From Polyangiaceae bacterium (GTDB lineage Bacteria > Myxococcota_A > Polyangia > Polyangiales > Polyangiaceae), in NCBI GenBank assembly GCA_013214025.1, contig JABSRN010000131.1:1-40644 (forward strand): DNA of 40,644 nt. The letters run 5' to 3'. The notes beneath the pieces were generated by a model. It worked only from the letters and a program-made list of their open reading frames with translations. It did no database searches and had not been told where the DNA came from. A program made the translations under genes and the position numbers. Numbering within the stretch: the stretch's first letter is position 1; each line of letters starts with the position of its first letter. Below are positions 1-40,644 of the stretch, piece after piece.

Positions 1-1793
1 CCGACCACCCGACAACGACACGCGCTGTCTTCCACGGCTCGACAGCTTTCGCAACCATCGCCATCTTGACTGTTGCCATCATCGCAACCTTCGAAGCCTT
101 CGACGAGTCCGTTACCACACTCACCGATCACACACAGAGCGCTGCAGTCGACATCGCCATTGGCTCCCCCGTTGTCGCACTGCTCGCCGGGATCGACGAC
201 AGCGTCTCCGCACACAGGCTGCTCGCAGTTGCCTCGACACGCTCCCGGTGCATCAGAATTATCGCCATCGTCACAGCTCTCGCCATCATCCACGACTCCG
301 TCGCCACAGTACGCCAGCTGACAATCGGTCCGGCAAGCGTTGAGCGCTGCGTCACTATTGGCATCGCCGTTGTCGCATTCTTCGTCGGGGTCCATACGGC
401 CATTGCCACAGAATGGCGCCCATCCCATGTCACGCAGAGCCGCCGCCGCCATCGCCACATCGTGGGCCATATTCGGCGGAATGGTCGGCTCCATCAACAG
501 ATTGGGACGCGCGGACGGCGTCCAGTGAGATACCGAACCGCCCTGACGTAGGGGGCTCACCGTATGCAGCAACAAGCGCCCCTGCGCATCAGACCCCTGA
601 AGCCTCTGCGCGTCCGCCGCCATGGTTGCCGTCACGCCCTCCCCTGCCCGCAAGATCTCAGCATCACTCCCCGTCACGCGATACACGGGAATGCCCAACT
701 CGATGCCGGCCAGTACATCGGTCGAAAATTCCATGGGCCGCGGCGGCGTGGTCTCACGGCCACTGTCAAACAGTGCTCCCACGGCACCTGCGCGCTCGGC
801 AGCCATCGCTTGATCGCCGTAATCACAACCCACAGAGTCCGAAATCAGCAAGATCGCACCCAGCGCATCGCGCACCCCCGGACAGGCTGTCGGCGGGTCA
901 GCGATTCGCACTGGTCCCGACACAGCGCCTGAGGCAGTACGGGGCCCGATCGCGGCGTCGGCAATCCACCCTTCGAAACCAGCAAGCTCAGGGGAAAGCC
1001 TCAGCATCGGTATCCCTCGCCCCAAGTCTTTCTCTACCAGAGCCCGTACATGCTCCCCGGTCCAACTGACTCCCCCTAGATTCACCACGGATTCTCGGCG
1101 CTGAGCCAGCGTCATCTGCCCCCAGTCCAACCCCGCACTGCTGTCGAACACGTGGCTGAGAAAAGGGTTACTGCGACCGCCCAAACTTTCGCCCGTATCC
1201 AGTTGAACGAAGCTGGCGAAACCAAGGCCATGAGCCATCTCGTGGAGGAAAACGGCCACCAAATCGATCGTGATAGCGGAATGGAGGCCATCCAAACCGT
1301 AGTAGAAATCGCCGCCACTTAGACAGGTGAGCGACCCCAGGTTGCCGTTAAATTCTGCGATAATGTCCGCTGCGCCATCGTTGATTTCGCGCTCAAGAAT
1401 TCGCTCCGCCAGCGGTACCGGATACAACCACGCGGGCTCCAGCCCCGGCACATCCCAGACAAACTCGGCGGCCCCCGCTTGACCCGTCACACCTCCGAAC
1501 GCATCACAGTCGAGGGGGGCAAAACTCACGTCCACCACAACAGGCACGACACCATCCAAGGTCGCCCCCCAGATCGAGGCCGCATGCTGAACCGCTAGGA
1601 GGCGCTGCTCCCCCACGGTGGTCCCGCGGTTGCCCCCTACCGGAACCGCAGGGCTCTCATCGTTCAAACCGACACCCGGCAAGTCCGTGTTGACGATGGT
1701 CACAGGCACACTGGCCCAGCCCCAATGGGGTCCCCCGATGGTCACGGCTCCCGCCACGAAACCCGCGAGTAGTTGGCGTCGCCCCGCGTTCAT
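1..1793 (-). CDS. Secreted PA-domain zinc metalloprotease with Cys-rich repeats (partial, 3' end off window)
   Basis: The frame stays open for 597 codons from the ATG at 1793 to the left edge, so the C-terminus is missing. The N-terminus has a twin Arg followed by a hydrophobic stretch (GRRQLLAGFVAG), a possible Tat or Sec signal. A zinc-binding motif HEMAHGLGF lies at residues 184-192, and a downstream SVSHW...NLLMEP segment (about 420-436) resembles the Met-turn region of such peptidases. Residues about 290-400 look like a protease-associated (PA) domain inserted in the catalytic part. From about 462 come repeats of the CGNGxxDPxExCDxGxxN type, the DUF4215/Myxococcus Cys-rich repeats. The family is extracellular or surface attached; the substrate is unknown. 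The start overlaps the stop of the upstream lipoprotein gene (TGATG), suggesting translational coupling. Family assignment is by motif only. Confidence 0.9.
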   Translation of the reverse strand, partial: MNAGRRQLLAGFVAGAVTIGGPHWGWASVPVTIVNTDLPGVGLNDESPAVPVGGNRGTTVGEQRLLAVQHAASIWGATLDGVVPVVVDVSFAPLDCDAFGGVTGQAGAAEFVWDVPGLEPAWLYPVPLAERILEREINDGAADIIAEFNGNLGSLTCLSGGDFYYGLDGLHSAITIDLVAVFLHEMAHGLGFASFVQLDTGESLGGRSNPFLSHVFDSSAGLDWGQMTLAQRRESVVNLGGVSWTGEHVRALVEKDLGRGIPMLRLSPELAGFEGWIADAAIGPRTASGAVSGPVRIADPPTACPGVRDALGAILLISDSVGCDYGDQAMAAERAGAVGALFDSGRETTPPRPMEFSTDVLAGIELGIPVYRVTGSDAEILRAGEGVTATMAADAQRLQGSDAQGRLLLHTVSPLRQGGSVSHWTPSARPNLLMEPTIPPNMAHDVAMAAAALRDMGWAPFCGNGRMDPDEECDNGDANSDAALNACRTDCQLAYCGDGVVDDGESCDDGDNSDAPGACRGNCEQPVCGDAVVDPGEQCDNGGANGDVDCSALCVIGECGNGLVEGFEGCDDGNSQDGDGCESCRAVEDSACRCRVV

Positions 1794-2311
1794 CACTCGA
1801 CGCCACCCATGACTTCATGGTCGCTTCGCACAGCGGTCGACGAACATTCTGTACTCAAGTGGCCGACCGACGAGCGCCGAGCCACAGCGCGGTGATGTCG
1901 TTCCGAGCCGAGGCGAATGCGCCACCCCCCTCCCGGGATCTTCACTGGGGCGGACGACACTGCCGAATCAGCGCCCGACTTCTCCGCCATGTCCTCGGTT
2001 CCCCCAGGCCATGCGCTCAGAACAGGCGATGACCCCAGACCAAGCCTTGTAGCCAGGTTGGATCGGTCGAGCTTGTCGCTGCTTTTTGTTTGCTCGGCGT
2101 CTGACACATCCCCTAACGACTCGCCCTCTACGACCCGTGAAGGCGTCGTTTCACTTTTCGTCTCCGGAACACGACCACAGCTCATGAGACACACGAGCCC
2201 CGCACAGAAGCTCACCACGCAGGCCGTCGGAGAGCACTTCGGAAGCCAACGACTGACACACCGCGGCGCAATCCGGAGCGCGTATCTTGCATCAGGAGGG
2301 GGCGCTGCCAT
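1793..2311 (-). CDS. Small putative lipoprotein upstream of the metalloprotease
   Basis: A 172-residue protein not recognised as a known family. A basic N-region is followed by a hydrophobic stretch ending in LMSC (about residues 42-45), which fits a lipobox, so the mature product would be an approximately 128-residue lipoprotein rich in Ser, Glu and Arg with no clear domain. Its TGA stop shares one base with the ATG of the metalloprotease (TGATG), the strongest argument that it is real and co-transcribed. An AGGG stretch lies about 10 bases before the ATG at 2311. It could be an accessory or anchor for the protease, but nothing in the sequence shows that. A competing frame on the other strand has no such signals. 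Confidence 0.5.
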   Translation of the reverse strand: MAAPPPDARYALRIAPRCVSRWLPKCSPTACVVSFCAGLVCLMSCGRVPETKSETTPSRVVEGESLGDVSDAEQTKSSDKLDRSNLATRLGLGSSPVLSAWPGGTEDMAEKSGADSAVSSAPVKIPGGGWRIRLGSERHHRAVARRSSVGHLSTECSSTAVRSDHEVMGGVE

Positions 2312-2434
2312 CGCTCAGAACCCTACGATATTTTACACTCAGTCAACTACCCCCAAGGCGCTTCCCGGGCTATGAATTTTGCTATCGGAGGGCCGACAAT
2401 TGCGGCCCAGCCCATCGAAATAGGAGACCCCCCC

Positions 2435-3610
2435 ATGCGTGAAGCAGTCATCGTAGAAGCTCTACGAACCCCCCTTGGTCGTGGCAAAAAAGGCCGCGGC
2501 GATCTCAGCGGATTTCACCCCGCCAGCCTACTTGGCACCTTGATTGACGCAGTCAACGAGAAGTCTGGCCTAGGCCCCGAAGACGTAGAACAAGTCATCG
2601 GCGGCTGCGTAACCCAAGCCGGAGAACAAGGCGGCAACATCATCCGTCACGGCGTATTAGCCCGTAACAAAGGCTGGAGCGTCGGTGGCACCACCGTCGA
2701 TACCCAGTGCGGATCGAGCCAACAAACCAACAACATGGTGCGCGCCCTAGTGCAAGCCGGCTCCATGGATATCGGCATCGCCGCGGGGGTCGAAGTGATG
2801 AGCCGCGTGGGCCTCGGCATGAACGTGATGAACGGCCCGGGATTCATGTGGCCGGATGACTGGAAGTGGGACAGCCCCCCCGAGCAATTCACCGCCGCCC
2901 AGCGCATCGCCGACAAACGCGGCATCACCCGCAAAGACGTGGACGAGCTGGCCTATCGTTCCCAGAAGCTAGCCAAAGCAGCGAGAGACGGCGGACGATT
3001 CAAGCGAGAAATCGTGCCGATCAACGCTCCTATAGTGGACGAAGACGGCATCCCCACCGGCGACAGCAAGCTGGTCGAACAGGACCAAGGCATTCGCGAC
3101 ACCACGCTGGAGAAACTCGGCGAGCTGAACTCTGTGTTCGATGAATACATTCACACGCCGGGCAACTCGTCCCAGGTAACGGACGGTGCTGCGGCCGTGT
3201 TGTGGATGACCGTCGACAAGGCGAAGGAGCTCGGACTCAAACCCCGGGCGCGCATCCTGCAAGACGTCGTCGTTGGAGCCGATCCCTATTACCTGCTGGA
3301 CGGCCCCATCAACGCCACCGAGCGCTGCTTGCAAAAGGCGGGAATGAGCATGAGCGATCTCGACCTTTACGAGGTCAACGAAGCCTTCGCGTCAGTGGTG
3401 TTATCGTGGGTGCAAACCATGAAGGCCGACATGGACAAGCTCAATGTCAACGGCGGCGCGATCGCGCTGGGTCATCCCGTGGGCGCGACCGGCGCGCGCT
3501 TGATCATCACCGCTCTTCACGAGCTCGAGCGACAAGACAAGAACACGGCACTCATCACCATGTGTTGCGGCGCCTCGGTGGGCACCGCGACGATCATCGA
3601 ACGACTGTAG
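2435..3610 (+). CDS. Thiolase (acetyl-CoA acyltransferase family)
   Basis: A 391-residue thiolase, which makes or cleaves beta-ketoacyl-CoA. The nucleophilic Cys92 sits in DTQCGSSQQ, the catalytic His347 in ALGHPVGATG, and the C-terminal Cys377 in MCCGASVG where most thiolases have CIGGG; the second Cys and the loss of the Gly triplet are unusual. The VNEAFA motif is present. An open frame extends 21 codons upstream, but the ATG at 2435 matches the family's usual N-terminus and follows a GGAGA ribosome site. Substrate range is not readable; the sequence is more like long-chain or steroid-type thiolases than PhbA. It is divergent from the lipoprotein and protease genes and followed by inverted repeats. 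Confidence 0.92.
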   Translation: MREAVIVEALRTPLGRGKKGRGDLSGFHPASLLGTLIDAVNEKSGLGPEDVEQVIGGCVTQAGEQGGNIIRHGVLARNKGWSVGGTTVDTQCGSSQQTNNMVRALVQAGSMDIGIAAGVEVMSRVGLGMNVMNGPGFMWPDDWKWDSPPEQFTAAQRIADKRGITRKDVDELAYRSQKLAKAARDGGRFKREIVPINAPIVDEDGIPTGDSKLVEQDQGIRDTTLEKLGELNSVFDEYIHTPGNSSQVTDGAAAVLWMTVDKAKELGLKPRARILQDVVVGADPYYLLDGPINATERCLQKAGMSMSDLDLYEVNEAFASVVLSWVQTMKADMDKLNVNGGAIALGHPVGATGARLIITALHELERQDKNTALITMCCGASVGTATIIERL

Positions 3611-3655
3611 TTCGCTCGACGCCAACCGAACACGCTGGCCGAGCGCAGACCCGAG

Positions 3656-3681
3656 CCCGCCCCGATGAGGGGGGGGGCGGG
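3656..3681. terminator. GC-rich hairpin after the thiolase gene
   Basis: CCCGCCCC (3656-3663) and GGGGCGGG (3674-3681) form a perfect 8-bp stem around a short loop, 45 bases after the thiolase stop. No T-tract follows, so intrinsic termination is uncertain. A run of nine G (3669-3677) lies in it. Confidence 0.4.
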
Positions 3682-3717
3682 TGTCGCGATCGCCGCCAAT
3701 TAGAAGAGAGCCAGCAC

Positions 3718-3743
3718 CGAATCTTTCGGCGCCGTAAGATTCG
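3718..3743. repeat. Inverted repeat CGAATCTT / AAGATTCG between convergent genes
   Basis: A perfect 8-bp inverted repeat (3718-3725 and 3736-3743) encloses the self-complementary CGGCGCCG, giving one long hairpin. It lies in the 302-base gap between the thiolase and the aldehyde dehydrogenase, which has no convincing gene. It may end transcription from either side. Confidence 0.5.
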
Positions 3744-3830
3744 ATGAGAACGATATCGCGCGGCGCTCGCTGAGCAGGAGCAAGCCATCGCCGAAGCCGC
3801 GCGTCCGAAACTGCGTGTTCAACACCGCGC

Positions 3831-3849
3831 GCCAGCTCAGAGAGCTGGC
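3831..3849. terminator. Perfect 8-bp hairpin downstream of the aldehyde dehydrogenase gene
   Basis: GCCAGCTC (3831-3838), loop AGA, then GAGCTGGC (3842-3849). It lies about 65 bases beyond the stop of the minus-strand aldehyde dehydrogenase gene. No U-run follows on either strand, so it is a candidate only. Confidence 0.4.
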
Positions 3850-3912
3850 GACGATTCAGAAAGCCGCGCCGAGGCTGCTCAGCAAGCCGCCCCGAAAGGC
3901 CACCGCCTTGCT

Positions 3913-5334
3913 TCACACAAAGCGACGAATGATTTTCTCTTTGGTCGGCGTGTACGGCGGATACGCGATCGGCGGGTCCATCATCGTGGGTTTGTTCAAC
4001 ACGCCGCGACGATGGGTGAACGTGTCGAAGCTGTGTTTGCCGTGATAGGCGCCCACACCGGAGGGGCCCAAACCGCCAAAGGGCAGCTCGGGAATCGCCA
4101 AGTGCATGAGCACCTGATTGACAGCAGCGCCGCCAGAACGAGTCGAATCGAGAACACTTTGCGCCGTGCTGGAGTCACCGGCAAAGACGTACAGGGCGAG
4201 AGGTTCCGGGCGATCATTCACGATGCGAACGGCCTCATTCATGTCGGCAACTTTGATGACCGCTAGAATGGGAGCGAAAATTTCTTCGTTCATGACGGGC
4301 GATGCCAAGTCCACGTCCACCAGGACGGTCGGCGCGATGTAACAGTCCGCCTCATCGACTTGCCCACCGATGGCGACCGTCTGCCCCTCCAGTAGTTTCG
4401 CCACGCGCGCGTGGTGACGCTCGTTGATGATGCGCCCAAGATCCGGGCTTTTCTGTGCGTCGTCCCCGTAGAACTCCAGGATCGTCTTCTTCAGCTGTTC
4501 GACGAAGCGTTCGTGAATGTCTTCGTGCACCAGAGCGTAGTCCGGCGCGACACAGCTCTGGCCAGCATTGTAACACTTGCCCCAGATAATACGCCGCGCA
4601 CTGACTTCCAGGTTCGCGCTCTTGTCGACGATCACTGGACTCTTGCCACCCAGCTCGAGGGTCACCGGCGTGAGGTGTTCGGCTGCCGCGCGCATCACCA
4701 CCTTGCCCACGCTCGTGCTGCCGGTAAAAAAGACATAGTCCAGGCGCTGCTCTAACAAGGCCGTGGTTTCGGGAACTCCCCCTTCGACTACCTTGATGCA
4801 GTCGGTATCGAGGTACTCCGCAAAGAGCCGCGCCATGAGGGCAGAAGTCGCCGGGGCGAGCTCACTCGGCTTAATGATGACGACATTGCCCGCAGCGATA
4901 GCTCCCACCAAGGGGCTCATGGCTAACTGAAAGGGATAGTTCCAAGGCGCGATGATGAGCACAACGCCTCGGGGCTCCTGACGGACGCGAGCGCTGGCGG
5001 GTTGCAGCAACACCGGCGTCGAAACCTTTTGCGGCTTCATCCAGCCGGCGAGATGTTTCTTGATGTATTCGATGTCCGAACCAACAATCGCCACCTCCGC
5101 CGCAAACGCTTCCAGCGCCGGCTTGCCAAGATCGGCATGAAGCGCATCGCAGATCTCTGTCTCCCGTTCGGTGATGAGCCGGCTGAGCGCGTCGAGTTGT
5201 TGACGACGCCAGCTGAGGGGGCGGCTCCGACCGCCTTCAAAGGTCTGACGGGAGGCGTCGACCAAGGCTGGGATTTCGTCGATAGCCGTCGTGGGGTTGG
5301 AAACGGGCTCGGGGGAAGTAGCGGTCTGAGTCAT
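3913..5334 (-). CDS. ALDH3-type aldehyde dehydrogenase (fatty or coniferyl aldehyde)
   Basis: A 473-residue NAD(P)-dependent aldehyde dehydrogenase that oxidises aldehydes to acids. Family motifs are complete: APWNYPFQL (Asn132), FTGSTSVGK in the cofactor-binding fold, LELGGKSP with the general base Glu227, GQSCVAPDY with catalytic Cys261, and EEIFAPIL. The Cys context GQSCVAPDY and the length fit the class 3 subfamily that acts on fatty or coniferyl aldehydes. I chose the ATG at 5334; an in-frame GTG at 5364 would add ten residues, and neither has a clear ribosome site. A 16-bp palindrome at 5372-5387 lies just upstream, so control by a TetR-type repressor is likely. Its convergent neighbour is a thiolase, consistent with a lipid-degradation theme. 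Confidence 0.93.
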   Translation of the reverse strand: MTQTATSPEPVSNPTTAIDEIPALVDASRQTFEGGRSRPLSWRRQQLDALSRLITERETEICDALHADLGKPALEAFAAEVAIVGSDIEYIKKHLAGWMKPQKVSTPVLLQPASARVRQEPRGVVLIIAPWNYPFQLAMSPLVGAIAAGNVVIIKPSELAPATSALMARLFAEYLDTDCIKVVEGGVPETTALLEQRLDYVFFTGSTSVGKVVMRAAAEHLTPVTLELGGKSPVIVDKSANLEVSARRIIWGKCYNAGQSCVAPDYALVHEDIHERFVEQLKKTILEFYGDDAQKSPDLGRIINERHHARVAKLLEGQTVAIGGQVDEADCYIAPTVLVDVDLASPVMNEEIFAPILAVIKVADMNEAVRIVNDRPEPLALYVFAGDSSTAQSVLDSTRSGGAAVNQVLMHLAIPELPFGGLGPSGVGAYHGKHSFDTFTHRRGVLNKPTMMDPPIAYPPYTPTKEKIIRRFV

Positions 5335-5371
5335 AATTTTAGCTGGGACTTTCACACTGGGCACCAGAACT

Positions 5372-5387
5372 AAACGAACGTTCGTTT
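5372..5387. promoter_or_regulatory. 16-bp perfect palindrome, probable TetR-type operator of the aldehyde dehydrogenase gene
   Basis: AAACGAACGTTCGTTT is a perfect palindrome, 37 bases upstream of the chosen ATG of the aldehyde dehydrogenase gene. Palindromes with a GAACGTTC core are typical of TetR-family operators. No regulator gene is next to it; the only TetR gene in the window is about 34 kb away and is better matched to a different palindrome. Confidence 0.6.
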
Positions 5388-5534
5388 TTTACGGCACGAA
5401 GGTCAAGAACATATTGTCTGCTCGTAAACTTTGAATATAACGCCAACAAAAACTACATCTCTGACCCTGAGTCAGCAAACTGACTACGCGGCGACAGCCA
5501 GGCATACCCGTACCCAGCCCAACAAGCCCCCTAC

Positions 5535-5550
5535 GCAGCAGCAGCAGCAG
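5535..5550 (+). repeat. Short CAG trinucleotide run
   Basis: Five CAG units in the non-coding stretch between the pseudokinase and aldehyde dehydrogenase genes. Apart from this and the operator palindrome, the 254-base gap 5335-5588 shows nothing clear. Confidence 0.5.
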
Positions 5551-5588
5551 ACTGGTCAGCTTGTGCGCTATGTCTCCGCCCCGGGCCC

Positions 5589-7040
5589 CTAGCGGGACGT
5601 GTACCACCACAGAACCACCACGCCGACGACGCCGAGTAGCAGTATCCATTTCAGCACGCCGCCGGACTCCTCTTCGTCCAACAACGCACTGAGATCGTCC
5701 GGCATGGGTAGGGATGCGGGGGGCGTACTCGACATGCCGCGCGATGGGGAAGGTTCGCTGAACGAGATGGGCGCCGACGACTCCACGCCCGGCTCGTCCA
5801 GAGTATCCAGCAGAAGTCCCCCCTCGCGACTCGTGCTTTTGGCCTTCGGCAGCCCGGCATCGAGCGAACTCGGCGGCGAACTCGAAAGCGGAGCGTGGTC
5901 GAAATCACGCCCCTCAGAATCAACAATCTGGATCGACCGACGAGTGGTGGGCGCCGGTTCGGAGTCTGGGGCTGATGGGGGTTCGGGGTTCGGAGAAAAG
6001 TCAGAAAAATGGGCGGCAGGAGGCGCACCAATGTTGAGCGTGCCGGAGCGCAATGACATCGCCGGGGCAGACTCGGGACCGCCGCTGTCGGCGAACTGCA
6101 GCAACTGATCGCCTGCTGGATTCAACGCTTCCGGGAAGGCGGAGTTCTCGATATCCGCGATGGTATTTTCCCGTTCGAGCAGCGCTTCCCGCGCGTGCTC
6201 TCGAATAAAGTCACCCACGTCGCCTGCGTCCGCCACCATGCCGGAAGCGCGGACCGCTGCCGACATCTGGGTTGCGCTGTGGTACCTGCCCTTCAGATTC
6301 ACGCACAGGGCGCGGACCAATACCTCCGCCAAAGAATCCGGGATCGTCGGATTTTGACTCATAGGATCCCGGAGGCGGTTCGGGTTCTCATTCGCGAAGC
6401 CGCCACAGGCCAGCTCCCACAGGATGCCACCGACGGAGTACACATCCCCGGATGCCGAGGGCCCGCTGTGAAAGCGTTCGGGGGCTGAGAATACGGCGAG
6501 GCTCTGATGGCCGTCATAGGTCCACTGCACCGAAGATACGCCTAGATTGAGCAGCTTGGCGGCTCCGTCCGAACCCACCACGACGTTATCCGGGGACAAA
6601 CAACCGTGCGCCAGGAACAGGGGCTGCCCAGCGTGATGGGCGTTGGTCGCGGCTTGCAGCCCCGCCAAGATGTCGCACACAATGGCTCGACAAATACTTA
6701 GCGGGATGCCCGTCAATTTTCGCCGCACCGATCGGACCACACGCGACAGAGCCTCGCCTTCGACGTACTCGGAGACCCACATCAGATCGTCGTTGGTCTG
6801 AACAAAATCGATGAAGCGAACGAGATTGCGATGCTCGAAAGCCCCGACATGGTTTGCCACCTCCCGCAGTGAGATCGCGAAGCTGGGATCCGCGCGCAAA
6901 CCGTCGTCGAAGCTCTTGCCCACGACAATCCGTGACGCCCCCATCAGATTACGGCGACGACCGATGTACGTCGTCGATCGCTTCCCGGTCGAGATCGAAC
7001 CGTGAAGTTCGTAACCTGCGACGTTTCGGAACTCAGACAT
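5589..7040 (-). CDS. Tail-anchored Ser/Thr pseudokinase
   Basis: A 483-residue protein with a protein-kinase fold at about residues 10-275. Kinase landmarks: VVGK (Lys42), Glu60 in the alpha-C region, SAPERF (APE 186-188) and DVYSVGGILWEL (199-210). The catalytic HRD is replaced by HGC (145-147) and the metal-binding DFG by NLG (165-167), so both essential Asp residues are missing; phosphotransfer is unlikely. About 185 residues of low-complexity Ser/Pro/Glu linker follow, then one C-terminal membrane segment (about 462-480, WILLLGVVGVVVLWWY) ending in TSR. This predicts a tail-anchored protein with its pseudokinase in the cytoplasm. The likely role is scaffold or allosteric partner of an active kinase; the partner is unknown. 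Divergent from the alpha/beta hydrolase gene. Confidence 0.85.
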   Translation of the reverse strand: MSEFRNVAGYELHGSISTGKRSTTYIGRRRNLMGASRIVVGKSFDDGLRADPSFAISLREVANHVGAFEHRNLVRFIDFVQTNDDLMWVSEYVEGEALSRVVRSVRRKLTGIPLSICRAIVCDILAGLQAATNAHHAGQPLFLAHGCLSPDNVVVGSDGAAKLLNLGVSSVQWTYDGHQSLAVFSAPERFHSGPSASGDVYSVGGILWELACGGFANENPNRLRDPMSQNPTIPDSLAEVLVRALCVNLKGRYHSATQMSAAVRASGMVADAGDVGDFIREHAREALLERENTIADIENSAFPEALNPAGDQLLQFADSGGPESAPAMSLRSGTLNIGAPPAAHFSDFSPNPEPPSAPDSEPAPTTRRSIQIVDSEGRDFDHAPLSSSPPSSLDAGLPKAKSTSREGGLLLDTLDEPGVESSAPISFSEPSPSRGMSSTPPASLPMPDDLSALLDEEESGGVLKWILLLGVVGVVVLWWYTSR

Positions 7041-7135
7041 GGGGGGACGCGCTAGTGACTAGTTTACACGACGAGCCGGGGGCACAACGGCCTCACTTTT
7101 TCAGACCGTGCCGAATAATCGACAAGTGTTCCCAA

Positions 7136-7164
7136 GACTTACGGAAGACTTACGGAAGTCTTCC
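7136..7164. repeat. Tandem 11-bp repeat overlapping a 9-bp hairpin in a divergent promoter region
   Basis: GACTTACGGAA occurs twice in tandem (7136-7146, 7147-7157). GGAAGACTT (7143-7151) pairs with AAGTCTTCC (7156-7164) around the loop ACGG. It sits in the 307-base gap between the divergent pseudokinase and hydrolase genes, which holds no gene, and could be a regulator site. Nothing else stands out in the gap. Confidence 0.5.
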
Positions 7165-7347
7165 ACAAGCAGAGAACAGGGCAGCCGGCGGAACTCGGCC
7201 CGGGGGCGCATCATAGCGAGGCCGCGCCGGTCACCCCATCACTGGCCCGCCAGCGCAATAATCCGCAGACAGCGTTCGGCAGACCCCGCGGCGGCCCTAT
7301 CTGCCCGCCGAGTGGCGACGGCCGCCTGCCCCCACTAGAACCTCTGG

Positions 7348-8223
7348 GTGTCGCGCTTCGCCCCCCCCCCGCAATCGCAAAAGCTCCGTCTGCCCACTGG
7401 GATCGACTGCCACTACCTCGAATGGGCCTCAACCAACCCAGGGCCACCAGTTTTGATGATTCACGGGTTCTTGGAACATGCTTGGGGTTTTGCCGGCGTC
7501 GTGGACGGCGAGCTCGCCGAGCGCCATCACGTCGTGGCACCCGACGCCCGCGGGCATGGCGACTCCTCCCACGTCGGCCCCGGCGCCACCTACCACCCGA
7601 TGGACTTCGTCGCCGATATTGCGGGCCTCGTCGATCACCTCGACTGTGACACCGTCAGTTTGGTCGCGCACTCCCGCGGAGGCATCGCGGCTGCCGCCTT
7701 CGCCGGTGCCTTCCCGGAAAAGGTACGCCGGCTGGTACTCATTGAAGGTCTCGGACCACCCCACGATACAACGCCTACGCCCGAACGCGTCTCCGCCTGG
7801 ATCGCCCGCTCGGCAGTGCTACGCGCCAAGCCTCAATCTCAATTTGCCTCCCTGGAAGACGCCGCACGCAAATGGTGCGAGCGCGACTCCGAGCTCCAGT
7901 ACGATCTGGCACTAGAGCTCGCGAACAGCGGCACACGACGTCTGGACGACGGTCGCTACCAACTCAAGCACGACCCACTCCTGCAGGCACCCGAGGCAGA
8001 CCCTTTCACCATCGACTTCATGGAAGGCTTTTGGCGGCGAATCACAGCCCAGGTCCTGTACGTGAGCGGTGACCGCTCCTGGTACAACGCCGTGGACAGC
8101 ATGAGCCGACGACAAGCCGCCTTCCGCGATCTGCGGACGGTCGAAATAGCTGACTGCGGCCACATGCCCCACCGGGACAAACCCCAGCTATTGCAGCCGA
8201 TATTGTTGGACTTTTTGAGCTGA
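7348..8223 (+). CDS. Alpha/beta-fold hydrolase
   Basis: A 291-residue alpha/beta hydrolase. The oxyanion-hole motif HGFLEH follows strand 3, PDARGHGDS is the usual turn, the nucleophile Ser is in AHSRGG, the acid Asp is probably in SGDRSWY, and the catalytic His is in DCGHMPHRD. The fold covers the whole protein; no signal peptide, so cytoplasmic. Substrate unknown; ester, lactone or epoxide hydrolysis are all possible. The start is a GTG at 7348 with no strong ribosome site. A run of ten C at 7361-7370 falls in codons 5-8, so the N-terminal frame is vulnerable to slippage or sequence error. It is 150 bases before the second thiolase gene in the same direction, and may be co-transcribed. Confidence 0.85.
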   Translation: MSRFAPPPQSQKLRLPTGIDCHYLEWASTNPGPPVLMIHGFLEHAWGFAGVVDGELAERHHVVAPDARGHGDSSHVGPGATYHPMDFVADIAGLVDHLDCDTVSLVAHSRGGIAAAAFAGAFPEKVRRLVLIEGLGPPHDTTPTPERVSAWIARSAVLRAKPQSQFASLEDAARKWCERDSELQYDLALELANSGTRRLDDGRYQLKHDPLLQAPEADPFTIDFMEGFWRRITAQVLYVSGDRSWYNAVDSMSRRQAAFRDLRTVEIADCGHMPHRDKPQLLQPILLDFLS

Positions 8224-8373
8224 GATCGCCCTCCCGATCTCGCCATGTCCCGAACGCCATGATACGAGCAAGCGCGGATCCGCAGCCCAGGTGTCCCGCC
8301 TTGGCACGCCCCCCTTGCGGGCAAGCGCCACGGATTCCAGGATTAACTCATCGCCCCTGAGGACATCGAAACC

Positions 8374-9558
8374 ATGAAAACAGAGCCGGTCTACATCGCA
8401 AGCGCCACCCGAACTCCCCTGGGATCCCTGCAAGGAAGTCTGTCCTCCATGAGTGCGCCCAAGCTCGGCGCGGTGGCTATCGAAGCTGCCATGAAACGAG
8501 CTGGCCTGGATCCCGCGACCGTGGACCAAGTCTACATGGGCAACGTCCTGTCTGCCGGCGTCGGGCAAGCGCCAGCTCGCCAAGCGGCTGTGTTCGGCGG
8601 CGTTCCGAAGTCCGCCCCCTGTACGACCATCAGCAAGGTATGCGGCTCGGGCTTGGAAGCCGTCGTGATGGGTGCGCGCCAAGTTGCCCTGGGAGATTCA
8701 AATGTCGTTCTCACGGGGGGCATGGAGTCCATGTCCAACGTCCCCTACTACCTGCCAAAGGTTCGCACCGGTCTGCGAATGGGAGACAGCCAGGTCCAGG
8801 ACGGCATGATCCTCGATGGGCTGTGGGACCCGTACAACAAATTCCACATGGGATCGGCTGGAGAAATCTGCTGCCGGGAACACGATCTGACCCGCGCAGC
8901 GCAGGACGAATACGCAGCGGAGAGCTACCGCCGCGCGCGGGAAGCCCAAGCGGCCGGCAAGTTCAAGGCAGAAATCACTGCAGTGAACGTGCCCCAACGC
9001 CGAGGCGACGACCTGGTCGTGGCCGAGGACGAGGAACCGAATAGTGGCGACCCCTCCAAGTTCGGAAAGTTGCGCCCCGCCTTCGAGAAGGACGGCACCA
9101 TCACGGCCGCCAACGCTTCGACTATCAACGACGGAGCCGCTGCCGTCGTGCTGGCCAGCGAAGCCGCCGTGAAGGCCCAGAAGCTCACCCCCATCGCTCG
9201 CATCTTGGGCTGGGAGGGAGCCGCCCAGGAACCCGAGTGGTTCACCACCGCCCCGGTTAAGGCGATCGATCGGCTCATGGCGAAACTAAGCATGACCAAG
9301 TCGGATTTCGCTCTCTGGGAGATCAACGAGGCCTTTTCCTGCGTCGCGATGATTTGCAATCGCATGCTCGAGCTCGATCCGACAACGGTGAATGTCAACG
9401 GCGGTGCGGTCGCATTAGGACACCCCATCGGCGCCTCCGGCTGTCGCATCCTGGTGACACTGCTGTACGCCCTCGAACAGCGAAAGCTCCAGCGCGGAGT
9501 CGCCACGCTGTGCATCGGTGGCGGAGAAGCCGTCGCGGTGGCGGTCGAGCGACTTTGA
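8374..9558 (+). CDS. Acetyl-CoA acetyltransferase (thiolase II)
   Basis: A 394-residue biosynthetic-type thiolase, which condenses two acetyl-CoA to acetoacetyl-CoA or runs the reverse. All catalytic features are present: Cys90 in SKVCGSGLEAV, His350 in ALGHPIGASG, and Cys380 in LCIGGGEAVAV. INEAF precedes the His motif. Length matches PhbA/AtoB proteins. The ATG at 8374 follows TGAGGA at good spacing. It lies downstream of the alpha/beta hydrolase in the same direction. No phbB or phbC gene is nearby, so the pathway (ketogenesis, polyhydroxyalkanoate, mevalonate or leucine degradation) cannot be fixed from the window. Confidence 0.95.
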   Translation: MKTEPVYIASATRTPLGSLQGSLSSMSAPKLGAVAIEAAMKRAGLDPATVDQVYMGNVLSAGVGQAPARQAAVFGGVPKSAPCTTISKVCGSGLEAVVMGARQVALGDSNVVLTGGMESMSNVPYYLPKVRTGLRMGDSQVQDGMILDGLWDPYNKFHMGSAGEICCREHDLTRAAQDEYAAESYRRAREAQAAGKFKAEITAVNVPQRRGDDLVVAEDEEPNSGDPSKFGKLRPAFEKDGTITAANASTINDGAAAVVLASEAAVKAQKLTPIARILGWEGAAQEPEWFTTAPVKAIDRLMAKLSMTKSDFALWEINEAFSCVAMICNRMLELDPTTVNVNGGAVALGHPIGASGCRILVTLLYALEQRKLQRGVATLCIGGGEAVAVAVERL

Positions 9559-9670
9559 ACTCGACCGCCAGCTGACGCGTGTCCGATCCGGGCGCCGGTC
9601 GGTCAGGTCCGACGACCACGCTAAAAAGTCCGTGTTAATTGGCCGCATGCGGCACGCTGCGAGAGCCCGC

Positions 9671-9706
9671 ACGGCAGCGCCCGGCGGCACGGCAGCGCCC
9701 GGCGGC
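9671..9706 (+). repeat. Two tandem copies of an 18-bp GC-rich unit
   Basis: The unit ACGGCAGCGCCCGGCGGC occurs at 9671-9688 and again at 9689-9706. It lies in the 342-base non-coding gap between the thiolase and J-domain genes. Confidence 0.75.
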
Positions 9707-9708
9707 AC

Positions 9709-9728
9709 GGCACGGCCGGCGCCGTGCC
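9709..9728. terminator. GC hairpin after the second thiolase gene
   Basis: GGCACGGC (9709-9716), loop CGGC, then GCCGTGCC (9721-9728): a perfect 8-bp stem about 150 bases past the thiolase stop. No T-tract. A possible terminator or structured element next to the 18-bp tandem repeat. Confidence 0.35.
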
Positions 9729-9900
9729 ATGACAACACTCGCGCCCGGTAATTCGAGCCGGAACGCGTGTAGGGCATCGTGGGTGAGCGAGCCAACGGAA
9801 CACGCGAGAACGACGCTGAGAAACCACGCAGGGACACATAGCGCATTTAATCGAACGTAAATGTCACAGCCGCGCCTCAAGCCGGCTACACTCACACGGT

Positions 9901-10722
9901 ATGAGTAGCTCCACCGCAGCGGCCGAGTGGAGGGGGATCCGACCGACACCTATCGACGCGATCGATATTCGTAAGCTTCCGTTGAAACCCGAGGAAGCCT
10001 ATGTGTTGTCGCGTGCGGATGGCTTCCGGAGCGTCCTTGAGATTGCAAACGAGACTGGCATAGGCCCGGAAACCGTACGGGATTGTTTCGTGCGTCTGGC
10101 ACAACTCGGCGCCGTCGGATTCCCGATCTCGGGCGATCCCCAGAGCGGACTTCGAGATCTCGACGAAGGCGACTCTAGCTCACCACAACCGACTTCTCCC
10201 CGCCCGCCGCCGTCCGCGACCGCTTCGAGCGACCGCGGCAGGATCTGCCGTGACGAACCCGATGACGGCCCGACCGCGTCCTCTGCGGGGGGGCAGCACG
10301 CGCCGCTGGGTTCGTCCCCATCTGCTGTCTCGGAATCCGTAGCGATCAATTCCGACCTCGCCGCGATGAAGCGGGAACGCTGCATCGATTTGTCGGCTTT
10401 GGCTGAAGAAGTCGACTTGAACGAGCACATCAAGCGCACGATTCTCGAACTCCAGACGCGTTTGGACTTGCTCGACCACTACGAAGTCCTGGGTGTGCCT
10501 CGCAGCGCCAGCGCCAAGGAAATCTCCAAGCGTTACTACGACGCCGTGCACATGTTTCATCCTGACCGCTACTACGGCAAGGATCTAGGCAGCTTCGCGG
10601 GGCGCATGGCCCAGGTGTTTCAGCGAGTTTGCGAAGCCTACGAAGTCATCGGGCGCCGACGACCCCGCAGCGAGTACGATGGCGAAGTCGCCGAACGCCA
10701 ATCACGTACGACTCTGGTGTAG
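9901..10722 (+). CDS. J-domain (DnaJ-like) protein with N-terminal helical domain
   Basis: A 273-residue protein. The C-terminal J domain (about 188-262) starts with DHYEVLGVPRSASAKEISK and holds the HPD motif (220-222), which is needed to stimulate a DnaK ATPase; the family's helix IV follows. There is no Gly/Phe region, zinc domain or substrate domain, so this is a class C J protein. Residues 15-75 form a compact helical region (YVLSRADGFRSVLEIA) resembling the winged-helix-like N-terminal domain of regulatory myxobacterial proteins. A Ser/Pro-rich linker (about 90-150) joins them. Cytoplasmic. It probably recruits Hsp70 to a specific partner. No good ribosome site is visible before the ATG at 9901. 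Confidence 0.88.
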   Translation: MSSSTAAAEWRGIRPTPIDAIDIRKLPLKPEEAYVLSRADGFRSVLEIANETGIGPETVRDCFVRLAQLGAVGFPISGDPQSGLRDLDEGDSSSPQPTSPRPPPSATASSDRGRICRDEPDDGPTASSAGGQHAPLGSSPSAVSESVAINSDLAAMKRERCIDLSALAEEVDLNEHIKRTILELQTRLDLLDHYEVLGVPRSASAKEISKRYYDAVHMFHPDRYYGKDLGSFAGRMAQVFQRVCEAYEVIGRRRPRSEYDGEVAERQSRTTLV

Positions 10723-10759
10723 ACGCGCCCGGCGTAACCCTCACCCGCGCCAGCTGTCG

Positions 10760-11909
10760 TCAGCCAGCAACGCGGTCCAGACACTCATCAGGGGACAGCC
10801 ACTGGCGTTCTGCGCAACGTTGCCAAATTTGCGCCACTCGATGCTCGAGTACATGAGCCCTAGTCACCTCTTCGTAGCCGGCTTGCGCTACTTCATCGAG
10901 CAGCTCCGGCTCTTCCAGCGATTCACCGACCCGGTCCGACAACGCCACCGGATGGATTCCGTTAACACCACCGACCGGGTCGCCGCGATATCGAAGACGC
11001 GTATGGTGATGATTTCTCGTTGATACATGCGCGGGATATCCAGATTCAGTCGAGTCCCCGCATAGATGCGCGGGAGCTGATCGCCGTGGGAAGCGAGGGC
11101 ACGAACGTCCTTCGCCACTCCCCGCCAGCCATCTTCGCCGTAGACAACAATGCCCTGACCAGCCAGCTGCCTAATGCAGTCAAGGCGGTGCATACACGCG
11201 ACATGTCCGTTCAACAACTCGATGAACTCGTCCCGCCGTTCCAGAGCTGGCTCCGGCAACCAGTCCGAAAGCTCAGCGGTTTTTGAGAGCCCCACGAAGT
11301 CCGGCTCGTCCCGGGTCACCGACTTCTTCGAACCACTCCGCCACCCAGATGCATAACGGGTTGTCTGCCCCGCATTGTTTCAGCGCCTGAGCTAAGCGCT
11401 CCGGCTCCGTTACCATCGAGCCCCCCCCACAAAGCTGAGTTCCGCACCTTCGCCGCCCTGACGCTCAGACTAGCTGATGGGCACTCGGCGGTCCGACGCC
11501 GCCGCCAATGGTAAATATTCGGCGCCCGGCAATCCCGCCCGGATCAGGCGCTGGACCATCGCGCGATGATGCGCGTAAACGAGGCAGAGTTCCGTACGGG
11601 TGCCCGGCATCAGCGTCCAGCGCTCCTTAGGCAGCGGTCGAGGGTCCAACTGACGTAGGAGAGGCCCATGTAACCGCAGAGGGCGGCTATGGGAGGTGCG
11701 AAGTTCATTGAGAACACGACGTGGGGCTTGAGCGCGACCACGGCTTGACGAAACGACTGGACTGACAGGCACGACGGCTCGATCCGATCTACCCACGCAC
11801 CACGCGCGCGCGAAAGCGGACAACGACGTTGTCGAGCAGTAGATGATATTTCAGCGCAAGAATTCGACTGGTCACAGTTTCTTAATAGGAAGGTTCTCCC
11901 CCTAGTCAA
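10760..11909 (-). pseudogene. Decayed CgeB-like glycosyltransferase gene (DUF3880/glycosyltransferase type)
   Basis: Conserved pieces of one protein lie in order on the minus strand but in changing frames: VVALKPHVVFSMNFAPPIAA (about 11670-11740), a switch near 11640 to RTELCLVYAHHRAMVQRLI and EYLPLAAASD up to a stop at 11472-11474, then ELSFVGG and SMVTEPERLAQALK either side of a run of eight C, a further shift near 11310 to DEPDFVGL, GIVVYGEDGW, LPRIYAGTRLNLDI and RVFDIAATRSVVLTE, and a last shift near 10950 to AGYEEVTRAHVLEHRVAQIW. The order and motifs match CgeB-like (spore maturation) glycosyltransferases, where the RVFDI segment precedes a C-terminal AG...HT..HR motif. At least four frame changes and a stop make a functional gene unlikely; some sequence missing before the last segment suggests a deletion. 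Confidence 0.75.
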
Positions 11910-11919
11910 AACGACTAGG
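11901..11919. promoter_or_regulatory. Inverted repeat CCTAGTC-N5-GACTAGG upstream of the EAL gene
   Basis: A perfect 7-bp inverted repeat spaced by AAAAC, at the 5' end of the decayed CgeB gene and 236 bases before the EAL gene start. Operator-like in shape; the regulator is unknown. Confidence 0.4.
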
Positions 11920-12045
11920 ATCTCGGTAGAGCTAAGACGCCAAAGAGAGCAATCACGCTACAGCGTCATTGTTGAACGCCCCAGACAGCTCATTCCGTCC
12001 GAAAGATACCACGCCCCGCCAGCCAATTCCGTGCTGTAATATAGC

Positions 12046-12079
12046 GACCTACACACCGACCTACACACCGACCTACACA
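12046..12079 (+). repeat. Tandem 12-bp repeat in the leader of the EAL gene
   Basis: GACCTACACACC is repeated almost three times in tandem. If the upstream ATG at 11969 were used it would encode a TYTP repeat, but I read the region as leader because a better start lies at 12155. Confidence 0.7.
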
Positions 12080-12118
12080 TTGCCCGCGGATGGAGGCTTT
12101 CCTGGCCGCTGGCTTCAT

Positions 12119-12137
12119 GGCAGCTTCAGAAGCTGCC
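12119..12137 (+). repeat. Hairpin just before the EAL gene start
   Basis: GGCAGCTT (12119-12126), loop CAG, then AAGCTGCC (12130-12137). It ends four bases before the GGAAG ribosome site at 12141, so folding could affect translation. Confidence 0.45.
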
Positions 12138-12154
12138 CTCGGAAGATCTCCTCT

Positions 12155-13846
12155 GTGACCCGCGTCCTTCTCTGCATTAATAACGCCGAAGACCTCCTGC
12201 TAACCGCCGCGTTCCTCGATGAGGCGAGCGTCGGCGCCTACGTTGTGGAGAGTGAAGGCACCTACGACCGCGCGAAAAGCGCGATGACTGACGGCTCCTA
12301 CGATATCTTCATGGTCGACGAAAGCTTCGCCGACGGCCGGGGCCTCACGCTGTTGCGAGAAGTCCGCCTGGAGGGGCCCCGGGGTCCCATCATCCTGCTG
12401 ACCTCCCGCAACGCCCATGATTTTGAGGCTATGGCAATCCGCGACGGCGCGGCAGATGTGCTCCTTCGTAAGGAAATCACAGCGCTGAGCCTCGAGCGAG
12501 CTCTGCGCCACGCACTGCTGCGAACTAGTCAACATCCCACCGCCGTCCTGAATCAGGACAGTCCCGAATCTGTTCGCAAGACGGTCGAGGGTTGTCTCGC
12601 ACGGCTACGCAGATCGCCACTCGGCCTGGCGCTCGTCAACATACACATCGAAGACTCCTCGGGCGCGTCCGTAGACTCGGGCGTGGGGCAGCGCGCCGTT
12701 CGAGACCGTTTGCAGAGTTGTTTGCGGGAGGGGGACCTGCTTATCCCCGTCCGAGACAATTTCTTAGTTCTCGTTGAAGACGCCGAACCCGGCCCCATCG
12801 CAGCACAGATATCCCATCACGTACTCGATGCCATGGCGTCCCCCTTGTCCGTCCGGAACAAGACGGTACCGATGTGCACAAGCATCGGCATTTGCCTCTT
12901 TCCAGAAGACGGAGACGAAGCCGAGGAACTCCTCTACAACACCAGCATCACGGTGAGAGATGCCCGAGCGAGCGGCAGGAACAAGTTTCAATTTCGTTCG
13001 ACACCGATGAACGATTTGGCAAAACGCCGCCGTGCCCTCGCCCTGGCACTGGACGGCGCAGCGGAGCGTGGAGAATTCACGCTCCACTACCAACCCCAGC
13101 TCGATATGACCAACGGGGACCTCGTGGGTGCAGAAGCCCTGATTCGCTGGGAGTGCGAACACCTCGGACGCGTGAGTCCCGGAGAATTCATTCCTATCCT
13201 CGAGAGCAGCGAAGGCATCAATTCGGTCACCCACTGGGTCACAGATACGGCGGCACAGCAGGCCCGCCAGTGGGAAGACAGGGGCATGCCTCTGGTGGTC
13301 AGCGTCAATATTTCCGCCCGCCAGTTCGAGGAAGACGACGTCGAAGGCATGGTGAACCGCGCGCTGAAGGCTGCGGGGCTCTCCGCCAAACGGCTGGGCA
13401 TCGAGTTGACCGAGGGACTGTTGATTCGCAGTACCCCTGAGATCCGTACTTGCCTGACCAACTTACGCAACGCGGGGATCAAGGTGAGCGTCGACGATTT
13501 TGGCACCGGTTACGCATCCCTCGCCTACGTCAAGAAATTCCCCATGGACACGATCAAAATCGACCGGGAGTTCGTCTGCGGTCTGCCCGTCGACACCGAG
13601 AACGCAGCCATCTGTAACTCGATTGTCGCGCTGGCTCACAGCTTAGGAATGTCCGTGGTCGCCGAGGGGGTCGAAACCGAAGGAGAAGAAGAGTTTCTCC
13701 GCAGCATCAATTGCAATACCGTTCAAGGCTTCTTGCGCGGAAGGCCTATGCCGCCGGAGCAGTTCGAAGCATGGGCTAAAGAACGGGAACGCGCCGCCAC
13801 CCCTGTCAAGAAGCGACACGATAGCGGCCGAGTCAAACGCGCGTAG
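12155..13846 (+). CDS. Receiver / degenerate GGDEF / EAL cyclic-di-GMP phosphodiesterase
   Basis: A 563-residue signalling protein. Residues 1-120 are a receiver domain with a candidate phospho-acceptor Asp55 (MVDESF) and Lys106 (LLRKE). Residues about 140-285 align with a GGDEF domain, but the signature is lost (VRDNFLVL), so it should not make c-di-GMP. Residues about 295-545 are an EAL domain with its key motifs: EALIRW (327-332), NISARQF, ELTEG, DDFGTGYASL, KIDREFV and AEGVET, so hydrolysis of c-di-GMP is expected. I chose the GTG at 12155 because GGAAG precedes it and the receiver domain starts there; the upstream open frame to 11969 is low complexity and repeat-rich. It ends one base before the convergent amidase gene. 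Confidence 0.9.
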   Translation: MTRVLLCINNAEDLLLTAAFLDEASVGAYVVESEGTYDRAKSAMTDGSYDIFMVDESFADGRGLTLLREVRLEGPRGPIILLTSRNAHDFEAMAIRDGAADVLLRKEITALSLERALRHALLRTSQHPTAVLNQDSPESVRKTVEGCLARLRRSPLGLALVNIHIEDSSGASVDSGVGQRAVRDRLQSCLREGDLLIPVRDNFLVLVEDAEPGPIAAQISHHVLDAMASPLSVRNKTVPMCTSIGICLFPEDGDEAEELLYNTSITVRDARASGRNKFQFRSTPMNDLAKRRRALALALDGAAERGEFTLHYQPQLDMTNGDLVGAEALIRWECEHLGRVSPGEFIPILESSEGINSVTHWVTDTAAQQARQWEDRGMPLVVSVNISARQFEEDDVEGMVNRALKAAGLSAKRLGIELTEGLLIRSTPEIRTCLTNLRNAGIKVSVDDFGTGYASLAYVKKFPMDTIKIDREFVCGLPVDTENAAICNSIVALAHSLGMSVVAEGVETEGEEEFLRSINCNTVQGFLRGRPMPPEQFEAWAKERERAATPVKKRHDSGRVKRA

Positions 13847-13847
13847 T

Positions 13848-15329
13848 TCAGCGAAGGGGCGCCGGTGGACGACGGTGCATCCACGACCGAGCCTCTTCGA
13901 GCTGAAACGCGAGCTGAAACAGCGTTGCCTCATCACCAAAGCGACCGGTAAACATGGTGCCGATGGGTAGGCCGGCCTCATTCCACACCAGGGGCACGTT
14001 CATTGCCGGCTGCCCCGTGATGTTCGCTACCGGGGTGAACGGAATAAACTCAAACACCTTCGATGCGACGGATTCCACGACTGCCGGGATGCGGAGCACA
14101 CGGCGGAGCTTTCGTTTGGCCACCATCCGATGCATTCGTTTTTCAAATCCCTGGGACCGGAATCTGCCGTGGGGGACGGGGGGAGAACCCAGAGTAGGTG
14201 TCAGCAACACGTCATAGGGCTCGTAGAAGCGCAACACCTCCCGAGCTCGGGCTTGCAGCTCCACGTGAGCTGCTATGGCTTGGGCACCGGTGGTGGCTTC
14301 TCCCAGAAAACGCAACAGCCATGTCGCCGGCTCCAGGTCTTCGAAGGAGGCACTCCGGCCGATCTTTCGCTCCGCTAGCGCTAACTCCGCCGCCACAGAC
14401 GCGCCACTCACCGTTACATAATCGCGCGCAAAACTCTGAGCGTCCATCACTGGTCGAGCTTCTTCGACGTGATGGCCAAGACTCTCGCAAAGTGATGCCA
14501 CCTCTTCGACAGCACGGCGACAATCCGCATGGGGCGTCCCCGGTAACAAGGGCTCCGTGGTGAAGGCGATGCGCAAGGGACGCAGTGTCTGATGCATCTC
14601 AGAGGCGTAAGGCCGGGCTAAGGGCGGGGCGTGGTAGAGCGAGGTCAGCTCCGGTCCTTCCGTGGCGTCTAGGGCCACGGCACTATCCCGAACGCTCCGG
14701 GAGATGACGTGTTCGACCATCCTCCCCAACCAACGCTCGCTGGCCTCGGGGCCCTGAGGAGTGCGAGCGCGGGTCGGCTTGAGTCCAAACAACCCACAAC
14801 AGGCGGCCGGGATCCGAATAGATCCCCCACCGTCACTGGCGTGAGCCATCGGCACCATTCCGCTCGCCACGGCTGCCGCAGCGCCTCCGCTACTCCCGCC
14901 CGCCGTGAGACGGAGATCCCATGGGTTTTTCGTCGGACCGTGGAGCACGGGTTCGGTGGCCGCCATCAGTCCGAACTCCGGCGAATTGCTGCGACCGATC
15001 ATTACCAGGCCCGCTTCCAATAGCCGGTTCACTAATTCCGAGTCGGCGCCACAGCGGTAATCCTGGTACAAACGACTCCCCATGCTGAGTGGGGTTCCGA
15101 ACAGTGCTCCGTGCAAGTCCTTCAGCAAGAACGGCACACCAGCGAAGGGCCCTTCCGAGTTCGTGCGCTCGATAGGCGGGTCGAACTGATGGACAACGGC
15201 GTTCAATTCCGCGTCAAGAGCGGCGATCGCCGAGGTAGCGGACTGCCACAGCTCCACCCGCGAAACTTCTTTGGCCGCGACCAGCTCCGCGAGACCGGTC
15301 GCATCGAACTGAGCATAGTCCGGCAGCAT
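13848..15329 (-). CDS. Amidase-signature family hydrolase
   Basis: A 493-residue amidase of the Ser-cisSer-Lys type. The triad is visible: Lys70 in LLKDLHG, the cis-Ser146 in TAGGSSGGAAAA, and the nucleophile Ser170 in DGGGSIRIPA, with the 24-residue Ser-Ser spacing usual for the family. The fold covers residues 20-490 and TPTLGSPPVPHG is typical of the C-terminal half. Cytoplasmic; substrate unknown. It is unlikely to be GatA, since no gatB or gatC lies nearby. The ATG at 15329 was chosen because the upstream frame (to 15578) has no family sequence and overlaps the divergent gene. Convergent with the EAL gene. Confidence 0.9.
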   Translation of the reverse strand: MLPDYAQFDATGLAELVAAKEVSRVELWQSATSAIAALDAELNAVVHQFDPPIERTNSEGPFAGVPFLLKDLHGALFGTPLSMGSRLYQDYRCGADSELVNRLLEAGLVMIGRSNSPEFGLMAATEPVLHGPTKNPWDLRLTAGGSSGGAAAAVASGMVPMAHASDGGGSIRIPAACCGLFGLKPTRARTPQGPEASERWLGRMVEHVISRSVRDSAVALDATEGPELTSLYHAPPLARPYASEMHQTLRPLRIAFTTEPLLPGTPHADCRRAVEEVASLCESLGHHVEEARPVMDAQSFARDYVTVSGASVAAELALAERKIGRSASFEDLEPATWLLRFLGEATTGAQAIAAHVELQARAREVLRFYEPYDVLLTPTLGSPPVPHGRFRSQGFEKRMHRMVAKRKLRRVLRIPAVVESVASKVFEFIPFTPVANITGQPAMNVPLVWNEAGLPIGTMFTGRFGDEATLFQLAFQLEEARSWMHRRPPAPLR

Positions 15330-15358
15330 CGGCCGGTCATAGCACCACTGCGCGGTTT

Positions 15359-15387
15359 CCAGTGTTCGCAGATTCCAGTGTTCGCAG
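15359..15387. repeat. 13-bp direct repeat between divergent genes
   Basis: CCAGTGTTCGCAG at 15359-15371 and again at 15375-15387, separated by ATT. The 16-base period puts both in the shared control region of the amidase and secreted-protein genes; it may be a regulator site. Confidence 0.55.
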
Positions 15388-15477
15388 GTGGCAGCGCGAG
15401 CCCCCGAGATAATCAACGAGCGCAGCTCTCTGCCCCGCGCTAAAGTGAGGCTTCTTTCCCTTGATTCCCGAGCCCTC

Positions 15478-16965
15478 GTGACCATCCGGTTCTCTTTCTG
15501 TCTCGCCGCCAGCCTGATCGCCGGCGCCACATTCTCCTGCACACCCAACAAGCCGATCCGGGAACGCTCCTCAATCACCGACGTGGACGGCGGATTCGAC
15601 GCGGCCAGTCCTCAACGGCTGCCGGCAGTCCAGATCCCTTGCGAAGAAATAGTGGGCAGCGCCGCGAGCGCCGATCTTGCGTGCGAGCCAATCGCCATTC
15701 TGCCCAGCAACGGGCTAGCCGTCGGCAACACGACGGGGCTCGGCAACCGATATAGTTCCTCTTGCGGCGGCGAGAACGGTGCGGATCAAGTCTACCAACT
15801 AGCTCTCCCCGGCGACATGGTGGAGCTGCTTCTGGAAGTCACCGCCAGCAGTTTCAACCCAGTGATTCACGTCTACGGCGACGAAGGCTGCGGCCCGCCG
15901 TCCCTATTCGGCTGTGGCGCAGCTCTGTCGGAATCAGCCAGTGTAGTATTGCACAACGTCTCTACGCCAAGCATTCACATCATCGTGGACGGTGCCGGCA
16001 GTGCGGGCGCCTACGATCTGCAAGCGACGGGAGTTATTGCCGCGGGTCAAAGTTGTATCCCTGACTCTCAAACTTTCACCTGCGAATTTGGAACCTGTTC
16101 CGGCCGAGAGTTCCCCACCTGCCCGGGCATTTTGGACTGCGCGGACGGTATCGATGTGGACAACGACGGCTCGGTCGACGAAGACGCTGCTAGCTGCGTC
16201 TCGCCCCCCACTGTGAACTGCACGGCGGACCAAACTCTCGACGTACTCGCTTCAGCGACGCTCGTGGGGACTGACTCAAACGCCCCCGACCGCCCTCGGG
16301 GGCGCTGGACGCTTGAGCAATCCCCATCGGGCGCCACCAGTCGACCAGGCAGCTCTCCCGACGAGCTGCTTTTGGACGACCGCCTCGCCGGGCTCTATCG
16401 CGCACGCTACACGGTGATCGATGACGCCCGCCAAGCGGTAGCTTGCGAGAGCACCGTAACCAACCTGATCAGCGACGTTTTTCGAGTAGAACTCTTGTGG
16501 AACGTCACGGTGCCAGAGCAGGCCGACCCCAGCGACGTGGATTTGCACTTACTGCACCCGAACGCCACGGTGTGGGGGGACAATCTCGATTGCCATTGGG
16601 CCAATGGATTTCCCAACTGGGACGGTCCCGATCAAACCGACGATCCGCGACTCGACATCGACGACGTGGAAGGTCGGGGCCCGGAAAACATAAATATTCT
16701 GAACCCGGTCCACGGCGAGCCCTACCGGGTCGGCGTGCACTACTTCTTCGAAGACGGTTTCGGAGCCTCTCAGGTGGAGGTGCGCATCTTCTGTGGTGGC
16801 AATCTGGCGGCTAGTTTTGGACCGGTCCGAATGGGTCAAGACGACCTCTGGCGAGTCGCAGACGTAACCTTCGACGCCGACGGCTGTTCGGTGGTTCCCA
16901 TCGAAAGCGGAGGCTGCGCCTACTCGGTTTCCAGACGATCCGGACTGTGGGATCAGCCGCGCTAG
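15478..16965 (+). CDS. Secreted PPC-like protein with Asp-rich calcium-binding-type C-terminal domain
   Basis: A 495-residue exported protein, not assigned to an enzyme family. The GTG at 15478 is followed by a signal-like N-terminus (FCLAASLIAGATFSCTP); Cys20 could be a lipidation site but the lipobox is weak. Residues about 90-180 resemble a PPC (pre-peptidase C-terminal) domain. Next come a Cys-rich part with CADGIDVDNDGSVDEDAASC, a MopE-like or EF-loop-like Asp motif, and a domain with VDLHLLHP, DCHW and a DDPRLDIDDVEG...GPENI block, a pattern I recognise from myxobacterial secreted proteins. The many Asp residues suggest calcium binding. Probably surface exposed. An upstream open frame to 15388 is less likely to be used. 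Confidence 0.75.
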   Translation: MTIRFSFCLAASLIAGATFSCTPNKPIRERSSITDVDGGFDAASPQRLPAVQIPCEEIVGSAASADLACEPIAILPSNGLAVGNTTGLGNRYSSSCGGENGADQVYQLALPGDMVELLLEVTASSFNPVIHVYGDEGCGPPSLFGCGAALSESASVVLHNVSTPSIHIIVDGAGSAGAYDLQATGVIAAGQSCIPDSQTFTCEFGTCSGREFPTCPGILDCADGIDVDNDGSVDEDAASCVSPPTVNCTADQTLDVLASATLVGTDSNAPDRPRGRWTLEQSPSGATSRPGSSPDELLLDDRLAGLYRARYTVIDDARQAVACESTVTNLISDVFRVELLWNVTVPEQADPSDVDLHLLHPNATVWGDNLDCHWANGFPNWDGPDQTDDPRLDIDDVEGRGPENINILNPVHGEPYRVGVHYFFEDGFGASQVEVRIFCGGNLAASFGPVRMGQDDLWRVADVTFDADGCSVVPIESGGCAYSVSRRSGLWDQPR

Positions 16966-16974
16966 GCCACCACC

Positions 16975-16990
16975 CTCCGAAATCTCGGAG
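16975..16990. terminator. Small hairpin between convergent genes
   Basis: CTCCGA, loop AATC, TCGGAG: a 6-bp perfect stem in the 31-base gap between the secreted-protein gene and topA. The position suits a two-way terminator but there is no T-tract. Confidence 0.4.
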
Positions 16991-16996
16991 CCGGAT

Positions 16997-19882
16997 CTAA
17001 ACGGATGCGCTCGCTGAACCAGCGCTCTTCTTGGAGGTCTTTTTCTTGGAGGTCTTCTTCTTGGAAGCCTTCTTCTTCGTCGCTTTTTTCGCTACGGCGG
17101 ACTTCGGCCCGGCTTTCTTGCTGACGGCTTTCTTGCTGACGGCTTTCTTGGCGACTGCCTTTTTCTTGGTGACCTTCTTTTTGGAAGCCTTCTTTGCAGT
17201 CGCCTTCCTCTTGGAAGCCTTTTTCTTGGTCACCTTCTTTTTCTTCTTGCGCGTTACGGGGCCGCGCTCTCGACGCATCTCCAAGAGTTCTTCGGCGCGC
17301 TCAAGAGTGAGCGAGCCTTCTTCGTCCCCCTTGCGCAAGGATGCGTTGATCTCTCCGTCCGTCACGTAGGGACCGAAACGTCCTTCCCGGAGGGTGATCA
17401 TCTTGCCGGACACTCCGTCGAGCCCCACCTCTTTTATGGGTTTCTTTGGCGCTCCGCGACCGCGCTGTCGCGGCTGGGAGAACAAGAACAGGGCTTTGGT
17501 GAGGTCAACGCTGAACACGTCCTCTTCCGCCTCGAGGCTCCGGCTATCCGTGCCCTTGGTGATGTAGGGGCCGTAACGTCCGAGTTGGGCTGTTATTTTC
17601 TTTTCGTCCGCCGGATCGACACCAACAACCCGAGGCAGAGCCAACACCTTGAGCGCATCTTCCAGCGTCATCGTAGCCGGGTCCATGCTCTTCAAGAGGG
17701 AGCCGGTCTTCGGCTTGTTCTTTGGCTTGGGCTTCGCCTTGCCCTTGCCCTGGGGCTCCAACTCAAGTTCACCAAGCTGCACGTAGCTTCCAAAGCGGCC
17801 GTTACGCAACAATACGGGCAAGCCGGATTCGGGATCTGGGCCCAATTCTCGATCACCGCTGGGGGCGTCGAGTAACTCAATGACTTTTTCGACGTTGAGT
17901 TCGTCCGGGGCGATCTCGTCGGCGATGCTCACGGTGTCTTCGCCGCGCTGGAGGTAGGCGCCGTAGCGGCCGACTCTTGCCAGTAGCTCTTTGCCGTCAG
18001 CGTCGACTCCCAGAGAGATGGAGTTCACGGCGCGAGCGTCAATCTCACCGATTCGGTTCGCCACCATGGCTTGCAGGCCGAGGGCGGCGTCGTTGGCGAT
18101 CGAGTCGTCGGAATCTGTCGGGCCACCGGTGCCGAAATAAAAGCGGTGCAGCCACGGCGTCGCTTCCTGCTTCCCGCCAGCGATTTCATCGAGTTCGTCT
18201 TCCATCTTCGCTGTGAATTCGTAGTCGACGAGCCGCCCAAAATGCTTTTCTAAGAGAGCGATCACGGCGAAGGCGGTAAACGATGGCACCAGGGCCGAGC
18301 CCTTTTTCCACACATATCCGCGGCGCAGAATGGTTCCGATGATGCTCGCATAGGTCGACGGGCGACCCACGCCGAGCTCCTCGAGCCGACGGACCAGAGA
18401 AGCCTCCGTATACCTCGCCGGGGGTGCAGTTTCGTGACCCTTGGGTTCGAAACGCTCGCCACTTAGAGGGTCTTTCGCAGCCAGTTTCGGCAGATGCCGT
18501 TCGCGATTCCCTAAATCTGCATCGGGATCATCGCTGCCCTCGACGTAGGCGCGCAGAAATCCGGGGAACAGAATGGTGTTACCGCTGGCAGCGAATTCGA
18601 GGAACTCCTTGCCATCAGTCCCGACGATCATCGCCTTGACGCTTTCGCCACGGGCGTCTTGCATCTGAGAGGCGACCGTTCGCATCCAGATCAACTCGTA
18701 GAGCCGAGCCTCGTCGCCCGACACATCCTTTGCCACTTCAGCGGGCAACTTGAATCGATCGCCGGCCGGGCGGATCGCCTCATGCGCTTCTTGAGCGTTC
18801 TTGACCTTCTTCTTGTAGCTCCGCGGCTTCTCCGGGAGGTACTCCTTGCCGTACTTCTGCTCGATTTGCGCGCGCGCCGCGGCAATCGCAGATCCGGACA
18901 GCGTCGTGCTGTCTGTACGCATATAGGTGATGTGACCCGCCTCGTAGAGCTGCTGGGCGGCTCTCATGGTCCTAGCAGACGAGTAGCGAAGCTTCCGTCC
19001 GGCCTCCTGCTGAAGCGTGGAAGTCATGAACGGCGGCGACGGCGAACGACGATTGGGCTTCGTCTCCACAGATTTTACCTGAAAATCGAAACTCCCCAGC
19101 GCCCCTCCGAGGGCTGTCGCCCGCTTCTCGTCGAGTACGAGAAGCGCAGGCTTGGTCAGCTTGCCATTTTCGTCAAAGTCCTTGCCAGTAGCCAAGCGCT
19201 TGCCGTCCACAGTTTGCAGCACAGCGTCGATGGGCGCGTTGTCTTTGGTCTGGAACTTCGCCTCGATGCCCCAGTAGCTGACTGAAGTGAAACGCATACG
19301 CTCCCCTTCCCTGACCACGATGATACGAGTCGCCACGCTTTGAACCCGCCCTGCCGACAGCTTCGGAAGCACCTTCTTCCATAGTACCGGCGACACCTCG
19401 TAGCCGTACAAGCGATCGAGAATCCGTCGCGCCTCCTGAGCGTCCACCAAGCGCGTATCGAGCTCGCGGGGTTCATCCAAAGCCTTCTGGATCGCCGACT
19501 TCGTGATCTCGTGAAACACCATGCGTTTCACCGGCACTTTGGGCTTGAGCACCTCAAGTAAATGCCACGCTATGCTCTCTCCCTCGCGGTCCTCGTCCGT
19601 CGCGAGATAGAGGACGTCGGCGTCTTTCAACAAGCCCTTGAGCTTCTTTATGTGCGCCTTCTTTTCCGAGTCGACGACGTATAACGGCTTAAAATCGTTA
19701 TCAACGTCGACACCCAGCCTCCCCCAGCTGGTTTTTTTGTGCGCGGCTGGAACATCACTGGCGTTCCGCGGGAGGTCTCGGATGTGACCGATGGAAGACT
19801 CAACAACGAAGCCTTTGCCTAAATAACCGGCAATGGTTTTCGCTTTGGCGGGGGACTCGACGATAACTAGGGATTTCGACAC
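16997..19882 (-). CDS. topA: DNA topoisomerase I with Lys-rich histone-H1-like tail
   Basis: A 961-residue type IA topoisomerase that relaxes negative supercoils. The Toprim domain opens with VIVESPAKAKTI and holds ATDEDREGE (95-102). The active-site Tyr320 lies in HITYMRTDST, equivalent to Tyr319 of E. coli. SAGRVQSV and PSPPFMTSTL are family motifs. Instead of zinc fingers, four C-terminal GRxGxY repeats are seen (GRYGAYLQ, GRFGSYVQ, GRYGPYIT, GRFGPYVT), as in TopA proteins with Topo_C_assoc repeats. The last 84 residues (about 878-961) are mostly Lys, Ala, Ser and Thr in a KKA/KKT pattern, like histone H1 tails, and probably bind DNA without sequence preference. The start is a GTG at 19882. 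Divergent from the DAHP synthase gene. Confidence 0.97.
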   Translation of the reverse strand: MSKSLVIVESPAKAKTIAGYLGKGFVVESSIGHIRDLPRNASDVPAAHKKTSWGRLGVDVDNDFKPLYVVDSEKKAHIKKLKGLLKDADVLYLATDEDREGESIAWHLLEVLKPKVPVKRMVFHEITKSAIQKALDEPRELDTRLVDAQEARRILDRLYGYEVSPVLWKKVLPKLSAGRVQSVATRIIVVREGERMRFTSVSYWGIEAKFQTKDNAPIDAVLQTVDGKRLATGKDFDENGKLTKPALLVLDEKRATALGGALGSFDFQVKSVETKPNRRSPSPPFMTSTLQQEAGRKLRYSSARTMRAAQQLYEAGHITYMRTDSTTLSGSAIAAARAQIEQKYGKEYLPEKPRSYKKKVKNAQEAHEAIRPAGDRFKLPAEVAKDVSGDEARLYELIWMRTVASQMQDARGESVKAMIVGTDGKEFLEFAASGNTILFPGFLRAYVEGSDDPDADLGNRERHLPKLAAKDPLSGERFEPKGHETAPPARYTEASLVRRLEELGVGRPSTYASIIGTILRRGYVWKKGSALVPSFTAFAVIALLEKHFGRLVDYEFTAKMEDELDEIAGGKQEATPWLHRFYFGTGGPTDSDDSIANDAALGLQAMVANRIGEIDARAVNSISLGVDADGKELLARVGRYGAYLQRGEDTVSIADEIAPDELNVEKVIELLDAPSGDRELGPDPESGLPVLLRNGRFGSYVQLGELELEPQGKGKAKPKPKNKPKTGSLLKSMDPATMTLEDALKVLALPRVVGVDPADEKKITAQLGRYGPYITKGTDSRSLEAEEDVFSVDLTKALFLFSQPRQRGRGAPKKPIKEVGLDGVSGKMITLREGRFGPYVTDGEINASLRKGDEEGSLTLERAEELLEMRRERGPVTRKKKKKVTKKKASKRKATAKKASKKKVTKKKAVAKKAVSKKAVSKKAGPKSAVAKKATKKKASKKKTSKKKTSKKSAGSASASV

Positions 19883-20189
19883 AGAAATACGCTTCAGCCC
19901 CCAGGATTCGTGACGGTCATCGAACCGCCGGCCGAGGGCCCATGGGCGGTCGGTTACGATGCCAATCCATCACTGTCAATCTCGCCGAACTCGTCGGCCG
20001 TCCGGAATGCAACCATAAACACATGTAATTGCTGCATGTTTTCTGGAATCGAAGGAAAAGCTGCGGGCCCCTCCCCAGCCCCGGCTTGATGGAGAGACTC
20101 CCCGAGTCGGGACGTCTCCGAAACCAGGCTCAAGCCCGATGCCTCGACAGCAGTTGCCTCCACTCCGGCGAAGGCGAACAATCAAAGCG
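19883..20189. other. Intergenic region between topA and the DAHP synthase gene
   Basis: 307 bases with no convincing gene. It holds a 10-bp palindrome GCCCATGGGC (19938-19947) and a loose repeat ACATG-N9-CATGT (20021-20039). It must contain the two divergent promoters, but I see no clear -10/-35 pair. Confidence 0.5.
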
Positions 20190-21314
20190 ATGATCGTAAT
20201 CCTCAAACAGGGAATAGGAGCCGATACACCTGAAGTCGATCGGCTCCGCGAAGTGGTCTCTCGCTTCGGAGACGTCCGGTTGGAGAGCCACAGGATTCAG
20301 GGCGCTAGTCGTCTGGTCACGGAAATCTATCTCCTCGGAGATACGAGTGAAATTCCTCTGCGAAACGTCGAAGAACTGCCCTTCGTCGAGCGGGCGTTCA
20401 AGGTCAGCGAAAAGTTCCGTCAGATTGGGCGACACGACGGTGAAGCCGAACCCCTGGCGACCGAATACTGCGGCGTCCGAATCGCGGCCGATAGCTTCGA
20501 GCTGTTCCTGGGTCAGTGTTCCGCTGACACGCCGGAGTACGTCGAACAAACCTTCCGAGCCGTTACTCAAAGCGGCGTCCACAATTCTCGTATCGGAGCC
20601 TACAAACCTCGAACATCTCCCTACGATTTTCAGGGTCACGGCAAACAATGTCTGCCGTGGGTGTTCGAACTCGCAGGCAAACACGGCATCAAGATCTTAA
20701 GTATGGAAGTCTGCGAAGAGCGTCATGTGGACGAAATCGCTGAGGCTCTTGACGCTGCCGGCAACCCCGTCGGAGTGATGCTGCAAATCGGAACACGCAA
20801 CGCCCAAAATTTCGCATTACTCAAAGCGGTCGGACGGCAGCAAGAACTGCCGGTGCTCTACAAGAGGGGAGCCGGAATCACGCTGGCAGAATCCTTGAAC
20901 GCTTGCGAGTACATCGCGAGCGAAGGGAACCGCCAGATCATCTTCTGTCTACGAGGCATCAAGTCTGGACTGGGCGAGCCCCACCGAAACTTCGCCGATT
21001 TCGCTCAAATCCCTGTGGTGCGTCGACTGACGCGTCTGCCCGTATGCGCTGATGCTTCCCACGCGGTCGGCAAGAGAGAGCGCTCCAGCGACGGACTGAT
21101 GGACATCTTTCACGTGACCGCCCAGGGCGTGATCGCCGGCGCGAATATGGTGATCACCGAAACGCACCCCGAGCCGAGTCGGGCCCTCTCTGACGGCGCC
21201 CAAGCGTTGCTCCCCACGGAATTGGCACACTATGTCCAGGACACCCTCCTCGTACGGCGGGCGTACGAAGACCGTTTGGCCCTCGCCAAAAAGCACGAAA
21301 GGGGCAGCGAATAG
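20190..21314 (+). CDS. Type I-beta DAHP synthase-like enzyme (divergent)
   Basis: A 374-residue protein of the DAHP synthase/KDO8P synthase fold, which normally joins phosphoenolpyruvate and erythrose 4-phosphate at the start of the shikimate pathway. Residues 1-80 form a ferredoxin-like regulatory domain typical of I-beta enzymes. Metal ligands are kept: Cys110 (in GQCSAD), His291 (in DASHAVGK), Glu324 (ETHPEP) and Asp335 (SDGAQ). The KPRTSPYDFQG substrate loop is at 139-149. Several normally rigid motifs differ: AGPCS reads LGQCS, DPSH reads DASH, and CERG reads CLRG. So activity is likely but specificity may be altered. The ATG at 20190 fits the domain start; a longer frame from 20139 lacks support. 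Confidence 0.8.
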   Translation: MIVILKQGIGADTPEVDRLREVVSRFGDVRLESHRIQGASRLVTEIYLLGDTSEIPLRNVEELPFVERAFKVSEKFRQIGRHDGEAEPLATEYCGVRIAADSFELFLGQCSADTPEYVEQTFRAVTQSGVHNSRIGAYKPRTSPYDFQGHGKQCLPWVFELAGKHGIKILSMEVCEERHVDEIAEALDAAGNPVGVMLQIGTRNAQNFALLKAVGRQQELPVLYKRGAGITLAESLNACEYIASEGNRQIIFCLRGIKSGLGEPHRNFADFAQIPVVRRLTRLPVCADASHAVGKRERSSDGLMDIFHVTAQGVIAGANMVITETHPEPSRALSDGAQALLPTELAHYVQDTLLVRRAYEDRLALAKKHERGSE

Positions 21315-21422
21315 TCGCCCGGCACGGTGTACCCACGCGGCGCCGCCTCTACGGTCCAGCGGCAAGTATTTCGAGGCTGTGCTGTCTTGCTGAGAGTGAC
21401 CACTCTTGTATCCAACCTGGAG

Positions 21423-21733
21423 ATGCCCAACGAAAACGATGAGCTGCTTCGGCTGTTTGATGGGCCCACCGTCCACCCATCGCCGCTGCCAAACCTCGCC
21501 GTTCAGCTACCGGGACTCATCAGCGACCCACATGTGCGCTTCCCCCATATCGTAGCATTGCTTGAACAGGATAAAATGCTAGCCGGGGCAGTGCTGCGCT
21601 CGTGCAGTCGCCCCTCTACGCGGGTCGTAACGAGCTCGGTTCCCTGCACGACGCGGTGGAGGCCTTCCTTTGCGGCTTGCTACATCACGTCGGCTTTGCC
21701 GGATTGGTCTACTCGGCCGCCGTCTATCCGTGA
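21423..21733 (+). pseudogene. Truncated, frameshifted HDOD-domain gene
   Basis: From the ATG at 21423 the frame reads like the start of an HDOD domain: LPNLAVQLPGLISDPHV, then ALLEQDKMLAGAVLR. Near 21600 the match moves to another frame: VQSPLYAGRNELGSLHDAVE, directly joined to AFLCGLLHHVGFAGLVYSAA, which in HDOD proteins lies tens of residues later, then TGA at 21731-21733. So there is one frameshift and one internal deletion. HDOD proteins are signalling-linked; this copy should be inactive. Its end overlaps the end of the convergent kinase gene by ten bases. Confidence 0.65.
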
Positions 21734-23733
21734 CCCTCAACGACGCCCCCGTCGGCCGTCACCGCCAATATTCGACCCATTTCCGCCGAAACGCTGACGA
21801 ACGGAGCCTCCCATCCCGGATCTTTCCAGACCGATGTCCACTCGGTGTCTTCTCCTGCAGACTGGAACCAGATTTGTCCGGCCCCCGCAGCCCATGCACG
21901 ACCGCTTCCGTCGACGGCAACAGCGCTAATATTCTTGCCGTCTTCGACGAGGCTGCCCGTGGAGCCGGTCGGATCAAAGCGCATCGCCACTCCGTCTGTC
22001 CCGACAATCACCACCAGCCCGAGCCCCGGCTGGCCCGCGCAGGCGAGGTACGTACGCCCCTTGGTCGAGGGGACGAGCAGCGCATCCCACGCCAACGGAG
22101 AATAAGTCGCCATGAATGCGAAGTTGTCTCGGGTCCGGCCGATCACCAACCAGCGTTCCTCGTCTAGTCGACTGATTCCTGTCACCACGCGGGCTTCTTT
22201 GAGCATCACGGGGCTCAGCCACCGGCCGCCCACAATAGCGTGAAGCTGCGGCGGGCTATCTGGCGCGGACGCCACCAATACGGCCAAGTCGTCCGGATCT
22301 CCGGAGCCCCGCTCGAAGGTCAGGTAGCGGTCTTGCCGGTGTTCAATCCAGCGCACTCCGCGACGGGAATAGAACGCCAAACCGGCTTGCGATCCACCAA
22401 GGAACCACTGCCCGGGAGCGTATCGGTTGACGAAATTGATGCTGTCCAGCTTGTCGAGATCCGGAGCGTCCACTCGAAGCCATTCGAGGCCATTGAATAT
22501 CTCCAGGCCGTTGGTAGTGGCCGCGAGACACATGCCATCGCTTTCCCATGAAACATCGCGCAGTACCCGAGGGCCGCCGGGGTTGTTGAGCACATTCCAT
22601 TCCCACTTGTTCAGAATGTCATCTGGCTCAGGGCCACCCAATCGCTCCCGACGGATCGGAGCACCAGTACCGCCCTTTACCGTATTGAGCTCGCTGAGCA
22701 CTAAGCCCAAGAAACTCGCCCCCGAATCGGGACGCGAACGGGGATCGGCCCGAGTCGCCAGCGCGATAGCGTTGTCGATAGCCTGGCAGACCCAAGGGCG
22801 CGCTCGCAGATCTTGGTGCAAGCCGATGGCGTCCCGAATCCCGCGGCGCTCCTTGGAGTTCACCATGGCGAGCGCCTCGCCCACGGACTGGGTCTTGAAC
22901 AGATCTTCGCCCGTCAGGATGCGGTAGGTCAAACACCCCACGCTAAAAATGTCGGTGGCCCGCCCGATCTGTTTGCCGTCGGACAGTAGCTGCTCTGGCG
23001 GAGCGTAACCGGGCTCCCCCAGGCGCGTGCCGTGGAAGGTCGCCTTGGCACCTTTCGGCCGGGCCAGCGCGAAATCTGCGATCTTGAACAATTCGCCCTC
23101 GGCGAAACCGCTACACCGAATTGAGCTAGGACGGAGATCGCGGTGAAGTACACCGGCCTCGTGAATCGCATCCACGCCGTGACAAATACACGCCAGCGCA
23201 TTGGCGGCACGAGCTGCGTCGAAGGCGTAACCTGATTGTTTGATGCAGTAGGCCACCCGCGATCCTAGAGAGGTCCCCTCGACCCCGCCATGCACGTACT
23301 CAAGGGCCAACCACGGGATGGTCATCTCTTCCACGCCGAACATTACTTGGAGCGAACCGGTCTCGACCAAGCGAACAACAAACGGAGTTGGCGGCACCCG
23401 TTGTGCCAGGCGAGCCAAGGCCAGACCCTCTTTTTGGACGAGCAAATTCGCTTTCTCACGACCCGCCTTGATGATCGTCGGCCGGATCACCTTGATCGAG
23501 ACGGTTGACGTCGAATCGTTAACTCGGCGATGCGCCAGGTAGGTCACAGTGGTTGCGTCCGCATCCGTCGACTGCGTCAACTCGTAGGTCGCGCCTTGTA
23601 GAAGGCTCGACGACTGAATCGTGATGCCCCGGAGATCGGAAAGGGTGTGATCGTCTTGACTGATAGTTAGCAAGTGTTGGTCCGCGTTGAGCCCCGCCCC
23701 GGGTTTTGAGCCGTGAGCATACCTCAAACTCAT
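21724..23733 (-). CDS. Ser/Thr protein kinase-like protein with C-terminal propeller-like domain
   Basis: A 669-residue protein. The kinase domain covers about residues 45-345: ATP-binding Lys in VSIKVIRP (Lys81), HRDLRPSSI (HRD 197-199), IADFALA (220-222 DFA) and YAPPEQL. The catalytic Asp and DFx Asp are present, but the metal-coordinating Asn of HRDxxPxN is Ser and the Gly of DFG is Ala. Activity is therefore doubtful but not excluded. The C-terminal 300 residues have repeated short beta-type motifs (WRVDAP-like, GTDGVAMRF, SAVAVDGSGRAWAAG) suggesting a beta-propeller sensor or docking domain. No membrane segment is seen. I chose the ATG at 23733; a frame open to 23784 gives 17 more residues. 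Confidence 0.85.
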   Translation of the reverse strand: MSLRYAHGSKPGAGLNADQHLLTISQDDHTLSDLRGITIQSSSLLQGATYELTQSTDADATTVTYLAHRRVNDSTSTVSIKVIRPTIIKAGREKANLLVQKEGLALARLAQRVPPTPFVVRLVETGSLQVMFGVEEMTIPWLALEYVHGGVEGTSLGSRVAYCIKQSGYAFDAARAANALACICHGVDAIHEAGVLHRDLRPSSIRCSGFAEGELFKIADFALARPKGAKATFHGTRLGEPGYAPPEQLLSDGKQIGRATDIFSVGCLTYRILTGEDLFKTQSVGEALAMVNSKERRGIRDAIGLHQDLRARPWVCQAIDNAIALATRADPRSRPDSGASFLGLVLSELNTVKGGTGAPIRRERLGGPEPDDILNKWEWNVLNNPGGPRVLRDVSWESDGMCLAATTNGLEIFNGLEWLRVDAPDLDKLDSINFVNRYAPGQWFLGGSQAGLAFYSRRGVRWIEHRQDRYLTFERGSGDPDDLAVLVASAPDSPPQLHAIVGGRWLSPVMLKEARVVTGISRLDEERWLVIGRTRDNFAFMATYSPLAWDALLVPSTKGRTYLACAGQPGLGLVVIVGTDGVAMRFDPTGSTGSLVEDGKNISAVAVDGSGRAWAAGAGQIWFQSAGEDTEWTSVWKDPGWEAPFVSVSAEMGRILAVTADGGVVEGHG

Positions 23734-23873
23734 AGCAGCGGTGGGGATTCCGAGCTGCCGGGACGGTGCCCACATCGGCGCCATCCGACTCTTAACAAAC
23801 GACCGGGCCCGAGCGCCGGCCGTGACCCTGGCACTGTCTGGAGCGCCGCCGTATTTACTCTCCGGCCGTGGAA

Positions 23874-24920
23874 CTACAGCGCGAAGCCCAGCTCAATGCC
23901 GAGGTTCACGGAAGAGACGGTGTGGCTTCGAATCAGCCAAAGCATGCCCGCCAGGTCAACCACTACGTCGACGGAGTCCGAAAGCGCGAAATCGAGACCC
24001 AGACCACCGCGCATGACAGGGCCGTTCTGCGGTAGGTAACCGGAACTCACGCGGAACGGAATTTCGAATCGGCGGGCATCGTCCAAACCAATGCGCTTCT
24101 CGAATTGAAGCTGTGGCAGCAAATTCCCACCCCGACCGGAGCGGTCTTTCAGATTCACGTAAGCCACGGATGCCCCAGCGCTAATGCTGAACGAGAAACG
24201 GCGATCCAAACGGGCCTCCAGGAGATGATTGTAGAACGATCCTGCCCCCACACCGATAGCGCTTTCGCTCCGTGCGGCGAGGCGCCAAAGGGAGTATTCG
24301 CGGTCCGAAGCATCATTCGAACTTGATGCGCTCGCGCGAGTGGAATGATCCGGCAGCGCGGCACCCAGGGCAGCCTCAAATTGTTCACCGAACTCGTCGG
24401 CGGCGCTGTTGACGGTCGGCGACAGCGCCGGGCGCTGGTCGGCGTGAATCATTAGCAGCTGAACGCGGTACGCCCCAGGAGCCCCCGCCAAGCTGGCATA
24501 CAGACCGATGCTGGCGCCCCAACGACCCACCAATTCGTGTATCTCCGCCGGGCTCATGGCGGCACCGAATTGCCCGCCGGGAGCTCCCACCTGACTCACC
24601 TGATAGCCAAAGGCGCGGCCCAGCTCCGCCAGCGCCTCCGTCGCGCGCGCAGCCCCAGGCCCGGCGCCTGGCATGAACGCAGCCGAAACCACCAGCAGGT
24701 GGGGGTGGGGGGCGATGGGTGCGCCCAAGCGCTGAGGGATCGGAGCTCCCGGTGCACGCAAGGCCCCCACTGATGGTGCGGGAACGGACGGTGCCGCAAC
24801 AGCCGGTGGAGCGGGTAGCGGCCTAGCTGGCGCGGGCATAGGCGGCGGTCCCGCCTGGGCATTGACGCTCGGCGCCAGCAGCCAAAAGGCGAACGCCAGG
24901 GAGCAGAGGGAGCGATTCAT
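23874..24920 (-). CDS. Outer-membrane beta-barrel-like protein with Pro/Ala-rich N-terminus
   Basis: A 348-residue exported protein. The ATG at 24920 opens a clear Sec signal (SLAFAFWLLAPSVNAQA), followed by about 45 residues rich in Pro and Ala, then a globular part (about 70-195; HLLVVSAAF, EIHELVGRWGASIGLYASLAG) that may bind or sense a ligand. The last 130 residues alternate polar and hydrophobic residues and end in a strand finishing in Leu (LGIELGFAL), typical of a small barrel. Its ATG overlaps the stop of the multihaem lipoprotein gene (ATGA), so the two are co-translated. It is the last gene of the surface operon and could be the barrel partner of the cytochrome. Not recognised as a named family. 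Confidence 0.75.
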   Translation of the reverse strand: MNRSLCSLAFAFWLLAPSVNAQAGPPPMPAPARPLPAPPAVAAPSVPAPSVGALRAPGAPIPQRLGAPIAPHPHLLVVSAAFMPGAGPGAARATEALAELGRAFGYQVSQVGAPGGQFGAAMSPAEIHELVGRWGASIGLYASLAGAPGAYRVQLLMIHADQRPALSPTVNSAADEFGEQFEAALGAALPDHSTRASASSSNDASDREYSLWRLAARSESAIGVGAGSFYNHLLEARLDRRFSFSISAGASVAYVNLKDRSGRGGNLLPQLQFEKRIGLDDARRFEIPFRVSSGYLPQNGPVMRGGLGLDFALSDSVDVVVDLAGMLWLIRSHTVSSVNLGIELGFAL

Positions 24921-26770
24921 GGGGTGACTCCACCGGTCGGGGGTGTGGGAAGGTGCTTCGAGAGGGCGAACTCTGACGAGGACACAACCCACTCAGCAAA
25001 CTGCGGATTATGCACGGCGGCGGCGGCGTCAGCCATCAGTAGCTGCAGGTTGCGAGCGACGCGGCTGATGACAGCACCGCGCTCGCCGGGAGCGAGCTTC
25101 TTCGGGACGGGCGGTCGGTGGGGCGATTGCCCTGGCTCCGATTCCGGAACCCATCCACCCGATGCCAAACGACTCCAAAGAACGCCCGCCGTTTCCATCA
25201 ACTTAGGGTTGACTGAGCGCCCCTCGTGGCAACCGGAACAGCTGCGAGCACTCGCCTTGAAACTGTGACCTTCTCCCCGAACTCGGCCGCGGCCCTCGTG
25301 ACAGCTCCGGCAGCCATTTTCCACCCGGCGATGGACCCCGATTTTTTCCACGCTGTCCCCGCTGATTGGATCCACCGCCCCGAGCCCATACCACACAGCC
25401 GCGCTGGTCGCGCGCATCTGCTTCGTGTCGCCATGGCAGGAAACACAGAGCTTGTCCGCCTTCGGCAAGACAACCCCGTCCCAAGCTTCAGCCAGCCGCA
25501 CATCACGGAGCAAGGGTTCGCTATGGAAGCCGTCCGCTGCGGGGGGGCCGGTGCCGTGAGGGGCGTGACAGGTGACGCAACTTAACCCCTGGGACTCCTC
25601 CGGATGGGGGCGATCGGCAGAGCGAAGCCCTTGGGATACCAAAAAGCCGTGTGTGGAGTGACAGCTGGCACACTCCGGGTTTGCGCGGGTCCGTGGATCC
25701 CGATCCGCCTGTGCCATCGTCGAACTACGCCACGCTTCGACGTGACCGTATCGCGGTGGCCCATCGTGACAAACCGCACACACATCCGTTCGCAGAATGT
25801 CGGCCCGTTCGGAACGCTCACCGATCGCCCCAGGGCCATGACATGCCAAACATCCGACTCCCCCGACTCGACGAAGCTCCCGGGGCAGGTTGTACCAAGT
25901 GTCCGGGTGGGGGCGCAATGTGGGCACGCCCAGGCTTCGCATCATGTGCTCGAATCCGCCGTCGTCAATGCCTGGCTCGCCCGTGGTGTGACATGCCATC
26001 GTGCAGCTGGGATCGTAGTCGCGCCCCAATAGACGCCCCAAGCCACGATGAAACACTGACGTCATCTGACTGTGGGAAACGGATTCTGCGATCTCCCGGT
26101 GGCACCCCGATCGCCCACAATCCAGCGGGGTCGTCTGATAGTCGTGCGAACGCAGTCTCAGCATGCGTCCCGCCTGGCCCTCTAGTGTCCAACTGCCGGA
26201 CCGGTCAGGGCTCAAACTCTGCAGATCGCCATGGGAATGCAGCTCTGCCTGGGAGCCTTCCGGGCGCTGAAGGATCTTCCAGCCGCCCGCTAGGTAGCTC
26301 CGTTGGTTCATCGGTAGGCTCGTGAGTCCGCGCGAGCGAGCAGCCGCCATCACATCGATGCGTTCCTGAACCGGGCCGTTCCCGGGGGCGCCCCTCCAGG
26401 TTGCCTGCAGCGTCACCTTGCCTTGAGTGGTCGGCGAAATGGCCACCACCCCATTTTTCGACACCTGGTGGAGTCCGGCGGCCACTCGACTGGGCATTCT
26501 CGCGATCAGCACAGTGCCTTCCTCGGACACTTTGAGTTCCCTAAGCTTCGGGCCTTTGACCTGCCGCCAACTCAACGTGCCCACGGAAGGCGTTCGTTGG
26601 GCCCGAACTTCGATCAACGAATCGTAGCCGTGCTGCGCCCGATCGCCGACGACGGTCAGCTCCAGTTTGGGCTTCACAACTTTCGGCGGCGTCTTATCAC
26701 GCCGCTCACCACAGCCCGTCAAGACCACGAGACACAGAACCGCACACAGACTCCTCGGGAACCCTGTCAA
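24917..26770 (-). CDS. Multihaem c-type cytochrome lipoprotein (up to nine haem motifs)
   Basis: A 617-residue protein. The start is taken as TTG at 26770, since it overlaps the upstream stop as TTGA, follows a G-rich stretch and places a lipobox (VVLTGC, Cys20) correctly. Residues about 35-150 look like an Ig/PKD-type beta domain. Seven canonical CXXCH motifs are present (307, 331, 367, 398, 442, 487, 511) plus CX4CH (218-224, CGRSGCH) and CX3CH (256-261, CTMACH), so up to nine c-type haems; many further His residues could be distal ligands. The lipid anchor puts it in the outer membrane or periplasm face. The role is electron transfer or a multihaem reductase; the acceptor is unknown. It resembles cytochrome c554-like proteins in layout only. 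Confidence 0.88.
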   Translation of the reverse strand: MTGFPRSLCAVLCLVVLTGCGERRDKTPPKVVKPKLELTVVGDRAQHGYDSLIEVRAQRTPSVGTLSWRQVKGPKLRELKVSEEGTVLIARMPSRVAAGLHQVSKNGVVAISPTTQGKVTLQATWRGAPGNGPVQERIDVMAAARSRGLTSLPMNQRSYLAGGWKILQRPEGSQAELHSHGDLQSLSPDRSGSWTLEGQAGRMLRLRSHDYQTTPLDCGRSGCHREIAESVSHSQMTSVFHRGLGRLLGRDYDPSCTMACHTTGEPGIDDGGFEHMMRSLGVPTLRPHPDTWYNLPRELRRVGGVGCLACHGPGAIGERSERADILRTDVCAVCHDGPPRYGHVEAWRSSTMAQADRDPRTRANPECASCHSTHGFLVSQGLRSADRPHPEESQGLSCVTCHAPHGTGPPAADGFHSEPLLRDVRLAEAWDGVVLPKADKLCVSCHGDTKQMRATSAAVWYGLGAVDPISGDSVEKIGVHRRVENGCRSCHEGRGRVRGEGHSFKASARSCSGCHEGRSVNPKLMETAGVLWSRLASGGWVPESEPGQSPHRPPVPKKLAPGERGAVISRVARNLQLLMADAAAAVHNPQFAEWVVSSSEFALSKHLPTPPTGGVTP

Positions 26771-27606
26771 GGCGCCCCCCCCCGGCAAGTTCCGAACTCG
26801 CAGCGTCCACTCGGGCAATCCCGCGGCAGGTAGCAGTTGGGAGTGGGGCGCGGAGGCAGACAGTAGGAGGACACGCAGCGAGTCCCCGCGATGCAATCAG
26901 CGGGCGACTGGCAAGCTTCGCTCACGTACTTTTCTTGACCTCGGCGACAGACTTTCCGGATACCCTGCTCCGCTGAGAAGTGGCAAACCCAGCCGCCCCC
27001 ATCGTTGTCGGGAAACTCTGGCGACAAATCTAGGCAGATCTCAACTCCTAGGGTCCCGCTGTCGCCAACACCGCTCCGTTTGCCGCATAACCATCCGGGA
27101 GTCTTGCCCGTGGGCATCACCCCGGCGGGGCGTTCACCACCGACGCAGACGCTGATTCCACCGAGGACCGCGCAATCCCACTCCCCCTCGTCCGGCAGAT
27201 ATGGCGAACGCTGCACGCAAACGTCCCCTTTACACTCAAATGCTGCCCCAGGTCGTTGACGGGAAGCACACACCCGCTCCTTGCCTAGACCTACGCAGCG
27301 AAAACCCGCTTCGGCGCCGCCGGCATCCGAGGGGATCGTCCGTGGGACAACGCAAACACCGCCAACACAGGACTTGTCTTCTCCCCAGCAGATCCGCAGC
27401 TTGCCTACATCCGCACACCACTCCCCGACGTCGGCAACCGGCGCCGGCAGGCGTAGCTTGGATTCCCTGATGGGAACTACATCGATCACCGAATCGCGCG
27501 CGGGCGGTGATCGGGACACCAACGACGGCCGCGGGCTCGTGGTGGTGTCGCAAGCGAGCCCCCACAACAGGAAAATCCCGCCCCACGCAAGCTGCCGCAC
27601 AAACAT
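26767..27606 (-). CDS. Cys-rich surface lipoprotein
   Basis: A 279-residue protein with no family I recognise. The ATG at 27606 lies eight bases after the upstream stop. The N-terminus MFVRQLAWGGIFLLWGLAC gives a signal ending at Cys19, a likely lipidation site although Gly at -3 is unusual. Then come about six Cys modules of the type EWCADVGKLRICWG, FRCVGLGKERVCAS, EWDCAVLGGISVCVGG, WVCHFSAEQG, CQSPADC and CYLPRDCPSGRC. Most Cys seem to be paired within a module, suggesting small disulfide-bonded knots outside the cytoplasm. Its TGA overlaps the TTG start of the multihaem gene. Possible roles are cytochrome partner, adhesin or metal binding; none is shown by sequence. Confidence 0.78.
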   Translation of the reverse strand: MFVRQLAWGGIFLLWGLACDTTTSPRPSLVSRSPPARDSVIDVVPIRESKLRLPAPVADVGEWCADVGKLRICWGEDKSCVGGVCVVPRTIPSDAGGAEAGFRCVGLGKERVCASRQRPGAAFECKGDVCVQRSPYLPDEGEWDCAVLGGISVCVGGERPAGVMPTGKTPGWLCGKRSGVGDSGTLGVEICLDLSPEFPDNDGGGWVCHFSAEQGIRKVCRRGQEKYVSEACQSPADCIAGTRCVSSYCLPPRPTPNCYLPRDCPSGRCEFGTCRGGAP

Positions 27607-27614
27607 CGGTCCGA

Positions 27615-28502
27615 CTAGCCTGCGCGCCGTCTGCGTCGAAAGCCCAGCGCGATGAGCCAGCCAAATCCACATGACAGCGGCTCGAGGGATGAGCCAACGG
27701 GCAGCGCCATCGGCGATAGCGAACAACCGTAGAAAAAAGGCGGGCCGACTGTGGTCACGCACACTTCTTGGCTCAGACTCGTCGATGTTTGTCCGCGTAA
27801 ATCCAACACTTGAGCCGCGAAACATACCTCACCGATGGCATCGTTCAGCGCCAGATTCACGATGGCAGGGTCTCCGGATGCAGGCAAGGGCAGGTGGCCG
27901 AGAGAAGAGGGACTCCTGATGCGCGGCCCTCTCGACTGAAAAATTTGCAGCGTCAAATTTTCCCGACCGCCATCGTCATCAGCCGGGGACAGAGAGATGA
28001 GAAATTCGTAGCGGTCTTGATCTGACTCCGTACAGGGGTCCCGTTGCCGCCGGAGATCCCACACGACATCGCTTACTCCCACAAATTCGGGAGGGTCTTG
28101 ATCCAAGGCGCCGCTCACGTCAAAATTCAACGTGCGCCCTTCGCCTCGGGTAGCCGTGCCAAAGCCCCGCAGTTCAGGCCAGCTGAGTGTGTAGGCCTTG
28201 CCCTCTTCTAAAAAATCGGGCTCGAAACTGAGAATGCCCTCGTTGGGGCTGAACTCGGCGGCGACCGCCACCGCCTCGCTGTCGCCTTCCGGCTGGATTG
28301 TAACATCCTCGTCGATCAGCTCCGCAGACGACGCGTAGTAGGCGCGCAAGCTCGCGTTCAGCGGCACCACGGCACCATCGACGGGGGCACTGTGCAACAA
28401 GTCGGGCTTGCCGCACTCTCCCGCCCTTACTGATGCGGGGGTCGTGACGGCCAAACACACGCCGAATAGAGCCCCGCGTCGGCACGAAGTCAGAGCGAGC
28501 AT
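27615..28502 (-). CDS. Exported protein with MYXO-CTERM-like C-terminus
   Basis: A 295-residue protein. The ATG at 28502 opens a Sec signal (LFGVCLAVTTPASVRAG). The body has Ig-like strands: DLLHSAPVDGAVVPLNASL resembles bacterial Ig-like domains that begin with P-x-DGA, and SFEPDFLEEGKAYTLSW fits the same fold. A second half (VGVSDVVWDLRRQ...) may be another such domain. It ends with Ser-Cys-Gly, a hydrophobic helix (GFGWLIALGF) and RRRRR, the layout of a MYXO-CTERM sorting tag that targets proteins to the cell surface via a Cys. It overlaps the MopE-like gene by 13 bases and precedes the Cys-rich lipoprotein gene, so it belongs to the surface operon. Confidence 0.82.
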   Translation of the reverse strand: MLALTSCRRGALFGVCLAVTTPASVRAGECGKPDLLHSAPVDGAVVPLNASLRAYYASSAELIDEDVTIQPEGDSEAVAVAAEFSPNEGILSFEPDFLEEGKAYTLSWPELRGFGTATRGEGRTLNFDVSGALDQDPPEFVGVSDVVWDLRRQRDPCTESDQDRYEFLISLSPADDDGGRENLTLQIFQSRGPRIRSPSSLGHLPLPASGDPAIVNLALNDAIGEVCFAAQVLDLRGQTSTSLSQEVCVTTVGPPFFYGCSLSPMALPVGSSLEPLSCGFGWLIALGFRRRRRAG

Positions 28503-29215
28503 TGCACCTCGTCGCAATCGCCCAACACTTCCGCACGGTCCCCATCGCCGTCGAGATCGAAAGTGTCTCGGCAGCAATAACCCGCATCGATGCAACATTG
28601 CTCCAATTCCGGTGAGTCGTGGTGCTCAAGGGAGATTGACTCGCATACCTGCGGTACGTGGGTCTCTCGGCAAGCGCCAAATGCACGTCCATCCGCCGCA
28701 CAGGTCTGGACCGCCCAGTAACTACAGAAGGAAACAAAACAGATACGTTCACTCCCCGGCAAGCAGGCTTGGCAACGCTGTGGGCATTCACTCCAGCGCC
28801 CAGCCACGCAGTACTGAGCACCTCCTTCAGCGCACGGAATCGACGGCAAGTCGTCGACAGCGCCATTACAATCATCGTCGACACCGTTGCAGGTTTCGTC
28901 GACAGGCTGACAGCTCGGTGAGCTCAACTCATCGGGCGGCTCCACGTCCAACACCGGCGGCTCTTCTTCCTCGACGATTTCTTCGGGGATGTCCTCAGGC
29001 GTTAGCTCGGGCAGCGGTGCCTGCAACTCCACGTCCTGCCCTGCGTCGCCACTAATAGGAGACGACTGACCGAGCTCAGCGAGGCCGCTGCGCCCGCAAC
29101 CGGCGGCGAGACCCACGCAGAGTCCCAGGGACATAAGACGCCGCAGAACGCGAATCGCCGGGCCGGCACCGCTCGGGGAGCGCAACTCGGGCGCTGTGCA
29201 CGGTTTGTGCTTCAC
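28490..29215 (-). CDS. Lipoprotein with MopE-like motif
   Basis: About 241 residues; first gene of the surface operon. A hydrophobic stretch ending VGLAAGC is a lipobox, with Arg-Arg before it. The start is uncertain: GTG at 29215 is used here; an ATG at 29134 leaves a signal that is too short. After an acidic stretch rich in Glu and Pro, DETCNGVDDDCNGAVDD matches the metal-binding motif seen in MopE-like myxobacterial proteins. A Cys-rich part follows (PCAEGGAQYC, CPQRCQACLPG, CCIDAGYCC) and an EF-loop-like DLDGDGDRAE near the end. Calcium or another metal probably stabilises it. It is divergent from the outer-membrane protein gene at 29348. Confidence 0.78.
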   Translation of the reverse strand: MKHKPCTAPELRSPSGAGPAIRVLRRLMSLGLCVGLAAGCGRSGLAELGQSSPISGDAGQDVELQAPLPELTPEDIPEEIVEEEEPPVLDVEPPDELSSPSCQPVDETCNGVDDDCNGAVDDLPSIPCAEGGAQYCVAGRWSECPQRCQACLPGSERICFVSFCSYWAVQTCAADGRAFGACRETHVPQVCESISLEHHDSPELEQCCIDAGYCCRDTFDLDGDGDRAEVLGDCDEVQCSL

Positions 29216-29347
29216 GGAGGCTAACCTAGCAGTTCGCAATAAATTCGGCCATGCACCCCGGTCGCTCTTTGGTCCCATATGCTTCACAAATATTACTCTT
29301 TAGTCGCCGGCGGGATTCGCAGTACCTTCGCCCTAGTTCAGCCCGCT

Positions 29348-30394
29348 ATGCACAAGCTCGGCCAAGCCCACTTATTCGCTCCCACCGCGCTTTTCAGCGC
29401 ACTCCTCTGGGCTCCGGCAACGCTGGGTCAGCCCGCCGCTACGGCGTCGGTGTCGCCTCCAGTTCACGCCCCACCGTCAACTACGGTTCACACCCCGCCC
29501 ACGCCGACGGTCGCCGTTGCCGCCAGCCCGCCGCCTCTGTCGCCCGCTCCCTGGCCGCCAAACCCCGCGGCAAGGGCCGGGTCTACTGGCGCTGCCGCTC
29601 CACTCCCTGCCGGCGCAGCGCCTCCCGCCCCGCCCCCGCCGGGTTCGTCGATTGTCGTCCCAGACGCCGGACCAACAGCCAATCCGAGCTACCCGGCCCC
29701 CGATCCATCCGCCCCGAAAGAGGCTGTCCCACGAGATGCCCGCAGTCGTCATCGCAACAGCTCTAGTTTCAGGGACGCCCACGCCGATCGAGTCGTGCTC
29801 TTCCCCACGGCCACCACGCACCCCGCTGGGACGTGGACCATTTCATCGACGGAAATAGTTCTCGAGCAAATCACCTACTCGCCCACCGACACCACGCAAA
29901 TCACTGGCACGTTCACCCCGTTCCTTACCGCCGAGGTGATTCCCTTCGACATGACGCTGAAAAGCGTGTTCAGCAAGGGAGAGACAGTGCGTCTCGCGGC
30001 CCTTGCTTCCATCGGCGGCTTGATGGGTCATGGCCTCGGTTTCACCGGCATTGGACGCTTCGGCGCGGTGGCTCAGTTTTGCTGGGACGAGGGCTGCCGT
30101 TCAAGCGTCAACCTATCCACCTCCGCCGTCATGCTCGGCGCCCCCATCTTCGCCAATAGCGCCGGAGCCGTGTGGGATCTGGGCGGGCTGACCAAACTGC
30201 TCCTCGAAACCGAAATGATATTTCCGACGGGTCAAGACATGGGGGACTACAACGGCTTGGCTATCACTCCAGGTGTGCGCTGGAGCCGCCGGGCTTGGGC
30301 GATCGATCTCTCCTTGCTCATCCCCGTGACGGTCGACGAGGCGGACTTACCCGCCCTACCGATTCTGACGGGGACCTATCGCTTCTTGGATTGA
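29348..30394 (+). CDS. Outer-membrane beta-barrel-like protein with long Pro-rich linker
   Basis: A 348-residue exported protein. The ATG at 29348 starts a signal (LFAPTALFSALLWAPATLGQ). About 120 residues of Pro, Ala, Thr and Ser follow, then about 200 residues of alternating strands: RVVLFPTATTHPAGTW, TGTFTPFLTAEVIPFDMTLK, SVNLSTSAVMLGAPIF, ending in a strand with terminal aromatic residue (ILTGTYRFLD). This pattern fits a small barrel of the kind found in many myxobacterial outer membranes. Function unknown. The gene is divergent from the surface operon and may be controlled with it. Its end overlaps the convergent receiver-like gene by 19 bases. Confidence 0.75.
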   Translation: MHKLGQAHLFAPTALFSALLWAPATLGQPAATASVSPPVHAPPSTTVHTPPTPTVAVAASPPPLSPAPWPPNPAARAGSTGAAAPLPAGAAPPAPPPPGSSIVVPDAGPTANPSYPAPDPSAPKEAVPRDARSRHRNSSSFRDAHADRVVLFPTATTHPAGTWTISSTEIVLEQITYSPTDTTQITGTFTPFLTAEVIPFDMTLKSVFSKGETVRLAALASIGGLMGHGLGFTGIGRFGAVAQFCWDEGCRSSVNLSTSAVMLGAPIFANSAGAVWDLGGLTKLLLETEMIFPTGQDMGDYNGLAITPGVRWSRRAWAIDLSLLIPVTVDEADLPALPILTGTYRFLD

Positions 30395-30762
30395 TGCGCT
30401 GAGGGGTAGCGGTGCCGGTGAGCCTCGTTCAGTGCCGCAATCAGCATCAGCTCCAACTCGAAGCCCGAGAGTTCACCGGTCGGGATCCTCACCAACTGCG
30501 CGCCGACGTCCCGCGCCAATGAATCGAACTCCGCAGGGTCGAATTCATAGATGCTGTTGTCCAGGACGATGGCGAAGGGATGAAATTTCGCGCAGTGGGT
30601 CGCGACATCCTTCATTTCGCACTCCTCTACCGGCGCGGACGCGACCTTGATGGCGGCGCTGCGACAGGCAGCCAGGGCGGGCGCATCGCCTGCGACGAGC
30701 ACAACGCACTCAGCATCCGCGTTGACGAGAGTGTCATCTTCAGAGACGAAAGGGGCAGACAT
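30376..30762 (-). CDS. Small receiver-like protein
   Basis: A 128-residue cytoplasmic protein. It has alternating strands and helices (CVVLVAGDAPALAACRSAA, HPFAIVLDNSIYEFDPAEF, GAQLVRI) like a receiver fold. An Asp at the end of the third strand (IVLDNSIYEFD) is where the phospho-acceptor would be, but the paired acidic residues at the end of strand 1 and the conserved Lys near strand 5 are not evident, so it is not a standard response regulator. Known from myxobacteria only by general resemblance. The ATG at 30762 (MSAPFVSED) is chosen over an upstream extension that lacks structure. It overlaps the barrel gene by 19 bases at the 3' ends. Confidence 0.65.
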   Translation of the reverse strand: MSAPFVSEDDTLVNADAECVVLVAGDAPALAACRSAAIKVASAPVEECEMKDVATHCAKFHPFAIVLDNSIYEFDPAEFDSLARDVGAQLVRIPTGELSGFELELMLIAALNEAHRHRYPSAHQSKKR

Positions 30763-31018
30763 AACAATCCGACAGCAGAGCGTCTGAGCGCTAGTACTCG
30801 CCCTTGACCGAACAGGTATGAGAACACGATTCAGGCACTGGACCGAATCGTGGGGTATTGTGTCCGAAAGGTCAATTCCGGAATTTTCCAGCTTTCCGTG
30901 CATTTTTCGGGCTAGCTCGGAACCTGCTGGAGCCGTCGAAGGCGAGCCGGCGACGGCGGCTCCCCCTCCCCGGCAACATCAGCGAGACCTGAGCTAAGGA
31001 AAACGCTAGGCTAAGTCT

Positions 31019-32212
31019 GTGGCCTCAAAGCGGAAACTGGCGCCCCCTCCTGCCCCCCCCTCGCCGGCAGCCCGGCCAACCAGGAAGCTGGCTCCGCCGC
31101 CTCCACCGCCCCGGGCTCGTGGCAACCCGGCGGTCCCCTCGCCACCCGCCGGCGGCTCCGCCATCGGCGAGTTGCTAGCGGACTCCCTCCCGGACCCTAG
31201 CGACACCGCAGTGACCCAGCCCGTGATGCCCTTCCCCGGGGCTCTCCCAACCGCCGCCGCCAGCTCGCTGGGAGCCACCGAACTGGCAACGCCCAGCGGG
31301 AGTGCCACAGCGGTTTCCGCTACGCCTTCCGCATTCGGAGCGCTTCCCCTCGGTACCCCCCCCGCTGCCCCCGCGGAGGCGACCCCACCATCCAGCAGAA
31401 TTCCCGCGAGTCGCGGCGGCCCACCCGGCTACGTCGGTGCCACGGGGCCAATGAAACAGCCAGCGGAGCGTCCGAGCCAAACTCCAGCGCGTAAACGCGT
31501 GTCGAGGAAAAAGTGGATGCTTGTGGCCGCACCCAGCGTTCTGTGGGTGGCATACTGCATGCTCATCTCGCTGGATCTGAGTGGTACTGCGGTGACGGAC
31601 AGTAACGCACGAATGCTGCTCCTTCTGGTCGGGCTCGGGCTCAGCTCGGGTGTCGCGACGGTTGCGATGCGTCTGGCCGCCGCCGATTTCGTCGTAGTCC
31701 AACCCCTCGTCCTGTCGCCGTTACTAGCCTTCGGTCTCCTGCACTCCGCCACTGACTGGTTCGAGCAGCGAGAATCCCGAGCGCTCCAGGCCGCCCTCGA
31801 TCAAGAGGCGATCACCGCGCAAGCGGCCAAAGAGGCTCACGAAGAAGCGGAACGACTCTGGAAAGCACAGCCGGCGCCGAAAAAACTCACCCCCTCAGAT
31901 GTGGCACGGGCCGTCAACGCCAACAAATTTCGCATGCTCGCGTGTTACACCACCGCCTTGCGAAAGCGTCCGAGACTCGGCGGTAACATCGAGATTCGGT
32001 TTTTTATTGCTGCCGACGGACACCCCCGCGATATCCAGATCACCAAAAACACCATGGGCAGCGACGTAATGAACGCCTGCTACGTGTTCGCTTTCTACCG
32101 CGTTACGTTCCCCCTTCCGGGCGCAAACGGGCAACCCGCCACGTACAGCATGAACTTTGATCCGGCAGCCATGAACCTCGAACGTTCCCTCGTTCCCAAT
32201 AGCACTCGATAG
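31019..32212 (+). CDS. Membrane protein with AgmX/PglI-type (TonB-like) C-terminal domain
   Basis: A 397-residue protein starting at GTG 31019. Residues 1-155 are low complexity and rich in Pro and Ala (KLAPPPPPPRARG). Two or three membrane segments follow (about 163-260: WMLVAAPSVLWVAYCMLI, MLLLLVGLGLSSGVATVAM, VLSPLLAFGLLHS). A charged helix (about 265-300) leads to a C-terminal TonB-like domain with FRMLACYTTALRKRP, IEIRFFIAADG and NACYVFAFYRVTFPLP; the conserved Cys pair is the hallmark of the AgmX/PglI C-terminal domain used in myxobacterial gliding or protein-assembly proteins. Location is the inner membrane with the C-terminal domain in the periplasm. It probably passes force or contacts an outer-membrane partner. 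Confidence 0.78.
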   Translation: MASKRKLAPPPAPPSPAARPTRKLAPPPPPPRARGNPAVPSPPAGGSAIGELLADSLPDPSDTAVTQPVMPFPGALPTAAASSLGATELATPSGSATAVSATPSAFGALPLGTPPAAPAEATPPSSRIPASRGGPPGYVGATGPMKQPAERPSQTPARKRVSRKKWMLVAAPSVLWVAYCMLISLDLSGTAVTDSNARMLLLLVGLGLSSGVATVAMRLAAADFVVVQPLVLSPLLAFGLLHSATDWFEQRESRALQAALDQEAITAQAAKEAHEEAERLWKAQPAPKKLTPSDVARAVNANKFRMLACYTTALRKRPRLGGNIEIRFFIAADGHPRDIQITKNTMGSDVMNACYVFAFYRVTFPLPGANGQPATYSMNFDPAAMNLERSLVPNSTR

Positions 32213-32281
32213 AAATACGCTCGCACTCCGTTCACAACACTGACGCCAAGCCGGCGCTGCTCACGCTTCAGCTGACGGGTA

Positions 32282-32800
32282 TCAGGGAGGGCTGAATCGA
32301 TTGTGGGTGCGTGCGTGCTTGACGTGCCAGGAACAGAGAAGCCGTTCGCGCAGCCGTTGAAGCTTGAGCAGTACTATTTGTAGCGCGAAACAATTGTCGT
32401 CGCTCTGACTCGAAAGCTCGATCGCATGCTTCACATCGGGCTCGAATTGTTGCCAGTACATGCGCGCTTCCATGTCGCCCATAACCACCAATCGACGAAT
32501 TTCATCTTGAAGACTGGTGACCGCATCCAAGTCGCGGTCCCCGACCGGCTTCACTCGCACCCCACTGCCCGCTGGGGGAGGTACAGAGGGCGAGACCCGT
32601 TTGGTCTCCTGCGCGGCGGAAACACCCGAGCGCCTCACCTCTGAGGACGATTCGGAAACGGACGATTCGGAAACGGGTGGCGACGCGGTGGCGTCGGATT
32701 GCCTACGAGACAGCATAAGGACCGAACGGTGGGGGTGACGACCGAGCATTGGCGAAACACCAACAGGAAACATCTTGCCCGCGTCCTGACGAAGCGCCAA
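32282..32800 (-). CDS. Hypothetical helical protein
   Basis: A 172-residue open frame (TTG at 32800; ATG at 32749 or 32716 also possible). The last 85 residues look like a true folded protein: DLDAVTSLQDEIRRLVVMG, ARMYWQQFEPDVKHAIELS and ALQIVLLKLQRLRERLL are amphipathic helices. The first part is low complexity with repeats of SVSES. No signal peptide or membrane segment. No family recognised. It has its own region between the AgmX-like and DUF1302-like genes, so it is not tied to either. The competing frames on the other strand lack folded-protein character. Confidence 0.5.
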   Translation of the reverse strand: MALRQDAGKMFPVGVSPMLGRHPHRSVLMLSRRQSDATASPPVSESSVSESSSEVRRSGVSAAQETKRVSPSVPPPAGSGVRVKPVGDRDLDAVTSLQDEIRRLVVMGDMEARMYWQQFEPDVKHAIELSSQSDDNCFALQIVLLKLQRLRERLLCSWHVKHARTHNRFSPP

Positions 32801-32922
32801 GTTATTTTCCGCGTGACTCGGTTGGGGCGGGAGAGATTTCGGGCGCTGGAATGGCCGCGCATGATGGCGAAATTCAACCCGGCTGGCCGCCGCTTCTGCC
32901 GCGCCGGGAGCTAGACCACCCT

Positions 32923-32956
32923 GTCATCCCCTCTCCCCCAGCGGGGGCGCGATGAC
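32923..32956. terminator. Compound hairpin downstream of the DUF1302-like gene
   Basis: GTCATC (32923-32928) and GATGAC (32951-32956) enclose CCCCC-AGC-type GGGGG (32935-32947), a long GC-rich stem about 120 bases beyond the stop of the DUF1302-like gene. A terminator candidate; no T-tract. The rest of 32801-33078 shows no gene I can support. Confidence 0.4.
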
Positions 32957-33078
32957 GGTGACCCGTTATGGCGCAACGCGGTAACGCAAAACATATGGCG
33001 CGGCGCGCCGTCCAGCCCACCGGGGGCGCCAGCCCGTCAGATCGACCGCCTCGGCTCCCCCAAGCGACCCAAACGCTT

Positions 33079-35109
33079 TTATTGCAGAGCGAAGTCGTAT
33101 CGAAGCTTGGCGAACACACGATCGTGGGTGGTGAACCCGTTGAGACCGCTGAGGCGGTTGCCGGGCTGAAAAGTGACGTAGCCCCCACCCACCGACCACG
33201 CGTCAGCGAGCTCGTAGCTGACGTCAGCCCGTGCCAACCAGCCCGAATCCAAGCCCGCGAGGACGCTGCCCACGGCCGTGACCTCCAGCCTCTCACGTAG
33301 GAAAAATTGATGATACTGGACTGCTACCGCCGGCTGTCTGAGCTCAAATAAAGTTGGCTCGGAGGTGCCTTCGGGGATGAAATTTTGGGTTAACTCCGCT
33401 GAAAGCATCACATCGCTGAACCCTGAGTAGGTGTAGCCGAGCATGCTTTTCACGATGGTGCGGCGTTCCCAGCGGTAGTCAGGGATAGCCACGTCCTCCA
33501 TCTCAAGCACAACCGGGCGGTCAACGTCCGCTCCGAGTTCCCATTTTAATAGCGAGCTCTCATGGGCGAAGGTGCCGGAGTGACCGAAAGCGAGGAAGCG
33601 CGGATGGTACAATTTCAGCGCGACCTCTTCTTGTAGCCACTCGGTGAGCTCTGGGAGTTTTGCTACGCCCTGCTGATCCAATAGGGACGCGGAGTAGAGC
33701 GCAAGATCGTAACCGGATCCCGTGTACCTCCAGCGAGCGAAATACTGCTGAGCGCCTAAATCCCACTGCGGGGGCTCGTGTTCGTAGCGAATCTCGGCTT
33801 GCGCGATGACATCCCCACCGAGGCCATCTCCGCCGGATAGTTGCTCGCGCATCGGGTTGAAGTTGCCTCGGGGTGGAGGCAGCAAGCCGAAGTTCGCCTC
33901 GTGCACAACGAGTCCTTCGAACCGATGTTCGCCGACGAACACGTTCACCCGAGACATAGCGACCGGCAGGCGTAGGTCGTCCAGATCGGATATGCCCGGC
34001 TCCCGAAGATCTCGCGGGTTCACCATGTCCAAGGGCGACAGCATATTGCCCTCCCCCCAGACGACGATTTGTCGGCCAGCGCTCAGCTCGACGTCTTGCA
34101 AAGACCAATTGACAAAGGCCTCACGAACCAGTGCCAGCTGCTCGTAGGTTTCGATCGTGACGGCATCGTAGCTATCCCGATCGACCCAGTAGGCGAAGTC
34201 TCTCGCGAAGTGACCAGCGAGGACGAATCGCCAGTCGCCATCCTTGTAGCCCAACTGCGCATCGATGCTCTGCCTCAGCTGCGCTACCGGATTGCTATCA
34301 AAACGCTCCGTCCATAGCGCCGCATCCGATCGAAAGAAGCCGGTGAGCACGAGATGGGTAGTCGGCGGCTCCGTCTCCCCCCCGTCCTCAACTGCGGCGA
34401 ACCCATCGCTATCAGCCTCCCCCCCCCAGCCCGCTTCGTCGGCATCGTCGCCAAATCCTTCTTCGTCAGCGCCGGCTTCCGTGGTGGGACCTGGAACAGG
34501 TATTGGCTCGGGCGGAGTCTCCGCATCCGGTGACTGCGGTGCTGGCGGCGCGGCAGTGTTCGGTGGCGTGTCAGCTGTCGGCGGAGCGGCGGGTGGAGCC
34601 TCTGGTGCCGGAGCTCCGTCAGGTTCGGGCACCACGGGCGGCGTTGGCTCGACAGCTGCGCTCGGCGCGTCCGCGGGTGGTGTCGGCTCCGGCCCAGGCG
34701 CGGGTGATGGCTCCGGCAAGGGTGCTGGCTCCGGCGAGGGCGCGGGCTCCGGCGAGGGCGCGGGTGCTGGCTGAACCTCAGGCGGGGAGCCGGGAACCGT
34801 GGGAGGTGCGGGCGGTGTTGGCTCGGCAGGTACCGGGGGCTCGGGGACGGTAGGGCCGGTTTGCGCAGGAGACCCGTTCGCCGGGCAGTCAGCTCCAGGT
34901 GAGTTGGGGGGGGCCAGCAGTCGCCGAAGCATGCCGAGTGAGGAAAAGCGCCGTAGCTCTTGCCCGGAGTTCCTACGATTTAGACTCTCAGCCTCGCACT
35001 GGGCACGTTGGTGCAGGACACCGCCCACGGCGCCGTAAGCGGACATCGGCGTCAACGCAGCGAGCACGATCCAGCCAGGGACAATTGCTCGGCGTGTTTG
35101 GTGGGTCAT
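33079..35109 (-). CDS. DUF1302-like outer-membrane protein with Pro-rich linker
   Basis: A 676-residue exported protein. The ATG at 35109 opens a signal (AIVPGWIVLAALTPMSAYGA). Residues about 86-212 are a Pro/Glu/Ala repeat region; residues 213-248 are strongly acidic with GFGDD and AGWGGEADSDGF. The rest, about 252-676, is a barrel of the DUF1302 kind: LVLTGFFRSD, WVDRDSYDAVT, ELSAGRQIVVWGEGN, LSPLDMVNPRDL and a last strand FAKLRYDFALQ ending in an aliphatic-polar pattern. Proteins like this are often encoded with an RND/MMPL transporter and a LolA-like protein, as here, so it is likely the outer-membrane part of an export route. It is divergent from those genes with two palindromes between. 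Confidence 0.85.
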   Translation of the reverse strand: MTHQTRRAIVPGWIVLAALTPMSAYGAVGGVLHQRAQCEAESLNRRNSGQELRRFSSLGMLRRLLAPPNSPGADCPANGSPAQTGPTVPEPPVPAEPTPPAPPTVPGSPPEVQPAPAPSPEPAPSPEPAPLPEPSPAPGPEPTPPADAPSAAVEPTPPVVPEPDGAPAPEAPPAAPPTADTPPNTAAPPAPQSPDAETPPEPIPVPGPTTEAGADEEGFGDDADEAGWGGEADSDGFAAVEDGGETEPPTTHLVLTGFFRSDAALWTERFDSNPVAQLRQSIDAQLGYKDGDWRFVLAGHFARDFAYWVDRDSYDAVTIETYEQLALVREAFVNWSLQDVELSAGRQIVVWGEGNMLSPLDMVNPRDLREPGISDLDDLRLPVAMSRVNVFVGEHRFEGLVVHEANFGLLPPPRGNFNPMREQLSGGDGLGGDVIAQAEIRYEHEPPQWDLGAQQYFARWRYTGSGYDLALYSASLLDQQGVAKLPELTEWLQEEVALKLYHPRFLAFGHSGTFAHESSLLKWELGADVDRPVVLEMEDVAIPDYRWERRTIVKSMLGYTYSGFSDVMLSAELTQNFIPEGTSEPTLFELRQPAVAVQYHQFFLRERLEVTAVGSVLAGLDSGWLARADVSYELADAWSVGGGYVTFQPGNRLSGLNGFTTHDRVFAKLRYDFALQ
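34709..34762 (+). repeat. Three tandem copies of an 18-bp unit within the DUF1302-like gene
   Basis: GGCTCCGGCGAGGGCGCG occurs at 34727-34744 and 34745-34762, with a degenerate copy at 34709-34726. They encode the PAPSPE repeat of the Pro-rich linker, so length can change in frame. Confidence 0.75.
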
Positions 35110-35179
35110 GGCTTCACGATTTCCGTCCCCCAGCCGGCAGTCGCCAACTTCGGTCCAGGGGACTCCTGATTGACGGGAA

Positions 35180-35195
35180 CCTATCGCACGATAGG
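35180..35195. promoter_or_regulatory. Palindromic operator copy 1 of the divergon
   Basis: CCTATCGCACGATAGG: 7-bp half-sites CCTATCG and CGATAGG with a two-base centre, 71 bases upstream of the ATG of the DUF1302-like gene. The reverse complement of this site is identical to copy 2 at 35388-35403. Likely bound by the TetR regulator encoded downstream of the RND gene. Confidence 0.7.
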
Positions 35196-35387
35196 GCATT
35201 GCATCAAGGCATTTCTTGAGTCAAATCGTTACGAATATCAAACATTTACCGACTGCCCGCTCGCTGCGCACCGCGCCAAAAAGCTGTAAACAAGCGCCGT
35301 ACTGAAACGAGTGTATCTCCCAACAACGTGGTTCCCGGAATTAGTCCTCGAACTGCCGCGCCGCCAAATTCCGGACTTGCGCAGCTA

Positions 35388-35403
35388 CCTATCGTGCGAT
35401 AGG
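35388..35403. promoter_or_regulatory. Palindromic operator copy 2 of the divergon
   Basis: CCTATCGTGCGATAGG, 99 bases upstream of the LolA-like gene start. Together with copy 1 it flanks the divergent promoter region (208 bases between their starts). It is followed by TTTTTT, so it could also be read as a weak terminator, but the matching copy without a T-run argues for an operator. The 392-base region 35110-35501 has no gene. Confidence 0.7.
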
Positions 35404-35501
35404 TTTTTTCCCGTTCTATCGAATTGAACGTCCCCGCTCTCCGTCTGATTCACCGCGACCCCCATCGGGTACGAATTCCCTTCAACGAACAAAAGGCTCC
35501 T

Positions 35502-36329
35502 ATGAAACCCCGTTCCGCCCAACTGGCTATCGCCTCCCTTGTCGTCGCCTGTGGACTCCACGCAGTGGACGCCAAAGCATTGAATCCAAACACCAAAGAC
35601 GCCAACGCTATCGCCAAGGCCGTCGACGCCCAAGATGGCGGCGATAAGACAACGAGCTTGATGACGATGACCCTCAAGGACGCGTCCGGCCGTAAACGAG
35701 TCCGCAAGCTCCAGCAACGCAGTCTGAAATTTCATGGTGGCACCAAGACCATCATCTTCTTTGAGAGCCCCGCGGACGTCAGGAACACAGCACTGCTCTC
35801 CGTCGACTATGACGATGGCAATAAGACGGACGACCAGTGGCTCTATTTACCCAGCCTCCACAAGTCCACACGAATATCCAGCTCGGAAAAGTCGGGCTCC
35901 TTCCTCGGAACCGACCTCACCTACGCTGACATGACGAAACCAGACATCAGCGACTACAACTACAAGATCGTCAAACAGTCGGCCAAGGTCGGCGGAGAAG
36001 ACTGTTGGGTGCTGGAATCCAGGGCCAAGACGAAGAAACTCGCCGAAGAGACCGGTTACCTCAAGAGCCACCAGTGGATCAGCAAGAGCAAGCTGATTCC
36101 TCTTCAGGTGAAGTCATGGATCACCGAGGGCAAGAAGCTCAAGTACATGAAATTCGGTGACGTCAAAAAAGTGGACGGTGTCTGGACCCCCTTCAAGCTG
36201 AGCGTCCGCACCATGCGGGCCGGCAAGGTCGAGTCCATGACGACACTGGTGTTCAATAGGATCCGCCACAACCAAGACTCCGTCACCGACAGCGACTTTA
36301 CCGAGCGCCGTCTCGAAAAAGGGCTGTAG
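35502..36329 (+). CDS. LolA-like periplasmic protein (outer-membrane lipoprotein-sorting family)
   Basis: A 275-residue exported protein. The ATG at 35502 follows AAAAGG; the signal is LAIASLVVACGLHAVDAKA. The body has the strands of LolA-like lipid carriers of the PF17131 type: GGDKTTSLMTMTLKDASGR, KTIIFFESPADVRNTALLSV, DDQWLYLPSLHKSTRISSS, SFLGTDLTYADMT, YNYKIVKQ, IPLQVKSWI and GVWTPFKLSV. Such proteins move hydrophobic molecules through the periplasm. It is the first gene of the transport operon, 67 bases before the RND gene, with a palindromic operator upstream. The cargo is unknown. Confidence 0.9.
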   Translation: MKPRSAQLAIASLVVACGLHAVDAKALNPNTKDANAIAKAVDAQDGGDKTTSLMTMTLKDASGRKRVRKLQQRSLKFHGGTKTIIFFESPADVRNTALLSVDYDDGNKTDDQWLYLPSLHKSTRISSSEKSGSFLGTDLTYADMTKPDISDYNYKIVKQSAKVGGEDCWVLESRAKTKKLAEETGYLKSHQWISKSKLIPLQVKSWITEGKKLKYMKFGDVKKVDGVWTPFKLSVRTMRAGKVESMTTLVFNRIRHNQDSVTDSDFTERRLEKGL

Positions 36330-36396
36330 GCACCCAACCCGCCAGGGAGGGGCGACACGGGACGATCGTTCACAACAGCCCCTGCGTGAATTGAGC

Positions 36397-39009
36397 ATGA
36401 GCGAAACCTCTCCTCCCCCCTCCGCCGCCCGCGGCTCCTTCTACTACCGACTCGGAGAATGGGTCGTTCGCTTCCGGCGGTCCATCCTCCTCACGTCCGT
36501 GATCTTCACGTTGGTGATGGGCCACCAAATGGCCACCAAGCTGGTCATCAACAACAGCACCGATATCTACATTCAGTCCCACGACGGTCTGCTTGAGCGA
36601 TTGCACGAGCTTCGCGAGACCTTCGGCGACGAGCGGGTGTTGCTTCTGGTGGCCGAAGGGGACGTCTTCAGCCAAGACTATCTGCGACAACTCAAGAAGC
36701 TCGAGACTTCCATTCGGGGTTTTGCCTTCGAGACGACCGACAAACAATCCCGAAGCGTCTTCGGAAGGGCCCCCGACAGCGCCACAACGACGGAGCAACA
36801 CGCGACGTCTGATTCACCCGATCTCGTCGCGCCCGGGAAAGACGATTTCGCGGAGTTCGAAGACTTCGAGGAGAACGGCAGCGCCGACGCCTGGGGTCAA
36901 GAGAGCGGCGGCAGTATCTTCGAAGACATCATCTCGATTCTCAATGTTCGGCAGACGCGATTTGTCGACGGCGCCCTCAAGGTAGAAGGCTTACTAGAAT
37001 CGTGGCCGACCGACGCTGAACTCCCGGCTCTCAAAGAGAAAGTACTCAACGATCCGACACTGGTCGGACAAGTCATCAGTGCCGCGGGGCAACACTCGGT
37101 CATGGTCATACGCACCACCGAGCTCAACGAAGTGGACGCGCGCCGGCTGACAGTAGCGATGCTTGAGCTCATGGCAGAGCACGAGAGGCCCGGCTTTCGA
37201 CTGCACCTAGCGGGATTCTCCACGATGCTAGCAACGCTTGCCCAGGTACTTAAGAAGCAGCAACTCACCATTGCGGGCCTGTCCGGTGGTGGGCTTATCT
37301 TGCTATTATTTTTGTTTTTCCGTCACCCTTACGGAGTGCTCGGCCCGATGATGGTGGTCGGCATGTCCGTCTGCTGGACGCTCGGGACCATGGCCGTACT
37401 CGGCGTGCCGATGACGAGCGAAAATCAGATCATCGCCTGTTTTCTGCAGGTCGTCGGAATTGGCGATACCGTGCACGTACAATCCGTCTACCGAACGCTG
37501 CGGCGCGATGGGTTGGAAAACAACGAAGCTATCTGCCAGGCCCTCAAGAGCACCGGAGCCCCGGTGGTCTTCACCACGCTGACCACAGCGGCAGGGCTAT
37601 CCAGCTTTATTTCCGCCAGCACCCCCCCCATCCGCGACTCCGGAACCTTCGGTGCCTTCGGGGTGCTACTCGCTCTCGCCCTTTCCTTAACGGTTGCACC
37701 AGCGGTACTCGCCTACAACACCAAGAGTCTGCTTGGCGTGAAACCTATCGCCGAGCAAGCGCGAGACCGTTTGGACGACCTGCTCGATTGGTGCAATCGT
37801 CTCTCGAGCGGTGCCGACGGGCGCAGTTCCCGAGCTCGTGCGCCTTGGGTTGTCGCGCTCGGCGCCTTGCTCGGCGTGAGCTGCGTGTACTCAGCCAGCA
37901 AGATCCAGGTAGGACAAGACGTTATCAGCTGGTTTCCCGAAGAGCTTCCGATCCGCAAAGCATTTGTCGCCATCGACGAACATGTCGGTGGCGCCGCCAA
38001 CCTAGAACTATTGGTTCGCGCCGAGCCAGGCAAAACGATCAAAAGCCGCGAATTGTTGCTGGGCTTAGAAAAACTCGAAGCCCACGCACTTGCCTACCGA
38101 GATCCGCTCACAGGAATGAAAGTCGTAGAGAACGTGACGAGTGTGGTGGACGTAATCCGGGAGAGTTCCCGCGCGATAAACGGAAATCAGCAATCCCACT
38201 ATCGCGTCCCAGACACCCAACGCGGCGTGACTGATTTGATGACCTTGTTCGAGAACTCCGGCCCCTCGGAACTCAAACGACTCATGACCGTGGACGCTAG
38301 CAAATCCCTGATGACCTTGCGCGTGCGCTGGTTGGACGCCACGGCCTACGGTCCCCTCGTCGAGCACATGAACGCGGGCATCACCGAACATATGGACGGA
38401 CTCGCGGAAGTTCATATGACGGGCTCGGTAACAAGCAATCTCACAATCGCTCGGGCTCTGCTGGGTGACTTGGTGACCAGCGCGAGCATTGCCCTCTGCG
38501 TGATTACCTTGTTCATGGTCGTGCTGTTTCGCGACCTCAAGTTGGGCCTCGTATCCATGCTACCCAACCTGTTGCCCGCCATCTCGGTTCTCGGATTCAT
38601 GGGAGCGATCGGGCTACGGCTCGATGTATCAAACCTACTGGTATCGAGTATCGTGCTGGGGATCGCCGTAGACGACACCATTCATTTCCTTCACCAATTC
38701 AAGGCCCACTACGCCAAACATGGCCACGTCGATAATGCCATCGCCCACGCCTTCGATCACGCCGGGAGGGCGCTCCTCTCCACCAGCGCAATCTTGCTTA
38801 CGGGATTCGTCGTTTTCTATATCGGCACACTCCAAAACATTCGAGTATTCGGCGGTCTCATCTGTCTGTCGATCATCGTAGCCCTCGTAGCCGATCTCAT
38901 CTTCGCCCCAGCTATCCTTCGCGTCGTCTTCCGAAATCGGGTAGCCGACGAGTCACCTGTCGACTCTCCCGCCAAGCCACAGTTAGAATCCACTCATGTG
39001 CCCGCCTAA
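36397..39009 (+). CDS. RND-superfamily (MMPL/HAE3-type) transporter
   Basis: An 870-residue inner-membrane protein. Two halves each have a first helix, a large periplasmic loop and a bundle of helices. Helix 1 is about 29-46 (SILLTSVIFTLVMGHQMA). Each half carries the Asp expected in helix 4: VVGIGDTVH and IAVDDTIHFLHQF. There is no membrane fusion gene, and the layout fits the HAE3 type that moves lipids or hydrophobic compounds. The first periplasmic loop contains an acidic insert (about 149-168: DDFAEFEDF...DAWGQ). The ATG at 36397 is preferred over the TTG at 36391. It follows the LolA-like gene and overlaps the TetR gene by 14 bases. With the DUF1302-like protein these probably form a trans-envelope export route. 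Confidence 0.9.
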   Translation: MSETSPPPSAARGSFYYRLGEWVVRFRRSILLTSVIFTLVMGHQMATKLVINNSTDIYIQSHDGLLERLHELRETFGDERVLLLVAEGDVFSQDYLRQLKKLETSIRGFAFETTDKQSRSVFGRAPDSATTTEQHATSDSPDLVAPGKDDFAEFEDFEENGSADAWGQESGGSIFEDIISILNVRQTRFVDGALKVEGLLESWPTDAELPALKEKVLNDPTLVGQVISAAGQHSVMVIRTTELNEVDARRLTVAMLELMAEHERPGFRLHLAGFSTMLATLAQVLKKQQLTIAGLSGGGLILLLFLFFRHPYGVLGPMMVVGMSVCWTLGTMAVLGVPMTSENQIIACFLQVVGIGDTVHVQSVYRTLRRDGLENNEAICQALKSTGAPVVFTTLTTAAGLSSFISASTPPIRDSGTFGAFGVLLALALSLTVAPAVLAYNTKSLLGVKPIAEQARDRLDDLLDWCNRLSSGADGRSSRARAPWVVALGALLGVSCVYSASKIQVGQDVISWFPEELPIRKAFVAIDEHVGGAANLELLVRAEPGKTIKSRELLLGLEKLEAHALAYRDPLTGMKVVENVTSVVDVIRESSRAINGNQQSHYRVPDTQRGVTDLMTLFENSGPSELKRLMTVDASKSLMTLRVRWLDATAYGPLVEHMNAGITEHMDGLAEVHMTGSVTSNLTIARALLGDLVTSASIALCVITLFMVVLFRDLKLGLVSMLPNLLPAISVLGFMGAIGLRLDVSNLLVSSIVLGIAVDDTIHFLHQFKAHYAKHGHVDNAIAHAFDHAGRALLSTSAILLTGFVVFYIGTLQNIRVFGGLICLSIIVALVADLIFAPAILRVVFRNRVADESPVDSPAKPQLESTHVPA

Positions 39010-39913
39010 ATCAACTTCGGCGCCCAGTAAACGAAAGCCCCGCGGGAAGTCTGCGCCGAAGTCCGCCGTTCGCGAACGCTCCGCATCTACGACGAAGAAA
39101 TCGTCGACCAAAAAGTCGCCGAAGTCGACAACCCGCAAGAAGGCTCGTGCCACGCCGCCTCCCCCACCACGTGGCACCGCTCAGACCCCATCGGCGCGCT
39201 CAAGCAGTCTGCCGCCTCCGCGGGCCGATCAGGCGGCTTCCGCCCGAACCCGGGCAACTCTGCTCGGCATGCTCGATGCCAATCAAGGAGTTCGCTATTC
39301 TGAGAAGCATCGCAAGGTACTGCATGAGGCTTTATTCCTCATAGCCGAGCGCGGCTGCAGTGGTGCCTCTCTGAGAGAACTCGCTCAGAGACTCGGGATT
39401 CGTCAACCGAGCCTCTATCACTATTTCGACAGCAAGGAGGATCTCTTCCTGCAGATCCTCCAAAATTACATCTCCGAATCAACGGACGTCGACGCCAGCA
39501 CGCTGCCGCCCCTCTCTAGCTTGACCGATATGCTCCGCTACTCTCTGGACGCCGTGGCAGCGCGGTTTAAAACGCCCGAGCAGGCGTCCTATGTCCGTTT
39601 TCTAATTTCCCTCGGACAAGAATACCCCGATTTACAGACAACCGTGCAGAAGGTCATCTTTGAACGGGTCACGCGTGTACTCACGGACGCCACTCGACTA
39701 TTCGCCGAGGAGACCGGCTTCCTGCCTAGCGATTCTCATCACTTGTCCCGAATGGTCATCGGCGCGATGATTTCACGCCTGCACGACCACCACGTCATCG
39801 GGGGTCACCGAGAATCTCCAGACGACCTAAATGATTTTCGGGACTTCTTAATCGAAGCCGCAGTGCACACGGGGCAAGCTCGAAAGAAAACTTTCGACAA
39901 GAAGCTTAGCTGA
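38996..39913 (+). CDS. TetR-family regulator with Lys/Arg-rich N-terminal tail
   Basis: A 305-residue protein. Residues about 105-150 are a TetR DNA-binding domain: HEALFLIAERGCSGASL, then LRELAQRLGIRQPSLYHYFDSKEDL, with the usual YHYF. Residues 150-305 form the helical ligand and dimer domain. The first 90 residues are unusual: rich in Lys, Ser, Thr and Arg (KRKPRGKSAPKSA, TTKKSSTKKSPKSTTRKKAR) and Pro, resembling histone H1 tails. A shorter start at ATG 39269 (Met92) is possible, but the longer frame is open throughout and overlaps the RND gene by 14 bases. It likely controls the divergon through the palindromes at 35180 and 35388; a lipid ligand is plausible. Confidence 0.85.
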   Translation: MCPPKSTSAPSKRKPRGKSAPKSAVRERSASTTKKSSTKKSPKSTTRKKARATPPPPPRGTAQTPSARSSSLPPPRADQAASARTRATLLGMLDANQGVRYSEKHRKVLHEALFLIAERGCSGASLRELAQRLGIRQPSLYHYFDSKEDLFLQILQNYISESTDVDASTLPPLSSLTDMLRYSLDAVAARFKTPEQASYVRFLISLGQEYPDLQTTVQKVIFERVTRVLTDATRLFAEETGFLPSDSHHLSRMVIGAMISRLHDHHVIGGHRESPDDLNDFRDFLIEAAVHTGQARKKTFDKKLS

Positions 39914-39938
39914 CCAAGACCGGTCTGCATGCCCCTTC

Positions 39939-40397
39939 ATGAGAGTTGTTCCGCTCGAGCACACTCCGGCACTTATGGCGACACAGACGGCGGCCGTTCA
40001 GCGCTGCATGCCCAACTTAGAACGGGGAGCTGCGCGACTGCTCGTCATCGACGACTGTGCGAGCGTTCGAAAGATCCTAAAAGCCGGGCTCGGCCTCCAA
40101 GGGTACCACGTCATCACCGCGACGAACGGCGTGGACGGTCTCGAGCAGCTGAATGCTCATCCGGATGTCGTCGCCATTCTGTGCGATATGGGAATCCCCA
40201 GTATGAACGGGCAACAATTCGTCCTGGCGGCACGCAAGCGGGGCTACAAACTGCCGTTCGTATGATTGTCGGCATCTCAAGACGTGAGAGACGCATTGTC
40301 GACTTCGATCGCCGGCGCCACCGGCTGGCTACAGAAACCCTACGAGCCAAAAAATATCGCCCACGCCATCCTGCAACTGAGGCTAGCGGCGAACTAG
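39939..40397 (+). pseudogene. Response-regulator receiver interrupted by an in-frame TGA
   Basis: The frame from 39939 reads as a receiver domain: LLVIDDCASV with the acidic pair (38-39), AILCDMGIP with phospho-acceptor Asp83, and KLPFV. TGA at 40263-40265 then stops it after 108 residues. The same frame continues past the stop with LSASQDVRDALSTSIAGA and WLQKPYEP, which holds the conserved Lys-Pro (codon 133), ending at TAG 40395-40397. So an otherwise complete receiver (152 codons) is split by one stop. It could be a nonsense mutation, sequence error or readthrough. No selenocysteine element is seen. The start could also be 39975 or 40008. Confidence 0.7.
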
Positions 40398-40509
40398 GCG
40401 ACGGTCGCGCGACGATTCCGATTCGGCACTGCCGCGACGCGTTCTTCCGGAGTTTCCAATCCGTGTCCCACCGCGTTTCGAACGATGGGGTCCACTTCAC
40501 CAAGGGTAT
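40394..40509 (-). pseudogene. CheA-like kinase N-box remnant
   Basis: A minus-strand frame reads TLGEVDPIVRNAVGHGLETP then EERVAAVPNRNRRATVA and a stop at 40394-40396. This matches the N-box part of CheA histidine kinases (RNAVDHGIE.PEERVAAGKP). Only about 37 codons match, with no HPt, dimer or P5 domain, so it is a decayed piece at most. It lies convergent with the broken receiver gene and may be from one lost signalling locus. A chance match cannot be excluded. Confidence 0.35.
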
Positions 40510-40517
40510 GTGCTCGC

Positions 40518-40576
40518 CGCGCCCCCTTTTCGGGCGCGCGTTTGAGCGCGCGCGACCAGCCCGACGCGTGAGCGTC
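40518..40576. terminator. Three GC-rich hairpins past the end of the edge gene
   Basis: CGCGCCC/GGGCGCG (40518-40538), GCGCGC/GCGCGC (40534-40551) and GACGC/GCGTC (40563-40576) sit directly downstream of the minus-strand stop at 40576. Position suits a terminator region; no T-run. Confidence 0.4.
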
Positions 40577-40644
40577 TAAGCCAGCTCGTGCGGCAGCGGC
40601 ATCGCGTTGCGCCGGAGCGCGGCGTCAGCCGCGGCTTTCAGGTA
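40576..40644 (-). CDS. C-terminal end of an unidentified gene (partial)
   Basis: A minus-strand frame enters from the right edge, reads YLKAAADAALRRNAMPLPH and then ELA, and stops at TAG 40576-40578. Third codon positions are nearly all G or C, unlike the other frames, so it is probably the true end of a gene. Only 22 residues are in view, too few to identify. Confidence 0.5.
   Translation of the reverse strand, partial: YLKAAADAALRRNAMPLPHELA

Follow-up and report, generated by a model that had tools for sequence, protein, structure and literature searches.

The characterised terminal cytochrome of the OcwA type belongs to a Gram-positive bacterium, which has no outer membrane to cross. This protein, OcwA of Thermincola potens (PDB 6i5b), is described as a nonahaem terminal reductase that reduces nitrite (kcat 1 per min) and hydroxylamine. 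The structure PDB 6qvm, that of the S-layer undecahaem cytochrome of Carboxydothermus ferrireducens, is presumably OmhA, for which surface electron transfer has been proposed. Among the conduits of the MtrCAB type, the barrel MtrB is predicted to have 28 strands, and Methylococcus capsulatus is described as having copper-responsive surface c-type cytochromes together with the copper-binding protein MopE. Gram-negative nonahaem relatives of OcwA already appear as sequences in a published tree (PMC7829351), so the OcwA-type nonahaem family as such is not new.

Here, we describe a locus of a Polyangiaceae bacterium in which five tightly packed minus-strand genes, A to E, stand next to a divergent gene F (F<-|A-B-C-D-E); the window is the whole stretch of DNA analysed, 40,644 nucleotides long. 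We consider it somewhat probable that the operon encodes a surface redox complex built around D, an OcwA-type nonahaem lipoprotein, in a Cys-rich, MYXO-CTERM-linked setting. With the reading frames checked, the junctions given in the original prediction are exact to the base: A runs to 28490, past the ATG of B at 28502 (13 bp overlap); B ends at 27615 and C starts with ATG at 27606 (8 bp gap); C ends at 26767 and D starts with TTG at 26770 (TTGA, 4 bp overlap); and D ends at 24917 and E starts with ATG at 24920 (ATGA, 4 bp overlap). A serine/threonine kinase gene downstream (21724–23784) was rejected as an operon member, its kinase-like tblastn matches being confined to loci L036, L086, and L088, away from the cassette genes.

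Gene D (24917..26770, minus strand) encodes a c-type cytochrome lipoprotein, in which an N-terminal beta region precedes a haem domain of approximately 400 residues related to OcwA and NrfA. The count of nine C(X2–4)CH motifs made earlier holds, comprising one CX4CH, one CX3CH, and seven CX2CH, the former two at haems 1 and 2. Haem motifs of the CX3CH and CX4CH types are already in print, among the literature matches listed. Nine motifs are present in 20 of 22 D proteins and eight in two proteins from another family (f12), one of which is cut by a contig end. By its sequence, D is related to OcwA and NrfA. Its profile (A1, omitting L042) matches OcwA (6i5b, E = 2.3e-21) and the Carboxydothermus undecahaem cytochrome (6qvm, E = 1.7e-17), then NrfA-type enzymes, with octahaem nitrite reductases also among the matches, and D aligns with OcwA over a C-terminal stretch including the conserved D...HN. 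In the fold search, the model of D matches 6qvm first (Z 11.0, 324 residues, rmsd 6.2), below the safe level of the tool for helical proteins. Most of the fold matches listed are Ig domains at residues 32–144, and the sole use made of them is to predict an Ig-like fold there. OcwA is absent from the fold matches listed, which is no evidence against a relationship.

The motif order and the alignment fit a tetrahaem block of the c554 kind ahead of an NrfA-like pentahaem block, an order that we would assign to D with a model that holds no haems and a fold match at Z 11.0. Within the window's clade, the His residues outside the motifs that 85% or more of D proteins retain number only six, and the Met residues two, so at least one haem would have no conserved distal ligand. 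The haem 2 site has CX3CH in this clade versus CX2CH in distant relatives, and a residue that is probably a distal ligand is Met in the former and His in the latter. The electron-transfer role suggested in the original prediction gains homology support from the OcwA match, while the role itself, its direction, and the surface location of D are what we infer.

Lipoboxes were found in A, C, and D, and a Sec-type signal and a tail of the GC–hydrophobic–RRRRR kind were seen by eye in B, in agreement with the lipoboxes and surface tags initially read on four products. Gene A (28490..29214, minus strand; start GTG at 29214 or ATG at 29134) encodes a Cys-rich lipoprotein (lipobox LAAGC) with a conserved C-terminal Cys domain that is common to 13 aligned A-type proteins and to the split cassettes described below. 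A-type proteins carry MopE-like D/C motifs, the window's A having one; its score against PF11617 is 18.4 bits, under the cut-off of 27. The product of C (26767..27606, minus strand) is a lipoprotein with repeated Cys modules. Gene B (27615..28502, minus strand) encodes an exported protein with a putative Ig-like region and a MYXO-CTERM-like tail (PPFFxGC ... RRRR); in all ten aligned B proteins, PPFFxGC leads into a hydrophobic stretch and then Arg residues. TIGR03901 matches six of these ten at E ≤ 1, with 0.0021 as the best value; the window's B is absent from the matches. Homology provided no function for A, B, C, or F.

Synteny, which the original prediction had asked to be checked across Myxococcota, is conserved. 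The whole order is found again in family f12, in three complete loci and in another truncated at the end of its contig, whereas five relatives from the window's own family (f1) contain both F<-|A-B-E and C-D, not adjacent to each other. C adjoins D in 16 and is fused to D in two (L042 and L043) of 21 D loci, the other three having no adjacent C; the window and the three contiguous f12 loci have C-D between B and E. A overlaps B in every one of the ten loci for which B was aligned (some of the starts being set by a script or by hand), and the C to D spacing of all 16 separate pairs among the class loci stays between an overlap of 37 bp and a gap of 35 bp (the starts came from a script, and that of L034 is weak). 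Since the A/B overlap and the C-D spacing are conserved and the whole order appears again in f12, the packing is not due to chance. In both the merged and the split layouts F is divergent from A, and A-type proteins accompany both cassettes. In three loci of a further family (f33), a distant D-like gene comes after genes for a haem lipoprotein with 13 motifs and for a candidate barrel. In the best trees the window groups with f12, if weakly supported (D 46/87, B 48/14, E 78/87), and the alternative D clade of window and f1 is not rejected (p-AU 0.69). The trees fit either order of merging and splitting, with or without a recent transfer of the joined operon between f12 and the window.

Co-occurrence was assessed in an even sample of 192 class genomes taken from a larger group and including many incomplete drafts, with strong matches to D, B, and F defined by E ≤ 1e-30. 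D is strongly positive in 19 genomes; C in 18, strong B in 11, and strong F in 10 genomes all fall inside this set. Hypergeometric p-values for the overlap are 2e-24 (C), 3e-13 (B), and 6e-12 (F) with genomes treated as independent, though they are related, and 4e-15, 5e-8, and 8e-7, respectively, at the genus level. Among the 18 genomes with both D and C, seven are without strong B and eight without strong F, so the A-B-E-F cassette is either dispensable or outside the system of D; such absences are soft, as a limited number of candidates was scored per genome (six for D). Genomes with weaker matches were kept out of the sets: six for D (G005, G010, G018, G085, G102, G188), eight for B (2e-10 to 4e-4), which all lie outside the D set, and 14 for F, 13 of which likewise lie outside it. 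Alignment A2 omits L040, for which the script found no start, L042 (a fusion represented by L043), and L048 (a C-A fusion); alignment A4 omits the 36%-identical B of G181.

The original prediction drew a parallel with porin-cytochrome conduits. A conduit in which E or F insulates D across the outer membrane would agree with the pairing of a multihaem lipoprotein with barrel E within a single operon, with barrel candidate F alongside, and with the f33 loci, where D-like genes sit with a larger barrel candidate. Gene E (23874..24920, minus strand) encodes an exported protein with a TolB-N/PelC-like domain (residues 74–188) followed by a predicted OmpA-like outer-membrane barrel (212–347) of eight strands and about 140 residues. 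Its AlphaFold model has a mean pLDDT of 78.6, each of the 14 ten-residue blocks from residue 211 onward scoring 84–97, and in the fold comparison the first match, a Legionella T4SS-associated porin (VIA Z 17.2), is followed by NspA (17.1), OprF (16.9), and an OmpA model (16.6). Absence of synteny, or a last gene that is no barrel together with a soluble periplasmic cytochrome, had been named beforehand as grounds against the proposal; synteny is present, and E, a barrel candidate from the outset, is a predicted barrel. On this model the barrel looks too small to hold a cytochrome and not like an electron conduit, eight predicted strands comparing with the 28 predicted for MtrB, and a conduit through E was rejected. 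Gene F (29348..30394, plus strand), with a signal peptide and a Pro-rich linker, remains, by the look of its sequence, the divergent barrel candidate noted earlier, its barrel-like region measuring about 210 residues; the longest ORF starts at 29279, and ATG 29348 gives a better signal peptide by eye. PF11854, the family of MtrB/PioB barrels, has no match in the own genome (a 97% complete draft), with weak controls, 1 of 14 genomes matching and none above the cut-off. Scanning of eight gene products of the region yielded cytochrome matches for D alone and no second cytochrome, and the operon contains no conduit candidate to feed a surface D. As the f1 relatives, moreover, keep E apart from D, a conduit is most improbable and the analogy is not supported, although the remark that the other operon partners lie outside known conduits stands, none having been found in described ones.

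It is unlikely, if worth weighing, that D is a small-molecule oxidoreductase of the c554/NrfA/octahaem line, acting in detoxification of nitrite, hydroxylamine, or similar compounds and with no role in electron transfer to solids. NrfA and octahaem nitrite reductases among the profile matches, the activity of OcwA itself on both substrates, and the haem or haems with no conserved distal ligand are consistent with such an enzyme, but CXXCK is found in none of 20 D proteins and the top two profile matches are surface cytochromes rather than enzymes. Moreover, we know of no Nrf system with lipoprotein anchors or Cys-rich partners. Surface acquisition of copper or iron, with A binding the metal and D reducing it for uptake, would account for the MopE-like motifs and the parallel with MopE and the copper-responsive surface cytochromes of M. 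capsulatus. It is distinctly unlikely, as the window's A is under the PF11617 cut-off, the motifs resemble calcium-binding repeats just as much, and no recurring receptor or transporter gene was seen by eye in the relatives' neighbourhoods. Finally, the genes might form a loose set of surface proteins sharing regulation only, D and C acting alone and A, B, E, and F serving an unrelated adhesion or envelope role. The separate cassettes in five f1 genomes and the D- and C-positive genomes with no strong B point this way; with every strong-B and strong-F genome D-positive, C-D lying between B and E in four loci, and A-type proteins going with both cassettes, we find it quite improbable.

On the observed gene order, overlaps, fusion, and co-occurrence, the surface redox complex that we favour may be pictured as follows. 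D, with its c554-like and NrfA-like blocks behind the Ig-like region, would be lipid-anchored in the outer membrane and would exchange electrons, to or from, with an acceptor outside the cell, as proposed for its Gram-positive structural relatives. We also infer roles for the other products: C would be its standing Cys-rich partner or scaffold and A a second Cys-rich lipoprotein of the complex, perhaps metal-binding; B would be sorted by myxosortase, and E would set a periplasmic TolB/PelC-like domain on an OmpA-size barrel that is no electron conduit. A, B, E, and F would constitute a second cassette, separable from the first, whose task where it is present would be to display or anchor the complex. 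More tentatively, and with doubt prevailing, the locus may represent Gram-negative surface electron transfer in which the Cys-rich partners A and C take the place of a barrel conduit and are coupled to MYXO-CTERM display, the electrons passing by an undescribed route or between touching cells and the c554-like block being retuned in the window's clade.

Here the OcwA type is found as a conserved lipoprotein gene set that spans several families of Myxococcota, has recurring partners rich in Cys, and lacks a conduit in the operon; how a cytochrome of this type is charged becomes a testable question. MYXO-CTERM display gains a possible respiratory use; no link of MYXO-CTERM proteins to cytochromes is found among the literature matches listed.

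In comparison with known systems, the operon shares with MtrCAB-type conduits a multihaem lipoprotein and an outer-membrane barrel, but differs in the size of the barrel and in the missing second cytochrome among the products scanned. As in M. capsulatus, as far as described, a MopE-type motif protein occurs together with multihaem cytochromes of the surface, a putative location for D, though A is below the Pfam cut-off and the phylum is unrelated. B resembles described MYXO-CTERM proteins (TraA type, myxosortase-sorted) in its invariant Cys, hydrophobic stretch, and Arg tail, but has no TIGR03901 match at E ≤ 1. The C. ferrireducens cytochrome, which heads the fold matches of D, is a Gram-positive S-layer protein with eleven haems, whereas D is a lipoprotein with nine. 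D is set apart from OcwA by being a lipoprotein of a Gram-negative bacterium, by the Ig-like region at its N-terminus, by the CX4CH and CX3CH motifs of haems 1 and 2, and by the Cys-rich partners encoded beside it; D is like OcwA in its nine haems, in the matching C-terminal stretch, and in what would be the same c554-like then NrfA-like order.

The five minus-strand genes of the original prediction (23874–29214) were confirmed, with three overlapping junctions and one gap of 8 bp. They encode a MopE-like lipoprotein (A), a MYXO-CTERM-like protein (B), a Cys-module lipoprotein (C), a nine-haem lipoprotein (D), and a barrel protein (E; 23874–24920, minus strand); a divergent barrel candidate (F) lies at 29348–30394 on the plus strand. 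D, with a single match in its own genome, is the sole clear Pfam assignment among the six (Cytochrome_C7, 1e-10, and related models). A matches PF11617 below threshold, and the Pfam scan found no significant family for B, C, E, and F. Downstream of the operon is a serine/threonine kinase-like gene (21724–23784, minus strand), which tblastn against the retrieved cytochrome loci did not show as a conserved neighbor. The gene at 33079–35199 (minus strand) encodes a protein of 706 residues, Pro-rich in one region and matching DUF1302 (5e-15), which is a candidate for a larger outer-membrane barrel and likewise had no tblastn match at these loci; genes for LolA-like (35424–36329), MMPL (36391–39009), and TetR (38996–39913) proteins are located nearby.

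Of 192 sampled genomes of the class, 25 match D at E ≤ 0.001; 19 of these, among them the genome of the window itself, do so at E ≤ 1e-30. Twenty loci were fetched from the 18 other D-positive genomes, making 21 D loci with the window. The synteny check suggested with the original prediction had a divided outcome: the whole order recurs in family f12, but the A-B-E genes with divergent F are separated from C-D in five relatives from the window's own family. The four f12 genomes (G012, G039, G114, G118) share the window's arrangement of F, B, and D, with A and C at the same places and E detected by tblastn in three of the four. Three of the loci run unbroken as far as E; in G118 the contig ends inside D, and E is at the edge of a different contig. 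C and D form a single open frame at two loci of genus g64, L042 and L043. Among the own-family relatives, G115 has both groups on one contig, about 32 kb apart, and in the draft assemblies of G082, G101, G170, and G175 they are on different contigs. A multi-repeat A-type protein (A2) is encoded immediately upstream of C-D in four of the five, the exception being G170. Given this separation, the window's operon appears to combine two cassettes, C-D standing between B and E.

C is adjacent upstream of D in 16 of the 21 loci, with spacing from a 37-bp overlap to a 35-bp gap in all 16 separate pairs, and is fused to D in two; no C was seen at either D locus of G001. At the second-copy locus of G181 (L048), a lipoprotein encoded upstream of D, about 1.2 kb off (9139–10452, minus strand), combines Cys modules of the C type with the C-terminal domain of A-type proteins; this is a second fusion that occurs naturally among these genes. 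This A-type domain occurs at 16/21 D loci: upstream on D's strand in 12, fused to C in L048, and on the opposite strand in three (L039, L051, L052). A in turn overlaps B by 4–28 bp at all ten loci with an aligned B. L089, also in G181, has a more distantly related B with an A-type domain immediately upstream on its strand, which extends the A-B pair to family f8.

All genomes positive for C (18/192), or for B (11/192) or F (10/192) at E ≤ 1e-30, are among the 19 D-positive ones. Within genus g10, G170 has D, C, B, and F, and none of these was found in G121. Of the 18 genomes with both D and C, seven lack a strong B and eight a strong F. Eight more genomes, none of them D-positive, have weaker B matches, 14 have weaker F matches (13 of these genomes outside the D-positive set), and E-like proteins are more widespread (30/192). 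The incomplete presence of B and F, together with the weaker and E-like matches elsewhere, counts against reading the set as one indivisible system.

An alignment of 13 proteins shows that A and A2 have a C-terminal Cys domain in common, and its pattern recurs in A from the five split cassettes. C has 19 invariant columns across 16 proteins, 13 of them Cys, and only weak Cys-module matches in Pfam (DUF7107, 11/16 at E ≤ 1). In all ten B proteins, PPFFxGC is followed by a hydrophobic segment and by Arg; these are the three parts given for MYXO-CTERM in work on myxosortase (PMC11980579).

The model of E, built with 18 sequences (mean pLDDT 78.6), has an alpha/beta domain (residues 74–188) followed by eight strands (212–347), with every ten-residue block from 211 on at 84–97. 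For the predicted barrel, the top fold match is a Legionella T4SS-associated porin (Z 17.2), followed by NspA, OprF, and OmpA (Z 17.1–16.6); the alpha/beta domain matches TolB and PelC (Z about 11). In G012 and G039, E is a barrel and little else. An eight-stranded barrel has too little room for a multihaem protein. MtrB, for comparison, has 28 predicted strands (PMC7096707). A search of the window's own genome with PF11854 gave no match, which is weak evidence, since 14 control genomes yielded only one sub-threshold match.

Most likely, and with moderate confidence, the operon encodes a lipid-anchored surface electron-transfer complex. D would be its redox core and C the standing partner of D, and A, B, E, and F may be accessory parts for binding, display, or anchoring. 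No gene within the operon accounts for how electrons would pass from the inner membrane to D. Among the matches listed in literature searches on Myxococcota/Polyangia multihaem cytochromes, MopE, extracellular electron transfer, MYXO-CTERM, and OcwA, titles and abstract openings do not describe this gene set; with subscription journals mostly outside the scope, this falls short of proof that the operon is unpublished. Secreted multihaem proteins have been reported in Myxococcota genomes (PMC11495043), in passages that make no mention of this operon.

Beyond the class, the D profile matched 21 of 282 genomes of the phylum at E ≤ 1e-20. In G288 (f54) the order is A2, C, D, the D frame opening right after the stop of C; in G309 (f60) an A-type gene is directly 5' of D, and no C was seen at this locus by eye. 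The D-like protein of L116 (G138) has just six haem motifs, and its start appears CarboxypepD_reg-like by eye; it is a reduced relative. All three loci read in f33 (L113, L114, L115) have a barrel candidate that no Pfam model matches, about 480–490 residues long (322 of them present in L113), then a lipoprotein with 13 haem motifs, then a D-like nonahaem protein; a multihaem protein precedes the barrel candidate in two. This layout resembles a conduit cluster, and may be one that carries an OcwA-like protein; nothing like it was seen in the window's operon.

The profile of 20 D proteins matched 6i5b (2.3e-21), 6qvm, a Carboxydothermus undecahaem cytochrome (1.7e-17), and then nitrite reductases. 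Although labeled "uncharacterized protein" in the match table, 6i5b is taken here as OcwA, the nonahaem terminal reductase of Thermincola; the code occurs once in the OcwA paper (PMC6703420). The AlphaFold model of D (mean pLDDT 74.4) has 6qvm as its first fold match (Z 11.0, 324 residues, rmsd 6.2), weak if taken alone, and residues 32–144 match Ig domains (Z 8–10). The first haem site is CX4CH in all 20 proteins; the second is CX3CH in the 14 proteins of the window clade and CX2CH in the six distant ones. CXXCK occurs in none of the 20, and the f12 pair L042 and L043 has lost the ninth motif. Position 236 (window numbering) is Met in 14/14 and His in 6/6, respectively, Met352 is kept in 93% and 83%, and six His outside the motifs are conserved at 85% or more within the window clade; these residues are putative haem ligands, judged from conservation. 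With 16 His in total and nine motifs, at least two haems of D in G032 cannot be bis-His. In OcwA, haems 1–4 are c554-like and 5–9 NrfA-like, six being bis-His, one His-Met, and two open (PMC6703420). OcwA falls in a nonahaem subclade whose other members are Gram-negative (PMC7829351), and thus Gram-negative relatives of OcwA were already known as sequences.
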